From positions 1-61,138 of the forward strand of contig JAMOAB010000039.1 of NCBI GenBank assembly GCA_023621995.1: a stretch of 61,138 nucleotides of DNA, written 5' to 3'. The DNA is from Bacillota bacterium. Lineage in GTDB: Bacteria > Bacillota > Clostridia > Caldicoprobacterales > Xylanivirgaceae. The notes under the pieces were generated by a model. The model was not told the origin of the DNA. It saw only the letters and a list, made by a program, of their open reading frames with translations, and made no database searches. Position 1 is the stretch's first letter. Each line of letters starts with the position of its first letter. The position numbers and the translations under genes are program-made. Positions 1 to 61,138 of the stretch are shown piece after piece.

Positions 1-32
1 TTCCCAAGATAGTAGATAACTATGAATAATTT

Positions 33-61
33 GAAAAGAGCCAGGGAAAACTCCCTGACTC
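33..61 (-). terminator. Terminator after flagellin
   Basis: Read on the minus strand, AGTCAGGG, a short loop of Ts and CCCTGGCT form a hairpin with one G-U pair, followed by CTCTTTTC. It lies just past the flagellin stop codon and would end the flagellin transcript. Confidence 0.7.
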
Positions 62-75
62 CTTTAAATATACTA

Positions 76-1005
76 TTATCGAAGTAACTGCAGTACTGAC
101 TGAGGTACCTGGTTGGCTTGGGCAAGCATTGCAGTAGCTGCCTGCTGTAGGATGTTGTTCTTTGTGAACTCCATCATTTCTTTGGCCATATCCACATCCC
201 TTATTCTTGACTCTGCTGCCTGTAGGTTCTCTGCTGATGTGTCTAAATTCTTGATTGTGTGCTCTAGACGGTTCTGATAGGCGCCTAGCTTAGCTCTTTC
301 AGCTGAAACCTGTTCAATAGCAGTATTTATATTAGTGATAGCTGCATCAGCACCAGCTTGAGTTAAGACTCCTCCAATACCAGCGGATTCTTCAGTTAAA
401 TCATCAACGTCTTTCACCTTTAAACTTGCAATAGTAATTGTTTCATCTTTTCCTATTTTGCCAGCATTCATACTATTAATTCCAAGAGTAATGGACTGAC
501 CTTCATTAGCACCTATATGGAATTTTACTCCACCTGTAACTTTACCTTCTCCGTCTGTACTTGTTGCTAAGGTGCCATTTAGCAAATTCTTAGTATTGAA
601 CTGTGTATCATTTGCTATCCTATCAATCTCATCGATTAATTCGTTTATTTCTTTTTGGATCTCTTTACGGTCTGTAAATGTATTAGTGTCACTTGCAGCT
701 TGTGTAGCAAGCTCCCTCATCCTCTGAAGGATTGAGTGTGTCTCTGTTAGAGCACCTTCTGCTGTTTGAATGAGTGATATACCATCCTGAGCATTCTTAG
801 AAGCCATGTTAAGACCTCTTATCTGAGCCCTCATCTTCTCAGATATTGCAAGACCTGCTGCGTCATCCCCTGCACGGTTGATTCTGTAGCCAGATGAAAG
901 TTTCTTCCTCCTTGAATTTATACTACCGGCGTCCTTGCCGGCATATTTTATGGAGTTATATACTGTCCGGCCGCTACAGCATATGAGCTCCATTTTTGCT
1001 TCCAC
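76..1005 (-). CDS. hag: Flagellin, 5' end deleted (probably non-functional start)
   Basis: Subunit of the flagellar filament. From KLSSGYRINRAGDDAAGLAI onward the protein is an ordinary short flagellin: conserved N-terminal D1 region, short variable centre, and a conserved C-terminal helix ending VPQSVLQLLR. The first 33 residues of the open frame are not flagellin: the usual MRINxNIxAxN...LEK helix (about 28-30 residues) is absent. That stretch is the untranslated leader, because a SigD-type promoter lies at 1011-1037, so position 1005 is near the transcription start, and a strong Shine-Dalgarno (AAGGAGGAA, 905-913) stands immediately before the KLSSGY codons. I read this as a deletion of about 85-95 bases that removed the start codon and the D0 helix. 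An in-frame ATG at 993 could give a product with a foreign N-terminus, but without D0 it should not polymerise. The gene follows csrA and fliW, which control its translation in relatives. Confidence 0.85.
   Translation of the reverse strand: MEAKMELICCSGRTVYNSIKYAGKDAGSINSRRKKLSSGYRINRAGDDAAGLAISEKMRAQIRGLNMASKNAQDGISLIQTAEGALTETHSILQRMRELATQAASDTNTFTDRKEIQKEINELIDEIDRIANDTQFNTKNLLNGTLATSTDGEGKVTGGVKFHIGANEGQSITLGINSMNAGKIGKDETITIASLKVKDVDDLTEESAGIGGVLTQAGADAAITNINTAIEQVSAERAKLGAYQNRLEHTIKNLDTSAENLQAAESRIRDVDMAKEMMEFTKNNILQQAATAMLAQANQVPQSVLQLLR
905..941 (-). promoter_or_regulatory. Likely CsrA-binding leader of flagellin
   Basis: On the minus strand CCGGC-AAGGAC-GCCGG (926-941) is a 5-bp GC stem with AAGGA in the loop. 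It is followed about 12 bases later by CAAGGAGGAA (905-914), a Shine-Dalgarno that itself carries GGA. One GGA in a hairpin loop and one over the Shine-Dalgarno is the arrangement known for CsrA repression of hag in Bacillus. csrA and its antagonist fliW lie directly upstream, so this is probably the target of that switch. Binding itself is inferred. Confidence 0.55.
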
Positions 1006-1010
1006 TTATT

Positions 1011-1037
1011 ATATCGAACCTATTTTACAAAACTTTA
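1011..1037 (-). promoter_or_regulatory. SigD (sigma-28) promoter of flagellin
   Basis: Minus strand reads TAAA (1034-1037), 15 bases, TTCGATAT (1011-1018), against the Gram-positive motility consensus TAAA-N15-GCCGATAT. Predicted transcription start is near 1004. Confidence 0.8.
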
Positions 1038-1054
1038 GCCTTTTCTATAAAAAT

Positions 1055-1285
1055 TTATTTTTTATCTATAATCTTTTTAAGCTCATCAAGTGTAAGGGAG
1101 GGAACATGGGCGGCCTGCCTATTCATAGCCCTGGTCTCATCTAGGAGTTCACCCCTTAATATCTCAAGTTTCTCTGGGGCATCTATGCCTATCCTCACCC
1201 TATCCCCCTCTATTGAGACTATAGATATCCTTATGTCGTCGCCAATTAATATCTCCTCGCCCCTCTTACGCGAAAGTACAAGCAT
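1055..1285 (-). CDS. csrA: Carbon storage regulator CsrA
   Basis: RNA-binding translational repressor, 76 aa, the normal family size. MLVLSRKRGEEILIGDDI and the GIDAPEKLEILRGEL region are the RNA-binding strands of the CsrA dimer. In Bacillota CsrA binds GGA motifs in the flagellin leader and is sequestered by FliW. The start is 3 bases after the fliW stop and its Shine-Dalgarno (GGGAGGGGG) lies inside the end of fliW, so the two are translationally coupled. A candidate target leader lies just downstream, at 905-941. Confidence 0.95.
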   Translation of the reverse strand: MLVLSRKRGEEILIGDDIRISIVSIEGDRVRIGIDAPEKLEILRGELLDETRAMNRQAAHVPSLTLDELKKIIDKK

Positions 1286-1287
1286 TC

Positions 1288-1731
1288 CTATTCCCCCTCC
1301 CTAGCAGTAGCTGCAAATACAGGGTGTCTTATGGGGTAGTTGCCCTCTGGCAATATGACTTGTTTGCCGAGTTTCTTATCCATATTTATAACTATGGGAG
1401 CTGCAAGATTTGCAGTCATATTATCTATCTTATCGGGTATTACAAGCATACTCAGAAGGAGCACATCTTCCTTTTTCTCTATCTTGAGTTCTTCTAAGAC
1501 GCTATCGGGTAAAACAGGCTCATAGCCTACTGTAAAGTTAAATGGGTCTGCCAGTATAAATGCAATATCTCCATCATCTATGCTCTGTAGCCAGTAGAAG
1601 CTATCGTCATCTTCGAAGGATATAATGGTGTATCGCTTTAAGTGTTCAAAGGCAGGTATACCTTGCCTAAACTCAATTATATTCTCCTCATCTATCTCTA
1701 TCTCACCAAAGCGTGAGGTGTTTATCTTCAT
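1288..1731 (-). CDS. fliW: Flagellar assembly factor FliW
   Basis: CsrA antagonist and flagellin chaperone. Free FliW binds CsrA; flagellin releases it, which tunes flagellin synthesis to secretion. The protein starts MKINTSRFGEIEIDEENII and carries the family's F.QGIPAFE and FxVxDPFxFxxxY-like blocks (here LADPFNFTVGYEPVL). I start at ATG 1731 (147 aa) because homology begins there and GGGGAAG lies just upstream; the frame is open 21 codons further without homology. It sits between the yviE-like gene and csrA, the usual Bacillota order. Confidence 0.93.
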   Translation of the reverse strand: MKINTSRFGEIEIDEENIIEFRQGIPAFEHLKRYTIISFEDDDSFYWLQSIDDGDIAFILADPFNFTVGYEPVLPDSVLEELKIEKKEDVLLLSMLVIPDKIDNMTANLAAPIVINMDKKLGKQVILPEGNYPIRHPVFAATAREGE

Positions 1732-1790
1732 ATGTACTCTTCCCCACTTTCTATATATAGAATAAATTAAAATAAGGGAAACATGATACG

Positions 1791-2366
1791 TCATATTTCC
1801 CTATCTATATTTTTGCCTACATATTCAAATTTAATATCTGGCCATACATCCATGTATATATCCACCTTATGTCGGGTGGCATTTATCTTTGCCTTTGGAT
1901 TGACTTTCCAGCCGATCTTTGGTGGTACAGGTGTTATGTCAATATCTGCTCTGCCTTCTCTTACATCGATCTTAGGCCTAGACTTAGGAGCACAGTCTAC
2001 ATTTATCTCCCACATATCTTCATACATGGTCTCCTCGGCAATCTCAACAATAGGGTCTCCCCCATTCTCTATCCCCATGAGACGTTCGCCCTCTTCTACC
2101 ATCTTACCTATAGCATCTAAGCCTGCCTCGAGGCTTTCATCATAGAAGTCATTGGCTAGTCTAAGCACAGTCTTAAGACCAACCTCAGCAAAACATTCAC
2201 TCTGATCTATGTATACCTTGGGCAGAATACTCACTATATTCATATCTGCTCTAGGCTGCCTTATATCTGCAGTGGGAGGGGGCTGCTCAATATCCATATT
2301 GGCAGGATATTGGCGAATTCCTATTCTACCAAGGGTCTGGGTAATTCTAATTGAGCCTATATTCAT
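1791..2366 (-). CDS. YviE-like protein (DUF6470)
   Basis: 191 aa protein of the DUF6470/YviE type, always found between flgL and fliW in Bacillota flagellar loci. It opens IGSIRITQTLGRIGI and continues with PPPTADIRQPRADMNI, short beta-rich repeats typical of the family, then an acidic middle and a basic end. There is no signal peptide or membrane segment. The role is unknown. Position in the operon suggests a function linked to hook-filament junction or flagellin handling. It begins 5 bases after flgL. Confidence 0.8.
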   Translation of the reverse strand: MNIGSIRITQTLGRIGIRQYPANMDIEQPPPTADIRQPRADMNIVSILPKVYIDQSECFAEVGLKTVLRLANDFYDESLEAGLDAIGKMVEEGERLMGIENGGDPIVEIAEETMYEDMWEINVDCAPKSRPKIDVREGRADIDITPVPPKIGWKVNPKAKINATRHKVDIYMDVWPDIKFEYVGKNIDREI

Positions 2367-2371
2367 CTACA

Positions 2372-3316
2372 TTACCTCAGAAAATCTACCAAGGTAGGCT
2401 GTATTATACGGGCTCCCACCGATAGGGAAGATCGGTATACCATCTGTGCCATCATAAACTGCATTATGACTTCTGCCTGATCCACATCCTCCACTTGGGA
2501 TTTTACAGCTGTATAGTTTATCTTATCATCGCCATAGCGATGTTCCACCATCTCAAGCCTATTATATTTACCACCTACATCGGCAAGATGGGATAATATA
2601 TCTTGCTGGGCGTTTTGAAGTTTTCCAATGGAGCTATCTATCGCCTCTATATCGTTATTCTCCAGTGCATCGGTGAGCTCTACAATTACATTGAATATAT
2701 TGTCATAACCTGTTCCAAGGAGTTCAATTCCGTTAATGCTCACCTTCATATTGACTCCTGGTCCTATCTCATAGTTGAGTTCTTCCCCTTCAAGTTCAGA
2801 AAGTTTATCTACTTCACCAGTTATTAGATCTATCCCGTTATAGAGAAGGTTGCGATTGCCATCATCGTCTTTAACTATCTTAAATGGTTCTTTAACGGTA
2901 TTATATCCGCCAAATACATATCTACCACCATATGTAGTATTGGCAGCTTGTATTAGTTGTTCTTCAAGTTCCCTAAGTTCTTTAGCATTAGCTGCCCTAT
3001 CCTCTGGGGTCTTACTGGCATTGACTGAATCTATGGCCAAATCATATGCCCGCTTTATAATCTCATTCATCTCCATAAGGCTTGTCTCTGTCTGGGTTAG
3101 CCACGCCTTGGCATCTCCTACGTTTTGGGTATATCTCTCTATCTTTGAAAGGTCGGTTCTAGCTTGAAGGCTCCGCGTTATACCCACTGGATCGTCTGAT
3201 GGCCTATATATCTTCCTACCCGTCTCTAATTGATAATGATACTTCTCCATCTTCCCAAGGTTGCTATTCATGTTGTATAAAAATCTATTTATCATCATAC
3301 TATTTGTAATTCGCAT
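2372..3316 (-). CDS. flgL: Hook-filament junction protein FlgL (HAP3)
   Basis: Joins the flagellar hook to the filament. The 314 aa protein starts MRITNSMMINRFLYNMN, has the flagellin-like N-terminal helix with TGRKIYRPSDDPVG, and ends with the conserved C-terminal helix VIMQFMMAQMVYRSSLSVGARI. Both are the secreted, polymerising ends of this axial protein. It follows flgK by 11 bases and is clearly in the same transcript. Confidence 0.93.
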   Translation of the reverse strand: MRITNSMMINRFLYNMNSNLGKMEKYHYQLETGRKIYRPSDDPVGITRSLQARTDLSKIERYTQNVGDAKAWLTQTETSLMEMNEIIKRAYDLAIDSVNASKTPEDRAANAKELRELEEQLIQAANTTYGGRYVFGGYNTVKEPFKIVKDDDGNRNLLYNGIDLITGEVDKLSELEGEELNYEIGPGVNMKVSINGIELLGTGYDNIFNVIVELTDALENNDIEAIDSSIGKLQNAQQDILSHLADVGGKYNRLEMVEHRYGDDKINYTAVKSQVEDVDQAEVIMQFMMAQMVYRSSLSVGARIIQPTLVDFLR

Positions 3317-3327
3317 GGTAACCCTCC

Positions 3328-4866
3328 TTATCTACCTACAACACCAGTACGATTTATTAGTACATCTAATTGTTCGTCTATTGCCGTTATCATCCTAGAT
3401 GCTGCATTAAATGAATGTAGATATTGTATCATCATGGTCATCTCTTCATCTATAGACACACCTGACACTGACAGGCGTTTATTCTCTAAGCTATTTGTGA
3501 GTATCACTTGCCCTTCTTTCATCTTGCTACTGTGGGATGACTCAACTGCCAAGTCTGCTATTATGCCCTTTGTATAGTCTTCCAGGTTGCCTATTTGAAT
3601 GGTCTTATCACCCAATTGCATGCTTATATCCTTCTTATTTCTCAGGCCTATGAGCTTAAGACCAATACGGTTGTCTGCTTCTCTTGGAACATCACCGACT
3701 ATTGTAGGTTCTTCAGCCATAGCTATGTTATATACGCTCTCCATTATTTCAGGGGCAACACATATATTGGCAGCTGTGACCTTGCTCAAATCTATCTCTT
3801 CCCTTGCACTTGCCCCATCATATGCAAAGAAATTGTACCCGTTTAGTGAAACTGCACCATCCCTATGTAGAGAATAACCCTCTCTATGTATGGCATTAAA
3901 CTCCTGCACAAAAGCCCTTGCCAGATTATCTAGTTGGTTCATAAAATAGGGTATACCCATGGGTTCTCCAAATTCTGGGCCCCTTCCGTCTCGCATATCC
4001 ATGAGCCCTTTTAATGTCCCGCCTTTTATAGGTACATCCTTGTCAATACCTTCCCATTTCACCCTATATATCTGTTCATCTAAGATAGGATCTTCTACCT
4101 TTACAGTTTCAAGCTTGTTCACATGTATGTGATCTACAAGGGGCATACCAGCTACATCTACTCTAAACCTCCCATCTTGGGTTTCATAATAGTCTACATC
4201 TATTATGGAAGATAACTCGTCCATAAGTAGATTACGCCTATCCCGAAGGTCATTTGCCACCTCGCCGCCAACTTCGAATTTAAATATCTGTTCGTTTAGA
4301 TCCCTTATGTTCACTATGATATCGTTTATGTCTTTGACTGCTATATCTATGGCAGTGTCCTGCTCTCGTCTAAGCTGCTTGAGCTGAGAATCGTAGTGCG
4401 TTATTGTCTCAGTGAGTTTGATGGCATCTTGCCTAACTAAGCTTCTTATCTCCTTGCTCTCGGGATATTTGGCAAGCTCTTGTAGTGAGTCAAATAGCTC
4501 GGCTATCGACTTGTTTATACCTGCATCAGATGGCTCTCTGAACACATCTTCTATATATTGGAGGGCACTTGTCTTAGCTGTCCACTCACCCCTTGTGGTA
4601 TTCTCCCGTCTATATTGCATGTCGAGAAAATTATCTCTTATCTGATTTATGGCTATAACATCTACTCCGCCACCTATCTGCCCCTTGGTTGGCGACCTGA
4701 AGAAACCTGTGTTTACAGGTGCCTCTATGGATTTTGTAACCATACGCTGACGTGTATATCCAACAGTATTTGCATTATCTATATTATGCCCGGTTAGATT
4801 TAAACCTTGCTGACTTGCATAGAGCCCGCTCCGGGAAATTTCAAGTCCGTAAAAAGTTGAACGCAT
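3328..4866 (-). CDS. flgK: Hook-associated protein FlgK (HAP1)
   Basis: First hook-filament junction protein, 512 aa. The N-terminus FYGLEISRSGLYASQQGL followed by NLTGHNIDNANTVGYTRQR is the axial-protein signature, and the C-terminus SGVSIDEEMTMMIQYLHSFNA with RMITAIDEQLDVLINRTG matches the family. The middle is the usual variable outer domain. Its Shine-Dalgarno AGGGGTGAG is 5 bases before the ATG. flgN, its chaperone, is directly upstream. Confidence 0.94.
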   Translation of the reverse strand: MRSTFYGLEISRSGLYASQQGLNLTGHNIDNANTVGYTRQRMVTKSIEAPVNTGFFRSPTKGQIGGGVDVIAINQIRDNFLDMQYRRENTTRGEWTAKTSALQYIEDVFREPSDAGINKSIAELFDSLQELAKYPESKEIRSLVRQDAIKLTETITHYDSQLKQLRREQDTAIDIAVKDINDIIVNIRDLNEQIFKFEVGGEVANDLRDRRNLLMDELSSIIDVDYYETQDGRFRVDVAGMPLVDHIHVNKLETVKVEDPILDEQIYRVKWEGIDKDVPIKGGTLKGLMDMRDGRGPEFGEPMGIPYFMNQLDNLARAFVQEFNAIHREGYSLHRDGAVSLNGYNFFAYDGASAREEIDLSKVTAANICVAPEIMESVYNIAMAEEPTIVGDVPREADNRIGLKLIGLRNKKDISMQLGDKTIQIGNLEDYTKGIIADLAVESSHSSKMKEGQVILTNSLENKRLSVSGVSIDEEMTMMIQYLHSFNAASRMITAIDEQLDVLINRTGVVGR

Positions 4867-4893
4867 TTTCTCACCCCTAATATGTTTTTTAAA

Positions 4894-5325
4894 TTATGCC
4901 TTTTGGTCAAATAGATTTATAGGTTTATTGCCTGTGAGGTTACCTAGTGTAAATTCTACATATTCAAGGTTTGTCTTAAGAAGCTTGTTATTTATGTGGT
5001 TCAACCTTCTTTGCTCCTCTATAACTTCTAAGAGTTCCTCGAATATGGTCTCAAGCCTCCCCGCTAGCTCGTCATCTGCCATATCTATAAGGCGTGTTAT
5101 TGTCAAGTCTTTCTCTCCTAGCTCAGCTACAGCTTTCATACGCTCTTCCTCTAGCTTACCAAGGGTCATTATCATGGTCTGCTGGACCTTGAGTATTTCA
5201 TCTAGCTCTTTTATTTCACCGTTTATTATTACATCAGTGAGTTTATCTGATAACCTAGCCAGGTCCCTGTGTATATTTAGCTGATTTTCCAATATGTGTG
5301 CTACTTCTTGTATCTTATTTTGCAT
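4894..5325 (-). CDS. flgN: FlgN-type export chaperone
   Basis: 143 aa, almost wholly helical and acidic, with heptad-like spacing throughout, matching the FlgN/YvyG family that keeps FlgK and FlgL soluble for type III export. Sequence identity in this family is always low, so the call rests on length, helical character and position between flgM and flgK. It starts 3 bases after the flgM stop. Confidence 0.82.
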   Translation of the reverse strand: MQNKIQEVAHILENQLNIHRDLARLSDKLTDVIINGEIKELDEILKVQQTMIMTLGKLEEERMKAVAELGEKDLTITRLIDMADDELAGRLETIFEELLEVIEEQRRLNHINNKLLKTNLEYVEFTLGNLTGNKPINLFDQKA

Positions 5326-5328
5326 ACG

Positions 5329-5631
5329 TCACACCTTCTTATTGTATAGAACGCCATCTACCATCTTTTCGGCTACTTGCCTTGCATCCACATGGTATTT
5401 TCCCTTTTCTATAAGTGTTTTAACCTCATCCACTCTCTGTGCTCGCTCCTCTATAAACTTTTCGATTTTCTGCCCATCTACTTTAGTGGCCTGGAGCAGC
5501 TTAGCCTCTTCAGAGAGTATAACCTGATCTTGACCCTGAACTGGCGACTTGTGCTTTTCCTTCTTTACCTCTTGCTCATGAGTTTTATATAGATTGACTA
5601 TTCTATTTATTTGGGGACCATTTATTTTCAA
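5329..5631 (-). CDS. flgM: Anti-sigma-28 factor FlgM
   Basis: Inhibitor of SigD, secreted once the hook is complete so that late genes can be expressed. KINGPQINRIVNLY is the conserved start, and the C-terminal half with VDARQVAEKMVDGVL is the sigma-binding helix region. I start at TTG 5631 (100 aa) because GAGGTGA is spaced 5 bases before it and homology begins there. A longer frame to ATG 5661 has only a weak ribosome site. A SigD promoter lies at 5690-5716, so FlgM limits its own synthesis. Confidence 0.9.
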   Translation of the reverse strand: MKINGPQINRIVNLYKTHEQEVKKEKHKSPVQGQDQVILSEEAKLLQATKVDGQKIEKFIEERAQRVDEVKTLIEKGKYHVDARQVAEKMVDGVLYNKKV

Positions 5632-5689
5632 CGCTTTCACCTCATTTTTACTGGTTGACATTCACTTTTTAGTTTCCACTTCAACTATT

Positions 5690-5716
5690 ATATCGACCAT
5701 ATATAAAAAACATTTA
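5690..5716 (-). promoter_or_regulatory. SigD (sigma-28) promoter of flgM operon
   Basis: Minus strand reads TAAA (5713-5716), exactly 15 bases, then GTCGATAT (5690-5697), one mismatch from the -10 consensus GCCGATAT. The predicted start near 5683 lies upstream of either possible flgM start codon. Confidence 0.82.
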
Positions 5717-5726
5717 GGGATAATTA

Positions 5727-6137
5727 TTAAATTTTCTTTTTCTTTACCCTATCTGCAATATACATCTGTTCTTTAGTTCTCTTATCTTTATAATATCCAG
5801 GGGCAGATGATAAGCCTTTTTTAAGTTCCACATCGAGTTCCCTTGTACATTTTTCACAGTATCTACCCGTTCTAATGGGAGCACCACATCTCTCACAAGG
5901 AAGACCTATACTCTCTTTCTTTAACTCTAGCCTTCCTTCCCTCAAAAATTCTAATATTATCTTCTCATCTATTCCCGTCTCCTCAGAGACCTCTGGAACA
6001 TTGGCATCAGGGTTTTCCCATATATATTCTCGTACTGTAACAAACATCTCTTCCCGCTTTAAAACACAACTATGGCAATATGGAATATTATTATATTGAA
6101 ATATCCTCCCACACATCTTACAATTTCGTATATCCAT
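5727..6137 (-). CDS. yvyF: YvyF-like flagellar operon protein (TIGR03826)
   Basis: 136 aa protein with two zinc-ribbon-like cysteine sets: CKMCGR with YCHSC near residues 6-24, and CERCGAP with YCEKC near residues 80-97. Between them is a helix-turn-helix-like stretch (VPEVSEETGIDEKIILEFLREGR). This layout is the TIGR03826 family found beside flgM in Bacillota. I start at ATG 6137 because AAGGAGGAG lies 6 bases upstream, and the upstream ten codons are not conserved. The function is probably regulatory but not established. It lies 27 bases after comFC, as in B. subtilis. Confidence 0.85.
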   Translation of the reverse strand: MDIRNCKMCGRIFQYNNIPYCHSCVLKREEMFVTVREYIWENPDANVPEVSEETGIDEKIILEFLREGRLELKKESIGLPCERCGAPIRTGRYCEKCTRELDVELKKGLSSAPGYYKDKRTKEQMYIADRVKKKKI

Positions 6138-6163
6138 AAAGCACTCCTCCTTATAGCTCTTAT

Positions 6164-6907
6164 TCAATGGTATATAGTGGTAGCAAATGTTGCCACATAC
6201 ACTTCCCTAGCTCCTGCCTCAAGAAGTGCACTACTACAATGGTCTACAGTGCTCCCTGTGGTAAACACATCATCGATTAACAGTATGGTCTTATCCTTTA
6301 CTAGGTCCTCTTGTCTTACCTCAAAGGCATTATAGAGATTCCACATGCGCTCCGCCCTATCCATACCTATCTGGGATGGCGTATTGCGTATCCTCATAAG
6401 TGCAGTACCTAATACTTCCTTGCCACCCATCATCTTACCAATGCTATGGGCAAGATATTCTGCCTGATTATAGCCTCTAAGACTTAGACGTTTTGTATGT
6501 AGGGGGACAGGGACAACAGCATCAAAGGACCATCCCCTAAGCTCTATCGCCTCCACCATAAGCATGGCCATGGGCTCTGCAAGATGGGTAAAGCTTCTGT
6601 ATTTAAACCGCTTTACCATATCTGATATGGGCATATTATATTCAAAAACAGAGAGGGCTGAAGTAAATACATGATTTGCCTCCACGCACAGCCTACATAT
6701 CTCGCCCCCCTCTATGTGTCTACCACACACACAGCAATGGGGAGGCCTTATAAATGGCAAGTTCTCATAACATGCGAAACAAAATCCATATCTATTATAG
6801 GTTTTACATTCCCTTCCGCAGGCTATACACACTGCTGACCTGGGATATATTATATCTAACATGTATTTCAAAAATTTTCCTACCCTAAATTCCATTTTAA
6901 AACACAT
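6164..6907 (-). CDS. comFC: ComF family protein (ComFC-like phosphoribosyltransferase)
   Basis: 247 aa. The N-terminal part has cysteine pairs CIACGREC and CCVCGRHIEGGEICRLC (zinc ribbon), followed by a type I phosphoribosyltransferase fold with the PRPP loop ILLIDDVFTTGST. The family is needed for DNA uptake in transformable Bacillota, where it acts with the ComFA helicase. comFA is absent here; recD2 lies immediately upstream instead. VPVPLHTKRLSLRGYNQAE is the second conserved block. The exact reaction is not settled for the family. Confidence 0.9.
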   Translation of the reverse strand: MCFKMEFRVGKFLKYMLDIIYPRSAVCIACGRECKTYNRYGFCFACYENLPFIRPPHCCVCGRHIEGGEICRLCVEANHVFTSALSVFEYNMPISDMVKRFKYRSFTHLAEPMAMLMVEAIELRGWSFDAVVPVPLHTKRLSLRGYNQAEYLAHSIGKMMGGKEVLGTALMRIRNTPSQIGMDRAERMWNLYNAFEVRQEDLVKDKTILLIDDVFTTGSTVDHCSSALLEAGAREVYVATFATTIYH

Positions 6908-6913
6908 TCTCCT

Positions 6914-9175
6914 TTAATCATGGTCACTGAATGGCAAACTCCCCTCGCCCATGAGGGAAAGGGATACAAATGTCTTTCTAAAATGGTGATCTAGCCCCGA
7001 GTATCGCTTTGCAATATAGTTATTATCTACCATTTTATAGAGTACACGTTCCCTACCTACGAGAACTACAAGCTCCCTTGCCCTAGTTATAGCTGTATAT
7101 AGGAGGTTGCGTGTCATGAGCATAGGTGGCCCCCATGCGATGGGAATGAGTACCACAGGGAATTCACTACCCTGACTCTTATGGATGGATATGGCATATG
7201 CAAGCTCTAGCTCATCTAATTGGGAAAATTCGTACTTCACTTCCTTGTTGTCTTCAAATACCACAGTCATTGCCTGTTCATCATTATCTATTGTGTCTAT
7301 AAATCCCACGTCTCCATTGAATATTCCTTCTCCCTCATCTATCTTTTCATCCCCTATCCTGACGGTCCACTCCATATTGTAGTTGTTCCGTATCTGCATG
7401 ACCTTGTCTCCCTCACGGAAGAGTACCTCACGGGTCTTTCTCTCCTTTTTATCGGATGAAGGTGGGTTTAGCACCTCTTGAAGAACATTGTTTAGATTAT
7501 TGACACCTACAATGCCCTTTCGCATAGGAGTTAGAATTTGAATATCATAGTGAGGATCTAAGGGAGCAAAACCTGGCAACCTGTTTACTGTAAGGTCTAC
7601 CACCGTATCTAGTATGTCGTCCATATCTTCCCGCCTATCAAAGAAGAAATCGCTACCTCGCACGTTTAAATGGGGATATTCGCCCTTGTTTATCTTATGA
7701 GCGTTTAAGACAATCATACTCTCTCCAGCTTGCCTAAATATCTCATCTAGCCTGACTACCTTTACTATGCCACTGTCTATTATATCACGGAGTACATTTC
7801 CAGGCCCCACCGATGGAAGCTGATCACTGTCTCCCACCATTATGAGCCTAGTTCCTGGTACGATTGCCTTCAACAGATTATTCATGAGAATTATATCCAC
7901 CATTGACATCTCGTCTATTATGACAACATCAGATGTCAATGGGTTATCTTCGTCTCTTTGGAAGATACCTTCTCCTTCTACCCCTCCATATTCTAAGAGG
8001 CGGTGTATTGTCTTTGCCTCCCTGCCCGTAGTCTCTGTCATGCGCTTTGCTGCCCGACCTGTGGGAGCAGCAAGGCTCACTTCAAAGCCCCGCTTTTCAA
8101 AGAGATCTATTATACAGTTTATGGTGGTTGTCTTTCCCGTGCCCGGCCCTCCTGTTATGACTAAGGCTCCATTGGATAGGGATTCTATTATAGCTTCACG
8201 CTGTTTCTTTGCAAATATGATACCCTCTTCCTTCTGAAATTTTTTAAGTTCATCGTCTATGGCATCTGTATGGGATGAGAAATCTACCATTGCAAGTTTT
8301 ATAAGGCGCTTACACACTCCAAGCTCTGCTCTATAAAATGGTGCTAAGTATACTGCTTCTATGTCTTCTATCTTTTCTATAAATATTGTCTGTTCAATTG
8401 CCATGGTCACAATTGCCTGCTCCACAAGTTCAGGTAAAACCCCTAACATATCAGATGCTGTTTCTAAAAGCTCGTCCTTTGGAAGGTAGGTGTGTCCATT
8501 ATTTGCCGCCTTAGATAATACATACTGGATACCTGCAGCTACTCGATAGGGTGAGTCGAACGATATACCCATGGTCTGGGCTATGCGATCGGCAGTCTTA
8601 AACCCTACCCCATCTACTTCAGATGCTAGGCGATATGGATTCTCTTTTATATAGGTTATTGTGTTATTGCCATACATCTTATATATTTTAACAGAAAATG
8701 CGGTGGATACGCCATAGGTTTGGAGAAACATCATTACCTCTTTTATCTCCATCTGTTCTGCAAAGGAGGTAGCTATGGTCTGTGCCTTTTTAGATCCAAT
8801 GCCTTCTATCTCTGTCAGCCTATCTGGGTTATATTGGATTATATCTAGGGTATTGGAACCAAACTTCTCCACTATCTTTTTAGCAGTAGCCTCTCCTACC
8901 CCTTTTATGAGTCCTGAAGAGAGATACCTCTCTATACTCTCTGTGGTAGAAGGTGTCTCTGCCCTAAAGCTCTCTATCTTAAGCTGCTCACCATAGTCGG
9001 GATGCACAGTCCACTCTCCGCCTATACAGACCTTTTCACCTTCATTTGCAAAGGGAAGTATACCAACGGCAGTTACAAGATGGCCACTTTCATCCTCCCG
9101 TATGTCGACTACAGTAAAGCCATTTGAATCATTTCTAAATACTATGTCTTCAATTGTCCCCTTTATCTCAATCAT
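6914..9175 (-). CDS. recD2: RecD2 family 5'-3' DNA helicase
   Basis: Superfamily 1B helicase of the RecD-like type that works without RecBC (YrrC in B. subtilis), with a role in replication-fork repair. The N-terminal OB-like region is followed by helix-hairpin-helix repeats (LIKGVGEATAKKI, LTEIEGIGSKKA, VDGVGFKTADRIA, residues about 89-195), Walker A GGPGTGKTT at 342-350, Walker B VVIIDEMSM, and the late helicase motif YAISIHKSQGSEF. I start at ATG 9175 (753 aa); a longer frame to 9265 adds 30 codons with no homology. GAGGG precedes the ATG. It ends 6 bases before comFC. Confidence 0.93.
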   Translation of the reverse strand: MIEIKGTIEDIVFRNDSNGFTVVDIREDESGHLVTAVGILPFANEGEKVCIGGEWTVHPDYGEQLKIESFRAETPSTTESIERYLSSGLIKGVGEATAKKIVEKFGSNTLDIIQYNPDRLTEIEGIGSKKAQTIATSFAEQMEIKEVMMFLQTYGVSTAFSVKIYKMYGNNTITYIKENPYRLASEVDGVGFKTADRIAQTMGISFDSPYRVAAGIQYVLSKAANNGHTYLPKDELLETASDMLGVLPELVEQAIVTMAIEQTIFIEKIEDIEAVYLAPFYRAELGVCKRLIKLAMVDFSSHTDAIDDELKKFQKEEGIIFAKKQREAIIESLSNGALVITGGPGTGKTTTINCIIDLFEKRGFEVSLAAPTGRAAKRMTETTGREAKTIHRLLEYGGVEGEGIFQRDEDNPLTSDVVIIDEMSMVDIILMNNLLKAIVPGTRLIMVGDSDQLPSVGPGNVLRDIIDSGIVKVVRLDEIFRQAGESMIVLNAHKINKGEYPHLNVRGSDFFFDRREDMDDILDTVVDLTVNRLPGFAPLDPHYDIQILTPMRKGIVGVNNLNNVLQEVLNPPSSDKKERKTREVLFREGDKVMQIRNNYNMEWTVRIGDEKIDEGEGIFNGDVGFIDTIDNDEQAMTVVFEDNKEVKYEFSQLDELELAYAISIHKSQGSEFPVVLIPIAWGPPMLMTRNLLYTAITRARELVVLVGRERVLYKMVDNNYIAKRYSGLDHHFRKTFVSLSLMGEGSLPFSDHD

Positions 9176-9356
9176 ATACTCTAAAGATCCCTCTTTAATA
9201 TAATATTTATCAAAGCGTAAGCCTCTTTTCGCTTTGAGCACTCTATACACTCGACAATATCCCAAGGCATTACACTCTTTATTATTATCATTTTTGTAAA
9301 TGACAAATTGAATATAAAAGCTATATTAATTTGGAGTTTGATTAATTATAACATAT

Positions 9357-9953
9357 TTAGGTAGAGTTATCATCCTTTTTTGAAAGGAAATGGTACAAAA
9401 ACAGGAATATATCACCCTTTGTGGCTGGTTGGTTGTATATGCTCCCCAGCTCATTTAACATAAAGCCAGAGAGATTAGATCCTAACATGTTATCCTTTAT
9501 GTGCTGAGCCATCACAATACGATTCCTAGCTGTCTTGACACTATCGAGGATCGGTACCTGCTGTCCATCCTTTAGATAGATGCAGGGGCTGCCTTCAAAA
9601 TAGTCTACCCTATCTATGCTAGATTCAAATATATAGCCTAAGGAGCCGTCATCTTTGCCTATGGGCTTTCGTACTTTAAATGGTATGAGGACCACATTAT
9701 AGTATATGGGCAGAGCATTTAGTGTCCTCTGCCCACTTATCTTTCGAGCCTCCTTCCTTATGAGGTCTATATCTTTATAAAAGAGCTTTGCCAAATCCTT
9801 TATAACGGTGGATACACGGCGAGGTTCATATATATAGGACTTGCCGTCAAATAAGATGAGGCTTATGTTTCCACCATATTCATCATACACAGGCAATATA
9901 CCACACATGCCATCCTCTAGCCATGTTTTACATATATTATCATTTGCCGACAT
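9357..9953 (-). CDS. ComK-like competence regulator (tentative)
   Basis: 198 aa soluble protein. The order of blocks recalls ComK: an N-terminal strand pair (GILPVYDEYGGNISLILFDG), a middle region around NALPIYYNVVLIPFKVRKP where ComK has its 'P..VD....IFLFPT' block, then IDRV followed by PCIYLKDGQQVPILDSVKTARNR, resembling ComK's 'VTFSNGKTMELPISYNSFENQ'. Similarity is weak and judged by eye, so the function is an inference. Its neighbours comFC and recD2 are DNA-uptake and DNA-repair genes. A strong SigA promoter precedes it, with a LexA-like box in the spacer, suggesting SOS control. If not ComK-like it is an unknown family. Confidence 0.5.
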   Translation of the reverse strand: MSANDNICKTWLEDGMCGILPVYDEYGGNISLILFDGKSYIYEPRRVSTVIKDLAKLFYKDIDLIRKEARKISGQRTLNALPIYYNVVLIPFKVRKPIGKDDGSLGYIFESSIDRVDYFEGSPCIYLKDGQQVPILDSVKTARNRIVMAQHIKDNMLGSNLSGFMLNELGSIYNQPATKGDIFLFLYHFLSKKDDNST

Positions 9954-9984
9954 TAGCTCCTACCCTCCCGTCCTCTTTTTTTAT

Positions 9985-10014
9985 ATTATAATACGAACGT
10001 ATGTTCTTTGTCAA
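9985..10014 (-). promoter_or_regulatory. SigA promoter with LexA/SOS-like box
   Basis: Minus strand: TTGACA (10009-10014), an 18-base spacer, TATAAT (9985-9990). The spacer contains, on the plus strand at 9994-10007, CGAACGTATGTTCT, matching 13 of 14 positions of the Gram-positive LexA box CGAACRNRYGTTYG. A repressor bound there would block RNA polymerase. GGGAGGTAGGAG follows as ribosome site for the gene ending at 9357. Confidence 0.7.
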
Positions 10015-10026
10015 TGCTTGGAATTT

Positions 10027-10173
10027 TCATCTCCTAATATCATTTACTGCCCTGGCAAGCTCATAGATGGATAGGGTAAGGCTATCTAGTTTGCTCTCTA
10101 TACGTACAAGTAAATACACAGATATGGCAATGGGAAAGCCTACATTCCCTATAAATCCAACTAGTTGCTCCAT
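10027..10173 (-). CDS. YvrJ family protein
   Basis: 48 aa protein, MEQLVGFIGNVGFPIAISVY followed by LLVRIESKLDSL: one N-terminal hydrophobic segment ending in LLVRIE, then a short charged helix. This is the YvrJ family (PF12841), which in Bacillota accompanies DUF1659 and DUF2922 genes exactly as here. GGGAGG precedes the ATG. The function of the group is unknown. Confidence 0.85.
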   Translation of the reverse strand: MEQLVGFIGNVGFPIAISVYLLVRIESKLDSLTLSIYELARAVNDIRR

Positions 10174-10193
10174 GTAAATCCTCCCTTCAGTGT

Positions 10194-10228
10194 TTTAAAG
10201 GGGAGGATTTAAAGTCCTCCCCTTTAAA
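10194..10228 (-). terminator. Hairpin between DUF2922 gene and yvrJ
   Basis: Minus strand AAAGGGGAGGA, loop CTTTAAA, TCCTCCCCTTT, then AAAACA. The 11-bp perfect stem sits in the 58-base gap between the DUF2922 stop and the yvrJ ribosome site. The tail is not a pure U-run, so it may be a weak or partial terminator that lowers yvrJ expression, or an RNA-stability stem. Confidence 0.55.
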
Positions 10229-10231
10229 TTA

Positions 10232-10456
10232 CTAGCTAAGCTCTAGAGGTGTCTTATCGGTAGTTATAATAGCGGCGCTAACTACTTCAACTAGGCCTCC
10301 ACCTACGCTAAATACATCGTTTGATACTATTAAATCCATTGCTGCCTTCACCTCAGCTCCGGTTAGGTCTGCCTTAGGATCATTTAGTGTGAGGCGATGG
10401 TTTCTCCCCTCTGCTGTCTTGAAAATCATCTCAAGTGTACTTGCCAATTTTTCCAC
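10232..10456 (-). CDS. DUF2922 family protein
   Basis: 74 aa, beginning MEKLASTLEMIFKTAEGRNHRLTLNDPKADLT with an acidic-hydrophobic C-terminal half (VSAAIITTDKTPLELS). The pattern 'F.t..G....+.+..pk.dlt...v...M..i+....F' is the DUF2922 signature. It lies between the DUF1659 gene and yvrJ on one strand with a good ribosome site (GGAGGGGGG). Small cytosolic protein of unknown role. Confidence 0.85.
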   Translation of the reverse strand: MEKLASTLEMIFKTAEGRNHRLTLNDPKADLTGAEVKAAMDLIVSNDVFSVGGGLVEVVSAAIITTDKTPLELS

Positions 10457-10489
10457 CCCCCTCCTTTCCTATATTCTGCTCAATATACA

Positions 10490-10714
10490 CTACGCATCTT
10501 CATAAGCTACTTGGACATTCCTCACTATAGTATCCATTTGGTTCTCCTGAAGTCCTATGAGGGCTAGTGCCACACTATATAGGTCTTCATCTGATATGGT
10601 AGATCTTATCCTATTTAGGGTTCTGGTACGGAATATTGCCTTACCTTCATCATCTTCCCCTACTTTAAACCTAATCTGTAGACTAGAATCCATATCCCTC
10701 AAATTAAGTGCCAT
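10490..10714 (-). CDS. DUF1659 family protein
   Basis: 74 aa, with the DUF1659 pattern: LQIRFKVGEDDEGKAIFRTRTLNRI, then ISDEDLYSVALALIGLQENQ. It resembles DUF2922 in size and fold pattern, and the two may be distant relatives. First gene of the DUF1659-DUF2922-YvrJ group, 33 bases ahead of the DUF2922 gene. Function unknown. Confidence 0.85.
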   Translation of the reverse strand: MALNLRDMDSSLQIRFKVGEDDEGKAIFRTRTLNRIRSTISDEDLYSVALALIGLQENQMDTIVRNVQVAYEDA

Positions 10715-10797
10715 CTTAAAACCTCCCTTCCACTATTTTTAGGCTCCCGGGGGCCCTGCCCTAAGGCTTGCCTATATTGTACAATCACTATCCAAAA

Positions 10798-10829
10798 ATA
10801 AAAAAAGTCGAGGAGGGCTCTCCTCGGCC
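10798..10829 (-). terminator. Terminator after the 10906-11259 gene
   Basis: Minus strand CGAGGAG, loop AGCC, CTCCTCG, then ACTTTTTTTATTTTT. A strong stem and a long U-run make this a good intrinsic terminator. Confidence 0.85.
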
Positions 10830-10844
10830 AGAGTATATGTAGTC

Positions 10845-10858
10845 AGAACACATGTTCG
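10845..10858. promoter_or_regulatory. LexA-like palindrome (13 of 14)
   Basis: AGAACACATGTTCG matches CGAACRNRYGTTYG at 13 of 14 bases. It lies between the stop at 10906 and the terminator at 10798-10829, where no clear promoter is visible. Its role is uncertain and it may be chance. Confidence 0.3.
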
Positions 10859-10905
10859 TGTTGTCTGCCCTATTATTCTTCTCATTTTTTGTCTTATAAT
10901 TATCT

Positions 10906-11259
10906 TCACATACTTTCTAAATAAGAAGATAGTTCATCTGGCTTTAATAATTTTATAAAACAGTAATCTTCGCCTAGTTTTTCCATTATCTTTGCTGTCT
11001 CATCACTAGATCCTACATCTACCAATACAATATTGAGAAGCATATCTTCCCTACCTTCAATCCCTGCCTTCAATATGAATCCACGGACAAGTCCTTCAAT
11101 TACGTCTTGTTGGTTCTTGGCAGATATTATCACGCTTAACCTTCCCTTATCTATATGCTTTGCATACCTAATATGCTGGTATACCTTTAAGGCAAAGAGT
11201 ACCATGCCAAATATTGCAAATGTCCAGAGGACTATGGCTGTATATACATCTATAAACAT
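10906..11259 (-). CDS. Short membrane-anchored glycosyltransferase-like protein
   Basis: 117 aa from ATG 11259 (GGAGGTAGGCAAT upstream; a second ATG six codons earlier has a poorer site). Residues 1-25 form one membrane segment (VYTAIVLWTFAIFGMVLFALKVY). The rest looks like the first half of a GT2-type fold: LSVIISAKNQQDVIEGLVRGFI, then NIVLVDVGSSDETAKIMEKL, which resembles the 'VDDGSSDGT' nucleotide-sugar motif. It is far too short for a full glycosyltransferase. It may be a stand-alone regulatory remnant family or a degenerate enzyme. It lies downstream of metK, beyond the metK terminator. Confidence 0.6.
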   Translation of the reverse strand: MFIDVYTAIVLWTFAIFGMVLFALKVYQHIRYAKHIDKGRLSVIISAKNQQDVIEGLVRGFILKAGIEGREDMLLNIVLVDVGSSDETAKIMEKLGEDYCFIKLLKPDELSSYLESM

Positions 11260-11310
11260 ATTGCCTACCTCCTCCATTCCTTGGTACTTTCATAATATGC
11301 AAGAGTTTTC

Positions 11311-11344
11311 CAAAAAGTGAAAGAGCCCACGTATGGGCTCTTCA
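11311..11344 (-). terminator. metK terminator
   Basis: Minus strand AAGAGCCC, loop, GGGCTCTT, then TCACTTTTTGG, beginning one base after the metK stop codon. Confidence 0.75.
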
Positions 11345-12532
11345 TTAAAAAGCTTGGGATTTAAGGGCTTCTACCTTGTCAAGTCTCTCCCAAGGCAGAT
11401 CTATATCTGTCCTACCAAAATGTCCATAGGCTGCAACCTGCTTGTAGATAGGTCTTCTAAGGTCTAGGTCTCTGATTATTGCAGCAGGTCTTAGGTCAAA
11501 ATTCTTATTTATAAGTTCGACTATCTCGTCATCTGATATTTTACCTGTACCAAATGTGTCAACATGTATGGATACTGGCTTTGCAACGCCTATTGCATAG
11601 GCAAGTTGTAATTCACACCTATCGGCGATACCAGCAGCCACTATATTTTTAGCCACATATCTTGCAGCATAAGAAGCAGAACGATCGACTTTTGTAGGAT
11701 CCTTACCTGAGAAGGCACCACCTCCATGTTTTCCATAGCCACCATATGTGTCTACTATAATCTTACGTCCGGTAAGACCTGAGTCACCCTGTGGTCCTCC
11801 GACTACAAATCTGCCAGTTGGATTTATGAGGAATTTTGTATCCTCATCTAAGAGCTCCTCTGATATGGTGCCCTTTATGACGTTCTCTATTATATCCCTC
11901 TCTAAGGTCTCCCTATCAATACTTGGATGATGCTGGGTGGATATTACTACAGTATCTACTCTATATGGCTTTCCATCCCTATATTCTACAGTTACCTGGG
12001 ACTTTCCATCTGGTCTTAGATAGTCAAGTGTGCCATTTTTCCTTACAACTGATAGCTTACGTGTAAGCTTATGGGCTAGGGATATTGCCATGGGCATTAG
12101 CTCCGGCGTCTCATTACATGCATAGCCAAACATCATACCTTGGTCTCCAGCTCCTATAGCTTCAATGGCATTATCATCCATAAGTCCCTCTTTAGCCTCT
12201 AATGCCTTGTCTACACCGAGGGCTATATCTGGTGACTGCTCATCTATAGATGTTATCACTGCACAGGTCTCAGCATCAAATCCAAATTTTGCCCTAGTAT
12301 AGCCTATTTCGGCAACTGTCTCCCTGACGATTTTGGGAATATCCACATAACAGTTGGTTGTAATCTCACCCATGACCAATACCATGCCTGTGGTAACAGC
12401 AGTTTCACAAGCCACCCTTGCCTGACTATCTTTGGCTAGTATGGCATCAAGTACTGCATCTGAGATCTGATCGCATATCTTATCTGGGTGCCCCTCTGTT
12501 ACAGATTCTGATGTAAAATATGTCTTTACCAT
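11345..12532 (-). CDS. metK: S-adenosylmethionine synthase
   Basis: Makes S-adenosylmethionine from methionine and ATP. 395 aa, normal length. It has the signatures [17 protein letters not shown] near residue 14, [12 protein letters not shown] near 127 and [17 protein letters not shown] near 250, with the ATP- and metal-binding His, Asp and Lys residues in place. Its leader contains a SAM-I riboswitch, so product SAM represses the gene. SAM use is picked up by the SAH-recycling pair at 19.7-22.2 kb. Confidence 0.97.
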
Positions 12533-12583
12533 AAGTATTCCTCCTTAAAGTTTTGAAAAAGGACATTTTCCTTAAGAAAGGTA

Positions 12584-12610
12584 TAAAAAAAACCCTTGAT
12601 AAAGGGTTCT
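12584..12610 (-). terminator. Riboswitch-controlled terminator of metK leader
   Basis: Minus strand AACCCTTTATCAAGGGTT followed by TTTTTTAT. Its left arm AACCCT can instead pair with AGGGTT at 12621-12626 at the 3' edge of the aptamer, giving the antiterminator. Confidence 0.88.
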
Positions 12611-12730
12611 CTACGAAAGTAACCCTCATCTTTCAGAATGCAGTGCATTCTGCAGGAATTAGCACCTAGCCCATATAAGGCCGGTTGCTGGGTTTCATCG
12701 GGCCAGTCCCTCCACCACTCTGGATAAGGA
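12611..12730 (-). ncRNA. SAM-I (S-box) riboswitch
   Basis: Minus strand carries the S-box core in order: P1 strand CTTATC, CAGAGTGGTGGAGGGACTGG, CCCGATGAAACCCAGCAACC, GGTGCTAATTCC and a closing P1 strand GATGAG that pairs fully with CTTATC (one G-U). The expected logic is that SAM holds P1, frees the terminator at 12584-12610 and stops metK transcription. Low SAM lets AGGGTT pair with the terminator arm and read-through occurs. Confidence 0.95.
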
Positions 12731-12757
12731 AAATATTCTTTTTTATTTAATAGTGTC

Positions 12758-12786
12758 ATTTTAACATATTTTATGTACAGGGTCAA
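12758..12786 (-). promoter_or_regulatory. SigA promoter of the metK leader
   Basis: Minus strand TTGACC (12781-12786), 17 bases, TAAAAT (12758-12763). The start would lie near 12751, about 20 bases before the S-box aptamer. Confidence 0.65.
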
Positions 12787-12820
12787 GACCACAAATTCCC
12801 ATAAAATATTAGGTGAATTA

Positions 12821-14272
12821 TCATTCAATAATATGACTTAAACATGACCTTATGGGTCTGCCCACTATGAGTTTCTCACCATCTGTATAGCCTTCCCCTC
12901 TACCTTCTAACTCTCCTATGAGTATATTACGCCAATACTCCACCTGCTTAATATACCTACTATCCTTGGCAAGATCATAAAGCTCTTCTGGGTCATTTTC
13001 AAGATCAAAATACTGTTCCCTACCGGTCTGAGAATACCATATATATTTTTCTTTCCCCGTTACTATAAAGTGGTTAGACTTTTTACCATAGCTATGTTCG
13101 CCGTGTATATATTCCCTCCATGCCCTGTCTTCCCCTCTTATCAAAGGAAGTACACTGCTCCCCTCTACCGTCTCAGGTATACATACTCCAGCGGCATCAA
13201 GAAGTGTAGGCATTATATCCATAAGCTCTACAGGCTCACTTATCACCCTGTTCCGTCCAAGTTCCATCATATTGCCCGGGTCATAGATTATAAGGGGTAT
13301 GTTTATACTTCCCTCATAGGGTAGGGATTTCCTAAAGAGATTGTGGTCACCTAGAAGGTCACCATGATCTGATGTAAATACTATTAAGGTGTTATGGAGT
13401 ACATCGTGATCATGGAGTGCCTGTAGCAGTCTACCTATCTGATGATCAATATGGGTTATAAGTCCATAGTAGGCTGCACGGGCCCTCTTAAGTTGCCTCT
13501 TGCCAATAATACCCTCCATACAGTCTATCATAAGTCCACTTTCATCTCTATCGTCTCTTTTGGCCCAGTCACCTATGGGAGGATCTGGTATATCCTCATC
13601 TATATATTGTTCATAATATACCGCTGGCGGATCTAGGGGCGAATGGGGACGAACAAAAGACGACATGAGGAAAAAAGGTTTAGTAGGATCACGCCGTCTC
13701 AAAAAATCTATTGACTCATGAACTACCCAGTTTGTAGGATGTAGATATTCATCATAGGGCCACGGTCTTGCCACCCACGAGTTGCAATTAAGCCCTGAAT
13801 CTATTACATCTGCTTTAAACCCTAGTTGTTCCCTAAGCCATGGAAGATAGTCGTCACACTCATTCCAACTCTCACTTGATCTACAACGGGTGCTCCTATT
13901 ATAGTGAAGATATCCATTATGTAATATTACATTGTGAAAGCCAAGCAGATGCCTTTCAGGATATACATGCATCTTACCAACACATTGAGTGTGATAACCA
14001 TTTTTAGCCAGCTCTCCAGGTAGGGTATGTTCATAGTTCCAAGGCACCATATCCTCATAGCCTACCCGACCATGTGAGACAGGTGTCATACCAGTGAAGA
14101 GGGATGCCCTGGCTGCAATACAGCTAGGCACCGCACAGTAGGCATTTTCAAACATGACACCGTCTCGTTTCATCATATCTAGATGGGGAGTTTCAACTAC
14201 AGGATGTCCAGTAGCACCTATACAGTCACCCCGCATCTGATCTACCATAAGTAATAGAATATTGGGACGCAC
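12821..14272 (-). CDS. Sulfatase (alkaline-phosphatase superfamily)
   Basis: 483 aa hydrolase of sulfate esters. [19 protein letters not shown] supplies the first metal-binding Asp. [13 protein letters not shown] holds the C-x-A-x-R formylglycine motif, and [15 protein letters not shown] supplies the second metal pair. The Cys form needs a maturase to make formylglycine; in anaerobes this is a radical-SAM anSME, which I do not see in the window. No signal peptide, so it is likely cytosolic, with substrates imported as oligosaccharides. Start is GTG 14272 behind AAGGATG. Gene is alone between tRNA-Tyr and the metK leader. Confidence 0.9.
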
Positions 14273-14484
14273 ATTATCATCCTTCTTTTTATATTATCTA
14301 TACTAAATGCAATATATAGTCGTCACGATTGTTCTATCTTACCACATTAAGGCATATATAGTATTCTAAACTAATGCCACTCAAATAGAGGTAATAAAAA
14401 TTTTCTAGAGTATGTTTACCATTGTGGAATGACATAAAAAACATCCTATCTATAGGATATCATTATGTAGTATGATTTTCAAAC

Positions 14485-14520
14485 TAAAAAAGGCAACTAC
14501 CTAATTAGATAGTTGCCTTT
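14485..14520 (-). terminator. tRNA-Tyr terminator
   Basis: Minus strand AAGGCAACTA, loop, TAGTTGCCTT then TTTTTAG, six bases past the tRNA CCA end. Confidence 0.88.
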
Positions 14521-14525
14521 TACTT

Positions 14526-14610
14526 TGGTGGAGGAGGACGGATTCGAACCATCGAAGGCTGAGCCAACAGATTTACAGTCTGCCCCCTTTGACCGCTTGG
14601 GTACTCCTCC
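14526..14610 (-). tRNA. tRNA-Tyr (GTA)
   Basis: 85 nt including encoded CCA. The acceptor arms GGAGGAG and CTCCTCC pair fully, the T-loop is GGTTCGAATCC, the anticodon GTA is at 14574-14576, and there is a long variable arm as in bacterial tyrosine tRNAs. Confidence 0.96.
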
Positions 14611-14649
14611 ACGATTAAATTTTGTCACATCTCGCGGCTGCAATTCATA

Positions 14650-14678
14650 ATTATAGACTATGAGGAGGAAGTTGTCAA
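14650..14678 (-). promoter_or_regulatory. Consensus SigA promoter of tRNA-Tyr
   Basis: Minus strand TTGACA (14673-14678), exactly 17 bases, TATAAT (14650-14655): both boxes match the consensus fully. Confidence 0.9.
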
Positions 14679-14710
14679 CCATTTTTTCGAACTTTTTATT
14701 CTTTTTTCCA

Positions 14711-14740
14711 TTGATAAATTACTCCATACATGGTTATAAT
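14711..14740 (+). promoter_or_regulatory. SigA promoter of murC
   Basis: TTGATA (14711-14716), 18 bases, TATAAT (14735-14740), about 34 bases ahead of the chosen murC start. It is divergent from the tRNA-Tyr promoter. Confidence 0.65.
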
Positions 14741-14773
14741 AGTATGAAAGGCAATCTTAGAGGGAGTGACAAA

Positions 14774-16183
14774 ATGAAAAATATTCATATTAGGAACTTT
14801 ATAGGTAAACATATACACTTTATAGGTATAGGCGGTATAAGTATGAGTGGTATTGCCGAAATACTCCTTGAAAATGGCTATATTATATCTGGCTCAGATA
14901 TACGAGATTCTAAAATAATAGAGCGCCTAAGAAAAAAAGGTGCAAACATATATATAGGACATAATTCATCCAATATTGAAGGTGCAAAATTAATAGTATA
15001 TACTGCGGCGATAAACGGTAATAATCCAGAACTTATGGCAGCAGAAGAAAGGTCCATACCTGTAATGGACAGAGCAACCCTCCTAGGACAGCTTATGGAG
15101 ACCTATCCCTTTGCCATTGGAGTGGCTGGAACACATGGGAAGACCACAACCACATCCATGCTATCTGTAATAATGGAACATGCAGATCTTAACCCTACAA
15201 TACTGGTAGGTGGAGAAGTAGATGAGATAGGTGGCAATGTACGTACAGGTAATAGCGACTATTTTTTGACAGAGGCATGTGAATATGTGGAAAGTTTCCT
15301 AAAATTTCATCCATACATAGCATTAATTCTCAATATAGATGAGGATCACCTGGACTACTTTAGGGATATAGACCATATATACCAGGCATTTTTAAAGTAT
15401 GCTCGCCTTGTGCCGCCAGATGGCTATGTAATAGGCTGTATAGACGATCCTCTAGTAGAAAAATTGTTAAATGAAGCGAGGAGACAATATGTAAGCTTCG
15501 CCATTGAAAAAGAGGCCCATCTAATTGCCCACTCAATATCCTACGATGATAGGGGATGCCCCACATTTATACCATGCTATAGAGGGCAGGATACAGAGCC
15601 CATATCTCTTAAAGTACCAGGTAGGCATAATATATATAATGCACTTGCAGCATATGCCACTGCCCGTATACTCGGTGTGGATGGAAGGACAATAGCTGAA
15701 GGGCTAAATACATACCACGGTACCCATAGACGATTTGAGATAAAGGGCACTATAGATGGAATAACAGTTATAGATGACTACGCCCACCACCCAAACGAGA
15801 TAAAAGCTACAATAAATGCCCTTAAAAATTTTCCCCACAAGAGGATATGGTGTATATTTCAGCCCCATACATATACCCGTACAAAAAAGCTGTTTGATAG
15901 GTTTATAGATGCCTTCCAAGGTGTAGACAAGCTAATAATTTCTGATATATACGCCGCTAGGGAAAAAGATCCTGGCGATATACATTCTAATGACATTGTC
16001 TATAATATAAAGAAAAACGGACAGGAGGCAATGTACATATCAGCTTTTGATGAAATTGTAGCCTATCTTAGTCAAAACGTACAGTCTGGTGATATAGTGG
16101 TGACCATGGGGGCAGGTAATATCTATGAAGTGGGAGATGACTTTTTAAAAACTTTCCAAAAAGTAACACCTAAAGCACTTTGA
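14774..16183 (+). CDS. murC: UDP-N-acetylmuramate--L-alanine ligase
   Basis: Cytoplasmic peptidoglycan enzyme adding L-Ala to UDP-MurNAc with ATP. 469 aa from ATG 14774, chosen because AGAGGGAG precedes it, the promoter ends at 14740, and homology starts at the Rossmann motif HFIGIGGISMSGIAEILL. It has the ATP loop GTHGKTTTTSML (residues 119-130), the Mur-ligase block NIDEDHLDYF and the C-terminal DDYAHHPNEI. It is alone on the plus strand before two small sporulation-type genes. Confidence 0.96.
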   Translation: MKNIHIRNFIGKHIHFIGIGGISMSGIAEILLENGYIISGSDIRDSKIIERLRKKGANIYIGHNSSNIEGAKLIVYTAAINGNNPELMAAEERSIPVMDRATLLGQLMETYPFAIGVAGTHGKTTTTSMLSVIMEHADLNPTILVGGEVDEIGGNVRTGNSDYFLTEACEYVESFLKFHPYIALILNIDEDHLDYFRDIDHIYQAFLKYARLVPPDGYVIGCIDDPLVEKLLNEARRQYVSFAIEKEAHLIAHSISYDDRGCPTFIPCYRGQDTEPISLKVPGRHNIYNALAAYATARILGVDGRTIAEGLNTYHGTHRRFEIKGTIDGITVIDDYAHHPNEIKATINALKNFPHKRIWCIFQPHTYTRTKKLFDRFIDAFQGVDKLIISDIYAAREKDPGDIHSNDIVYNIKKNGQEAMYISAFDEIVAYLSQNVQSGDIVVTMGAGNIYEVGDDFLKTFQKVTPKAL

Positions 16184-16228
16184 TAACATACTATGAACTA
16201 CAAAGACTTATAATGTGAGGTGTTATAT

Positions 16229-16378
16229 ATGGAAGAGATTAAAAGTACTGGATTTGGAACAAGTGGACTCTTTGGTGGACTGTTTGGTGGGAATTTCTTT
16301 ACAATAATAATCATATTTTTCTTACTTATGCTCCTATTTGGTGATGGTTTTACCATATTTGGTCAAAATAAAGAATAA
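16229..16378 (+). CDS. Small hydrophobic protein (YjcZ-like, tentative)
   Basis: 49 aa. The start ATG 16229 follows GTGAGGTG. The protein has a Gly/Phe-rich N-terminal half (GTSGLFGGLFGGNFF) followed by one membrane segment (TIIIIFFLLMLLF) and a short tail. Gly-rich single-pass micro-proteins of this kind occur in spore-formers as YjcZ-like spore proteins; the match is by character only. It lies 45 bases after murC and ahead of an SleB-like gene. Confidence 0.6.
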   Translation: MEEIKSTGFGTSGLFGGLFGGNFFTIIIIFFLLMLLFGDGFTIFGQNKE

Positions 16379-16440
16379 AAATTTTACCAGGTATCCTCTG
16401 ATTGAAAAAGGGCATCATAGTCTATTGAGGAGGGATATAT

Positions 16441-16932
16441 ATGAAAAAAACTTTATCCTTAGGCCTCACTATCGTCTATCTCATGATGCCCTGCAATACC
16501 TTTGCACAGACTAATAATGAAACCACAGAAATAGATGAGTTTGTTGACGATATAACCAAGTATACCAGTTGAAATGCAGGTGATGTTCATCTACTTGCCC
16601 GTGTTATATATGGAGAAGCTCGAGGTGAACCATATATTGGAAAAGTGGCGGTGGCGGCAGTAGTTCTAAACAGAGTTAAATCACCTGCATTTCCCAATAC
16701 TTTAAAGGAAGTAGTCTACCAACCAAGGGCCTTTACGTGTATTGACGATGGTCAAATAGACCTTACACCAGACTTAGATAGTTATAGGGCTGCTTTCGAT
16801 GCCATATTGGGAAATGACCCCACTGGAGGATGTGTATTTTATTACAATCCTAAGACAGCCACTTCAAGATGGATGAAAACACGGGTTAAAGTTAGTGCAA
16901 TATCACTTGGAAATCATATATTTAGCCAATAG
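16441..16932 (+). pseudogene. SleB-like cell-wall hydrolase with internal stop
   Basis: The frame opens at ATG 16441 behind GAGGAGGG with a signal peptide (MKKTLSLGLTIVYLMMPCNT then FAQ). At codon 44 it meets an in-frame TGA (16570-16572). Past the stop it continues in the same frame as the whole catalytic domain of the SleB/CwlJ hydrolase_2 family: DVHLLARVIYGEARGEPYIG, VAVAAVVLNRVKSPAFPNT, then DPTGGCVFYYNPKTATSRW. The stop falls in the linker between signal and enzyme, so the secreted enzyme cannot be made whole. The family cleaves spore cortex or septal peptidoglycan. Read-through or re-initiation at GTG 16645 would lack the catalytic Glu region. Confidence 0.82.
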
Positions 16933-16965
16933 TGTAAATTCTTTTACAAATAAATAAGACAAAAT

Positions 16966-16992
16966 AAGACCGGGGTAATTCCCGGTCTTTTA
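16966..16992 (+). terminator. Terminator after SleB-like gene
   Basis: AAGACCGGG, loop GTAATT, CCCGGTCTTTT, a strong plus-strand intrinsic terminator 34 bases after the stop. Confidence 0.88.
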
Positions 16993-17141
16993 AAATTGTT
17001 ACGTGTAATATGGTAGATGGGGTTTTTCACATCTATTTAACAAAGATGATAGATGGATAACTTAAGAGTCCACCATCATCTCAAATTTATACATAACTTT
17101 TATTGAATAAAAACAAATTGTAAATAATCCGATTTAAGTAA

Positions 17142-17270
17142 TTACTTAATAAAACTAGAAACTATTTGCATCATAATTACAGGGGACAACATAATAAGAG
17201 TCATTCCTATAGATATTAACGCTCCAGTAACTCCTCTGCCAATTTCCGAATGTATCATTTTATCTTTCAT
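17142..17270 (-). CDS. Small membrane protein, 42 aa
   Basis: I do not recognise the family. ATG 17270 follows GAGGAGGGGAAG with ideal spacing. The product starts MKDKMIHSEIGRGVTGALIS and has one hydrophobic segment (GMTLIMLSPVIMMQIVSSFI) to the C-terminus. The strong ribosome site and clean frame make it a likely real gene. It fills part of the otherwise empty stretch 16993-17441; the rest is AT-rich sequence in which I see only a short imperfect direct repeat (TACTATTAAA, near 17346-17366). Confidence 0.55.
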   Translation of the reverse strand: MKDKMIHSEIGRGVTGALISIGMTLIMLSPVIMMQIVSSFIK

Positions 17271-17441
17271 GTGCTTCCCCTCCTCTTTTCGTTAAATATA
17301 TTATATACTAAATATATTTCAAAAGTTTTACAAGAAAGTTATAATACTATTAAATACTATTAAATATAGTATTCAGAACTATATTGCCTCGTAATATATT
17401 CTTAACCTTCTTTCAGGAGGATGAAACATTTTTTTATTTTT

Positions 17442-18368
17442 TTAATTTTTTTCTTCTATAAACCTCTCTACTTCCTCTCTTGTTGGAATGGATGGTTGGG
17501 CTCCAAGCTTTGTGACTGTCAAAGCCCCTACTGCATTTGCAAACTCAACTGCCCTTCCTATATCACCGCTTCTCACATACTCTAGGGTCAGAGCTGCTGT
17601 AAAGGCATCGCCGGCAGCAGTGGTATCCACTACAGCTACTTTATGGCTAGATGCGTGCATAAATGTGCAACAGTCAAATGCCATAGCCCCCTCAGACCCC
17701 ATCTTTATAACTACATGTTTCGGATCACACATAGCCTGAAGTACTTTAGCAGCCTGCCTAGCACTTTGATATGAGTTGACTTTGATACCAGTCAATATAG
17801 TAGCCTCAGTGGCATTTGGAGATATTATATCTATCCCCTTAAATTCACCTAGGGGCAGAGGTCTAGCCGGTGCTGTATCTAAAACTACGGGTATATCCTT
17901 TGCCTTCGCAAGTTTGAATGTATCAATGACTATACTATCAGGTATCTCAAGCTGTAGTATTACAGCATCATAATCCCCATCAAGTGCCCTCTCCACATCC
18001 TTCATATCTATATTCATATTGGCTCCAGAATACACAATTATCCTGTTCTCACCACTATCCTCTAGCATGATGGCTGCAAGCCCCGTTTGGGCACTTTGGT
18101 CTGTATATACATAGTCAGTGCATATACCCTCTTTTTCAAGCTGGGCCACAACTGTCTCGCCGTTTGAGTCAGCTCCTACCCTTCCTACAAATGTCACCTG
18201 ACCACCAAGTCTAGATGCAGCAACTGCTTGGTTTGCCCCTTTGCCACCAGGCACTAGCTGATAATCCTTGCCTAATATCGTCTCCCCTTCACTAGGTATA
18301 CGCTCTGTTCTAAGTATAAGATCCATATTTGCACTACCTACAACTAAAATTTTAGGTTTTTTAGCCAT
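17442..18368 (-). CDS. rbsK: Ribokinase (PfkB family)
   Basis: Phosphorylates D-ribose to ribose-5-phosphate with ATP. 308 aa. N-terminal ILVVGSANMDLILRTERIP and PGGKGANQAVAASRLGG are the PfkB signature 1 of ribokinases, and VVDTTAAGDAFTAALTLEY is signature 2 with the catalytic Asp. Asn/Gly residues at the sugar site look intact. It overlaps the end of the DUF815 ATPase gene by 8 bases, so the two are co-translated. No ribose transporter or rbsD is nearby. Confidence 0.93.
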   Translation of the reverse strand: MAKKPKILVVGSANMDLILRTERIPSEGETILGKDYQLVPGGKGANQAVAASRLGGQVTFVGRVGADSNGETVVAQLEKEGICTDYVYTDQSAQTGLAAIMLEDSGENRIIVYSGANMNIDMKDVERALDGDYDAVILQLEIPDSIVIDTFKLAKAKDIPVVLDTAPARPLPLGEFKGIDIISPNATEATILTGIKVNSYQSARQAAKVLQAMCDPKHVVIKMGSEGAMAFDCCTFMHASSHKVAVVDTTAAGDAFTAALTLEYVRSGDIGRAVEFANAVGALTVTKLGAQPSIPTREEVERFIEEKN

Positions 18369-19620
18369 TACTTATACCTCCATCTATATGATCTATAAAC
18401 TGCCTTGCCGTCCTACCTGATCGCCCATTATAGAGTTTTTCCCAAGCAAGTGCCCTCTCTATAAGAACATCACGTTTCATATCTATTCCCCTATTCTTAG
18501 CAATACCTTCTATAATCTCTATATATTCCTCTTGGGAGGGTGATACAAAGGTAAGGGTTATACCAAACCTGTCAGATAGGGATAGCTTCTCCTGTATGGC
18601 ATCTGCAGGTATAACCTCATCCCTATCGTCAAAACTCTGCCTTATGAGGTGCCTTCTGTTGGAGGTGGCATATATGACGATATTCTGTGGTCGCTCCTTT
18701 AACCCACCTTCTAGAAGGGCTTTTATATGCTTGTATTCAGGTTCAGTGTCCTCAAAAGATAGGTCATCTATGAATAGTATAAACTTTTGTGACCTACCCT
18801 CTAGCATAGAAAGTATATCATAGTAATCGCATAAGTTTTCTTTAGGTACCTCTACTATCCTCAATCCTTCAGAATAGAATTCATTTAAAAGTGCTTTTAC
18901 CATGGAGGACTTACCCGTACCTTTATCACCATAGAGTAATACATTGTTTGCACTTCTACCTGAGAGTAGAATCTTAGTGTTGTCTATAAGCCGCTGTTTC
19001 TGCTCTTCATAGCCTATGAGGTCGTCCATACGTATAGGATCTATATTCTCTATACCATCTAGATAACCAATGCCATCGGGGCCTTTGCGCCATCTAAAAC
19101 CTCTATATATGCTAAATAACCCACATCCATTATGCCTATAATATTGGGCTAGAGATTGACAATTTAGTTCATCTATGGCCCTAGCGTCATATCTATCTTT
19201 AAATATATATTGTATATCATCATACCCTGCCCTACTTCCTATTTCACTAACTATAACGTCCCACGATAGGTCTGCCAAATTAGATATCATAAGAAGGTCA
19301 TGGTCAGCTAACTCTATTAGCCTATTGGGTATTGAATCATAATCTATACCCTCTGCATATAGACTAAATATATTTTCGTCTTTCCTTACTAGTTCCAATA
19401 TATAATGGGCCCATGAAAAGCCATATACATCCCATCTACAGTGTCTAGTGAAGGTATGTAAAAACGAATAATAATTGTCTAATATATAGATACCCATCTT
19501 CTCATCATCTAAAAGCAAATTTAAGAGATACTCAAATGCCCTTATAACTGGATCTTGCCTTATGCCACGCCAAATGACAAGACTATGTAGATAATATAGA
19601 CCATCTTGTGCAAATTTCAT
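18361..19620 (-). CDS. DUF815 AAA-type ATPase
   Basis: 419 aa. The first 200 residues are helical with no motif I recognise. The second half is an AAA ATPase: LIGYEEQKQRLIDNTKILLSG, Walker A LLYGDKGTGKSS, Walker B FILFIDDLSFED, sensor-like IYATSNRRHLI, and arginine-rich SDRFGITLTF. This is the DUF815 family, related to DnaA/IstB-type loaders. Its partner and substrate are unknown. Overlap with rbsK may only reflect operon packing. Confidence 0.85.
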   Translation of the reverse strand: MKFAQDGLYYLHSLVIWRGIRQDPVIRAFEYLLNLLLDDEKMGIYILDNYYSFLHTFTRHCRWDVYGFSWAHYILELVRKDENIFSLYAEGIDYDSIPNRLIELADHDLLMISNLADLSWDVIVSEIGSRAGYDDIQYIFKDRYDARAIDELNCQSLAQYYRHNGCGLFSIYRGFRWRKGPDGIGYLDGIENIDPIRMDDLIGYEEQKQRLIDNTKILLSGRSANNVLLYGDKGTGKSSMVKALLNEFYSEGLRIVEVPKENLCDYYDILSMLEGRSQKFILFIDDLSFEDTEPEYKHIKALLEGGLKERPQNIVIYATSNRRHLIRQSFDDRDEVIPADAIQEKLSLSDRFGITLTFVSPSQEEYIEIIEGIAKNRGIDMKRDVLIERALAWEKLYNGRSGRTARQFIDHIDGGISNG

Positions 19621-19672
19621 AGGTTCCCAAACTCCTCTCGCCTTATAGATCTTACCTGTGTAATATAGTAAA

Positions 19673-20983
19673 CTACTTCATTATTCTTTCTTTTATCCTA
19701 TCCACTTCATAGTATACCCTATCTAAATCTATCGTCCTAAGCTCTCTCCCATCCATGAGTATATTACCATCCACAATTACAGTATCCACATCGGAACTAT
19801 ATCCACTGTATACTAGAAGTGCCGTCATGTCATCTATAGGTCTATAATGTGTCTTATTCGTATCTAGCAGTATTATATCTGCCCTTTTACCCACTTCAAT
19901 GCTACCTATCTCATCTATCCATCCTAGTGCTTTGGCACCATTTATGGTAGCCATCTTAACTGCCTCCTTGGCAGGTAAGACCTGTGCACTCTTGGCCACA
20001 GCCTTTCCTAATATGGATGCAAGCTGCATCTCCTTTAGTATGCTCAAGTTATTATTACTAGAGGCACTGTCTGTACCAAGGGATACATTTATACCCTTTT
20101 CCATGAATTGGGCTGCAGGCATAAACCCGCTTGCAAGTTTTAGATTACTATATGGGCAGTGGGCAATTGAGACATTCCTATCCTTTAATATGTCTACCTC
20201 CTCATCTTGAAGATGGACACAGTGGGCTGCTAAAGTAGGAACTTCAAATAGCCCTAACTCTTCTAAGTATAAGACAGGTGGTTTACCATGCTTTTCAATA
20301 CTTTCCGTTACTTCGCCTTTTGTCTCTGATATGTGGATATGTATGCCCGTATCTAGCTCTTTTGCAAGTTCAATACATTCTCTTAAATAATCAGAAGAAC
20401 AAGTATATATGGCATGGGGGCCTACCATGACCTTGAGTCTACCTCCTGCCTTACCCTCCCATCTCTCCCACAACATTCTATTTTCTTTGAGCCTCTTATC
20501 TGAGCTTTCATCAGGCCCTTGAAGTCCCCTTGCAAGGACGGCCCTAAGCCCTACTTCATCTACTCCCCGTGCCGTCTCTTCCATGAACATATACATGTCG
20601 GAAAAAGTAGTAGTACCTGCTTTAATCATCTCAGCCATAGCAAGGAGGGATAGCCAGTAGGCATCATCGGCCTCTATCTTATCTTCTAGTGGCCACATCT
20701 TCTCTGAAAGCCACTCCCATAGAGGAAGATCGTTTGCATAGCCTCTAAAGAGGACCATTGCAGAGTGGGTATGGGTGTTTATAAGGCCGGGGAGGGCAAG
20801 GTAGCCCTTGCCCTCTATTACCTCATCTCCTTCATATCCAGCTCTACCTTCTTGCATGTCTCCAACATATACTATTGTATTTCCATCTACTGCTATACAG
20901 CCATTTTTGTACTCAGTATAGTCATCATCCACTGTAAAAATATCTACATTCTCTATTAGGAGAGATACTCTTGTCTTTTCCAT
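19673..20983 (-). CDS. mtaD: SAH/MTA/5'-deoxyadenosine deaminase-type amidohydrolase
   Basis: 436 aa zinc amidohydrolase of the MtaD/DadD group, which deaminates adenine in S-adenosylhomocysteine, methylthioadenosine or deoxyadenosine. It has the metal motif LINTHTHSAMVLFRGYA, the third His in LAAHCVHLQDEE, and metal Asp in LGTDSASSNNNLSI. Start ATG 20983 follows GGGGTGA, which contains the ahcY stop, so the two genes are coupled (gap 1 base). That coupling suggests a two-step route: deaminate SAH to S-inosylhomocysteine, then hydrolyse it with the AhcY-type partner. Confidence 0.9.
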   Translation of the reverse strand: MEKTRVSLLIENVDIFTVDDDYTEYKNGCIAVDGNTIVYVGDMQEGRAGYEGDEVIEGKGYLALPGLINTHTHSAMVLFRGYANDLPLWEWLSEKMWPLEDKIEADDAYWLSLLAMAEMIKAGTTTFSDMYMFMEETARGVDEVGLRAVLARGLQGPDESSDKRLKENRMLWERWEGKAGGRLKVMVGPHAIYTCSSDYLRECIELAKELDTGIHIHISETKGEVTESIEKHGKPPVLYLEELGLFEVPTLAAHCVHLQDEEVDILKDRNVSIAHCPYSNLKLASGFMPAAQFMEKGINVSLGTDSASSNNNLSILKEMQLASILGKAVAKSAQVLPAKEAVKMATINGAKALGWIDEIGSIEVGKRADIILLDTNKTHYRPIDDMTALLVYSGYSSDVDTVIVDGNILMDGRELRTIDLDRVYYEVDRIKERIMK

Positions 20984-20984
20984 A

Positions 20985-22229
20985 TCATTCACCCCATCCT
21001 GAGAGATACTCTCTCTGCTCCGGCAACAGCACATCTATATCAATGCCCATGGACTCAAGCTCCATCTTAGCTACCCTCTTATCTATATCCTCAGGCACCT
21101 CATATACCTTGTTTTCCATGCTTCCATGGTTCTCCAGTATATACTTTGCAGATAGGGCCTGAAGTGCAAAGCTCATATCCATTATCTCTGCAGGATGTCC
21201 ATCTCCTGAGGCAAGATTTACAAGACGACCATCGGCTAAGAGGTTCAGGGTCCGCCCATCTTGGAGAATATAGCCATCTATATTCTTTCGCATATATTTT
21301 TTATCTATAGATAGCTCCCTTAGATCGTCCTTATCTATCTCTACATCAAAGTGACCAGCGTTTGCAAGGAGGACTCCATCCTTCATCTTTTCAAAGTGTT
21401 CCTTCCTTATTACTCGATTACATCCGGTGACCGTTATAAACACATCTCCAAATGGTGCAGCTTCTTCCATAGTCATTACCTTAAAGCCATCCATTACAGC
21501 TTCAATTGCCTTTATTGGGTCCACTTCTGTAACTATTACATTTGCACCAAGCCCCTTTGCCTTTGCTGCCACACCCTTACCACACCAACCATAGCCAGCC
21601 ACCACCACAGTCTTTCCTGCCACTATTAGATTTGTAGTACGCATTATGCCATCCCATACCGACTGGCCTGTTCCATATCTATTGTCAAATAGGTATTTAC
21701 AATAGGCATCGTTTACCGCTATCATTGGGAATTTAAGCTCCCCTTCCCTTTCCCTAGCTCTAAGTCTTAGGACACCTGTTGTTGTCTCTTCACAGCCACC
21801 TAATATATTCTCAACAAGCTCTGATCTTGTGGTATGAAGTAGGTGAACAAGGTCTCCACCATCATCGATTATTATATCTGGTTTCAAATCTAAGGTCTTA
21901 TTTAAATGTTCAAAATATTCTTCATCAGTTGCTCCATGCCAAGCATACACATTAAGTCCTTCTGCTGCAAGTGCTGCAGCTATAGGATCTTGTGTGGAGA
22001 GAGGATTACTGCCTGTGATTGCAACCTTTGCCCCTCCCGTAGCCAGCACAAGGGCAAGATAAGCCGTCTTTGCCTCTAAATGGACCGATACAGCTATCTT
22101 TTTGCCTTCAAAGGGCTTGTCCCTCTCAAACTCCTCCTCCAGCTGGTTTAAAAGTGGCATATAGCCTCTAACCCAATCTATCCTAGCCTTGCCCTCTGGG
22201 GCTAGATTTATATCTCTTATAATACTCAT
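20985..22229 (-). CDS. ahcY: AhcY-type hydrolase, probably S-inosylhomocysteine-specific
   Basis: 414 aa member of the S-adenosylhomocysteinase family, NAD-dependent ([19 protein letters not shown]). Conserved STQD, DDGGDL, EETTTGV and GHFDVEID blocks are all present. It is the short archaeal/Thermotoga-like form without the C-terminal KPDHYRY tail. In human SAHH the adenine site has Thr57 and Glu59 in HMTVETA; here the block reads HLEAKTA, so these positions are Glu and Lys. That change and the coupled deaminase fit an enzyme for S-inosylhomocysteine, as shown in Methanocaldococcus. Direct SAH hydrolysis is the alternative. Confidence 0.9.
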
Positions 22230-22263
22230 AAGTTTTGCCCTCCCATGTCTTGATATTATCTAT

Positions 22264-22292
22264 ATTGTATGTTCTTATAAAAAATTTAACAA
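22264..22292 (-). promoter_or_regulatory. Promoter of ahcY-mtaD
   Basis: Minus strand TTGTTA (22287-22292), 17 bases, TACAAT (22264-22269). No riboswitch-like structure is visible in the short leader. Confidence 0.5.
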
Positions 22293-22334
22293 TAGCCTAA
22301 GTGAAAATTTGCTAGTTTTTCTATATAATAAGCT

Positions 22335-22580
22335 CTATTTCATATATTCATCAAACTGATATACCCGAACGTAATATGCCATGATATAATCTGGAAGCTG
22401 TGCATTTGTTATATTACCTGCCCAATCACCAACCTCTGCAGTAATTTTAAGATATGCAGGTGCTTGAGATACTCCGCCTGCAGATGTTCGCCACGTCTCT
22501 TTATCATCTACATAGAATACATATTCATCCTCAGTTCACTTTAGTGAAAAAGTATGGAATCCTTCATATATATCGTAGTA
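22335..22580 (-). pseudogene. GH16 beta-glucanase, 3' remnant
   Basis: 82 codons encode the C-terminal end of a GH16 (laminarinase/lichenase) domain: YYDIYEGFHTFSLK, stop, TEDEYVFYVDDKETWRTSAG, then AYLKITAEVGDWAGN and DYVRVY-like YYVRVYQF. The stop is a TGA where the family has Trp (SLEW-T). Upstream sequence (22581-22665) has no further homology, so the catalytic half with the E-x-D-x-x-E motif is gone. It lies downstream of the decayed sugar transporter and probably belonged to the same glucan-use operon. Confidence 0.75.
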
Positions 22581-22663
22581 ACAACAAATATTATAACAAA
22601 GAACAGTCTTTATTCAATAGTAAAGCCAATTTTCAGCATTAGATAGCACCTTTGCTAGGCGCA

Positions 22664-22704
22664 CCCAAAAAAATTACACCTATAACCTTAGTTATAGGTG
22701 TAAT
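22664..22704 (-). terminator. Terminator after the decayed binding-protein gene
   Basis: Minus strand AAATTACACCTATAAC, loop, GTTATAGGTGTAATTT, then TTTTTGGG. A 15-bp stem remains intact 7 bases after the stop although the genes it served are broken. Confidence 0.88.
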
Positions 22705-22711
22705 TTACCTT

Positions 22712-23460
22712 CTATTTTACCGTTTTATTATAGTTATCTATTGCCTTGTTTATATCTTCAGCTGCTTTGTTTAAAGCTTTTTCAGGCGTCATACTACCTG
22801 CAATCATAGCCTCTATATTTGTCTCAATAATTTGCCTAGCTTCAGGGAATACCCCTATGAGAGCACCTTGTATTGCTGTATTTATAGGTGTGTCATGGAG
22901 CTGATCTATAGCAGTTCTAAACTGGGGAAACTTTTCTAGATGCTTGTTCATTGCATCTAATTCATATGCTTTTGTAGTTATTGGGAAATAACCTGTATCT
23001 TTATTCCAAAATACTTGCTGTTCAGGAGAGATCATATATTTTATAAATTCCCAAGCCGCCTTTTCGAGTTTTTCATCACATTTATCGAGCATCCATAGTG
23101 AAGCACCGCCAATTATAACTCCACCATCTTTATCCATACTATCTTCAAAACCCGGAAGAAATCCGGTACCTACTTCAAAGTGTCCTCCTACCCCAGTCAT
23201 TATTTGTCCTAGCACCATTCTCAACAAAAGCTACTTCTGTTGCATTTGCCTCCCTGCCATTACTATTGTTTGCATATAATTCGCCCTGTTTCGCGATTAA
23301 TTCCTCAAAAAACCAACCATATATTGACATTGCATATCCATAATCGGTTTTACCACCAGCTAAAGCCTTACAATACTCATACACTTCTTCAAATGTCTTA
23401 GGAGGTTTCCCTGGATCAAGTCCCACTTATTCAAAGGCATCTTTATTAGAATATAATATA
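22712..23460 (-). pseudogene. Sugar ABC transporter binding protein, decayed
   Basis: Pieces of an UgpB-like extracellular solute-binding protein lie in two frames. 23175-23460 encodes YSNKDAFE, a stop (TAA), then VGLDPGKPPKTFEEVYEYCK to VAFVENGA. A frame change follows, and 22712-23227 gives GHFEVGTGFLPGFEDSMDKD, GGASLWMLDK and a normal C-terminus. The N-terminal third with the lipobox is missing, and a stretch between VENGA and GHFEVG is deleted as well. It cannot yield a working protein. It is not a copy of the intact binding protein at 25422-26702. Confidence 0.8.
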
Positions 23461-23654
23461 GATAGTTAATTACTCCTATACTAGGATGCATAAGTAACAT
23501 CCAAATAGATGCTGCACTTGCAGATGATACGGTCATTGGCAATGCATATATCGTTTTGAAAATTCTATTTCCCTTCAGTTTCATTTGCAAGTATGCCACA
23601 TATAAGGCCTATGATCAGAGATGATATTACTACCATTACTACGAATTTTGACCA
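23440..23654 (-). pseudogene. Sugar ABC permease fragment (UgpA-like), decayed
   Basis: Two frames encode parts of a MalF/UgpA-type permease: FVVMVVISSLIIGLICGILAN, then after a frameshift LKGNRIFKTIYALPMTVSS and WMLLMHPSIGVINYL. Only about 65 codons remain. The 3' side runs straight into the binding-protein remnant (INYL joined to YY.NKDAFE), so one deletion fused the two genes. The 5' side starts at the terminator of the intact ABC operon. Confidence 0.75.
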
Positions 23655-23687
23655 TAAAAAATCACCCTGCCACATATGCAGAGTGAC
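23653..23687 (-). terminator. Terminator of the intact sugar ABC operon
   Basis: Minus strand TCACTCTGC, loop, GCAGGGTGA, then TTTTTTATGG, 17 bases past the permease stop at 23704. Confidence 0.82.
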
Positions 23688-23703
23688 TTTCTACCCATTC
23701 CAC

Positions 23704-24543
23704 TTACCCCTTGACAGCACTGGAGTAGGCTGCTTCAATGAAGTATCTCTGGAAGAATAAAAATACGACGAGGATAGGGATAAGGGCAAGCATCGCTCCT
23801 GCCGCAATGAGTCTTGTATTGGCTACAAATGTGCCTTGAAGTTTGTATAGCCCTAGTGTCAGGGGATAGGTATCTGGATCACTTAAAATTAAAAGGGGCC
23901 AAAGAAAGTTATTCCAAGATCCTATAAAACTCAAAATCGACAGTGTAGCTATAGTAGGCTTGACCATGGGCAGCAAAATATATAGCCATATCTGCCAAAC
24001 CTTTGCCCCATCGATTAGGGCAGACTCTTCCACCTCCCGTGGAATAGAGAGAAATGCCTGCCGCATTAAGAATATGCCAAAAGCAGACACAGCACCAGGT
24101 AGAATTATGCCTGCATAACTGCCCATGAGTCCCACCCTATTTATTATGAGATATGTTGGAATCATGGTAACCTCACCTGGTATCATCATGGTGGCCATTA
24201 TGATCAAAAATATTGCTTGCCTTCCCCTAAACTCCATCCGTGCCAGGGGAAAAGCTGCCATAGAGCATAGAATTACAGGTAATATCACCCCAAATACAGC
24301 CAGTATTATGCTGTTTATAAAATATCTAGGAATAGGTAGGGTATTCCAAACCGTCACATAGTTTTCCAATGTTATAGTTTGGGGAATAAACTGTGGGGGA
24401 AAGGAGAACACAGCCTCGTTTTGTCCCTTTAACGACGTGGAAAAAGTCCACAAAAAAGGGATAATAGTCACAATGGCAATTAATATCAATATAATGTGAT
24501 ATATTATCGTATTTATAGTTTTTCTCTTAATATTACATCCCAT
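23704..24543 (-). CDS. Sugar ABC transporter permease (UgpE/MalG type)
   Basis: 279 aa membrane protein with six hydrophobic segments, the first near residues 15-35 (IILILIAIVTIIPFLWTF). The EAA loop for the ATPase reads EVEESALIDGAKVWQIWLYILLP, the MalG form. It is the second permease of a CUT1 carbohydrate importer, coded 5 bases after the first permease. No ATPase gene is in the operon, so a shared MsmK-like ATPase elsewhere is expected, as is common in Bacillota. Confidence 0.92.
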   Translation of the reverse strand: MGCNIKRKTINTIIYHIILILIAIVTIIPFLWTFSTSLKGQNEAVFSFPPQFIPQTITLENYVTVWNTLPIPRYFINSIILAVFGVILPVILCSMAAFPLARMEFRGRQAIFLIIMATMMIPGEVTMIPTYLIINRVGLMGSYAGIILPGAVSAFGIFLMRQAFLSIPREVEESALIDGAKVWQIWLYILLPMVKPTIATLSILSFIGSWNNFLWPLLILSDPDTYPLTLGLYKLQGTFVANTRLIAAGAMLALIPILVVFLFFQRYFIEAAYSSAVKG

Positions 24544-24548
24544 CCCTT

Positions 24549-25406
24549 CTATACGCTATTATCATCTTCTAATATCCTTTGATTGAGTATTGTAATAAAC
24601 AGTATTATCAAAAACAGTATACAAGAGATAGCACTTGCATATCCCATCTTTAGCTCTCCAAAGGCCTTTTCGTATACTAGAAACACCACAGTTGTGGAAG
24701 CTCCAATGGGGCCACCATTTGTCATGGTAAGCATGAGGGTAAATTCTTTAAATGCCGACATTGTAGATACTACCGCAACAAAGAATATAACTGGTCTTAA
24801 AAGCGGAAAAGTAATGTGCCAATGGCTCTGCCAAAAGTTTGCACCTTCTATATCGGCAGCTTCATACAGATCACCTGGGATTGACTGCAAACCCGACAGA
24901 TAGAATAGCATATAATAGCCAAGACCCTGCCATATGGTCACTATGGCAAGGCTTGGTATGACCAAATTCTTACTCGTAAGCCAAGACTTTGGAGCAGCGC
25001 CAAATAGGCTCAACAGATAGTTTATTATCCCATCGGTCTGAAACATCCATTTCCACAGCATGGCGGTTACTACAACTGATACTAACACTGGAAAATAATA
25101 TATAAGCCTATAGACGGCAATACCTGGCACATCCCTATTTACAAGTATTGCTAAGAAAACAGGGAGTACCACTAGGGCAGGTGTCACAAGTAACCAATAG
25201 TATATGGTTACTCTAATTGCACTCCAAAACTCTCCATCCCTTAAGATTCGGGCATAGTTTTTAAGCCCCATCCACTCAACAGGTGCAAATATACTATAGT
25301 TTGTAAAGCTGAGTCCCAATGCTCCAATGGCTGGAAGTAATGTAAACACGACTAAAAATACCCCAGGTATCAATAAAAACATCCATGCATGGTGGGACCT
25401 ATACAT
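24549..25406 (-). CDS. Sugar ABC transporter permease (UgpA/MalF type)
   Basis: 285 aa with six predicted membrane segments, the first near residues 9-30. The coupling motif is DLYEAADIEGANFWQSHWHITFPLL, the UgpA/MalF form. It pairs with the permease at 23704 to form the channel of a CUT1 importer, and is fed by the lipoprotein encoded 15 bases upstream. Confidence 0.92.
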   Translation of the reverse strand: MYRSHHAWMFLLIPGVFLVVFTLLPAIGALGLSFTNYSIFAPVEWMGLKNYARILRDGEFWSAIRVTIYYWLLVTPALVVLPVFLAILVNRDVPGIAVYRLIYYFPVLVSVVVTAMLWKWMFQTDGIINYLLSLFGAAPKSWLTSKNLVIPSLAIVTIWQGLGYYMLFYLSGLQSIPGDLYEAADIEGANFWQSHWHITFPLLRPVIFFVAVVSTMSAFKEFTLMLTMTNGGPIGASTTVVFLVYEKAFGELKMGYASAISCILFLIILFITILNQRILEDDNSV

Positions 25407-25421
25407 ATCGCTACTCTCCTT

Positions 25422-26702
25422 TTATTTTAGTAGTTCATTTACCTTTGCCTCTGCATCATCTAACGCCTTTTGTGGATCCTTATTCTCCAGTAATACCTTG
25501 TGAAACTCTTCATTTATAGTCTTATTTATCTGAGATATATTCTCAACTGGAACAAAGAAATCTATAGCGTTTTCAAGCTGCTTCGCCGAATAATATTTAC
25601 CCTTTTCTGCAGGATCTTCAGAGTCGGCACCTTGTGTAAAAAATTCATCCTTTGCCGCCTCCTTAGTGGAAGGCAATATGGCAACAATCTTACAAAAGTT
25701 CAGTTGATTTTCGCTATTAGTTATGAACTTTGCAAATTTCACTGCAGTATCTGGATTTTTACTCTTAGCAGACACTGCCACATTCATAACTGCCATTGAA
25801 GACTTACCTAGCGACCCTAGGATGGCAGGGGCAGCATCAGACTTTTCATAAACTTCAGGTGATAGATCCTTAACCTGTCTAAACAGCTGGGGACCTGTCT
25901 GCCACCATACGAGCTTCTCCTGTGCATACCACTCTGGTATATTGGCCTGTCCTAGTAGTATTTCATCTGGAATTAGACCTTCATCGTACTTTTCCTTAAA
26001 GAACTTTATCTTCTCTAGGGCATCTGGAGTGTTAAATGCAGCCTTCTTACCATCTTCTGATACTATGGGTATTCCATTGGCAGGTAGATACAGATGTATA
26101 TCAGATATTGTCTGACCGTAGGCCCCTGTCTTTTCATAAATTGTCTTCGACATATCCCATGCCTCTTTATCTGTAGTAGGTGGCTTGTCAATGCCTGCCT
26201 TTTCAAGTAGCTCCTTATTATAGAGCATTACACCATTACTCAGATACCATGGAATAGCATAGGCAGTACCATTGACAGTACCTGCCTGCCAAGCACCTTC
26301 AAAGTATTGATCTTTTACATCTGCTGCAGCTTCGTCCATATTCTTAAGGGCACCAAGTGCACCAAGTTTTTTTAGAAAGTCGGTATTTAGGTTTATGACA
26401 TCTGCCAAATTACCAGCTGATGCAGCTGCCAGGGTGCGCTGCTCTGCCTGGTCAAATGGGATGTCTTGCCATGTCACTTTTGCACCAGGGTTCTTCTCCT
26501 CAAAGTCATCTATGACACCATTTATATAATCATCGAAGGTAGGACTAAGAGATAGTGTCCAAAATGTTATAGGGCCACCCTTTGTCTGCTCCGGCTCTCT
26601 AGATTCTTCCGGCGTTTCAGGTTGTTCTACCCTCCTACATCCTATTGAGAGCATCAATAATATACTCAAAGCTATAATAGATAACCTCTTCAGTTTTTTC
26701 AT
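25422..26702 (-). CDS. Sugar-binding lipoprotein of ABC importer
   Basis: 426 aa extracellular solute-binding protein (family 1). The signal peptide MKKLKRLSIIALSILLMLS is followed by lipobox LSIGC, so it is anchored outside the membrane. ITFWTLSLSPTFDDYINGVI and the KNPDTAVKFAKFITNSENQ block are typical of CUT1 oligosaccharide binders. Intact first gene of the operon with the two permeases. Neighbouring DUF4855 and former GH16 genes suggest a plant or microbial glycan as ligand; the sugar itself cannot be read from sequence. Confidence 0.92.
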   Translation of the reverse strand: MKKLKRLSIIALSILLMLSIGCRRVEQPETPEESREPEQTKGGPITFWTLSLSPTFDDYINGVIDDFEEKNPGAKVTWQDIPFDQAEQRTLAAASAGNLADVINLNTDFLKKLGALGALKNMDEAAADVKDQYFEGAWQAGTVNGTAYAIPWYLSNGVMLYNKELLEKAGIDKPPTTDKEAWDMSKTIYEKTGAYGQTISDIHLYLPANGIPIVSEDGKKAAFNTPDALEKIKFFKEKYDEGLIPDEILLGQANIPEWYAQEKLVWWQTGPQLFRQVKDLSPEVYEKSDAAPAILGSLGKSSMAVMNVAVSAKSKNPDTAVKFAKFITNSENQLNFCKIVAILPSTKEAAKDEFFTQGADSEDPAEKGKYYSAKQLENAIDFFVPVENISQINKTINEEFHKVLLENKDPQKALDDAEAKVNELLK

Positions 26703-26796
26703 TTTCTAGCCTCCATTTTTAAAAATTTATTGATCACCCTATCTATATAATGTCGTAAAATGGACAAATACATTCATTGTTTATCCAAGATTTTTA

Positions 26797-27906
26797 TTAT
26801 CCCCCTATTTGATATGTTCCCTTTACGAACTGGTATATTTTGTCATAATATCTTCTCTGCCTTGGATCATCATGATGATAGAGGTTATAGATGGCCTTTC
26901 CACCATCAAACCATGCACACGCAGACTCTGTCATATATCCAAACTCAATACCACCCTCTAGATACCGATCAAATCTCTTAAATTTCTCATGGTGCACTTC
27001 AATAGGCTCATCTAAAGAAGTATAAAACTCCATCTCTATACCAGCATTACAACGTCTAGCTGCGTGGGCGGCATGGGCAACATCGGTAATATCTTTATAG
27101 AACATATAGTTGGGCTGTAGAAATGCACAATCAAAATAGTAGTTTTGGTAATCTTCCAAAAGGTGTACATTATAAGAGCTCCAAAATGGAATCCAAAAAA
27201 ATTTCATCCCCTTATTCTTAAGCTCTCTATATAGTTCTTTCAATAGCCAATGATCATCTATATCCCAACTTCTATACACTGTCTCAAATGTCCAATAAAA
27301 TCCCAGGAGATTAATATGATTGTAGTTTTCTTGGCGAAAGCGATTTATCACCTCATCTACAAACCATATGCAGGCTGCCAACCGCTGCTTTGTAGCCTTG
27401 TCTAGGTTTTGCCCTCTGGTACTAAAGTTTAACTTATTACCATCAATTTCACCAAATTGGGTCTGTAACGGTCCAGGATAGGGTATGGTTATGACTAGAT
27501 TAACTTTATGTTCCCTCTCTCCTAGTTTCTCCTCAGCTTCTTCAATTGCCTCGTCAAGTGCATGGGCAAAGATATTAGGACTGAAATACCAATCTATTAC
27601 ACACTCCCAATCCTCCTTATTCCCTGGATTTGGAGCAGGAACTGCATAGAAATCTCCCTCTCCCACCCTAGTTGTACCTATATTAATATCTGAATAGAGA
27701 AATCCCCCCTGTGGAGATTTGAAATGCCAAAATGTAAAGGTGTCAAACATCCAATCATCTGCCTCACCGTATTCATTTAAATGGGTTACATAGTGGGAAA
27801 AGTCTCCCTTTGTCCAGACCTCTCTAGTGTTTCCGCCTACTAATATCAGGTGTCTTAAATAGTTGAAATCCTCCCTACCTGGTTTAAAATATGCCATATA
27901 CTTCAC
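26797..27906 (-). CDS. DUF4855 domain protein (polysaccharide-linked)
   Basis: 369 aa without a signal peptide. The C-terminal half has the DUF4855 pattern: HINLLGFYWTFETVYRSWD, then MKFFWIPFWSSYN, DCAFLQPNYMFYKD and IEMEFYTSLDEP, with acidic residues at strand ends as in TIM-barrel glycosidases. The family is linked to polysaccharide use in Bacillota and Bacteroidota but no activity is known to me. It is the first gene, 94 bases ahead of the binding-protein gene, and may be in the same transcript. The gap 27907-28174 before it holds no gene. Confidence 0.75.
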   Translation of the reverse strand: MKYMAYFKPGREDFNYLRHLILVGGNTREVWTKGDFSHYVTHLNEYGEADDWMFDTFTFWHFKSPQGGFLYSDINIGTTRVGEGDFYAVPAPNPGNKEDWECVIDWYFSPNIFAHALDEAIEEAEEKLGEREHKVNLVITIPYPGPLQTQFGEIDGNKLNFSTRGQNLDKATKQRLAACIWFVDEVINRFRQENYNHINLLGFYWTFETVYRSWDIDDHWLLKELYRELKNKGMKFFWIPFWSSYNVHLLEDYQNYYFDCAFLQPNYMFYKDITDVAHAAHAARRCNAGIEMEFYTSLDEPIEVHHEKFKRFDRYLEGGIEFGYMTESACAWFDGGKAIYNLYHHDDPRQRRYYDKIYQFVKGTYQIGG

Positions 27907-28123
27907 CTCAAATCATTTTTGTAATATTCCTATTTTTCATAATTTAAATTTTAAATGTTCTACACATAGTTTCTCCAATTTTACAGAAATCAACCTAACA
28001 AACACCCATATATTGTCTATTTGTCTTTTATTATGCACAAAAATATGCTATAATTAATGTAAGCTTCTGCACACATCACATTTTCTCTTATAGCAGAATC
28101 AGTTTAAACCTAACCTTGTCTTG

Positions 28124-28160
28124 ACTCAGCGTTTTATAGGCAGGAGCAAAACGTTTGAGT
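28124..28160 (+). promoter_or_regulatory. Leader stem-loop before the 28175 gene
   Basis: ACTCA-G-CGTTTT pairs with AAAACG-TT-TGAGT around a 12-base loop containing GCAGGAGC, directly ahead of the AAGGGGG ribosome site. It looks like a translation-control element. A GGA in the loop would suit CsrA, but this is a guess. Upstream, TATAAT at 28049-28054 with a poor -35 box may be the promoter. Confidence 0.35.
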
Positions 28161-28174
28161 AAGGGGGAAAAAAA

Positions 28175-28501
28175 ATGTCTGCCGTCAATGAGATGTATGC
28201 AAAGGAATTTAACGCAGATCTTGGTGAACTATCACTCTACCTTGAAGGTTCTAAACACTGGAAGAGATTTAATGCCAACAGAATTGAAAAAATCAAGAAA
28301 ACCACAGTTATGCAAAAGAAACTATTTACTAAAAAACCAGTAGATCGAATAGAAATATTCATAGATGGCGATGACACACTCTATGTAATTCAAAAAGACA
28401 GACTTAAGGATGATTTCAGTTGGGTAAATGATGTGCTAAAGAGTTTCGCAGAAAAAAATAAGGTCAAATACGAAGAAGAGGGACAAAAAATCCAGGTTTA
28501 A
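28175..28501 (+). CDS. Hypothetical protein, 108 aa
   Basis: I do not recognise the family. ATG 28175 follows AAGGGGG. The protein is basic in the middle (RIEKIKKTTVMQKKLFTKKP), has no membrane segment or signal, and ends with an acidic-to-basic tail. DRIEIFIDGDDTLYVIQKDRL looks like a beta-hairpin. The last nine codons lie inside a 54-base perfect palindrome that also terminates the gene. It is a lone plus-strand gene facing the chemosensory operon. Confidence 0.7.
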   Translation: MSAVNEMYAKEFNADLGELSLYLEGSKHWKRFNANRIEKIKKTTVMQKKLFTKKPVDRIEIFIDGDDTLYVIQKDRLKDDFSWVNDVLKSFAEKNKVKYEEEGQKIQV

Positions 28502-28526
28502 ACCTGGATTTTTTGTCCCTCTTCTT
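28473..28526. terminator. Perfect 54-bp palindrome, two-way terminator
   Basis: The 27 bases 28473-28499 are the exact reverse complement of 28500-28526, with no loop bases. The inner part (AATCCAGGTTT/AAACCTGGATT then TTTTTTG) makes an intrinsic terminator in both directions between converging genes. The left arm codes for the end of the 28175 protein including its stop codon. Confidence 0.85.
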
Positions 28527-28562
28527 TGTGTGGTTGAAGCAAACCATAGATATATATGTTGA

Positions 28563-29711
28563 CTATTTTACTGTAATATTCATTATGGCCACATCATCTT
28601 TCAAAAGCCTAGAATCTACTTTTCCGTAAAATTCTATAATAGCCTCTATAAACTCTTCCACATCTTCTATAGCCTTATCCCTATTAATTGATATAAACTC
28701 ATGTATATCTTCACAGGTAAAGCATTTTCTCTCATTAGATTTCAATTGGGGTTCTAAAAGTCCATCAGTATAGCAAAATATCATATCCCCTTGTTCTAGC
28801 TTTTGCTCCTCATCTCTATACGTCTCTCCATCGAACACCCCAAGTATCAGACCGTTTTGCTCTAACATAATCACATCATTTCTTTTAGGCCTTATTACTA
28901 TGGGATAGGGATGTCCAGCATTTGCATATGTAAGTGTCCCATCTCGAACAACCCCTACAAAGGCAGTCAGATGATATTTGCCTGATATCATTGGATAGAA
29001 TGTATTATTCATGCATGCCAGTACTTCAGACGGCTGGTCATGTATGCTTACACAATTGGTAAACATCACCTTTATCATGGAAGAAATCATGGCTGCAGCT
29101 ACTCCGTGGCCAGACACATCTGCAACTATAAACCAAAGCCCATCATCGGTCTGTACACAATCGTAAAAATCTCCTCCAATTTCACTACATGGTACATACT
29201 TACCTGTCATAACTCCATCTTCTAAATCCTTGTGTTCCACAATTAGAGTGTGCTGGAGGGCATTTGCAAACTTTAGCTCCTCCCTTAAACGTTGGTTCAT
29301 CTGTTTTAAAAGCTTGTGCTGCTCATAACTTCTGAGAGCATTTTGAACCTTAATAGGGAGAACTACCTCCAGCTGCTCTAATGTCAATGGCTTTGTAAAA
29401 TATTCATTTGCACCTAACTCCAGTGCTTTTTTTATGGTATCTATCTCGTCTACTGCAGAATTTACTATCACTGGAATATCCCCATATTCCCTTTTAGATT
29501 TGAGCTCCTTAAGGACCTCAAACCCACTCTTGTTTGGCATTATAAGGTCTAATATTACGAGATCTACATCTCTATTCTCTACGTATTCTAGTGCCTCATT
29601 TCCATCTACTGCATCATAGAAGTTGATACCCTCAATATTTTTTTCTAATACAGATTTTATAAGCTTCCTGTTGAGAAGCATGTCATCTGCTATAAGTACA
29701 TTGTACCCCAT
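28563..29711 (-). CDS. Response regulator with RsbU-like PP2C phosphatase
   Basis: 382 aa. Residues 1-120 form a CheY-like receiver (IADDMLLN acidic pair, LVILDLIMPNKSG phosphoacceptor Asp, YFTKPL Lys). A coiled helix (HKLLKQMNQRLREELKFAN) leads to an SpoIIE/RsbU-type PP2C domain with metal motifs SEIGGDFYDCV, VADVSGHGVAAAM and YTDGLLEP. It would dephosphorylate an STAS partner when its receiver is phosphorylated, presumably by CheA of the same operon. The STAS target is probably 39398-39700. It is the last gene of the operon, converging on the 28175 gene. Confidence 0.9.
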   Translation of the reverse strand: MGYNVLIADDMLLNRKLIKSVLEKNIEGINFYDAVDGNEALEYVENRDVDLVILDLIMPNKSGFEVLKELKSKREYGDIPVIVNSAVDEIDTIKKALELGANEYFTKPLTLEQLEVVLPIKVQNALRSYEQHKLLKQMNQRLREELKFANALQHTLIVEHKDLEDGVMTGKYVPCSEIGGDFYDCVQTDDGLWFIVADVSGHGVAAAMISSMIKVMFTNCVSIHDQPSEVLACMNNTFYPMISGKYHLTAFVGVVRDGTLTYANAGHPYPIVIRPKRNDVIMLEQNGLILGVFDGETYRDEEQKLEQGDMIFCYTDGLLEPQLKSNERKCFTCEDIHEFISINRDKAIEDVEEFIEAIIEFYGKVDSRLLKDDVAIMNITVK

Positions 29712-29752
29712 AAAATCCCCTCACATAATAAAATCACACTATTTTGAAATTC

Positions 29753-30112
29753 CTATATTACCTTGGATATGGCACTTATTATCTTGTAGTCGTCAAAGGG
29801 CTTTTTCAAAAACACATCAACCCCTAAGCCTTTGGCTTCATCCATAACCTCTCTATCACCCATAGCACTCAACATTATAATCTTTGCATCTGGGTCTTGA
29901 TTCTTTATTGCCTTTGTGGTCTCCAGGCCATCCATTATGGGCATTGTAATATCCATAAACACAAGATCTGGAGAGAGGTCAGTATATAACTCTACACCCT
30001 CCTTTCCATTCTTCGCCTCCCCACACACCTCATATCCATGCTTCTCTAAAGTCTTTTTCAATAATCCCCTTATCATTGGGGAATCATCTACTATGAGTAT
30101 ACGCTTTATCAC
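29753..30112 (-). CDS. cheY: CheY-like response regulator (second copy)
   Basis: 119 aa single receiver domain: RILIVDDSPMIRG, phosphoacceptor in VFMDITMPIMDG, switch Ser in IIMLSAMGD and Lys in FLKKPF. The KILIVDD-start and MPxMDG form are typical of chemotaxis CheY. It follows the CheX cluster and precedes the phosphatase gene by 41 bases. Differs clearly from the CheY at 31560, so the two may serve different outputs. Confidence 0.92.
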   Translation of the reverse strand: MIKRILIVDDSPMIRGLLKKTLEKHGYEVCGEAKNGKEGVELYTDLSPDLVFMDITMPIMDGLETTKAIKNQDPDAKIIMLSAMGDREVMDEAKGLGVDVFLKKPFDDYKIISAISKVI

Positions 30113-30124
30113 ATTATCCCTCCT

Positions 30125-30586
30125 CTATATTTCAAGTCCAATATTCACTTCCACCTCTCCAGCAGGAGTCTTTAAATCTACTGTGATTGTATCCACTGAG
30201 CTTATGATAAAGTATATGTCGCTGCCAAACACAATGGACGGTGGCGTTATATCCACATTTACATCATTCTCAGAAAGGAGAATCGATGCATTGCCTGTAA
30301 CCATGTTTGATAGCTCTCCAATACCACTTCTAGCCACCTCATCCAGCTCTTCAACTGGCATGCCCATCATCATGGATGATACTATATTCTTGGCCGTATC
30401 TTGCGACATTGAATAGGCTACGTTACCTCTAAGTTCCCCTACTATACCAATTATTGCTGTCACATCCTTATCGACAGCCATATAGTCCTTCTTGTATAAC
30501 CCACTTCTCTCTATGCCAACCATGCCAAACTGCTCTAGTATATTCTTTAGTCCATCTAAAAATGGTAGTATATATTTTATATCCAT
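30125..30586 (-). CDS. cheX: CheX-type CheY-P phosphatase paralogue 1
   Basis: 153 aa of the CheX/CheC/FliY phosphatase fold. The catalytic E-x-x-N helix is IGELSNMVTGNASILLSEN, followed by ITPPSIVFGSD, the usual strand. VDKDVTAIIGIVGELRGNVAYS is the first repeat strand pair. It should remove phosphate from CheY. It lies 3 bases after paralogue 2. All three paralogues keep the Glu and Asn. Confidence 0.87.
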   Translation of the reverse strand: MDIKYILPFLDGLKNILEQFGMVGIERSGLYKKDYMAVDKDVTAIIGIVGELRGNVAYSMSQDTAKNIVSSMMMGMPVEELDEVARSGIGELSNMVTGNASILLSENDVNVDITPPSIVFGSDIYFIISSVDTITVDLKTPAGEVEVNIGLEI

Positions 30587-30589
30587 GCA

Positions 30590-31060
30590 TCAACCCTCCT
30601 TTTCAAATGCAATATTTATCTTTAAATCCCCATGGTCAGAACTTCCATGTATGGTCACCGAACTTAACTTAGGGATTGATATAATTGGTTCCTTCCCACA
30701 TAGCACTATGGGTGGTGCAAGCCTTAGGCTGAGTTTAAGCTCATCGTTTAAAACTGTTATGGCATCGCCAGCTATTATATTATTGAGCTCTGCTATAGAT
30801 GTGAGTACGTCATACTCCCTTACATCTTTATACTCCACACCTGTTATATTATTGGTGATTTTAATTGCCAGCTCCGGCACCATATCAATGAGAAATCTCC
30901 CCCTCCTAACACCTGCAAACGTCACTATGGATGTGACACCAAGTGAGGATATCTCCTGCCCCTCTTCACACACCTGGTCACTTAAATCTATGTGAAGTCC
31001 TGTCATCTGCCCTATAATATTTGCTGTGCTTTCTATAAATGGCTTATATAGGCTGTCCAT
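30590..31060 (-). CDS. cheX: CheX-type CheY-P phosphatase paralogue 2
   Basis: 156 aa, same fold as its neighbours. The catalytic helix is SIAELNNIIAGDAITVLND (E-x-x-N kept), then RLAPPIVLCGKEPII. N-terminal YKPFIESTANIIGQMTG matches the CheX opening. It is about as far from paralogues 1 and 3 as CheX proteins of different species, so this is old duplication, not recent copying. GGGAGGG precedes the ATG. Confidence 0.87.
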   Translation of the reverse strand: MDSLYKPFIESTANIIGQMTGLHIDLSDQVCEEGQEISSLGVTSIVTFAGVRRGRFLIDMVPELAIKITNNITGVEYKDVREYDVLTSIAELNNIIAGDAITVLNDELKLSLRLAPPIVLCGKEPIISIPKLSSVTIHGSSDHGDLKINIAFEKEG

Positions 31061-31077
31061 CTCTTTCCCTCCCTAAC

Positions 31078-31560
31078 CTAAATCTTTGCCACGCTTAAAA
31101 ACATCTCCACGTCTCCAGCTATGAATCGTCTACATATCCTATTCTCCCTGTCTTTAAACACCATCTCTATATTTGTTCCTGATATGGAAAAGGGAGAGGT
31201 AATTGAGAGATCTAGGCCCTCCCTCACCAAATCTGCCTTTACCCTACCCACTAGCATATTGACAAGCTCAGCCATGCCATCGTGTACATCTTCATCTGTC
31301 AGGTCTGTAGGCATTATCCCTGTCATGTACGCAACTATGAGTTTTGAAGAGTTTATGTCGGTGGCCAAGGCAACCACTGCATCTATGCTTCCAAATACCG
31401 CCATAACCCCTATTATTGTCTCTACTGATTCAAACTCGGCAAACTGTGAGCAATCAGGATCATCTTCCACATCAAATCCGGTCATTGTTGTAATAACATC
31501 TATAACTGCCCTGTTTAAGAGACCATTTAACTTTTTCATATCTACAGAAACCATATCCAT
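31078..31560 (-). CDS. CheX-type CheY-P phosphatase paralogue 3
   Basis: 160 aa from ATG 31560, which overlaps the TGA of the upstream cheY by one base (TGATG) with AAGGGG ahead of it, so translation is coupled. The catalytic helix is DGMAELVNMLVGRVKADL (E-x-x-N kept), then SITSPFSISGTNIEMV. The first half (VIGVMAVFG-like IIGVMAVFGSIDAVVALATD) fits the fold. This is the most divergent of the three and may have a different phospho-partner. Confidence 0.82.
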   Translation of the reverse strand: MDMVSVDMKKLNGLLNRAVIDVITTMTGFDVEDDPDCSQFAEFESVETIIGVMAVFGSIDAVVALATDINSSKLIVAYMTGIMPTDLTDEDVHDGMAELVNMLVGRVKADLVREGLDLSITSPFSISGTNIEMVFKDRENRICRRFIAGDVEMFLSVAKI

Positions 31561-31931
31561 CAACCCCTTCCTAGACATTCTAGTATCCGCTTTGTTAGCT
31601 CCTCTATGGTAAATGGCTTGACCAGATAATGGGTTGCCCCTGTCTGTATCGCCTTTATTATATTCTCCCCTCCAGTCTCACTTGTGACCATCATAACGGG
31701 TATATGTCTCAAGTGCTTATCTTTTTTTATAAGCTCAAGCATTTCAAATCCGTCCATCCCAGGCATATTCCAATCTAGCAGTATAAGAGCTATATCTTCA
31801 TATTCGTCTTCTAATATATCAAGGGCTTCCTTAGCATCTTTCGCCTCCACCACTTCATAGTCTAGAACCTCTACTGCACTACGTATTATCTTACGTACTA
31901 TTGCAGAATCATCTACTGTCATGATTTTCAT
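31560..31931 (-). CDS. cheY: CheY-like response regulator (first copy)
   Basis: 123 aa receiver domain: MKIMTVDDSAIVRKIIRSAV, phosphoacceptor in ILLDWNMPGMDGFEML, switch Thr in VMMVTSETG and Lys in YLVKPFT. The WNMPxMxG form is the classical chemotaxis CheY type. It overlaps the end of cheR (ATGA) and the start of CheX paralogue 3, so the block is translated as a unit. Confidence 0.93.
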   Translation of the reverse strand: MKIMTVDDSAIVRKIIRSAVEVLDYEVVEAKDAKEALDILEDEYEDIALILLDWNMPGMDGFEMLELIKKDKHLRHIPVMMVTSETGGENIIKAIQTGATHYLVKPFTIEELTKRILECLGRG

Positions 31932-32794
31932 AGGACTTCCCCCTTTTTACGATAATATACCCCGCCTTCATACTGCTCCATATCAAAATATTCCCTATAG
32001 ACGCTTAGCATCTCTGAACTACCTATAAAGAGTATGCCACTATCCTTTAGAGCCATTGAAAACTTTGAGACAAGCTCATCCTTTAGATCAGATGAAAAAT
32101 ATATCATAACATACCTACAAAATATGATATGGAACTTTCCAAGGAGCACAAAACTATTTTGTAAATTAAACTGTCTAAAGTCTACCATATTTCTTATCTC
32201 ATCGTCTAAAATCCATACTCTTCCTTCACGTTTAAAATATTTATCTCGATAACTAGCAGGCATACCTCGCATTATGGAGATACTATCGTACCTACCCTTC
32301 TTTGCAACTTCAAGTACGGTGGAGGATATATCAGTTGCCACTATTTCAAACTTTGGTAAGAATTTTTCCTTAAGCCCCCTAATATCTAGGAAATTATGTA
32401 TGACCATTGCCGTTGAATAGGGTTCTTGCCCTGTAGAACAGCCGGCACTCCATATTCTTATCCTATCTCTTTTACCACTTTCAAGGTCCTTAATATACTG
32501 GGGGAGAAGTACCTTCTCAAGGATTATCCATGGAGTCTTGTCTCTAAACCAAAGTGTCTCATTTGTGGTTATTGCGTCTATGACCCGCTCTGAAACCCTT
32601 CTATCTTTTTTAGTATATATTAGATGATATAACTCTTCATAGCTAGAACAATTAAATTCACCTAACATACTAGACAGTCTGCTCTCAATTAGATATGCCT
32701 TGTCATTGCCAATACTTATACCACATTCCTCTTCTATATATCTCTGCATAAGTGCAAATTCCTTGGATGATATATTTACATTCATATTCATCAA
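31928..32794 (-). CDS. cheR: Chemotaxis methyltransferase CheR
   Basis: 288 aa. Methylates receptor glutamates with SAM. N-terminal helical domain (ISSKEFALMQRYIEEECGI) and SAM-binding domain with IRIWSAGCSTGQEPYSTAM, ATDISSTVLEVAKKGRYD and IIFCRYVMIYFS. It has no C-terminal TPR or pentapeptide tether. Start overlaps the cheB stop by 4 bases (ATGA). Confidence 0.95.
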   Translation of the reverse strand: MMNMNVNISSKEFALMQRYIEEECGISIGNDKAYLIESRLSSMLGEFNCSSYEELYHLIYTKKDRRVSERVIDAITTNETLWFRDKTPWIILEKVLLPQYIKDLESGKRDRIRIWSAGCSTGQEPYSTAMVIHNFLDIRGLKEKFLPKFEIVATDISSTVLEVAKKGRYDSISIMRGMPASYRDKYFKREGRVWILDDEIRNMVDFRQFNLQNSFVLLGKFHIIFCRYVMIYFSSDLKDELVSKFSMALKDSGILFIGSSEMLSVYREYFDMEQYEGGVYYRKKGEVL

Positions 32795-33930
32795 CCCCTA
32801 CCTGATACAATATCTATAATTCTCCCTCCAATGTCGTCTATATGGACTTCTTCATCAGAAAGGCCTGCTTCATATACACTCTTTGGCATACCATATACAA
32901 CACAACTTTCTCTACTCTGGGTAATGCAATAGCAATTTAGATAGGATTTTAGCTTCCTAACCCCATCTGTACCATCACTGCCCATACCAGTGAGTACTAT
33001 GGCAAGGACATCTCGTCCTCTGTAGTGCTCTGCTACAGAGGAAAAGAGTACATCAGCTGCAGGCTTTACTCCATGTACAGGGGGAGTATCCTCTAGGTCA
33101 ATTACCCTAAGTCCACCCTTATTCCCTATCACCATATGAAAGCCTCCTGGGGCAAGTATACAAACCCCTGGCTCTATCCTACACCCAGCCTTACCTTCCC
33201 TTACACTGAGTTTACTCTTCTTATCCAAAGTCTCTGCCAGCATTTTGGTAAATGTGGGAGGCATGTGCTGGACAATGAGTATGGGAACATCAATATCTGA
33301 AGGCAATGCTGTTAGCACCTTCTCCAGGGCCATAGGACCACCAGTAGAAGAAGCTATTAGTATGAGATCAACATCCTCTAGCTTGACTTTAGCTAAAGAT
33401 CTATCCTCCTCACATCTGTAGGGTTTGGATGTTATCTTGCCCTTTCCCTCCATCTTAAAATCTGTAGATTGTTTACTAGGCATGCGCTTCTTTGCCGCCT
33501 CTTTAAAGACGTTAGAGTATTTTTTAGTGAGTATCTGGGCAAAGAGAATATGGAGATAACTCTTAATCCTCTCCATATTTCTCTCCATATTACTGCCTGA
33601 GGGCTTTAATATAAAATCCATTGCCCCCATTTCAAGGGCCTTTACTGTGAGCTCTGCACTGTCTTTTCCGCCGCTGCTTATCATTATAACTGGCTTATCT
33701 TCATACTTCTCCTTTATTATCCTTAGCACTTCAAGACCATTTAGTTTGGGCATATATACATCGAGCAATATTACGTCAATTTCTCCCTGTTCTAGTCTCT
33801 CTAGTGCAATCTCTCCATTGGATGCTGTATATTTTACCTCAGCAAGCCCAGTGTCTTCCACTGCTCTTGTAAGTATATTCCTATAGACTAGAGAGTCATC
33901 TACTACAAGTACCTTTAGCTTATCCCCCAA
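32791..33930 (-). CDS. cheB: Chemotaxis methylesterase CheB
   Basis: 379 aa. Receiver domain at 1-120 (VLVVDDSLVYR, VILLDVYMPKLNGLEVL) joined by a basic linker to the esterase with LILIASSTGGPMALEKVL (catalytic Ser), IVQHMPPTFTKML (His) and VLTGMGSDGTDGVRKL (Asp). Removes methyl groups from the receptor when phosphorylated by CheA. Start is TTG 33930 with GAGGGTG upstream. Confidence 0.95.
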   Translation of the reverse strand: MGDKLKVLVVDDSLVYRNILTRAVEDTGLAEVKYTASNGEIALERLEQGEIDVILLDVYMPKLNGLEVLRIIKEKYEDKPVIMISSGGKDSAELTVKALEMGAMDFILKPSGSNMERNMERIKSYLHILFAQILTKKYSNVFKEAAKKRMPSKQSTDFKMEGKGKITSKPYRCEEDRSLAKVKLEDVDLILIASSTGGPMALEKVLTALPSDIDVPILIVQHMPPTFTKMLAETLDKKSKLSVREGKAGCRIEPGVCILAPGGFHMVIGNKGGLRVIDLEDTPPVHGVKPAADVLFSSVAEHYRGRDVLAIVLTGMGSDGTDGVRKLKSYLNCYCITQSRESCVVYGMPKSVYEAGLSDEEVHIDDIGGRIIDIVSGRG

Positions 33931-33943
33931 TTTAATTCACCCT

Positions 33944-36376
33944 CTATATCTTATATTGCTTAACCAAAGACTCTAGCTTTTTAGCATGTTCTGACAGCGA
34001 ACTTGCAGACGTACTAGTTTCCATGGCCTGATTGGCAGTATCATTGGCAGCTGCAGTTATCTCTTCTATATTTTGCGATATCTCGCTTGTACCTTTGGAT
34101 ATCTCGTCTGTAGATCTTGCCACGTCAATTACCTTTCTAGATGCTACCTCTGTGTTCTGTGCAATCTCATTTGCCGCTGTCGATAGTTCAGATGAAGACC
34201 TTGCTATTTCTCGTACTCCTAGGGAAGCTTCAGATAGACTCTTGGATGCCTCACGGGCATTTTCTGCAACCCCGCCTACCTCACTACTCACCCGACTTAC
34301 CTCACTGGCTGCCTTTACAACAGAGTTTGAGATCTCGCCTGTTATGGCTGACTGTTCGGTTACAGCCGAGGCTATGGCATTGGTTATATTGTCTATCTCT
34401 TCTATTACAACTGTTATGGTCTCAACAGCACTTACTGCATCTCCCATATCAAGTTGCATCTCCTCTATCTGCTGGGCTATCTCATCGGTTGCCTCTGCAG
34501 TCTGTTTTGCAAGTTCCTTAACCTCGCTTGCCACCACTGCAAAGCCTTTACCAGCCTCGCCGGCTCCGGCAGCCTCAATGGCAGCATTTAGCGCTAACAT
34601 ATTGGTCTGATCAGCTATGTCGTTTATCACATTTACAATCTTACCTATTTGTTTAGATGATCTATTTAGTTTTTCTATTATCTCATTTGTATCCTTTGCC
34701 TTACCCTCTGCATCCTTCGTAATTGCAATAGAGCGATCACAGCTCTTGCTTACTTCATTAAGCGAAATATTAAGTTCCTTGACAGCAGTAGCCACACTAT
34801 TTACCGATGTAGCTACTTGCTCTGACGAATCTGCTGCACTGTCTATCCTATCTGATATCTGGGCCACAACACTGCTCACCTGATCTACACTCACCGATGT
34901 CTCCTCAGAGGCAGATGCTAAGTTTCGCACAGTTGCCGACATCTCCTCTATGGCAGATGCTATGACACTTATATTGCTACTTGCCTCCGACGAGGCAGCA
35001 GCTGTACTCTCTATACTAACCGTTATCTCATGGACAGCGGCGCTTACAACTCCTGTCTTAGCGTTCATCTCTTCACTATTTGCCGCCAGTGTATCGGCAA
35101 TATTTAAAAGCCCATCTGACGATTGATTTAACAAAAGTGCTGTCTCATACACGTCACTGGTCATGGAATGCATCTTGTCTATGAGATTATTAAAGGATTC
35201 TGTAAACATTCCAAGCTCATCTTTAGACCTAATCTCGCCTCGGATGGTAAGATCTCCATCACCGATACCTTCCATAAGCCCTTCAAGCTCTTTTATGGGA
35301 GAGGCTATTTTGTCTGCAATATATACACGTAGTATGAGTGCGGCTATTATTCCAGCAGCAATGGCCACTATGAGCACTATATAGGATGTGTGGGCCACTT
35401 TCTTGCCCCGTCTTGCACTTGCATCTGCCAACTGTCCACTCTTTTTCTCCAAAATCTCAATGCTTTCACTTGCTGCTTTATAAGCAGGTTTTTCGATAGT
35501 TAAGGCATGTTCCATCATCTCATGATATATATCTTCTGCCCTCTTCGCTACTTCATCCATGCTATCTAATAGCTCTAGTACCTTTGCCATAGTGGGCTCT
35601 GTCACATTTTTATATTCGGCCATAGCAAGGTCTATCCTATTGCCCTCATTGCCATTTAATATATCAACAATCTTTTCTCCACTCTCATGGACAGCCTTAT
35701 GATAGCCATCTAGCTCTTTTAGGAGTGCATTTATCTCGTCATTTTCCGTCTCAAATGTGGTTAGCCATTGGCCTAGTGCACATTTTGTAGGATCTAGTTC
35801 GCCTTGAAATTCTGTGTCATCAACTATAGACACACCAAGTTCCCTTATCCACATTACATGATCCCGCTCTCTCTGGGCTATCACATAACGAAGGGTATCA
35901 GGCTCTATAATATGTGTCTCATCTAGTCGCCTTGACATCTCCATAAATTCTTCATGATGTTTTTTCCAGGTATTCCATTGGAGCATGAACTCGCCCCACA
36001 ATTTCTTCTCCTCTCCGCTTAGATCCAAGCTTTCATATTGGTTCCAAGCCCTATCTATCGTCTCCCATTTTTCTTCTATCACTTTGTAGCGCTGTTCTCT
36101 ATCCTCTTTAGACAGCTCAGAGCTTAAAAGCATATTCTCTGCCATGTTTATCTCTGAATGGGCCTTTCCCAGTACAAGCAATGCCTCAAAGCTCTCCATC
36201 CTCACCTCAGTTATATCCCTAAGCCCGTCCATAATATTGTTCATACCTATGTAACCTACTGCCCCTATTATTATAGTTATGGCTATGGTTATTGAAAATG
36301 CAGCCAAGAGTTTGCCTTTGAGTTTCATATCATCAAAATTAGTAAATTTAAACCACTTCTTCTTTTGTGTATCCAT
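33944..36376 (-). CDS. Methyl-accepting chemotaxis protein with outer CZB-like domain
   Basis: 810 aa receptor, the only one in the window. Membrane segments lie near 22-44 and 331-352. The outer part is a helical bundle that includes a CZB-like zinc site: RDHVMWIRE (His173), [11 protein letters not shown] (Cys199), then YHKAVHESG (His226, His230). A HAMP region ([20 protein letters not shown]) and a long signalling domain follow, with the hairpin tip [21 protein letters not shown]. In most proteins CZB is cytoplasmic and senses zinc or hypochlorite; here it faces outward. The gene lies between cheW and cheB, so it is likely the dedicated input of this array. Confidence 0.9.
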
Positions 36377-36390
36377 CTAACACATACCCC

Positions 36391-36825
36391 CTATAGTTCA
36401 TGTTGAAATATTTCCTCTGTATCAATGAGCATTATGAGCTCAGTGTCTTTCTTTATCACTTCTTTTAAAAATTTGGCTTCAACAGCACTTATATTGGCAG
36501 GCAGGGGTTCACATTCATGATCCCCAACCTCTAGAACATCTCCTGGTCTATCTATTAAAAAACCTACAAGGTCAGCATCAGGTGTCTTTGGCTTTAACGT
36601 TATACAAGTAGGTCTATTTTTATTACATCCCTCTTCATATTCTAGCCTCTTACCAATGTCAAATAGGGTAACAACCTGTCCCCTCATGTTGAATAATCCT
36701 ACTATATAGTCCCTACTTCGGGGAACAGGTGTGTATTTTATATTTCGATTGATCTCCTTAACCATGGTTATATCTATGCCAAATAGCCTATCACATAGAT
36801 AGAATGTAAGTACCTTACCCTCCAT
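36391..36825 (-). CDS. cheW: Chemotaxis coupling protein CheW
   Basis: 144 aa from ATG 36825 (AAGGAGG upstream), overlapping the 3' end of cheA by 11 bases. Two CheW beta-barrel halves: LTFYLCDRLFGIDITMVKEI, VPRSRDYIVGLFNMRGQVVTLFD (split here as two motifs around the conserved NxRG) and VGFLIDRPGDVLEV. It links the receptor to CheA. Confidence 0.94.
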   Translation of the reverse strand: MEGKVLTFYLCDRLFGIDITMVKEINRNIKYTPVPRSRDYIVGLFNMRGQVVTLFDIGKRLEYEEGCNKNRPTCITLKPKTPDADLVGFLIDRPGDVLEVGDHECEPLPANISAVEAKFLKEVIKKDTELIMLIDTEEIFQHEL

Positions 36826-39376
36826 AGATGCCACCTCCTTCATAGAGCTTGGGACATGCCATATCTATGAGTTCATCTATACTTACAACTAGTACTACCC
36901 GATCTTCCACCAGTATAGAGCCATGGAGACCTGGAACCTTTATATCTTTGTCGTTTATATCTGTAACTCCATGTATGGTGTCATATATACGCTCTACGAG
37001 TATACCAACGCGACTTTCTCCATACTTTGGTATTATGAGGTAGAGCTTTTCACCACTTTCGCCCCTCCTCTGTATAGGAAGATGATCTTCCGGCCTTATT
37101 ATCATAAGGGGCCTACCCCTATAACTCATATACTCCCTATCGCCTATTGTCTCTATCTTACTTTTTTGTATCTCTTCCACTCGAGCAACCTGGGATAGAT
37201 GTACAGAAAGTACCTCTGGACCTGAGGCCTTAAATAGGAGCATGTCATAGGCTATAGAATCAGACATACTAGGTATGTCTATCTCCCCATCTGTAACGCC
37301 ATCATCACCTATAAATTTAAGATCAGCCATCTCCATAATACCTTGGGGATCTAATATCATGGCAATACTTCCATCTCCCATTATGGTAACACCGGAATAG
37401 CACCTACACTCCTTTAAAAACTTAGGTAGAGGTTTTACCAATATCTCTTCATCATCATATATAGAATCTACCACAAGCCCAAACCTCTTAGATCCCAGTT
37501 TCAGTACTAGTACCCTCATTATGCTATCCATATTGCCACCTTCATCTGTCGCCTTTCTAGGCAGACCTAGTATATCTGCAAGATAGATCAGTGGAAGTAA
37601 ATTCCCCCTAAGGCGGAGGACCTCCGATTCATTTATATATTCTATGCTACGGGTATCGTCCCCTGGCTTTATTCTCACCATCTCCTGAAGGTTTATCTGG
37701 GGCAAGGCAAAGTGTTGACCGGCTACCTCTACTATGAGTGAAGATATTATTGCAAGTGTAAGGGGAAGGGTGAGCCTAAAGGTTGTACCCCCTCCCTTTA
37801 TTGTAAATATCTCTATACTACCACCAAGCTTTTCTATGTTCGTCTTTACAACATCCATACCTACGCCCCTACCAGATACGTCGGTTACCGTCTTTGCCGT
37901 TGAAAAACCTGGAGCAAATAGGAGGGACAGGGCTTCCCTATCACCCATCTCATCTAGTTCCATCTGGCTCACTATGCCCTTCTCCAAGGCCTTCTCCTTT
38001 ATAATATCTATATCTATACCGGCACCATCGTCTGATACATCTATAGTTACGTGTCCGCCCTCATGATAGGCCTTCAGTGATACCCTACCTGTCTTAGGTT
38101 TACCTAGCTGCTCCCTCACCTCTGGCTTTTCAATCCCATGATCCACTGCATTTCGTACAAGATGGGTCAGGGGATCACCTAGGGCTTCGATTATAGATTT
38201 GTCGAGCTCCACATCTACACCATCCATGGTGAGCTCTATCTCTTTGCCCAAATTCTTTGAGATGTCCCTTATTATCCTGGGGAATTTATTGAATACATTG
38301 CCTATGGGTTGCATTCGAGTTTGCATTATCTTCTCCTGCAATTCGGTGGTTATATGATCTATATTTTGTAGTATACTCTCAATACCAGGTATGGCCTTTG
38401 TGTGTCCCTCCATTGTCCTAAGAAGCTGATTCCTTCCCAGCACTAACTCACTTGCCAAGTTCATAAGGTCGTTTAAGAGATTTATATGTACCCTTATACT
38501 GTCCTCCACAAGTTTAGAAGAAGGAGTTGTTGGAAGTTTGGAAGAAGGAGTTGTCGGGTGGGCTTTCACCCCTTTTGTATTGGCCTTTTGCAAAGGCCCC
38601 TTTTTCTCCTTACCCTGTCTAGTCTCCTCTCTACCGTCTTCCTCTAAAAGCTTATCTATCTGACCTTTGGATATATCTTTGTCTAGCTCCTCTATATTTG
38701 ACAGAGGAATGTCAAGTGCCTGGGCCACTAACTTCTTTTCCAGCACAGTAGTAAATACAAATGCAAGCTCTATATCATCGTCAAATACATTATGAAGGCC
38801 TTCTACATGGCTTATATCCGATTTAGACTCTATTATATTGCCAATGGAGGCTATATTGTTGAAAAAGGCTATAGGAGTTATGCCCTGCTTGGCCAAATCC
38901 CTGTTTAAGTAGATCTTCACCATATATAACCTATGTCCATGTTTAAGACTCTCTCTAAGGGTGTCCTGGCCATGTGCCCTTTCTTCTTTAGGAGCGTCTT
39001 TACCTGATAAAAAAACATTCAGCCTCTCTATATATTTAGATATATCCATGTTCTGGCTATCTTCCACATGCTCTACCATATAGAGGAGCATGTCGTTTGC
39101 CTCAAGAAGACTATCTATCATATTGGTGGTAAGCTCAAGCCTCTCTGCCCTCACCTCTCCAAATAGATTCTCCATGGTATGTGCTAAATTTACAATATTA
39201 TCTAGGGCAAAGAAACCTGCTGTGCCCTTTATGCTATGTACCGCCCTGAATATATCATTTACAAGGTCTAAGTCTAGCTCCTCTCCTTCTAAATGAAGGA
39301 GGTTATTTTCAACTGTCTCTATATGGGTTAGAGCTTCCTCGACAAATTCACTTATAAATTCTTCATTCTGAAGCAA
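36815..39376 (-). CDS. cheA: Chemotaxis histidine kinase CheA with two CheW-like domains
   Basis: About 853 aa from TTG 39376 (GGGAGGGG 8 bases upstream; another TTG at 39385 is too close to it). Order: Hpt domain with FRAVHSIKGTAGFFA (phospho-His near 47), a P2-like region, a linker holding a tandem repeat of TTPSSKLP, dimer helices, HATPase (HLVRNAVDHGIE, DDGAGID, GRGVGMDVVKTNI), CheW-like P5 (LAIISSLIVEVAGQHFALPQ) and a second CheW-like domain at about residues 690-840 (GVTDINDKDI, VEDRVVLVVSIDEL). Ordinary CheA has one P5, so this one may join more partners. It shares a transcript with STAS and RsbW-like genes. Confidence 0.94.
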   Translation of the reverse strand: MLQNEEFISEFVEEALTHIETVENNLLHLEGEELDLDLVNDIFRAVHSIKGTAGFFALDNIVNLAHTMENLFGEVRAERLELTTNMIDSLLEANDMLLYMVEHVEDSQNMDISKYIERLNVFLSGKDAPKEERAHGQDTLRESLKHGHRLYMVKIYLNRDLAKQGITPIAFFNNIASIGNIIESKSDISHVEGLHNVFDDDIELAFVFTTVLEKKLVAQALDIPLSNIEELDKDISKGQIDKLLEEDGREETRQGKEKKGPLQKANTKGVKAHPTTPSSKLPTTPSSKLVEDSIRVHINLLNDLMNLASELVLGRNQLLRTMEGHTKAIPGIESILQNIDHITTELQEKIMQTRMQPIGNVFNKFPRIIRDISKNLGKEIELTMDGVDVELDKSIIEALGDPLTHLVRNAVDHGIEKPEVREQLGKPKTGRVSLKAYHEGGHVTIDVSDDGAGIDIDIIKEKALEKGIVSQMELDEMGDREALSLLFAPGFSTAKTVTDVSGRGVGMDVVKTNIEKLGGSIEIFTIKGGGTTFRLTLPLTLAIISSLIVEVAGQHFALPQINLQEMVRIKPGDDTRSIEYINESEVLRLRGNLLPLIYLADILGLPRKATDEGGNMDSIMRVLVLKLGSKRFGLVVDSIYDDEEILVKPLPKFLKECRCYSGVTIMGDGSIAMILDPQGIMEMADLKFIGDDGVTDGEIDIPSMSDSIAYDMLLFKASGPEVLSVHLSQVARVEEIQKSKIETIGDREYMSYRGRPLMIIRPEDHLPIQRRGESGEKLYLIIPKYGESRVGILVERIYDTIHGVTDINDKDIKVPGLHGSILVEDRVVLVVSIDELIDMACPKLYEGGGIYGG

Positions 39377-39397
39377 ATAAACCAACCCCTCCCATCT

Positions 39398-39700
39398 TTA
39401 TTGAACAGTAAATACCTCGTCTAGCTTCATAATACTAAATAGATTGGCAATGTCGTCACTGGCTCCAACAACTTGGAAGCTCTTATCATTGTCCGTAGAT
39501 GTCTTAAAAAGGCCTACTACAAAGGTGACACCTATAGAGTCTATGCTCTTTACATTAGATATATCTAGTACTACTGAAGAGAACTGTCCATTATCCTCTA
39601 TACTATCTTTCGCCCTATCTAGATTGTCCCGTACTACACTTGCCGTCAGATCTTCCTTTAGTTCTATAACAAGGCTCTCACCATCTACCTCTATATTCAT
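39398..39700 (-). CDS. STAS-domain anti-sigma factor antagonist (RsbV-like)
   Basis: 100 aa STAS protein of the SpoIIAA/RsbV type. The phosphorylation site block is VLDISNVKSIDSIGVTFVVGL, with Ser in IDSIG where SpoIIAA has its target serine. LVIELKEDLTAS is the usual first strand. It lies 15 bases after the RsbW-like kinase gene, its probable kinase, and upstream of cheA. Dephosphorylation by the phosphatase at 28563 would release it. Confidence 0.9.
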   Translation of the reverse strand: MNIEVDGESLVIELKEDLTASVVRDNLDRAKDSIEDNGQFSSVVLDISNVKSIDSIGVTFVVGLFKTSTDNDKSFQVVGASDDIANLFSIMKLDEVFTVQ

Positions 39701-39719
39701 ATTTAACCTCCTTTCAAAT

Positions 39720-40115
39720 TTAAATATACATGATAGCTGTCATCCAACCGTCCCTATATTCTAGATTAAAACCCAGCATTCTAAGGGTGCTGAGCCCCCT
39801 AAAGCGACAGCGTCCTATATCTTCATGATCTATGGCTCTCAATGTCTGGTCAATATCAAATTCTGGTCCTTCATCCCACACCGATATGAGTATCTCCCCT
39901 CCAGTATGATGGAATATGCACTGGATTTTCTTACGTTGATCAAATCTATTCCCATGCTCAACTGCATTGTTTAAAAGCTCCCTTAGACAAAATTCAATAT
40001 GGAATATTGTAGATTTTGGATATATGTCCTCTAATACAGAGATCCTAGAAGATATATGCCCAACTAGCATATCGACTTCATCATACGACGAGAGACACTC
40101 TCCAATTATGAGCAT
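39720..40115 (-). CDS. RsbW-like serine kinase / ATP-binding protein
   Basis: 131 aa from ATG 40115 (GAGAGGG upstream; earlier ATG codons lack a ribosome site). HATPase_c fold: N-box FCLRELLNNAVEHGN, G1 box SVWDEGPEFDID, G2-like CRFRGLSTLRMLG. This is the anti-sigma/switch kinase family (SpoIIAB, RsbW). It should phosphorylate the STAS protein encoded next. No sigma factor gene lies nearby, so its bound output is unknown. First gene of the chemosensory operon. Confidence 0.87.
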   Translation of the reverse strand: MLIIGECLSSYDEVDMLVGHISSRISVLEDIYPKSTIFHIEFCLRELLNNAVEHGNRFDQRKKIQCIFHHTGGEILISVWDEGPEFDIDQTLRAIDHEDIGRCRFRGLSTLRMLGFNLEYRDGWMTAIMYI

Positions 40116-40223
40116 ATTAACCACCCTCTCTAGGATGTGGACCCAGTTTAATTTATAACCTATTTCACCACAATAAAACATAATATATCATTATTATACC
40201 AAATCCTTATAGTTTTTGGAAAT

Positions 40224-40259
40224 AAAAAGAGCCCCTGTCGTCAAGCGTACAGGAGCGCT
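40224..40259 (-). terminator. Terminator after aspartate kinase gene
   Basis: Minus strand AGCGCTCCTGT, loop, ACAGGGGCTC then TTTTTATT, starting 4 bases past the stop at 40263. Confidence 0.75.
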
Positions 40260-40262
40260 ATA

Positions 40263-41477
40263 TCATTCACAATTTAACTTGAATTTCTTATGGATGGCTA
40301 CCATGGCCTTCTCCACATCATCTGCCTTTATAAGACAACTTATCTTTATCTCGGAGGTACTTATCATATGTATATTTATACCTTCCTCTGCCAATGCCTC
40401 AAACATCATACAAGCGATTCCAGGGTTCTCCACCATACCAGCTCCTACTATGGAAACTTTTGCAACGCCATCAGAATATGAAACACTTCTAGCATCTAGC
40501 AGGCTCAAATTATCTTCTATTATAGATATCGCCCTATCACGATTAGATTTGGCCACAGTAAACGATATATCCCTTGTATTATCTCTGGCAGTACTCTGAA
40601 GTATTATATCTACATTGATATTCTCATCAGCCAGCATCTTAAATAGCTTATACGCCATACCTGGCTCATCAGGAACTCCAACTACAGATATTTGTGCAAT
40701 ATCATAGTCATGTGCCACTCCCCTGACCACCATCTTTTCCATATCGGCCATATCCTTCACCTCTGTTCCATCATTGTTATTCAAACTAGAACGGACAACC
40801 AATCTGACGTTGTACTTCTTAGCCAGTTCAACTGACCTATTGTGTAGTACTCTGGCACCCAAGCTTGCAAGTTCTAACATCTCATCGTAGGATATCTCGC
40901 TTAACTTACGGGCATCGTCTACTATCCTAGGATCAGCTGTATATATGCCATCTACATCGGTGAATATCTCGCATCTATCGGCATCTAAGGCAACTGCCAA
41001 AGCCACTGCTGTAGTATCGGATCCGCCTCGCCCTAGGGTAGTTATATTGTATTCACAGTCAACTCCTTGAAATCCTGCAACAATTACTATATTGCCATCG
41101 TCAAGTTCCCGTTTTACTCGATCGCTATCTATTGTCTCTATCCTTGCATTTGAATAGTCGCTATTTGTCTTTATACCCACCTGGGCACCAGTAAGTGAAA
41201 CCGCCTTATAACCAAGCTCTCCAATCGCCATGGCTAAAAGGGCAATGGAGATCTGTTCTCCAGTAGATAAGAGCATATCCATTTCCCTACTTGAAGGATT
41301 ATCTGTTATCTCTTTTGCCATCTTTATGAGATTGTCGGTTGTATCACCCTGTGCAGAAACCACTACTACCATCTGGTTACCTTCCTTATGCGTGTCTATG
41401 ATACGCTTTGCCACGTTCATTATCTTTTGCGTATCGGCAATAGATGACCCTCCATATTTTTGAACAATAAGTCCCAA
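40263..41477 (-). CDS. lysC: Aspartate kinase
   Basis: 404 aa. Phosphorylates aspartate, first step to Lys, Met and Thr. Kinase domain with [31 protein letters not shown] and [15 protein letters not shown], followed by two ACT domains ([39 protein letters not shown]) for feedback control. Monofunctional class. TTG start at 41477 behind GGAGGAGAGGAG. Last gene of the threonine operon. No lysine riboswitch or T-box is visible before it. Confidence 0.95.
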
Positions 41478-41573
41478 AACTCCTCTCCTCCTCTACCATC
41501 CAAGATAAATAAAGCTTAAATTTCTGTATATTATATAGTATTTTGATCTTATTTTCAATATATTGTATATAGT

Positions 41574-42476
41574 TTATAATTCCTCTACTATAACTCCTTC
41601 TCGGTTCATGTCTGCCCATTTGAGTGACCATGCCCCATCTAGCTTATTAAGAGAGATATTAATATTTTCTTCAAAAGATTGCCTATCCTCTTTTTTTAGT
41701 ACAGATACGATGACAGGCCCAGCACCACTTAAAAATACCCCTTTGGCACCAGATTCCTTTGCCATATCTACCACATCGTCAAAGTGGGGTATGAGCTCCT
41801 TCCTGTAGGGCTCATGTAATCTATCCTCCATTGCAACAGCAAGATTATCCATATTTCCATCTATTATGGACGCTATGAGTAGTGCCGCCCTACCTACATT
41901 AAATACCCCATCTTCAAAGGGTATCTCCTTTGGAAGGACTGCCCTTGACCTCTTTGTAAGAAGTTCAAAGTTCGGCATTATCAGGGCCAGGGAGACATCA
42001 GTAGGCGGCTCTAACCTTGAATAATATACCTTCTTTTCGTGGAGGCAGCCAACTGTTATTCCCCCTACTAAGGCAGGCAGCACATTATCAGGATGTCCAT
42101 CTAAATTGGCTGAAAGTTCTATTAGGTCCTGAATATCCAAGGGATTGCCAGCAATATAATTGGCAGCCACAATTCCTCCTACAATACAGGCTGCACTACT
42201 GCCTAACCCCATGGCTATGGGGATATTGTTTGTCTGCCTTATACTGAGTCCATTGAATTTATATCCCACCTCATCAAACAATGTGGCCATTGAAGTATAG
42301 ATAAGATTAGTCTCATCTGTTGGTATTATGCTCCTATCTTCCTTTGGCACCTCTATACAAAGTCCGTCTCCACCTTCTTCTACTTCTATAATGTTATACA
42401 TATCTATAGCTAAACCTAGACAATCGAAACCTGGACCTAAGTTTGCACTAGTTGCTGGAACTGAAACTCTAATCAT
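41574..42476 (-). CDS. thrB: Homoserine kinase
   Basis: 300 aa GHMP kinase that makes O-phosphohomoserine. VSVPATSANLGPGFDCLGLA is the N-terminal signature, PIAMGLGSSAACIVGGIVAA the ATP loop, and VFLSGAGPVIVSVLK the C-terminal motif. It follows hom by 15 bases. A threonine synthase gene is not in the window, so thrC lies elsewhere. Confidence 0.95.
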   Translation of the reverse strand: MIRVSVPATSANLGPGFDCLGLAIDMYNIIEVEEGGDGLCIEVPKEDRSIIPTDETNLIYTSMATLFDEVGYKFNGLSIRQTNNIPIAMGLGSSAACIVGGIVAANYIAGNPLDIQDLIELSANLDGHPDNVLPALVGGITVGCLHEKKVYYSRLEPPTDVSLALIMPNFELLTKRSRAVLPKEIPFEDGVFNVGRAALLIASIIDGNMDNLAVAMEDRLHEPYRKELIPHFDDVVDMAKESGAKGVFLSGAGPVIVSVLKKEDRQSFEENINISLNKLDGAWSLKWADMNREGVIVEEL

Positions 42477-42491
42477 AAAGACGGTTACCTC

Positions 42492-43733
42492 CTATTCCAT
42501 ACGTATACTCTTTATAAATTCAAAATCTTCTACTCCACTGCTGAGACTAGATAGGAGGTTCTCCACATCTCCTTCTGTTATAGGAGGGGTTACAATGGCT
42601 ACTTCGTCCATGGCCCCAGGATCATCAATGGATATAAGCTTAGCACCTTCAAACACCTCTAAGGCTTTACTCCTAAGGCCATCTATATCCTTGGCCTTAA
42701 GCCTCATAAATAGCTTAGACTCATAGTCATCTATGGAAAGTACATTCATCACTGTGCCATTTCCATCGGGTTCCTTCTTTGTGCCATTTAGATGTTTAGC
42801 TGCGTCTATCACGTCACCTACAACTGCACTTGCAGTGGGTAGCTTTCCTGCTCCTTGTCCATAGAACATTACATCACCAATGGCATCTCCCTTTACCATT
42901 ATGGCATTGAACACATCTTCAACATCGGCAAGGGGACTGAAGTTACTTATGAGCATTGGACTGACCATGGCAAATATACCATTGTCATATTTTCTAGCCC
43001 GTGCTATGAGCTTTATTGAATATTCCATCTCCTCTGCATAGAGCATATCTATGTGACTTATGTCGTCTATGCCTTCTGTATATACGCCTGTATAAGGCAC
43101 ATGTCCCTCAAAGGCAATTGAAGAGAGTATTGCTATCTTTCTACCTGCGTCATATCCCTTTATGTCGGCAGTTGGATCTTGCTCTGCATAGCCCTTTTCT
43201 TTTGCCTCTTCTAGTGCCTCTTCAAAGCTAAGGCCAGCCCTCTTCATGCGGGTTAATATATAATTGGTAGTACCGTTTAATATTCCGTATATCTCTGATA
43301 TTTGATTTGCTGCAAGGCATTGCTTTAGCGGCCTTATTATGGGTATGCCTCCACCTACACTTGCCTCAAATAGATAGTTGACATTGTTTTCCCGGGCAAT
43401 TGCAAGGAGCTCTGCCCCATGCTGGGCAACTAATTCCTTGTTAGAAGTTATCACATGTTTGCCTGAGTTAAGGGCCCTCTTTGTAAATTCGTAGGCAGGA
43501 TTAATGCCTCCCATAGTCTCTACAATTATATCTATATCTCTATCTTCCAATAGGTCATCTGCATTCTTTGTGAAAATTTCCATATAGGGCACATCAAAAG
43601 TTTTAAGATCCAATATTCTCTTTACTACTAGTTCGTCTCCTGCCCTTTGGGCAATTGTGCCCCTATTTTTGTGTAAAATCTCTACAACGCCGGATCCAAC
43701 TGTGCCATGACCCATTACACCTATATAAATCAC
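42492..43733 (-). CDS. hom: Homoserine dehydrogenase
   Basis: 413 aa. Reduces aspartate semialdehyde to homoserine with NAD(P)H. Rossmann motif IGVMGHGTVGSGVVEIL, catalytic block GILNGTTNYILTRM and YAEQDPTADIKGYDAGRKIA. The C-terminus carries an ACT domain (LFMRLKAKDIDGLRSKALEV) for threonine feedback. GTG start at 43733. It is the second gene of the ACT-hom-thrB-lysC operon. Confidence 0.95.
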   Translation of the reverse strand: MIYIGVMGHGTVGSGVVEILHKNRGTIAQRAGDELVVKRILDLKTFDVPYMEIFTKNADDLLEDRDIDIIVETMGGINPAYEFTKRALNSGKHVITSNKELVAQHGAELLAIARENNVNYLFEASVGGGIPIIRPLKQCLAANQISEIYGILNGTTNYILTRMKRAGLSFEEALEEAKEKGYAEQDPTADIKGYDAGRKIAILSSIAFEGHVPYTGVYTEGIDDISHIDMLYAEEMEYSIKLIARARKYDNGIFAMVSPMLISNFSPLADVEDVFNAIMVKGDAIGDVMFYGQGAGKLPTASAVVGDVIDAAKHLNGTKKEPDGNGTVMNVLSIDDYESKLFMRLKAKDIDGLRSKALEVFEGAKLISIDDPGAMDEVAIVTPPITEGDVENLLSSLSSGVEDFEFIKSIRME

Positions 43734-43766
43734 TGTCTCTCCCCCTCTTTTATACTATTTACATAT

Positions 43767-44210
43767 CTACTCTTGTGCCAAGACTTCAATCTTTTGCACC
43801 CCTTCACTATCCCTTATTGCTTGAATGAGCGTTCCCTCGCCATCGCCCATATCGTTTGTATCGATGGATATGGTAACATATGCAATTCCATGTATTGGTA
43901 TATTCTGATTTATTGTAAGCACATTACCGTTTGCATTTGCTATCATATTGAGTATCCCAGATAATACGCCTGGTGCATCCTCCAATACCAGGGATATGGT
44001 TATTATCTTACCCCGTGTACCCTCTGTAAAGGGAAATACCCAATCCTTGTATTTATAAAAAGCACTCCGACTTATGCCAGCAAGTTTCACCGCATCATTT
44101 ACAGTTGCAGCCCTACCTGTCTTAAGTAGATGCTTTGCCTCTATTACGCCCTTGAACACATCAGGTAATACACACTCACCTACAATATAGAATATCTCTT
44201 TGTCACCCAT
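43767..44210 (-). CDS. ACT domain protein (PheB / UPF0735 type)
   Basis: 147 aa. Residues 1-65 include a helix-turn-helix-like stretch (AATVNDAVKLAGISRSAFYK), residues 70-147 an ACT domain (ITISLVLEDAPGVLSGILNM, then IAYVTISIDTNDMG). The layout matches the UPF0735/PheB family, which commonly precedes hom in Clostridia. It probably senses an amino acid and regulates the operon, but no target is proven. First gene, 33 bases ahead of hom. Confidence 0.88.
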   Translation of the reverse strand: MGDKEIFYIVGECVLPDVFKGVIEAKHLLKTGRAATVNDAVKLAGISRSAFYKYKDWVFPFTEGTRGKIITISLVLEDAPGVLSGILNMIANANGNVLTINQNIPIHGIAYVTISIDTNDMGDGEGTLIQAIRDSEGVQKIEVLAQE

Positions 44211-44367
44211 ATATATCTCCTCTGTCTTCCAGTCGTGGACATTTGTCTTTGCAATGCGTACATTTTATCACAAGTCATATTCTATTACAATGTTTAAAAT
44301 ACGTCAAATTTATATATAATTTGATATACATATGAACTATTCCTGCTATATCTCAATATTTCGCACA

Positions 44368-44410
44368 GAAACAAAAATATGCGATGAACCCCTACAGGAT
44401 CCACCGCATA
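44368..44410 (-). terminator. Terminator after the broken beta-galactosidase gene
   Basis: Minus strand ATATGCG, an inner imperfect stem, CGCATAT, then TTTTGTTT. It ends the sugar catabolic operon. The rest of the gap 44211-44429 is AT-rich and shows no gene. Confidence 0.6.
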
Positions 44411-44429
44411 TATAATTAATATCTATATA

Positions 44430-46078
44430 TTAGCTTAGTTCAGGTTCATCTTTAAACTCTACCTCTGGTCTCTCCATGCCATGGAGTTCAAATATAACTA
44501 TCTTATTTTCACCTCGTCTTAGTATAGGTGCTGGCACATATAGGGTCTTTGTAGGACCTATTTCCCAATATCTTCCTAGATTGAACCCATTTATGAAGCA
44601 CACACCCTTTGTCCAACCTGGTAGACTAAGGAAGGTATCGGCAGGTTCATCCACCTCAAACACTCCTGAATAAAAGGCTGGTCCTTCCTCCTCTATACCT
44701 TGTTTAAAATCAATATCATCTATATTGTCAAGTTCTATTGTATATATATCCCAATTATAGAGGTATTGATAATCAAACCTTATTCCCTTTGTAATTCCCT
44801 TTCTATCTGGCATCTCAGGTCCATAGTTTATCCTACCCATATTTTCTACCAATACATCGAGTGTTGCACCTTCCTTGGGAATGTCCATAGTCACCTTATG
44901 TTCCGTGTCATTTCTATATACAGTACCCAGATACTCGCCATCTTTAAATATGAGGGCCCTATCTCTGACTTCTTGCAATACAATAGGAGACTCTCCCCTA
45001 GGTCCAGTTATGTCTGTCCGGTAGAGTATAAAGCCATAGTTTTGATCCAGCTCTTCCATAGTAAGGGGCACTGGGCTTTTATGTCTCACCCCTACCACAT
45101 CTAAACAGTCAAATAAACTTATTGACTGGGTAAGTTCCACTTTCCCATATGCCTTTTTGGGAAGAGAAGGCGGTATCTCCATATGCTTGTAACTGTAGGT
45201 TCGTATCCATTTCCGTGATTGGCCCCGTTCATAAAGCCAAAGTTGGTACCACCATGAAACATATAGAAATTGACACCTGCGCCCATGCTGAGCATCTCAT
45301 CTAAGACCTGTGCCACATCATCTCCATCCCGTATTATATGTTCATCTCCCCAGTGGTCAAACCAACCATTCCAGTATTCCATGCATACCTTAGGCCCGCC
45401 TGGCTGATACTCCTCTAATTTAGAAAATGCCTCCTTGGGCCTGGAACCGAAGTTTACAGTCTTAAGTACACCAGGTAGGGTACCACCTTGAAGCATTACA
45501 TCAGTTGGACCATCTGAAGTAAATAAAAGTACATCTATTCCCCTGTCCTCCATACCTTTCTTTAGGTATTCTAGGTACTCTAAGTCATTTCCAAAACTTC
45601 CATATTCATTTTCTACCTGCATGGCTATTATAGGTCCTCCATTTGTAGAGAGATAGGGAACTAGCCTTGGAAGGAGCGCATCGAAAAATCTATCTACTGC
45701 CTCTATATATGGTTTGTATCCACATCTTATACGCATACCTGGATCCTTTAAGAGCCACGCTGGTAATCCCCCAAACTCCCACTCAGTACATATGTAGGGA
45801 CCTGGCCTTACTATCACATAGAGGCCTACTCTTTGTGCAGTCTCTATAAATCTGACTATATCGCATATCCCTTCAAAACAAAACTTTCCTGGCTTTGATT
45901 CATGCATATTCCAAGCCACATATGTCTCAACTGTGTTAAAACCACATGCTTTGAGCTTTAAGAGCCTGTCCTCCCAATATTCAGGTACTACCCTATAGTA
46001 GTGTATTGCTCCAGACAAGATTGTAAATGGCTCGCCGTCCATATAAAATTTATCACCTTTTATAGTAAGCTTACCCAT
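44430..46078 (-). pseudogene. GH35 beta-galactosidase, split by deletion and frameshift
   Basis: The 5' part (45119-46078) is a clean GH35 catalytic domain: LSGAIHYYRVVPEYWEDRL, FNTVETYVAWNMHE, PGPYICTEWEFGGLPAWL, acid/base in IAMQVENEYGSFG and nucleophile in KVCMEYWNGWFDHWG. After GYEPTVTS the frame goes wrong and stops. The 3' part (44430-45182) resumes in another frame at PSLPKKAYGKVELTQSISLF with the C-terminal jelly-roll domains. The missing link is the usual YDYDAPL...PKYYA stretch of some 30-50 residues, so this is a deletion, not a lone base error. ATG 46078 follows AAGGAGGG. Confidence 0.85.
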
Positions 46079-46098
46079 ATACATACCCTCCTTAAAAT

Positions 46099-47856
46099 CT
46101 AGATATATCTTTGAATCTCTTCCATTACCATCATCTTCATTCTATCATAATCCCTATGCTCTAGGCTATAGAGATCCTCTGCCTTTTTATGCCCATCGGT
46201 TATAAATTCTTTCATATCTTCAACAGCTATTAGCCCTTCCCATATCCTATCTATAACCTCTTGGGGACTGGGGTGTATGTCTTTGAGCATTTCTATTAGT
46301 TCAAAGTCTTCTATACCCCGCTTTAAATTCTTATACCTCAATGTGACAAGGGGTGTTCCATCCGGGGCAGGATATACAAAGTTGGTATCTCCTGCCTTCC
46401 AATTTGGATATCGAAAGGATATTCGCTCCCTAGGGTTTTCTGGCCATACTGTATAGTTCCACCTCAAAAACCCATCAAAATCCATGAAAGCTGTCAGTAT
46501 ACCAATGAGCCTAGATTCTATAAGGGGTGAGGATATGAATGTATTTGGTATGGGGGGCCAGCAACACACATACCAAAGGAGTCTTCCCTCTATGTCTTGC
46601 TTTAGCTCATTTAATAGATCCCACTCTGCACATACATGGGGAAGCACTGGCACAAAATCGGTTATCTCATCTTTAAACTCACGTATGAACTCTATGTGGT
46701 TTATGGCAGTCTTATATTTAAAAGAAGGAGCTACTTTTTTTATCCTACTTAACCTCTGCTTATATAGCTCTATATCTGCTGGCTCATCGGCAACTATGAG
46801 TACCTTGTCTATAAGATCTTTGTCTATGAAAAACTGCTCTAGTGCCTTTATATATTCATCTATATAAGCCCCCTTATCCATGTATCTATATGTACCATCC
46901 CTCTTATCTAGATATCTTATCCTAATTGCATCAGGATAGTCATCTGCCACCGCACCGTATCCATAGGCTTCATCTACCCATATATTGGTAAGACCAAATA
47001 CCTCTATCTCCCTATCTATGTTATATGAAAAACACAGATCTATATATCGTTCAACTACTGAAAAGTCATAGGAGAAACTGCCATCCTCCTCCCTGTATAC
47101 CCTAACCATACTGTATTCAAAGAGATCAGATAGATAGTTTGTAACCTTGAAGGATCTTTGCCCTGACCAAGGTATTTCAGACGCTATTATGGTAACTGCC
47201 TTCTGTCCAAGCTCTGATAGACTCTCTATATATCTTTCCATTACCCTAAAATGGGCATCACTCCAAAGCTCTACCTCATGTTTCCTTGCTATATTAGAAT
47301 TGTGCTGCCAAAGATCTAGGTGGAACTTTCTCCCATCTATGGATGGAAGTTTCACTCCAAAGACCTCTATTTGAAATGTGAGTGTGTCTATCTTCTCTTC
47401 AGGCTCAAACATGGTATGGGTATATATATCCACCCTACCCATATACTTACCTGGCTCCATATCATCTGGTACTTTAACCTCTATCCAGACAGGCTGGGTT
47501 ATATGTCCCTTAACTAGTTTACTCTCGTTGTTTAATAATATATCTGCCTTATATACCCTATCGTCATCTTCCACATAGTCTATAAGTTGCATGGATATGT
47601 TCTCATCAGGCAACCCGTCCAAATGTGCCTTAAGTCTCACATTAGGAAGGGAGCCTACAGGAGTAAATATAGGGTTTTGAGACACAGACACAGTAAAATC
47701 TTCATCTGCCCTAAGTAAGACCTGGAATGCCGCCCAGTCGTTTTGGCCTGTGATTAGATCCATATGTTTTCCCTCAAATATAGGTCCATCATCTGGCAAG
47801 TCAACACCCCACATACATTTATATGTCTCCTCTACTAAACCATATATTAAATTCAT
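46099..47856 (-). CDS. DUF4091 domain protein (putative glycoside hydrolase)
   Basis: 585 aa from ATG 47856 (GGGGGAG upstream). The N-terminal 170 residues are beta-rich (EPGKYMGRVDIYTH is the 'G.Y.G.+.+' linker). The rest resembles a TIM barrel with FHLDLWQHNSNIARKHEVEL, LIVADEP-like VLIVADEPADIELYK, and the DUF4091 end RWNYTVWPENPRERISFRYP with GDTNFVYPAPDGTPLVTLR. Domain is typical of sugar-cluster proteins of unknown activity. No signal peptide. It lies between the oxidoreductase and beta-galactosidase genes on one strand. Confidence 0.82.
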   Translation of the reverse strand: MNLIYGLVEETYKCMWGVDLPDDGPIFEGKHMDLITGQNDWAAFQVLLRADEDFTVSVSQNPIFTPVGSLPNVRLKAHLDGLPDENISMQLIDYVEDDDRVYKADILLNNESKLVKGHITQPVWIEVKVPDDMEPGKYMGRVDIYTHTMFEPEEKIDTLTFQIEVFGVKLPSIDGRKFHLDLWQHNSNIARKHEVELWSDAHFRVMERYIESLSELGQKAVTIIASEIPWSGQRSFKVTNYLSDLFEYSMVRVYREEDGSFSYDFSVVERYIDLCFSYNIDREIEVFGLTNIWVDEAYGYGAVADDYPDAIRIRYLDKRDGTYRYMDKGAYIDEYIKALEQFFIDKDLIDKVLIVADEPADIELYKQRLSRIKKVAPSFKYKTAINHIEFIREFKDEITDFVPVLPHVCAEWDLLNELKQDIEGRLLWYVCCWPPIPNTFISSPLIESRLIGILTAFMDFDGFLRWNYTVWPENPRERISFRYPNWKAGDTNFVYPAPDGTPLVTLRYKNLKRGIEDFELIEMLKDIHPSPQEVIDRIWEGLIAVEDMKEFITDGHKKAEDLYSLEHRDYDRMKMMVMEEIQRYI

Positions 47857-47880
47857 AGACATCTCCCCCTTTTACATAAT

Positions 47881-47913
47881 CATAGGGCGAATAAATACAT
47901 CATCCGCCCTATG
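47881..47913. repeat. Inverted repeat between oxidoreductase and DUF4091 genes
   Basis: CATAGGGCG (47881-47889) and CGCCCTATG (47905-47913) are perfect 9-bp arms around 15 bases. No U-run follows on the minus strand and the DUF4091 ribosome site is 8-12 bases on, so an RNA-processing or stability stem is more likely than termination. Confidence 0.6.
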
Positions 47914-47925
47914 GTGTTTCTTCTC

Positions 47926-48948
47926 TTAAAGCTCTATAAATTCTCCTTGTCTATCTGCCGATTCTTCCTCTGCTTTGGCTATCCTTATGGTCTCTTTAGT
48001 ACTATATGCATCTGCAACTTGGATTGGAGTATCGTCCATTATTGCCTTTGTAAAATATTTGATCTCCCTGTAATATCCTGAACCCTCTTCAAGCTCCGGC
48101 ACAAATGACTTCCCACCATGGGGATATACTGTAAGTTTTCCATCTTCATATATGAGTGTACCCTTTTCAAAGTTTACCCTGAACGTCATTGTGAATCCAA
48201 AGTCATCATTATTTATAGTCCAGTCATCTTGGGCATTTACCACCATGTTGTCATATATATAGTTTGTAGATACAGCATCATAGCCACTACCTGGGAACAC
48301 ATTTCTTCCCACAGTGGTAACTTTTTTAGGCGTTCCAAATAGCCAGTTTATCATATCCACATCGTGTACATGTTGGTCAAGGAGTACACCACCACTCTTT
48401 TCCTTGGTTAGTAACCAATTTTCATACGACCATTTAGGCGTGGTACCACCTCTGAAGAAGTAAGCACTTACCACATTCCCATACTCTTTACTGTCTACAC
48501 ATCTCTTTAAGTATTCATACTCGGGCCAAAACCTCAAGCACTGCCCTATCATGAGCTTTCTGTCGTTCTTCTCCGCTGCATCTATCATAGCCTGACACTC
48601 TTGAGGATTTAGGGCCATGGGTTTTTCACACAGTACATGTAAGCCCTTGTTAAGTGCCTTAACGGTTGCCTCTGCATGTAAATATGTGGGCAAAGCTATG
48701 TCCACATAGTCTAGATCTTCCTTCTCAAGCATCTCATCTATATCAGTGTAGAGGTTATACTTGGAAAAGTCATAATCTGCCATACCTACATTTAGATTAC
48801 CTGGCAAGAACTTGCCTTCAAATTTATCTTCATCAATATCACATATGGCAACTAACTCTACAGGATAGCCTTCTTTTTCCATCTGAATATATATATCTAG
48901 ATGTCCCCTTCCCATAAAACCTATGCCAATTAATCCCGCTTTTAACAT
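47926..48948 (-). CDS. Gfo/Idh/MocA family oxidoreductase
   Basis: 340 aa NAD(P)-dependent sugar or inositol dehydrogenase. Rossmann motif GLIGIGFMGRGHLDIY, the catalytic E-K-P of GLHVLCEKPMALNPQ and D-x-x-x-H of GGVLLDQHVHDVDMINWLFG are all present. No signal peptide, so it is cytosolic. The adjacent isomerase/epimerase gene (14 bases upstream) suggests that the pair processes one sugar or inositol. The substrate cannot be told. Confidence 0.93.
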   Translation of the reverse strand: MLKAGLIGIGFMGRGHLDIYIQMEKEGYPVELVAICDIDEDKFEGKFLPGNLNVGMADYDFSKYNLYTDIDEMLEKEDLDYVDIALPTYLHAEATVKALNKGLHVLCEKPMALNPQECQAMIDAAEKNDRKLMIGQCLRFWPEYEYLKRCVDSKEYGNVVSAYFFRGGTTPKWSYENWLLTKEKSGGVLLDQHVHDVDMINWLFGTPKKVTTVGRNVFPGSGYDAVSTNYIYDNMVVNAQDDWTINNDDFGFTMTFRVNFEKGTLIYEDGKLTVYPHGGKSFVPELEEGSGYYREIKYFTKAIMDDTPIQVADAYSTKETIRIAKAEEESADRQGEFIEL

Positions 48949-48962
48949 ATTAATGCCTCCCC

Positions 48963-49799
48963 CTATCTACCTAAAATTTTATCCATAGCAATTGATGTAG
49001 TATATACAGTCTGATCGGGATAATCCCTATATATGCCCATCTCGGCGATTAAGTAATCATCATAGCCAATCTTATTTAGCTCTTCCATTACTTTAGGATA
49101 GTTCACATCGCCAGACAGCAGATCTACAAAACCGTTTATATTACCAACACTTGCCCTAAAATCCTTCACATGTACCTTCTTTATTCGATTGCCTAGTATC
49201 TTTATCCAGTGCTCTGGATATCCTGAGTATATGACATTGCCAACATCAAAGTATACTCCTACCCTTTCGCTGTCTATCTTGTCCACAAAGTCCCTCATCT
49301 CCAAAGGGGATAGGAGAAATTTATTCCATACGTTTTCAAGCCCAATGTCGACCCCTATCTCCTCTGCGTATGCCTTGAGTTCAACAAACGCCCCCAATGA
49401 TAGGTCATAAGCAAGATCGTATTCCATCACTTCACTGCCTGGTATAAAGTCTGCTCCTACAAGGCCAGGAATTACTAATATGGTGTTGGCTCCTAAAATT
49501 GCTGCAGCCTCTAACTGCCTCTTTACTATCGACTTTGCCTTTTCACGGATCTCTTCATCAGAGCTAGTTATTGGATACTTCCAATAGAGACCACTTGCCA
49601 GGCTAGGAGTCTCGACTCCCTCACCTTCGGCTATACGTCTTATCTCCTTTATCTCATCATCAGTGCTATCTAAGGTTATTACGCCTTTTTCATCAAGTGC
49701 AAATTCAATCCCGTCATATCCTGCATCCTTTGCCATCTGTACATATTCCCGAGGAGAAAGCCCACCTCTAAACGACCAAATGTTTACACCTTTTTTCAC
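48963..49799 (-). CDS. Sugar phosphate isomerase/epimerase (AP-endonuclease 2 fold)
   Basis: 278 aa xylose-isomerase-like TIM barrel. The metal site shows Glu in GLENVWNKFLLSP, Asp/His in VGVYFDVGNVIYSGYPEHW, His in KKVHVKDF, and Glu in YDDYLIAEMGIYRD. Start GTG 49799 behind GAGAGGTGG. First gene of the minus-strand sugar operon, divergent from the AraC regulator. The intervening 295 bases hold both promoters and probably the operator; no palindrome stands out to me. Confidence 0.9.
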   Translation of the reverse strand: MKKGVNIWSFRGGLSPREYVQMAKDAGYDGIEFALDEKGVITLDSTDDEIKEIRRIAEGEGVETPSLASGLYWKYPITSSDEEIREKAKSIVKRQLEAAAILGANTILVIPGLVGADFIPGSEVMEYDLAYDLSLGAFVELKAYAEEIGVDIGLENVWNKFLLSPLEMRDFVDKIDSERVGVYFDVGNVIYSGYPEHWIKILGNRIKKVHVKDFRASVGNINGFVDLLSGDVNYPKVMEELNKIGYDDYLIAEMGIYRDYPDQTVYTTSIAMDKILGR

Positions 49800-50094
49800 A
49801 CCGATCCACCTCTCCCTTTTTTATTTCATAATTATTCAAGTTCCATAAAAAAGTATTAGCGGCAAACCTGAATAATTCCATAGACAGCTTAATTGATTTA
49901 CTTTTAATGAAAAGTTTGTATTTGCCTTTGAGCAAAAGTTTTGCTAAAATTAAAATGATAGCAGAAAATCTATTAACTCTTAACTCTATGCACTCCATCA
50001 TCTAACTATAGATTATATTGTTTGATACATACTTTCTATATAAAAGAAGTCATATTATTTATGATTTTGGACATGAAAGGTGGCAAAGGACAGT

Positions 50095-51006
50095 ATGGGC
50101 AGGGATTATAGAGGAGTCTATCCTTTTGTAGAATTGGAAGACACAATAGAGATTGAAGAGATAGTGAGCATACACTATTTTGAATATGCAAAGGACTTTG
50201 TCTTCAATGGTGAAAAACATAACTTTTGGGAATTTCTATACGTCGATAAAGGTCAGGCAGAAGTCATGGCCGACACTGAAGGATATAAGCTAGAAGAAGG
50301 CGACATAATTTTCCACAAGCCCAATGAGTTTCACAGTGTATGGGCAAATGGCAAGATAGCACCAAATCTCATAGTCATGTCCTTTGTATGTAATAGTCCT
50401 GCCATGGAATTCTTTGAAAACAAGATACTGAGAATCGAGACAAACGAAGAAAAGAATATATTGGCGAGAATAATAGAAGAGAGGCTTATTACTTTTGACA
50501 CCGCTCTATATGAACCCATATCGGAAAATCGAATAAAAGAAAATTCTCTAATAGGCTCACAACAACTCATACGGCTATATCTAGAGCTGTTTTTAATAAT
50601 CCTGATTCGAAATAATACATTCATAAAAAACGAAGAGAGAATATCCCTTATAACGCGACAACGAGTAGAAGACGACCTCTTGAACAGAATAATAGCATAT
50701 ATGAAGGAAAACATAGATAAAAACCTCATGATGGATGACTTTTGCTATGAGTTTGCCATAAGCCGCACCCAACTTAAGACCATATTCAAAGAAAAGTTAG
50801 ACACAAGTGTCATGCAATACTTTCGACAACTCAAGATGGAGAAGGCAAAGGATCTCATACGTGAAGAGAAATATAACTTCTCTGAGATAGCAGACATTTT
50901 AGGATTTAGCTCTGTCAATTATTTTTCCCAATCTTTCAAGAGGGTAGTAGGAATGAACCCATCACAATATGCAGCCTCTGTAAAAGGTAAAATAAACCTA
51001 CGATAG
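50095..51006 (+). CDS. AraC family transcriptional regulator
   Basis: About 303 aa. N-terminal cupin sensor (NFWEFLYVDKGQAEVMADTE with HKPNEFHSVWANG) and C-terminal double helix-turn-helix (MMDDFCYEFAISRTQLKTIF, YNFSEIADILGFSSVNYFSQ, FKRVVGMNPSQY). Such proteins activate a nearby sugar operon on ligand binding. It is divergent from the isomerase-oxidoreductase-DUF4091-GH35 operon. ATG 50095 follows AAAGGA; a GTG at 50080 is an alternative start. Confidence 0.93.
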   Translation: MGRDYRGVYPFVELEDTIEIEEIVSIHYFEYAKDFVFNGEKHNFWEFLYVDKGQAEVMADTEGYKLEEGDIIFHKPNEFHSVWANGKIAPNLIVMSFVCNSPAMEFFENKILRIETNEEKNILARIIEERLITFDTALYEPISENRIKENSLIGSQQLIRLYLELFLIILIRNNTFIKNEERISLITRQRVEDDLLNRIIAYMKENIDKNLMMDDFCYEFAISRTQLKTIFKEKLDTSVMQYFRQLKMEKAKDLIREEKYNFSEIADILGFSSVNYFSQSFKRVVGMNPSQYAASVKGKINLR

Positions 51007-51084
51007 GAGCAATACTTACATAAGTTTGTTTTATCTAATGGAAGGATCAAGCTCAATCTCTCATATACAATTGAGTATAGCAAC

Positions 51085-51120
51085 AAAAAACTTCACCGAA
51101 CTATTCGATGAAGTTTTTTA
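51085..51120. terminator. Two-way terminator between AraC and XRE genes
   Basis: AAAAAACTTCACCG, loop, CGATGAAGTTTTTT. It serves the plus-strand AraC gene and the minus-strand XRE gene (stop at 51122). Confidence 0.85.
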
Positions 51121-51121
51121 A

Positions 51122-51679
51122 TTACGTAGGAAACCATACTACAAGATATGCTTGCGACTCCCCATCTGATATATTTTCTATTATATGTTCTGCATCAGCA
51201 TTATACCTTGACGAATCACCTTCATTTAATATCTTGGAATTATTCCCCACTGTCACTTTGAGTTTACCTGAAAATACTGTCAAAAACTCCTGTGTCCCTG
51301 CAAAATGGGGCTCCGATTCATTTACCCCGCCCGGCTTAAATATCAGTTGATAAAGTTCCAGATTATCTGCCATATGTACTGGTGAATTTATCCTTATGAG
51401 GCATTTCCTATCTTGGGAGTATATTATGGGCATATCCTCCTTACGCATAATCTCTATGGCAGGCTCACCCCCCGTCTTAAGAAGCTGATTTATATTTACA
51501 TCAAGGGAGCGCGCTATCTTCCATACTGTAATAACTGTGGGATTGGTCTTTTCTTGTTCTACCTGAGATAGCATAGATTTAGAAACTCCTGACCTCTTCG
51601 ACAGCTCATCTATGGTCATATTCCTTTTCTTACGATAATAGAGTATGTTCTTGCCTACAGATGGTGGCTGCATGTCCAT
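51122..51679 (-). CDS. XRE-cupin transcriptional regulator
   Basis: 185 aa. Residues 8-65 are a Cro/CI-type helix-turn-helix (NMTIDELSKRSGVSKSMLSQ then VEQEKTNPTVITVWKIARSL). Residues 105-180 form a small cupin barrel (LIFKPGGVNESEPHFAG, GKLKVTVGNNSKILNEGD). The family includes PuuR-like regulators of amine or amino-acid metabolism. The inducer is not apparent. AAGGAG precedes the ATG. Confidence 0.92.
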   Translation of the reverse strand: MDMQPPSVGKNILYYRKKRNMTIDELSKRSGVSKSMLSQVEQEKTNPTVITVWKIARSLDVNINQLLKTGGEPAIEIMRKEDMPIIYSQDRKCLIRINSPVHMADNLELYQLIFKPGGVNESEPHFAGTQEFLTVFSGKLKVTVGNNSKILNEGDSSRYNADAEHIIENISDGESQAYLVVWFPT

Positions 51680-51778
51680 TTAGTTCACTCCTTGTTAAGG
51701 TTTTATAGTGTTTATATTATATATTATTGGGAGTCGTTTAGCAAAGAGTTTGGGTTGGTTACCATATGTAGCCTAAAG

Positions 51779-52567
51779 TCAAATGCGACTGGAAATAGAA
51801 TAGGACAGGGGCATATATTTGAAGCTATTCCTGAAAAAACAATCGACAATACGTTTAACCCATATACATCCATCATACCATTGGGAAGATTGGTATTTCT
51901 TAAGTGTCTCTTTATTGTATGACAGTATATCTTCATAATTTATTTGATAGTACTCCATTATCTGGAACATGTCTCTATAGAAAGGGTCAGTGTTAAAATT
52001 ATAAATACATCTGAATATTGCCGCTTCAACTTCTGGCAGTTCTCCGAGAAAATCCCTCAAGTATTCTATAGTCTGTATACAAAAGTCGTCTAGATATTTC
52101 TTATTATTACAGAACACATATACATTTCCATACGTATTTACATAATCTATTACAGCCTGCCTCTTATAGGAAGCCATATCTAAACTATCTATCATTTGAA
52201 ATAGCTCTATATCATCTCCCTTATTCTGCTGCCAGGCATTCAAAAAGCCTATTATTCCAGTTAGTACTTTACCGAGTCTCTCCAGATTAAATTCTTCTAC
52301 CTTATTTATCTGTTTGAATTTTTGATCTAGAAACTCCTTACCTTTGTCAGTCAACACCAAAGTAGGATAGATACGATTACCACTTTTTACTGACTTTATC
52401 CGTACAAGTCCTTCCATCTGAAGAACTTGAATTGTACTTTCTATCTCCTCCTTTGATAGGCTATAGTAAAGCTGCCACATATCGTCGCCTACATCAGATT
52501 CTTTATCCAGGCTTATGGTATGTATAGACCATAACACCACATATGCTTTTAAACTGTCATCAATCAT
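51779..52567 (-). CDS. Winged-helix-like protein of unknown role
   Basis: 262 aa from ATG 52567, chosen because AGGGGTG stands 8 bases upstream; an ATG at 52609 has no ribosome site. Residues 1-90 look like a winged helix-turn-helix (YYSLSKEEIESTIQVLQMEG, then LVLTDKGKEFLDQKF). The rest is acidic and helical (FLGELPEVEAAIFRCIYNFN) with no motif I know. The last 30-40 residues have an unusual Cys/Arg-rich look and another frame is open there, so the 3' end may be altered. Confidence 0.6.
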   Translation of the reverse strand: MIDDSLKAYVVLWSIHTISLDKESDVGDDMWQLYYSLSKEEIESTIQVLQMEGLVRIKSVKSGNRIYPTLVLTDKGKEFLDQKFKQINKVEEFNLERLGKVLTGIIGFLNAWQQNKGDDIELFQMIDSLDMASYKRQAVIDYVNTYGNVYVFCNNKKYLDDFCIQTIEYLRDFLGELPEVEAAIFRCIYNFNTDPFYRDMFQIMEYYQINYEDILSYNKETLKKYQSSQWYDGCIWVKRIVDCFFRNSFKYMPLSYSISSRI

Positions 52568-52660
52568 ACCAACCCACACCCCTAAAACAGTTTGTTTATT
52601 ATCATTCAATAATTCAACATAATATCTTAAAATCCTTCTTAAATTTAGATATTTTACGTC

Positions 52661-52697
52661 AAAAAAAACCTCTGTATTTTATACAGAGGTTTTTTTG
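52661..52697 (-). terminator. Terminator after phosphohexomutase gene
   Basis: AAACCTCTGTAT and ATACAGAGGTTT pair perfectly, with A/T runs on both sides. It lies 26 bases past the stop at 52723. Confidence 0.85.
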
Positions 52698-52722
52698 TCG
52701 ATATATCTTGTGATTAAAAAAT

Positions 52723-54450
52723 TCACTGTACCCTATCTAATACATCACCTATTAGAGCTTCCATTCGGCTGTCTACTGTAGAAGTATCTTTACCACTGAC
52801 TGAGAAATAGAGTTTGATCTTAGGCTCGGTTCCCGATGGACGTATAGCAAACCAACTGCCATCTACAAATTTATATTTGAGCACATTGGATTTAGGTAGA
52901 TCGATTGGAAAAGTATCTCCTGTCTCAAGATTTACTCCACTGCCTTTCAGATAGTCCTCTATGACCTGAACTTTGACATCGGCCATCTCCTTTGGAGGGT
53001 CTTTCCTAAGGCCATCCATTATACTTGCTATCTTCTCCATACCCTCTTTACCCATCAGGGTAATTGGTTCTAACTCTTCTCTGTAGTAGCCAAATCTCTT
53101 CCATACGTCTTCTAGTGCATCGTATAGAGTCATACCTCTTGATTTGTAGTAGGCGGCCATCTCACAAACTAGCATGGAAGCTATTACGCCGTCCTTGTCG
53201 CGAACAAAATCACCTGCCAAGTATCCATAGCTCTCTTCGTAGCCAAAGACAAATGTACCAGTTCCCGACTCTTCAAACTCCTTCATCTTACTACATATAA
53301 ACTTAAAACCTGTAAGGGTATCTACCACATCTACACCATAGTGTCTTGCAATCTCTGCACCTAGCTCACTAGTCACTATTGTCTTTATCACAATACTATC
53401 TTCTGGAAGCCTACCCTTCGATTTGAGGGCACCAAGATAGTAATCTACAAGAAGGGATCCTACCTGGTTTCCAGTGAGGACTACATACTCACCATGACTG
53501 TCTCGCACCACCACACCTACCCTGTCGCAATCGGGATCGGTGCCTATAACCACATCTGCATCCACCTCTTTAGCTAGTTCAATTGCAAGCTCTAACGATT
53601 CCCTCTCCTCTGGATTTGGATATTTTACAGTGCTAAAGTTAGGATCTGGAAGCTCCTGCTCCGGCACCACCATTACATTTTCAAAGCCAAGCTCCCTAAG
53701 TACACGACGTACCGGTTTGTTACCAGTACCATGGAGTGGAGTATAGACTATCTTTAGATCACTACCTACTTCCTTTATTATATCCCTATTTACCGATAGT
53801 TCCTTTACCTTTGAAATGTAGCTATCTACCATATCAGTGTCTATTATATTATAAAGGCCCTTCTGTTTTGCCTCATCTAGATCCATTGTCTGAATAGATT
53901 CAAATCCTTCTACTCTTTGGACTTCCTCTATGATTTCAACATCCCTATTGTTAGTAACCTGTGCGCCATCCTCCCAGTATACCTTATATCCATTATATTG
54001 AGGTGGGTTATGACTTGCAGTTACCACAATACCTGCTATAGCCCCTAGCTCACGAACGGTATATGACAGTATTGGGGTTGGTTGCAGCTCTTCGTATATG
54101 TATGTCTTTATCCCGTTTGCATTTAATACAAGTGCTGCATCCCTTGCAAAGTCCGTAGAACAGCGCCTAGAATCATAGGCTATGGCAACGCCCCTGTCCA
54201 TGGCATCACTACCTTGCTTCTTTATATAGTTGGCAAGCCCCTGAGTAGCCATACCCACAGTATAGCGATTCATTCGATTTGAGCCAGCACCTATCATGCC
54301 CCTAAGCCCTCCGGTGCCAAACTCTAAATCTTTATAGAACCTATCTTCAATTTCCTTGTCATCATCTGCAATGGACCTTAGTTCTTCCTTGGTAGCCTCA
54401 TCTATAACTGGACTCTTAAGCCACATCTCATATTTTTTCCTATAATCCAC
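52723..54450 (-). CDS. pgcA: Phosphoglucomutase / phosphomannomutase
   Basis: 575 aa alpha-D-phosphohexomutase, long form as in B. subtilis PgcA. FGTGGLRGMIGAGSNRMN is the N-terminal block, IVVTASHNPPQYNGYKVYW holds the phosphoserine (near 146), VIGTDPDCDRVGVVV the metal loop, FGYEESYGYLAGDFVRDKDG the sugar loop and RPSGTEPKIKLYF the phosphate loop. Interconverts glucose-6- and glucose-1-phosphate for cell-wall and polysaccharide precursors, fitting the cluster to its right. Confidence 0.94.
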   Translation of the reverse strand: MDYRKKYEMWLKSPVIDEATKEELRSIADDDKEIEDRFYKDLEFGTGGLRGMIGAGSNRMNRYTVGMATQGLANYIKKQGSDAMDRGVAIAYDSRRCSTDFARDAALVLNANGIKTYIYEELQPTPILSYTVRELGAIAGIVVTASHNPPQYNGYKVYWEDGAQVTNNRDVEIIEEVQRVEGFESIQTMDLDEAKQKGLYNIIDTDMVDSYISKVKELSVNRDIIKEVGSDLKIVYTPLHGTGNKPVRRVLRELGFENVMVVPEQELPDPNFSTVKYPNPEERESLELAIELAKEVDADVVIGTDPDCDRVGVVVRDSHGEYVVLTGNQVGSLLVDYYLGALKSKGRLPEDSIVIKTIVTSELGAEIARHYGVDVVDTLTGFKFICSKMKEFEESGTGTFVFGYEESYGYLAGDFVRDKDGVIASMLVCEMAAYYKSRGMTLYDALEDVWKRFGYYREELEPITLMGKEGMEKIASIMDGLRKDPPKEMADVKVQVIEDYLKGSGVNLETGDTFPIDLPKSNVLKYKFVDGSWFAIRPSGTEPKIKLYFSVSGKDTSTVDSRMEALIGDVLDRVQ

Positions 54451-54677
54451 TGTATATCACCTTCCTGCTATTAGTTCTAGGTATCTCTAATCTCTTTAAT
54501 TATAGCACTCTTTTTCAGACATTACATCTCTTAGCATATATTAACATTATATATTCTATTATGTCAATGAAAGCGTTTTTTAATCTTCCATTTGTAGTTC
54601 TAGAATTTTTCGTAATCATACAACTATTGACCTATAAGCAGTGTTAAGTCTATAATCTCACACTATCTCAAGACATC

Positions 54678-55595
54678 TTACGATTTTGCATTATTCCTCT
54701 CCTTGTAAATTATAAATTGTAGTCTCTTAATATAATGTGTCATAAGCCTCTTTATATACTTAATAGCTGAAAATACATTAAAAAGTACGAAGGTGGGAGA
54801 GCCTATAAAGCCTGCCTTATAGATGCTCCTATAGCTCTCTATCTCTCCCTTCTCCATCTCCCATAAATTCTTGCTCAGACTGACCTTATCCATAGCTTCC
54901 CATACATAATAGAGGGGAAGTTCTATCCTCATTGCCCTTTGCCCTGAAATTATTATGCTGAGCCATAGAAGATAGTCTTCTGAATAGTATTTATCGGGTT
55001 TAAATCTAAAATACACTCTATTCTTATCTATCATCACCGACGATGTGTATATATGATTTTTTATGAGCATACTAGTAGCTGTTATGTCTCTTATTTTAAT
55101 ACCAACTAGCTCCCCATGATACAGTGGAACATGGTCCAATTCTAAATCTAAACTATCTATCTTTGTATCTAGATGGGCAGATATGCATACGTCACTCTTC
55201 ATTAACATGCATTTTAGCTGTATCTCTATCTTTTGAGGATGCTACATACCATCTGCGTCTAGAAATGCTATATATCTCTGGGTCGATGCCTCCCATCCAA
55301 TATTCCGGGCATTCCCAGGTCCCTTATTTTTATCTAAAAGTATGAGTTTTATCCAACCTCCAGGGTATCTATCTATTATATTAGATAATGCCATCCTGGT
55401 CGCCCCATGGTCTTTGCTACTATCTTCCACAAGTATTACCTCATATGGCCTCCATGTCTGTTTCCACACAGACTCTACTGCTTTATCTATGGTATCTGCA
55501 CAGCAGTAACATGGGATTACAACACTTACAGGGGCACGCATAGTTGAAGGTACTGGATAATCTGTAATATCCATGAGCCTGAGCTTCTTTACCAT
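54678..55595 (-). pseudogene. GT2 glycosyltransferase with in-frame TAG
   Basis: 306-codon frame from ATG 55595 (AAGGAGG upstream). VSVVIPCYCCADTIDKAVES, ILVEDSSKDHGATRMALSNI and NKGPGNARNIGWEAS are the GT2 nucleotide-sugar site. FLDADGM is followed by a TAG (55242-55244) and then, in the same frame, HPQKIEIQLK. GT2 proteins here read FLDADDVWHPQK, so the stop replaces a Trp codon (TGG to TAG). The rest (EDYLLWLSIIISG, LPLYYV) is normal. It lacks an obvious membrane anchor. Its start lies in a frame shared with the true end of murJ, see the murJ entry. Confidence 0.8.
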
Positions 55596-55663
55596 TATGC
55601 CCATCCTCCTTCTTGTATAATGCAGAATCAATATATATACACTAATGCCTAGCATAGAACTTA

Positions 55664-57079
55664 TTATAAAAGATAGTAGATCACCTGAATATCTACTATA
55701 ATAAGGTCGTGTAATATACATGACAAGACCTGATATAAAGGCTCCCATAAGTGAATACAATACATATATATATATATTCGCCTCTTCCTATCATAGCCAA
55801 TACTCTTCCTAAGGTAATAATAGAGCATAGATGTAAGCAGTATGTTGGATATTGAAGTAGCTATGCCAAGGCCTGCTATGTGAAATTTTCTCACCAAAGA
55901 TAAATTCAAAAATACATTTAGCACCATGGCTCCTACACCGAGTTTCATGGGAAGCTTTGTATCCTGTATTGCAAAGAATGCCCTGTTTAATATCTCCCTT
56001 ATGCATATGGCACCCATGCCCAATATATAGAACTTAAATGCATAGGATGTAAGGTTCCTCTCTAAATCGCCAAAAGCTCCCCTCTGAAATACAATTCCTA
56101 CTATCTCATTGCTGTGCATAAAAGCTATTACAGTAATGGGCACCACAGCATATATTACATATTCTATTGCCTGTTCTATGCTATTTGAAAGTCGCCCATA
56201 GTCACCCTCTATAGATAGCTGGGAGAATATAGGGTAGAGAACCAATATAAGACCGCTTATCACCATACCTGCCCCAAAGTTTACGAGCTTAATTACATAA
56301 TTTATGGCAGAAATGCTCCCTCCATGTAGGGTAGATGCCAGTATCTTATCAACTATATAGTTGACTTCATCTACTGCCTTCCCCAATATGACAGGAAGGA
56401 GTAATGAAAAAAATTTAGTTATATGGGTATTTATATCCATATATGGTCTATATACATATATATCTTTGACAAAGGGAATCTGCACCACAACCTGCATGGC
56501 TGCACCAATGATGGCTCCCCATGCAAGTGCATAGACTCCATAGCGTTCTCCAAACATGAGGCTAATAATTATCATTGACACATTGGATGGAATACTTATG
56601 AGGGCAGGCATTGTGTGTCTACTATGTGATTGTAATATACCTGCCAGCATATAGGATAAACTAGTCAAGGTAAAGGAAAATGCCATTATTCTAAAGAGGG
56701 AAGATGATACATATATACCTTCCCTGTCAAAACCCGGTGCAAGTATCTTTATAATATGGGGTGATAGGGCTATGCATATAAGACTTATGACCGATGTGGC
56801 TATGAGGGAGATATTTATAATGGTATTTGCAAATTGATTGGCAAGTTGCCCACTGAGGTTTTGCCTCTCCATATATATGGGAAGGAACACCTCCCCCATA
56901 CTGGCCCCTACCACTGCAAATAATACATGGGGTAAGGTTTGGGCAATAAAATAGGCATCAGTGCCGGAGCTGACACCAAAATTAGCTGCTATCACAGCCT
57001 CCCTCAAAAAACCTGTGAACTTTGCCAACATAGTCATGGCCATTACATACGCCATTGCCTTAGTCGTCATATCTCTCAT
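55664..57079 (-). CDS. murJ: MurJ/MviN-type lipid flippase, C-terminus frameshifted
   Basis: Integral membrane flippase for lipid-linked wall or polysaccharide precursors. ATG 57079 (AAGGTGG upstream) overlaps the deacetylase stop by 4 bases. About 434 residues are normal MurJ: AMTMLAKFTGFLREAVIAAN, DAYFIAQTLPHVLFA, and many membrane segments. At an (AT)7 run (55764-55777) the frame changes, giving 35 odd residues and a stop. One AT fewer would restore the natural end (YSLMGAFISGLVMYITR, GISVYILILHYTRRR) and read on into the GT2 gene. The last two membrane segments are thus lost as written. MurJ-like proteins in such clusters may export EPS units rather than lipid II. Confidence 0.82.
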   Translation of the reverse strand: MRDMTTKAMAYVMAMTMLAKFTGFLREAVIAANFGVSSGTDAYFIAQTLPHVLFAVVGASMGEVFLPIYMERQNLSGQLANQFANTIINISLIATSVISLICIALSPHIIKILAPGFDREGIYVSSSLFRIMAFSFTLTSLSYMLAGILQSHSRHTMPALISIPSNVSMIIISLMFGERYGVYALAWGAIIGAAMQVVVQIPFVKDIYVYRPYMDINTHITKFFSLLLPVILGKAVDEVNYIVDKILASTLHGGSISAINYVIKLVNFGAGMVISGLILVLYPIFSQLSIEGDYGRLSNSIEQAIEYVIYAVVPITVIAFMHSNEIVGIVFQRGAFGDLERNLTSYAFKFYILGMGAICIREILNRAFFAIQDTKLPMKLGVGAMVLNVFLNLSLVRKFHIAGLGIATSISNILLTSMLYYYLRKSIGYDRKRRIYIYMYCIHLWEPLYQVLSCILHDLIIVDIQVIYYLL

Positions 57080-57906
57080 AAAGCCCACCTTATAAGATGC
57101 CTTAGCCATTCTTCTAAAACTAACCAGCCCTTTAGCCGGGCTACAAATAAAAACTTACCATCGCTCTTTAAAACAGGCACTCTCTTTAACTTAAGTCTGT
57201 CATCTATGGACAATCTGCCTGTAATGTTGACTCCATTTGATATGAGCACACCAGTAGAATAGTATTTATCTATGAGTCCTTCACCCTTATTGGAATATAT
57301 CCCTCTAGGATAGGCAAAGTGGCGTACTTCTTTGCCCAGATGCTCCTCTAATATTTTTTTAGATTCCTTAAGTTCATATTCTAATAGTTCCCTGTTTAGC
57401 ATATCCATATCTATGTGATTCATTGTATGAGAACCTACTGTCACTAGCCCATCCGCCGATAGTTTCACCAAAGTTTCCATATCTATGAGAGAATTATCTT
57501 CTCCTTCTCTATCCCACCAGAAAGGTTCACCACTTTGTATATATGCAGGAACCACATAAACTATAGAGGGATAAGAATATCTCTTTAATATTGGGTAGGC
57601 ATTTTCATAAAAGTCTAGGTATCCATCGTCAAAACTTATCACCACATATCTATCGTCTATCTGGCCATCCACCATCATATTATATGCATCATCCATAGAT
57701 ATGACCTTGTATCTGCCCTTCTTTAGATAGTCCATATGCCATAGAAAGTCCTTAGGCCTAACTGCAAGCTCCATCGGTATACCTTCCCCTACCCTATGGT
57801 ACATGAGTATGGTTATACTAAAATCCTCTCTAAAAAATAGGGAGTGTACAATACCAAAGGGTAGGAGGAGGTATTTTATAAGTCGTTTTACATAGAAGAT
57901 CATCAA
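57076..57906 (-). CDS. Polysaccharide deacetylase (NodB homology, CE4)
   Basis: 276 aa. A hydrophobic N-terminal segment (LIKYLLLPFGIVHSLFF) may anchor it outside. The NodB domain has ITILMYHRVGEG, VVISFDDGYLDFYENAYP (catalytic Asp pair), VGSHTMNHIDMDML (metal His pair) and HFAYPRGIYSN. It would remove acetyl groups from a wall or exopolysaccharide. It overlaps its neighbours on both sides by 4 bases (ATGA), so the cluster is tightly coupled. Confidence 0.9.
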   Translation of the reverse strand: MMIFYVKRLIKYLLLPFGIVHSLFFREDFSITILMYHRVGEGIPMELAVRPKDFLWHMDYLKKGRYKVISMDDAYNMMVDGQIDDRYVVISFDDGYLDFYENAYPILKRYSYPSIVYVVPAYIQSGEPFWWDREGEDNSLIDMETLVKLSADGLVTVGSHTMNHIDMDMLNRELLEYELKESKKILEEHLGKEVRHFAYPRGIYSNKGEGLIDKYYSTGVLISNGVNITGRLSIDDRLKLKRVPVLKSDGKFLFVARLKGWLVLEEWLRHLIRWAL

Positions 57907-59588
57907 AACTCACTCCATATCCTATATCTTTTAAAAAATAAAAATCTGTATACTTCCAGTGTCCATAGGGGTTTAAATATATCCCTATCCAATGCAGTAG
58001 AAGGGAGGTCCTTACCATTTAAATAGCATACACTAACGCCCATATGCCGTATATATATCAATGCATGTATGAGGTAGGAAATATAACAATGTCCTTTTCC
58101 ATAGTCAGTATCCATATAATAGTCATATATAACCCAACTAGATGGAGAGGTTGCTACCCATATATAACAAGTGGCACCTTCCCCATCTTTTACCAATATG
58201 CACCTATCGTTTTTTATAAAGCGTCTGCAAATCCTATCAGGCCTAAGGAGACTTTTCTCCACCATAAGACTAAGATCCGCTGCCCACGCCTTTCCTACTT
58301 CATAACCGTCTACACGTTTATATCTGGCGACGAACCTATTTAGTTCCACCCTAAACATGCTGTGGACACTCTTTGTATATATGGGGCTTAATGGGAACCT
58401 TATTATATGAGTACACCAATACCTGATCTTCTTTGAGGCATACGCCAAATTTTCCCTTGAAAAGGCGTACTTGATGTGTCCTAGCGTTTTAATTATAGAG
58501 GTGTATAGTCTATCCTTTTCCTTTATCTTCTTTTTAAGATATAATTTCATATAAAAAAGTCTATAAATAGACTTTGATATAAATGTTTTTCCAGGGAAAA
58601 TATAGGTATTTGCATATGTTGCCTCGTCAGTCCATGCAGTCTTGTAGGGCTCACTACCTACTCCAAAGTCGAACATATCTATACCTTGCTCAAAACAGTG
58701 TTTTATCTCATGTTTCAATAGTATCTGCCCAGGACTTAACATACCAAAGTCATCATCATGGGCAACCCTATATGAAGTATACTTTCCTCCCAATTCAAAC
58801 CCATAGGCAAAGGCAATTATCTTACCATTTAATAAAATGAGATATACAGGGATATTAAAATCAAACTTGTCTTCCGACAATGCCAACTCCTTAAAAAACT
58901 CCTTTGTACTGCCCCTAGAAAATGCACTAGAACCTACTTTCCTGGTCCATCGCTTATCATGGAGCTTAAATATATCCTCTATATCATGCCTTGTCTTATG
59001 AAATAACTCAAACGATACCTCACCTAACTTATTGAGCCTACGCTCTTTTTTTCTCATTGTCTTAATAGTGCTTCTACTAAATCTCTTCTTATAATATTCT
59101 TCAAAGTCCAGAGCCTTTGCCTGTATATAACTCACCTCTAAATAATAGGTATAGTAGGGTATGTCTCTCTCATAAAGATAATCCTCAAGGAGGATGCTAA
59201 AATCATCATCTATAAATAGTCCCTTTAAATTGAATATATAATTACCTTTCATATTATAGAGAAAATCCAATACCATATCCATTCCCCTCTGTCTAAAGGG
59301 ATGAAGTATCAACATATCCATATAGCTTGCCTTTGCCTCGCCTAAAAAACAAATTTCCTTGTATAGCCCCCTAGATATTTTGACAAGTGGAACTATGCCT
59401 ACCACATCTTCTTCGTCTAACAGCAAAAGAACAAACAGCTCCCTTCCCTTTTCATGGTATCTCCACCATTTCATAAGCCAATCAGGGTGGCTAAACACAA
59501 TATCACTTCCTATGGAATAGAATATCTCTTTCCATGCCCCTTTATATTCCTCAAGTTCTTCTATGGTATCTATCACATGTATTCGCAT
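57903..59588 (-). CDS. Double GNAT / FemAB-like acyltransferase
   Basis: 561 aa from ATG 59588 (GGAGGGATATT upstream). Residues 1-350 are a BioF2-like/FemAB domain of the type found in polysaccharide clusters: DIVFSHPDWLMKWWRYH, VVGIVPLVKISRG, STIKTMRKKERRLNKLG, YKTAWTDEATYANTYIFPG and FDFGVGSEPYK. Residues 430-560 look like a second, shorter GNAT domain (CYIWVATSPSSWVIYDYYM, GHCYISYLIHALIYIRHMG). It likely acylates a sugar or peptide in the cluster's product. It overlaps the polymerase gene by 38 bases. Confidence 0.82.
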   Translation of the reverse strand: MRIHVIDTIEELEEYKGAWKEIFYSIGSDIVFSHPDWLMKWWRYHEKGRELFVLLLLDEEDVVGIVPLVKISRGLYKEICFLGEAKASYMDMLILHPFRQRGMDMVLDFLYNMKGNYIFNLKGLFIDDDFSILLEDYLYERDIPYYTYYLEVSYIQAKALDFEEYYKKRFSRSTIKTMRKKERRLNKLGEVSFELFHKTRHDIEDIFKLHDKRWTRKVGSSAFSRGSTKEFFKELALSEDKFDFNIPVYLILLNGKIIAFAYGFELGGKYTSYRVAHDDDFGMLSPGQILLKHEIKHCFEQGIDMFDFGVGSEPYKTAWTDEATYANTYIFPGKTFISKSIYRLFYMKLYLKKKIKEKDRLYTSIIKTLGHIKYAFSRENLAYASKKIRYWCTHIIRFPLSPIYTKSVHSMFRVELNRFVARYKRVDGYEVGKAWAADLSLMVEKSLLRPDRICRRFIKNDRCILVKDGEGATCYIWVATSPSSWVIYDYYMDTDYGKGHCYISYLIHALIYIRHMGVSVCYLNGKDLPSTALDRDIFKPLWTLEVYRFLFFKRYRIWSEF

Positions 59589-60882
59589 AATATCCCTCCA
59601 ATGCAAAATAGAGTCCAAAACCTAGAAATAGCCAAAGATGGCGCCAATGTAGAGTATCTATTACTAAACTATTTATCAGCATACCGGAAATTATGGATAT
59701 TAATATAGAAGTTATAGAGGATGCCACCTTGATGTGATAGCATATAAGACCTGTCATTATATATATAATTAATACCATCATAGATAAAAAGCCTAAAATT
59801 CCGTTTTCTACAAGTAATCTTATATAGAGGTTATGGGCAGAAATTCCGTTAACCATTTTTTTATCTGTCATATATTCAAATTGACCTGGTCCGTAGCCAA
59901 AGGGGTTTTCAAATACAAGTATAAGCCCTGCACGCTGGGCAGTAAATCGCTGTGTATCATAACCTTGTAACCCCAACCTCATTACAAAAAATTCTCTAAA
60001 TTCATCCCCTATCACATGTGTCCATATGCCGGCAAACAACAGGGTCAATATGACCCCATATATTATTAAATTTTTTAGACCTATCTGCTTTAGGTTCATT
60101 ATAAAGTATATAGAGACTGCCACCACTAGATTCACCCATGCACCCCTTGAGAATGTACCAACAATTCCTAGAAAGATTAAAACTATAAATACTATGTGGA
60201 GCATTGGTTTTCCCTTGAATATACTTCCCCTATCAATATCCCACATGAGAATTATTACGGCTGGAACTAAAAATGGTCCTAGCACATTTGGATCCTTGAA
60301 AAGTGCCTTGGTACGATAACTGTCATACATTAATATATTAGGAGATAGGTCTAAAAAACCTAAGAGTCCTAAACCTGCTGAAACTAGGGCACCTATCACA
60401 TAGGCCTTTAGCATAGAGTGTATATTATAGCCTTTAGTATATATACCTATAAACAAAGCATAGAGTAGTAGATATAGGGTAATACCAAAATATCTACTGC
60501 CTATGTATATATTGGATGCATATAAAAGCGCTATTATATTTATGAGTATAAATATGACTAGAGGAAGAAAAGCACTCCACATCTCAAGTACCCTATCAAG
60601 ATTAGGTCTATCCTTCAATAAAACCCATATTATAATGGCAATAAATAATAGGTCAGAAGGGGCAGGTTCTCTATGGACTACACAGAGCAAAAGTATATTT
60701 AGAAAAACTAGACTGTGTAAGTCTTGTATCAAAAAAAGGGCTGCAAAACCTAGTAGCAGCCCTATCCCTATAATCAATTTACAATATAAAGACGCTACAG
60801 AGTATATGCCTATCAATACACCAACAACTATTATAAATATATAGTTTTTATACAAGCTATCTTTCCATATAGAGTCTCTCAT
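59551..60882 (-). CDS. O-antigen ligase / Wzy-like polymerase
   Basis: 443 aa with about 11-12 hydrophobic segments. The Wzy_C (PF04932) core is IVGTFSRGAWVNLVVAVSIY followed by a large outer loop with GYGPGQFEYMTDKK and AHNLYIRLLVENGILGFLSM, the typical 'GxGxx.f......ahN.yl..l.e.G..G' pattern. It polymerises or attaches polysaccharide units on the outer face. It overlaps the upstream glycosyltransferase end by 26 bases. Confidence 0.9.
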   Translation of the reverse strand: MRDSIWKDSLYKNYIFIIVVGVLIGIYSVASLYCKLIIGIGLLLGFAALFLIQDLHSLVFLNILLLCVVHREPAPSDLLFIAIIIWVLLKDRPNLDRVLEMWSAFLPLVIFILINIIALLYASNIYIGSRYFGITLYLLLYALFIGIYTKGYNIHSMLKAYVIGALVSAGLGLLGFLDLSPNILMYDSYRTKALFKDPNVLGPFLVPAVIILMWDIDRGSIFKGKPMLHIVFIVLIFLGIVGTFSRGAWVNLVVAVSIYFIMNLKQIGLKNLIIYGVILTLLFAGIWTHVIGDEFREFFVMRLGLQGYDTQRFTAQRAGLILVFENPFGYGPGQFEYMTDKKMVNGISAHNLYIRLLVENGILGFLSMMVLIIYIMTGLICYHIKVASSITSILISIISGMLINSLVIDTLHWRHLWLFLGFGLYFALEGYYANTCDRYHRRT

Positions 60883-61138
60883 ATGCCCTTACCATCTCCT
60901 CTTTTTTAAAGAGTGTAGTTGCAACTTCAAAGGCCTTCTCTCCCATAGACTGCCTAAACTTAACATCCCCTAATAATCCTTGTATATAACAGGCTGCTTC
61001 CTCTATATGAAAGCCTTTCATAAGATATCCTGTATCACCATGGATTATGAGCTCTGGTATTCCTCCTACATCACTTGCAACCATGGCTTTGCCTGCAAAC
61101 ATGGCCTCTATTATGCTGATTGGTAAACCCTCCCACTT
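60857..61138 (-). CDS. GT4 glycosyltransferase, partial (cut by window edge)
   Basis: Only the C-terminal 93 residues are in the window: EGLPISIIEAMFAGKAMVAS, DVGGIPELIIHGDTGYLM, then SMGEKAFEVATTLFKKEEMV. The E-G-x-P-x-x-x-x-E-A-M and 'GG.pE.+..g..G.L' motifs are the nucleotide-sugar site of GT-B, family 4 enzymes. It is the first visible gene of the polysaccharide cluster. Confidence 0.92.
   Translation of the reverse strand, partial: KWEGLPISIIEAMFAGKAMVASDVGGIPELIIHGDTGYLMKGFHIEEAACYIQGLLGDVKFRQSMGEKAFEVATTLFKKEEMVRAYERLYMER

Follow-up and report, generated by a model that had tools for sequence, protein, structure and literature searches.

Organization of the operon

The locus described here raises the question of what a chemosensory array controls when its genes share an operon with a serine-kinase-like protein, a STAS protein and a PP2C phosphatase. 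Serine-phosphorylation partner switches normally govern stress sigma factors, and the original prediction, made on the window (the whole stretch of DNA analysed, 61,138 nucleotides), described an array wired to a complete RsbU/RsbV/RsbW-like switch with an output outside, or besides, the flagellar motor. The 13 genes of that description are all present in the predicted order, as judged by Pfam domain matches, on the minus strand from position 40115 to 28563: HATPase_c_2, STAS, CheA, CheW, MCP, CheB, CheR, CheY1, CheX1, CheX2, CheX3, CheY2 and REC-PP2C. Intergenic spacings, in gene order, are 19, 12, -29, 14, 13, -4, -4, -19, 17, 3, 12 and 41 bases, the overlaps of -29 (CheW) and -19 (CheX1) varying with the in-frame start chosen.

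The first gene begins with ATG at 40115, with GAGAGGGTGG positioned upstream. A TG-extended promoter-like site (TTTCCA - 18 - TATAAT; 40193..40222, minus strand) lies 5′ of the operon, found by a consensus scan that overall stays at background level in this region. At the distal end, a bidirectional terminator-like hairpin with a 20-bp stem (28477..28522, minus strand) sits 40 bases past the last gene, and terminator-like sites number 20 against 6.8 expected from shuffles. The operon is flanked upstream by an aspartokinase-type gene and downstream by genes for a DUF4855 protein and an extracellular solute-binding protein, so that no further candidate partner adjoins it.

Other genes of the region were recorded alongside. 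A convergent ORF of 108 residues (28175-28501, plus strand) gives no Pfam or NCBIfam match, and its counterpart is kept just past REC-PP2C in three relatives (G001, L056 1773-2084; G005, L058 5185-5487; G020, L061 8819-9124). SAM-cycle genes, encoding SAM synthetase and SAH hydrolase, occur in the window together with a gene for an Amidohydro_1 protein (11345-12532 and 19673-22229, minus strand); in G001, G005, G011 and G020, too, the operon has similar genes of SAHH-like or amidohydrolase type in its neighbourhood.

The chemosensory components

The operon encodes a complete MCP/CheA system, in which MCP, CheW, CheA, CheR, CheB and CheY are all found with their catalytic residues, each gene lying on the minus strand. 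CheA (856 residues; 36815..39385) comprises Hpt, H-kinase_dim and HATPase domains followed by two CheW domains, and carries the phospho-site residue H50 within HSIKGT. CheW (36391..36843) is followed by an 810-residue MCP (33944..36376) that combines 4HB, a zinc-binding CZB domain, HAMP and a signalling domain with an AAGAGE tip. CheB (32791..33930), CheR (31928..32794) and the single-receiver CheY1 (31560..31931) precede three CheX proteins, CheX1 (31078..31578), CheX2 (30590..31060) and CheX3 (30125..30586), all of which retain the E..N motif; CheX3 is the nearest of the three to Thermotogales CheX (NCBIfam 3e-32). The second single-receiver protein, CheY2 (29753..30112), is of flagellar type, being the best query against the flagellar CheY of the genome.

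In a CheA tree that leaves out the Shewanella Che1 protein, the window CheA falls in a clade (97/100) apart from both E. coli F7 CheA (40% identity) and the flagellar CheA of its own genome, and F7 membership was rejected on this placement. The reference proteins that lie closest, alpha-proteobacterial plasmid CheAs of 47-52% identity among them, join it with modest support (90/89), their class labels being taken as given. This arrangement of two CheW domains is typical of F5 CheA and also occurs in some F1 and one F10 protein (PMC10782961).

A second array beside the flagellar system

A separate flagellar cluster on another contig (C162) of the same genome encodes its own CheA, CheW, CheC, CheD and CheY together with a SigD-like sigma factor, and FliG is also encoded in the genome. 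Only four receptors were found in total. The operon receptor and its orthologues carry the signalling tip AAGAGE, whereas the other three receptors of the genome carry AARAGE or AARAGD. The arginine replaced in the operon receptor corresponds to a trimer-contact residue of E. coli Tsr, and mixed arrays therefore seem unlikely. Together, the separate flagellar Che set and the differing receptor tip argue for a second, insulated array.

The kinase, STAS and phosphatase components

The three remaining proteins frame the Che genes at both ends of the operon. The terminal REC-PP2C protein (28563..29711, minus strand) joins a Response_reg domain with receiver residue D55 to a SpoIIE domain that contains all metal motifs of SpoIIE/RsbU-type PP2C phosphatases (GGDFYD, DVSGHG, YTDG and DDVAI). 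Its best solved relative is the P. aeruginosa structure 3eq2 (5e-28), a protein named RssB (PMC12143880). The single-domain STAS protein (39398..39700, minus strand; Pfam 3.2e-9) matches TIGR00377 below the cut-off and contains the phospho-site motif IDSIG, in which D54 and S55 supply the phosphorylatable-serine DS-x-G signature of RsbU/RsbV/RsbW switches. This signature is kept in eight other copies of the module, while UBA3943 has NS-x-G instead.

The first gene encodes a 131-residue HATPase_c_2 serine-kinase-like protein (39720..40115, minus strand; Pfam 5.5e-11) that keeps an N-box, RELLNNAVEHGN, and a G1 box, DEGPEF. Its G2 box is atypical (RFRGL), and all Che-linked HATPase copies share the form R-x-R-G[LI] in place of GGxG. 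Against NCBIfam, this protein matches neither RsbW nor SpoIIAB and retrieves only the broad Pfam family HATPase_c_2, whereas the RsbW that the same genome encodes on contig C38 matches NCBIfam RsbW at 1.8e-23, though below the cut-off of that model; a structure prediction of the operon protein was uninformative (mean pLDDT 49). The atypical G2 box and the absence of an NCBIfam RsbW or SpoIIAB match leave its kinase activity and its binding to a sigma factor uncertain, and the operon HATPase is RsbW-like in domain family and probably in role rather than a demonstrated RsbW member. Moreover, Pfam reveals no sigma or anti-sigma gene inside the operon, and no sigma factor gene was seen in the corresponding operons of G002, G008, G287 and G589. 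With this HATPase and without a sigma gene, calling the set a complete RsbU/RsbV/RsbW switch overstates it, and that part of the original prediction is set aside.

Conservation of the operon and its variants

The original prediction had proposed a survey of gene order across genomes, and the arrangement proves to recur both within the same taxonomic order and in other families. Seven relatives in the order carry the operon (G001, G002, G005, G008, G011, G017 and G020), several of them split by contig ends, and further carriers came from a REC-PP2C profile search. Specifically, the order HATPase-STAS-CheA-CheW-MCP-CheB-CheR-CheY-CheX-REC-PP2C is found in G002, G008 and G017 and, in other families, in G287 and G589, some of these loci being interrupted by contig ends; the latter two read HATPase-STAS-CheA-CheW-(MCP)-CheB-CheR-CheY-CheX-CheY-CheX-CheX-REC-PP2C. 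Three other families keep the gene order and motifs and a further two have variants of them, and the HATPase is present in every locus whose sequence covers the stretch upstream of STAS. Since the order persists in other genera and families whose proteins are 35-79% identical, chance is excluded.

In G157, HATPase and STAS are fused into one protein of 268 residues, encoded between REC-PP2C and CheA. The UBA3943 locus reads MCP, MCP, CheR, CheD, CheB, CheA, HATPase, Hpt-STAS fusion, CheW and REC-PP2C; its REC-PP2C is orthologous (45% identical) and lies beside the fusion, whose Hpt is of CheA type with a weak P2 match. The existence of these HATPase-STAS and Hpt-STAS fusions supports the couplings proposed below. 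In G351, HATPase, STAS and REC-PP2C stand alone with no Che genes, and we therefore read the set as an autonomous output module to which chemosensory arrays have become linked.

Not every REC-PP2C protein is part of such a locus: the matches in G695, G716, G488, G450, G717, G485 and G447 have no adjoining CheA or STAS gene, and neither a kinase nor a STAS gene neighbours the Acetoanaerobium one (L140). In G668 (L121 7295-10468), MCP, STAS and REC-PP2C genes are adjacent, with no CheA gene within the stretch examined. In G287 (L107 15775-16839), a REC-HD_5 gene lies 25 bases upstream of HATPase in the same orientation, a possible extra output. A sigma gene 3′ of REC-PP2C in UBA3943 was considered as a client and rejected, as it encodes the sporulation factor SigK.

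Proposed signalling route

The kinase/STAS/PP2C set is very probably linked to the array through the receiver of the PP2C phosphatase. The genes, their order, domains and residues, their conservation and the fusions are observed; each phosphotransfer in the following route, the sense in which it acts and the client are inferred, and we give the route a probability of roughly two in three. The CZB-containing receptor, coupled through CheW, would set CheA autophosphorylation at H50, with CheR and CheB providing adaptation. Phosphorylated CheA would pass phosphate to CheY1, CheY2, CheB and D55 of REC-PP2C, and the three CheX proteins would drain phosphorylated CheY. The phosphorylated REC-PP2C would then strip phosphate from STAS S55, which the HATPase would restore. 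Dephosphorylated STAS would bind the HATPase, or another client, thereby freeing or engaging a target whose gene lies elsewhere, with a sigma/anti-sigma pair as a plausible case, and CheY2 may still have a motor role.

Relatives with like wiring, namely HptB to the REC-PP2C protein HsbR and RsbK to RsbY, support this route by analogy, and the DS-x-G serine retained in the module copies also speaks for it. As a counterpoint, sequence does not reveal which receivers an Hpt serves, and the PP2C receiver could obtain its phosphate from another kinase: in G589 (L111 5818-8199), a hybrid kinase (PAS-HisKA-HATPase-REC-REC-Hpt) lies directly past REC-PP2C, a possible second input to the phosphatase. 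Since array, kinase, STAS and phosphatase share one operon, the transfer from CheA to PP2C is testable with few proteins.

Alternative readings and candidate clients

The position of STAS directly 5′ of CheA, here and in relatives, also fits a different arrangement, in which STAS binds CheA and biases phosphate flow between CheY1 and CheY2, while HATPase and PP2C tune it by serine phosphorylation and no sigma-type client is involved. The precedent is alpha-proteobacterial CheS, a STAS-only protein of che operons that binds CheA (PMC12654446); like the rhizobial and roseobacterial systems, this operon pairs a single-domain STAS with two CheYs, and the fusion of STAS to a CheA-type Hpt in UBA3943 fits docking on the array. 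However, CheS leaves the HATPase and the PP2C unexplained, and the module occurs in G351 with no array to dock on. In the alpha-proteobacterial che clusters compared, the three STAS-type proteins have lost DS-x-G (a small sample, in which the Agrobacterium protein is annotated as hypothetical) and neither kinase nor PP2C genes turned up near their genes, whereas the operon has all three elements. A CheS-like role, the main rival of the proposed route, is considered unlikely. Still less credit is given to a plain second flagellar chemotaxis system, in which CheY1 and CheY2 drive the motor and HATPase, STAS and PP2C are co-transcribed without functional coupling. CheY2 is of flagellar type, and the window also carries a late flagellar cluster (flagellin, FliW, FlgL, FlgK, FlgN and FlgM; 76-5661, minus strand) about 23 kb downstream of the operon. 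Within the order, every carrier of the operon has FliG (8 of 22 FliG-positive genomes against 0 of 8 without FliG; one-sided p=0.055, kinship ignored), a weak restriction to flagellated genomes that leaves room for a motility role. Against this reading, the genome already has flagellar che genes including CheY and CheC, the tip of the operon receptor is unlike those of the other receptors, and the persistence of both operon ends, HATPase-STAS and REC-PP2C, across families, together with the fusions, is hard to square with an absence of coupling. The recurrence of the same wiring in other families suggests that the array governs a cell process other than, or besides, swimming direction, and to this extent the wiring first proposed is retained.

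Within the preferred route through STAS S55, two clients can be named tentatively, a choice that we regard as doubtful: the sigma-B-like module on C38 or FlgM/sigma-D, by which the array would control general stress or flagellar expression. Apart from itself, the operon HATPase matches a single protein of its genome, the C38 HATPase, and unphosphorylated HsbA binds FlgM in P. aeruginosa (PMC6482189), a FlgM gene being present in the window (5329-5661). On the other hand, SigB is encoded on another contig and FlgM lies about 23 kb away, and both remain candidate interactions. Most genomes of the order, with or without the operon, encode SigB-like orthologues (about 70% identity); such near universality makes co-occurrence uninformative, and the argument from co-occurrence for sigma-B as a client was dropped. 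In the C38 module itself (L066 8303-12176), an additional HATPase_c_2 gene comes after STAS-RsbW-SigB, and a CheR-like gene standing by itself about 1 kb upstream recalls the B. cereus methyltransferase RsbM.

Relation to known systems

The general idea of an array joined to a partner switch has been published, and the locus is little described only in a narrower sense. Gamma-proteobacterial F7 stage 1 clusters hold anti-sigma antagonists and a serine phosphatase, partly retained in stage 2 (PMC7184735), and in Shewanella the RpoS regulators CrsR and CrsA are part of Che1, with a link from array to switch described as probable (PMC9855816). These clusters resemble the present operon in combining che genes with a STAS anti-sigma antagonist and a serine phosphatase, in forming a second, non-flagellar system beside the flagellar one, and in having a partner switch as the proposed output (RpoS in Shewanella oneidensis). 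They differ in their F7 CheA, Aer2-like receptor and CheD, against a tandem-CheW, F5-like CheA, a CZB/4HB receptor and three CheX here; additionally, Shewanella CrsR fuses REC, PP2C and kinase, whereas the present operon encodes its kinase in a gene of its own.

In B. cereus, RsbK, a kinase under methylation control, drives the REC-PP2C protein RsbY (PMC4574943). This Firmicute pathway (RsbK-RsbM-RsbY/RsbV-RsbW-SigB) likewise leads from a histidine kinase under methyltransferase control through a REC-PP2C to STAS and the RsbW kinase, but it uses one hybrid kinase with SigB as client in place of an MCP-CheW-CheA array with a putative client elsewhere. The P. aeruginosa HptB-HsbR-HsbA pathway also runs from Hpt to REC-PP2C to STAS, and RssB is the closest solved relative of the operon phosphatase; HsbR, however, has its own kinase domain, and neither HsbR nor RssB/RssC is described as driven by an operon-encoded receptor array. 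Literature searches, whose coverage largely excluded subscription papers, retrieved no description of the Firmicute operon. What is new here is the combination of tandem-CheW CheA, separate HATPase, triple CheX and Firmicute hosts.

The UBA3943 CheA is placed elsewhere in the tree, on a long branch, and the module may therefore have joined arrays more than once. A bolder and rather improbable extension would have arrays capturing the same kinase-STAS-PP2C module repeatedly, with a tandem-CheW CheA in this operon, a different CheA in UBA3943 and F7 in gamma-proteobacteria, and, in this lineage, STAS docking on CheA, so that His/Asp and serine phosphorylation would form one feedback circuit inside the array. 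If the proposed route is true, CheR/CheB-adapted arrays would plug into serine-phosphorylation partner switches in Firmicutes too, with CheA lineages differing from those of gamma-proteobacteria.

Follow-up and report, generated by a model that had tools for sequence, protein, structure and literature searches.

A candidate outward CZB zinc module inserted in a four-helix-bundle chemoreceptor and encoded beside partner-switch genes

Does this bacterium carry a chemoreceptor with a zinc site on the outer side of the membrane, and what would such a site report to the cell? The question is raised by one receptor gene in the window, i.e., the whole stretch of 61,138 nucleotides analyzed here (Table 1). 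The sequence-only reading had pointed out His173, Cys199, His226, and His230 as a CZB-like ligand pattern lying between membrane segments at residues 22-44 and 331-352. The four residues were found as H, C, H, and H at positions 173, 199, 226, and 230, and hydrophobic peaks at residues 23-41 and 333-351 agreed with the two segments. Beyond that reading, the sensor was found to be a compound of 4HB_MCP and CZB.

Pfam matches to HAMP and to the MCP signaling domain identified the product as a methyl-accepting chemotaxis protein, and the location of CZB between TM1 and TM2 of a membrane chemoreceptor is that of the periplasmic CZB subgroup. As judged from sequence, the match to the CZB family is far beyond chance. 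TM1 and TM2 flank the CZB domain, HAMP and then the MCP domain follow directly after TM2, and the N-terminal 22 residues carry a net charge of +4. In the standard arrangement of methyl-accepting chemotaxis proteins, the segment between TM1 and TM2 lies outside, while HAMP and the signaling domain lie inside. Because HAMP and the signaling domain come after TM2, residues 45-330 are predicted to face outward. The reverse topology, with CZB in the cytoplasm after all, had nothing found in its favor. The flanking segments, the order of TM2, HAMP, and MCP domain, the positive N-terminus, and the helix predicted to run through TM2 all speak against it; it was rejected as extremely improbable, and the outward placement claimed by the sequence-only reading stands, by prediction.

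Table 1. Features of the receptor and of the surrounding operon (all on the minus strand)
Feature	Residues	Position (strand)	Evidence or remark
RsbW-like HATPase_c_2 protein		39720..40181 (-)	PF13581 E 5.5e-11
STAS protein, anti-sigma antagonist-like		39398..39700 (-)	PF01740 E 3.2e-9; TIGR00377 E 1.3e-10, below cut-off
CheA		36815..39385 (-)	Pfam
CheW		36391..36843 (-)	Pfam
Methyl-accepting chemotaxis protein with 4HB and CZB	810 aa	33944..36376 (-)	ORF reading, ATG start
4HB_MCP_1	16-150		Pfam E 1.3e-20, 74.2 bits vs cut-off 27
TM1	23-41	36254..36310 (-)	Kyte-Doolittle peak 2.41
Helices 1-3 of Tar-type four-helix bundle (predicted)	45-154	35915..36244 (-)	Pfam 4HB_MCP_1; model helices; fold matches 7wrm, 8bsa
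CZB PF13682	173-237	35666..35860 (-)	E 2.8e-11, 44.0 bits vs cut-off 29.4; 3t9o Z 13.4 over 115 residues
H173, predicted zinc ligand	173	35858..35860 (-)	Kept in 6/6 order sequences, window included
C199, predicted zinc ligand	199	35780..35782 (-)	Aligns with Cys of DgcZ CZB
H226, predicted zinc ligand	226	35699..35701 (-)	Kept in order; aligns with DgcZ CZB His
H230, predicted zinc ligand	230	35687..35689 (-)	Kept in order; aligns with DgcZ CZB His
Single predicted helix: CZB last helix, 4HB helix 4, TM2, HAMP start	247-372 (126 residues)	35261..35638 (-)	AlphaFold2, residues 1-410
TM2	333-351	35324..35380 (-)	Kyte-Doolittle peak 2.9
HAMP PF00672	354-403	35168..35317 (-)	Pfam
MCP signaling domain PF00015 (MCPsignal), best stretch	554-707	34256..34717 (-)	E 5.6e-39
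CheB		32791..33930 (-)	Pfam
CheR		31928..32794 (-)	Pfam
CheY-like receiver		31560..31931 (-)	Domain scan
CheX-like protein a		31078..31578 (-)	Pfam
CheX-like protein b		30590..31060 (-)	Pfam
CheX-like protein c		30125..30586 (-)	Pfam
Second CheY-like receiver		29753..30112 (-)	Domain scan
Receiver + SpoIIE/RsbU-type PP2C phosphatase		28563..29711 (-)	PF00072 E 1.1e-24, PF07228 E 8.6e-41

The putative zinc ligands were compared with those of known CZB domains. The 3His/1Cys core was present together with the Cx(L/F)GxW(Y/L) motif, which reads CALGQWL in this receptor; the outer domain has no Cys besides C199, Cys546 belonging to the cytoplasmic part. In a profile alignment, C199, H226, and H230 fell on one Cys and two His of the DgcZ structure 3t9o. 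For the remaining ligand, the NCBIfam model PRK09894 (DgcZ) was used, which matched residues 172-248 from model position 21 at 21.1 bits, far below its cut-off of 256. His22 of DgcZ is named as zinc-binding (PMC8262984), and since residue 172 corresponds to model position 21, H173 falls on H22. All four ligands were kept in 6/6 sequences of the order, window included. The stretch DPTKC was conserved among loci L030-L053, which was not counted as evidence because it had served as a search pattern.

The structure of the outer part was predicted with AlphaFold2. Residues 45-332 (19 rows) gave a mean pLDDT of 94.0 and a pTM of 0.83, and the model has seven helices, the final one 85 residues long; residues 1-410 (10 rows) gave a mean pLDDT of 85.1 and a pTM of 0.62. 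With VIA-align, where a best Z of 14 is typical of largely helical models that lack clear relatives, the model matched the 4HB sensors 7wrm (Z 17.5, 2.3 A over 142 residues, model 12-286) and 8bsa (Z 17.2, 2.0 A over 155 residues, model 1-288), while its residues 114-235 matched the DgcZ CZB 3t9o (Z 13.4, 2.5 A over 115/120 residues), a second DgcZ CZB entry, 4h54, giving Z 11.2. We read the 4HB-matching residues (about 145 aligned) as model 1-110 plus about 240-288 of this predicted structure. For the CZB part, the structural match lacks specificity, the LytS sensor 5xsj scoring better than 3t9o there (model 114-236, Z 15.2, 2.0 A over 118). Foldseek returned no row at E <=0.001; TorS came first (E 2.6e-3), and 3t9o ranked ninth (E 0.066). 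When the PDB was searched with a profile of 19 rows (E up to 1), 3t9o was the best of five rows (E 0.0038); the single-sequence search at E 0.01 returned no CZB chain. The CZB assignment thus rests mainly on Pfam and the ligand pattern, with which the predicted fold agrees.

Given one helix over residues 247-372 and the bundle matches, the CZB would be inserted between helices 3 and 4 of the 4HB. That is, the outer part is predicted to be a Tar-type four-helix bundle that carries a CZB bundle between these helices, giving two storeys. A helical bimodular (HBM) label was also considered. The HBM profile gave no Pfam row at E up to 0.1; TorS and McpS came within the top 15 rows of Foldseek (E 2.6e-3 to 0.14), and the label was not adopted in view of the rmsd of 11.6-19.0 A for six TorS rows. 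The predicted fold is compatible with the proposed four-ligand site. Family match, ligand conservation, topology, and predicted fold together support an outward four-ligand CZB site well.

The distribution of outward CZB domains was surveyed with PF13682 across 398 genomes of the phylum, 93 of which matched (the window's included) with 116 rows. The census used 110 rows, omitting the window and five of six below-cut-off rows, and classes were set by TM peaks and by the position of the MCP domain. Forty-three had the order TM-CZB-TM-MCP and were classed as outward, 42 were soluble, 17 were membrane-bound and carried CZB C-terminal to the MCP domain, and 8 were cut or other. The earlier statement that CZB is usually cytoplasmic holds for the published survey overall, where 384 of 10,140 CZB sequences (~3.9%) are putative periplasmic (PMC8262984), but not for this phylum sample, in which 43/110 classified places are outward; rarity of outward CZBs was accordingly rejected for the sample. 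In the non-redundant outward set of the phylum (43 sequences, with the window counted), the four ligand columns alone were invariant (43/43), and among the 42 soluble CZBs the same four columns plus one Gly, an invariance that is partly ascertained because the HMM was seeded with ligand-holding sequences and Pfam misses decayed sites.

The sensors of the 43 outward census receptors (window not counted) were 143-178 aa long, whereas that of the window receptor is ~290 aa; this long build was found in none of the 43. A search with the outer-domain alignment gave full-length matches in 6/30 genomes of the order, the window's included (E 3.1e-122 or lower), comprising 2/4 genomes of the window's family and 4/6 of another family. 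Two more genomes of the order matched over the CZB part only. The long build with intact ligands was also present in the genomes of L035 (Calditrichaeota; one), L036 (Desulfuromonadales; two), and L037 (Zixibacteria; two). The window's genome had four MCP matches and one CZB.

Several other CZB-like sequences were noted. L162:2195-5101 encodes a histidine kinase (HAMP-GAF-PAS-HisKA-HATPase-REC) with a CZB-like H, C, H, H set between two TM segments, its CZB scoring 19.9 bits in Pfam, below the cut-off; no histidine kinase is among the subgroups named in section 11 of PMC8262984, in the excerpt drawn on. In L160 (-), an open frame of 920 aa has a C-terminal CZB (residues 826-886), preceded by domains that by eye resemble GAF and GGDEF-EAL, an architecture of a kind already in print. 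At G491:C38:187869-188614, two CZB-like pieces were seen, one with an internal TAA stop, and an intact 4HB-CZB receptor gene lies ~36 kb away on the same contig; the pieces are perhaps a broken copy.

Relatives lacking the ligands were found in Thermotogota, the phylum of L038 (a Thermotogaceae record). L038 has no ligands, with an outer-part identity of about 26% at most. The outer-domain alignment matched 23/101 genomes of that phylum, with 12 long-build matches at E 5.1e-46 or lower. Only L201 kept all four ligands. L179 and L180 lacked the first His only, L165 kept only the Cys, L181 kept only the last His, and the seven sequences L182-L188 kept none. In L182 and L188, the two of these seven that were scanned, the Pfam CZB match was gone while 4HB, HAMP, and MCP remained. 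In a tree of 23 rows, which carries long-branch warnings, the seven ligand-free sequences formed one clade (100/100) and four partial ones another (93/89). The two clades suggest two separate ligand decays in Thermotogota; one genome, G561, had one intact and one partial copy. Since these relatives keep the receptor without the site, the bundle can presumably work without zinc, perhaps with a 4HB ligand of its own, and the decay argues against any requirement for zinc in folding or in signaling as such.

We were also interested in the genes to which the receptor may be wired. The gene order in the window is RsbW-like, STAS, CheA, CheW, CZB receptor, CheB, CheR, CheY, three CheX, CheY, and receiver-PP2C, so that the three partner-switching components, PP2C phosphatase, STAS antagonist, and RsbW-type kinase, are all in one cluster. 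A 108-aa ORF without a Pfam match, 28175-28501(+), adjoins the receiver-PP2C gene. All six long-build genomes have the receiver-PP2C gene, complete or truncated at the edge of a contig; the G008 copy sits on another contig, the start of which falls inside CheB. For STAS, the sequence extends far enough in four genomes, and three of these, the window's, G008, and G017, have it; the contigs of G002 and G005 end before it, and that of G017 ends just beyond STAS. RsbW was found in the window and G008. At the G020 locus, STAS, RsbW, and the counterparts of the first CheY and the first CheX were not found. In the second family (four genomes), another MCP gene adjoins the CZB receptor gene, being cut by the contig end in G005; in the one scanned, L019:8321-10693(-), it is a dCache receptor gene between CheW and the CZB receptor.

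The number of chemotaxis genes per genome was counted. The CheA matches were 2, 4, 3, 2, 2, and 2 in G000, G002, G005, G008, G017, and G020, one of those in G002 being a contig-end fragment, and each of these six long-build genomes had two CheR. Among the other 24 genomes of the order, only G004 and G016 had two CheA and two CheR, and the rest had one or none. The association of two CheR with the long build gave a Fisher p of 4.7e-5, the genomes being related and not independent. In G004 and G016, the second CheA, CheB, and CheR genes occur without a 4HB-CZB receptor. FliG was present in 6/6 long-build genomes, with another CheA on its contig in G000, G005, and G020. CheB was single in G000, G002, G017, and G020, where it is the copy in the CZB-receptor operon, and double in G005 and G008. 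The other CheR of the window's genome had no CheA, CheW, CheB, or CheY match within the 16 kb scanned. With two to four CheA and two CheR per long-build genome, the notion that the CZB receptor belongs to the cell's only chemotaxis system is weakened. The CheA counts and the single CheB indicate a second CheA in the cell, while the CheB of the CZB-receptor operon may serve both, the assemblies being incomplete. A wholly separate chemotaxis system is favored by the CheA counts and weakened by the CheB counts, and the lack of che neighbors near the other CheR of the window's genome also speaks against it.

What computation gave is the order of the domains, the ligands and how they are conserved, the predicted fold, and the gene order; the following model was built on these. 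A Tar-type four-helix bundle would form the outer part and would carry the inserted CZB zinc module at the tip farthest from the membrane, and one zinc ion would be held outside the membrane by three His and one Cys. Its occupancy may shift with the external zinc supply or with removal of zinc from the thiolate by sulfide, chelators, or oxidants. A change in occupancy would order or loosen the distal bundle and would pass down the continuous helix 247-372 through 4HB helix 4 and TM2 into HAMP, altering the activity of the CheA encoded alongside the receptor. As suggested by the operon, the outputs would be the CheY-like receivers and a partner switch in which the receiver-PP2C phosphatase acts on the STAS/RsbW pair. 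That outward zinc occupancy is the signal of this receptor, read through the inserted CZB module, is the explanation we hold with moderate confidence as a whole; zinc binding, orientation, signal, and output wiring are its inferred parts. Zinc as a signal rather than a staple is proposed by analogy with DgcZ and TlpD, in which binding or loss of zinc reportedly conveys the signal (PMC8262984, PMC12871147), and from the short outward sensors, in which hardly anything besides the CZB could do the sensing.

The metal may instead only staple the distal bundle, with a small molecule bound on the 4HB as the true stimulus in the manner of Tar. DgcZ binds zinc with subfemtomolar affinity, and an outer site that tight might never empty and would then have a structural role only. 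The 4HB part best matched the sensors of malate/citrate (MCP2201) and D-amino acids (Vc1313), and the Thermotogota relatives keep the 4HB-CZB receptor without ligands, both in line with a structural zinc. Against it, conservation in the outward CZBs of the phylum is highest at the four ligand columns, and the sensors of 43/43 other outward receptors are too short for a 4HB beside CZB; from this length, CZB must be the sensor there. A purely structural zinc is rather unlikely in our estimate. Alternatively, HOCl or a different oxidant from outside might oxidize the zinc thiolate at C199, a mechanism reported for TlpD and DgcZ; this would fit the same ligand set and the lone outer Cys, and HOCl-sensing CZBs are reported in two of three clusters (PMC8262984). 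However, the nearest named relatives are Clostridiales MAGs whose isolate names suggest anaerobic digesters as their source, and HOCl is unlikely there. Moreover, the residue after the Cys is Ala here, versus the salt-bridge Arg of TlpD (PMC12871147), and Arg at this place was found in only 2/43 outward CZBs, versus 18/42 soluble ones; the membrane-bound C-terminal class had it in 12/17 (one unread). An oxidant sensor is improbable, and less expected than a structural zinc.

A wider proposal is possible and is made here only tentatively. The receptor may be an external zinc/thiol sensor that, through its own CheA, is wired to a partner switch setting a cell-wide state, e.g., gene expression, instead of swimming or in addition to it; Thermotogota may have kept the same scaffold after zinc loss. 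If so, the Thermotogota receptors would be a natural zinc-free control. The cell may read outside zinc availability or thiol chemistry through such a receptor. Since the CZB is predicted to sit on a long helix into TM2, the operon is definable, and ligand-free relatives exist, zinc-dependent transmembrane signaling is directly testable here.

Likeness to known systems was found on several sides. The 4HB sensors (Tar, Tsr, MCP2201, and Vc1313) share the membrane-proximal bundle with helix 4 leading into TM2; to our knowledge, none has a CZB insert between helices 3 and 4. HBM-type sensors (TorS and McpS) and PilJ are also stacked helical bundles, TorS and McpS appearing in the first Foldseek rows and PilJ in the VIA-align rows. 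The HBM-type sensors differ from the window receptor by the large rmsd, and the Pfam table of the receptor has no HBM row; we know of no zinc site in TorS, McpS, or PilJ.

The DgcZ CZB of Escherichia coli (3t9o and 4h54) resembles the window CZB in fold and ligand positions, and the window CZB also has the Trp that PMC8262984 notes for the DgcZ subgroup, three residues past the first His. DgcZ, reviewed in PMC8846402, works in the cytosol, however, and its output is a GGDEF domain. TlpD of Helicobacter pylori, whose structure is given in PMC12871147 with zinc proposed as a messenger, is likewise a CZB-controlled chemoreceptor with zinc on three His and one Cys, but is cytosolic, carries CZB C-terminally beyond the signaling domain, and has Arg after the Cys. 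Similar in layout are the putative periplasmic CZB chemoreceptors of PMC8262984, with a 3His/1Cys CZB in the N-terminal outer region and a residue after the Cys that is poorly conserved or Ala, as is the Ala of the window receptor. The same paper lists 4HB among the domains in CZB architectures, and its 384 putative periplasmic sequences led us to reject novelty of outward CZBs as such. Outward CZBs are already known as sequences, while the two-storey build and the operon seem little described. In the excerpts of the literature looked at, experiments on CZB sensors rest on the cytosolic DgcZ and TlpD, where the signals are zinc and HOCl, and no functional test of an outward CZB was found. In open-access PMC, no paper on a che system joined to partner switching, or on 4HB/HBM with CZB, was recognized as this build, and PMC7666153 has the term partner-switching in its reference list only.

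On the output side, CheS of rhizobial che operons (PMC12654446) is similarly a STAS-only protein encoded in a chemotaxis operon. CheS differs in that it binds CheA, and no receiver-PP2C or RsbW gene is named alongside it in the excerpt drawn on. The HptB-HsbR-HsbA switch of Pseudomonas aeruginosa (PMC5812489) is alike in that histidine kinases signal to a receiver-PP2C protein and an anti-sigma antagonist. There, HsbR includes a kinase domain as well, whereas the window encodes the RsbW-like kinase separately and the che operon would supply the input.
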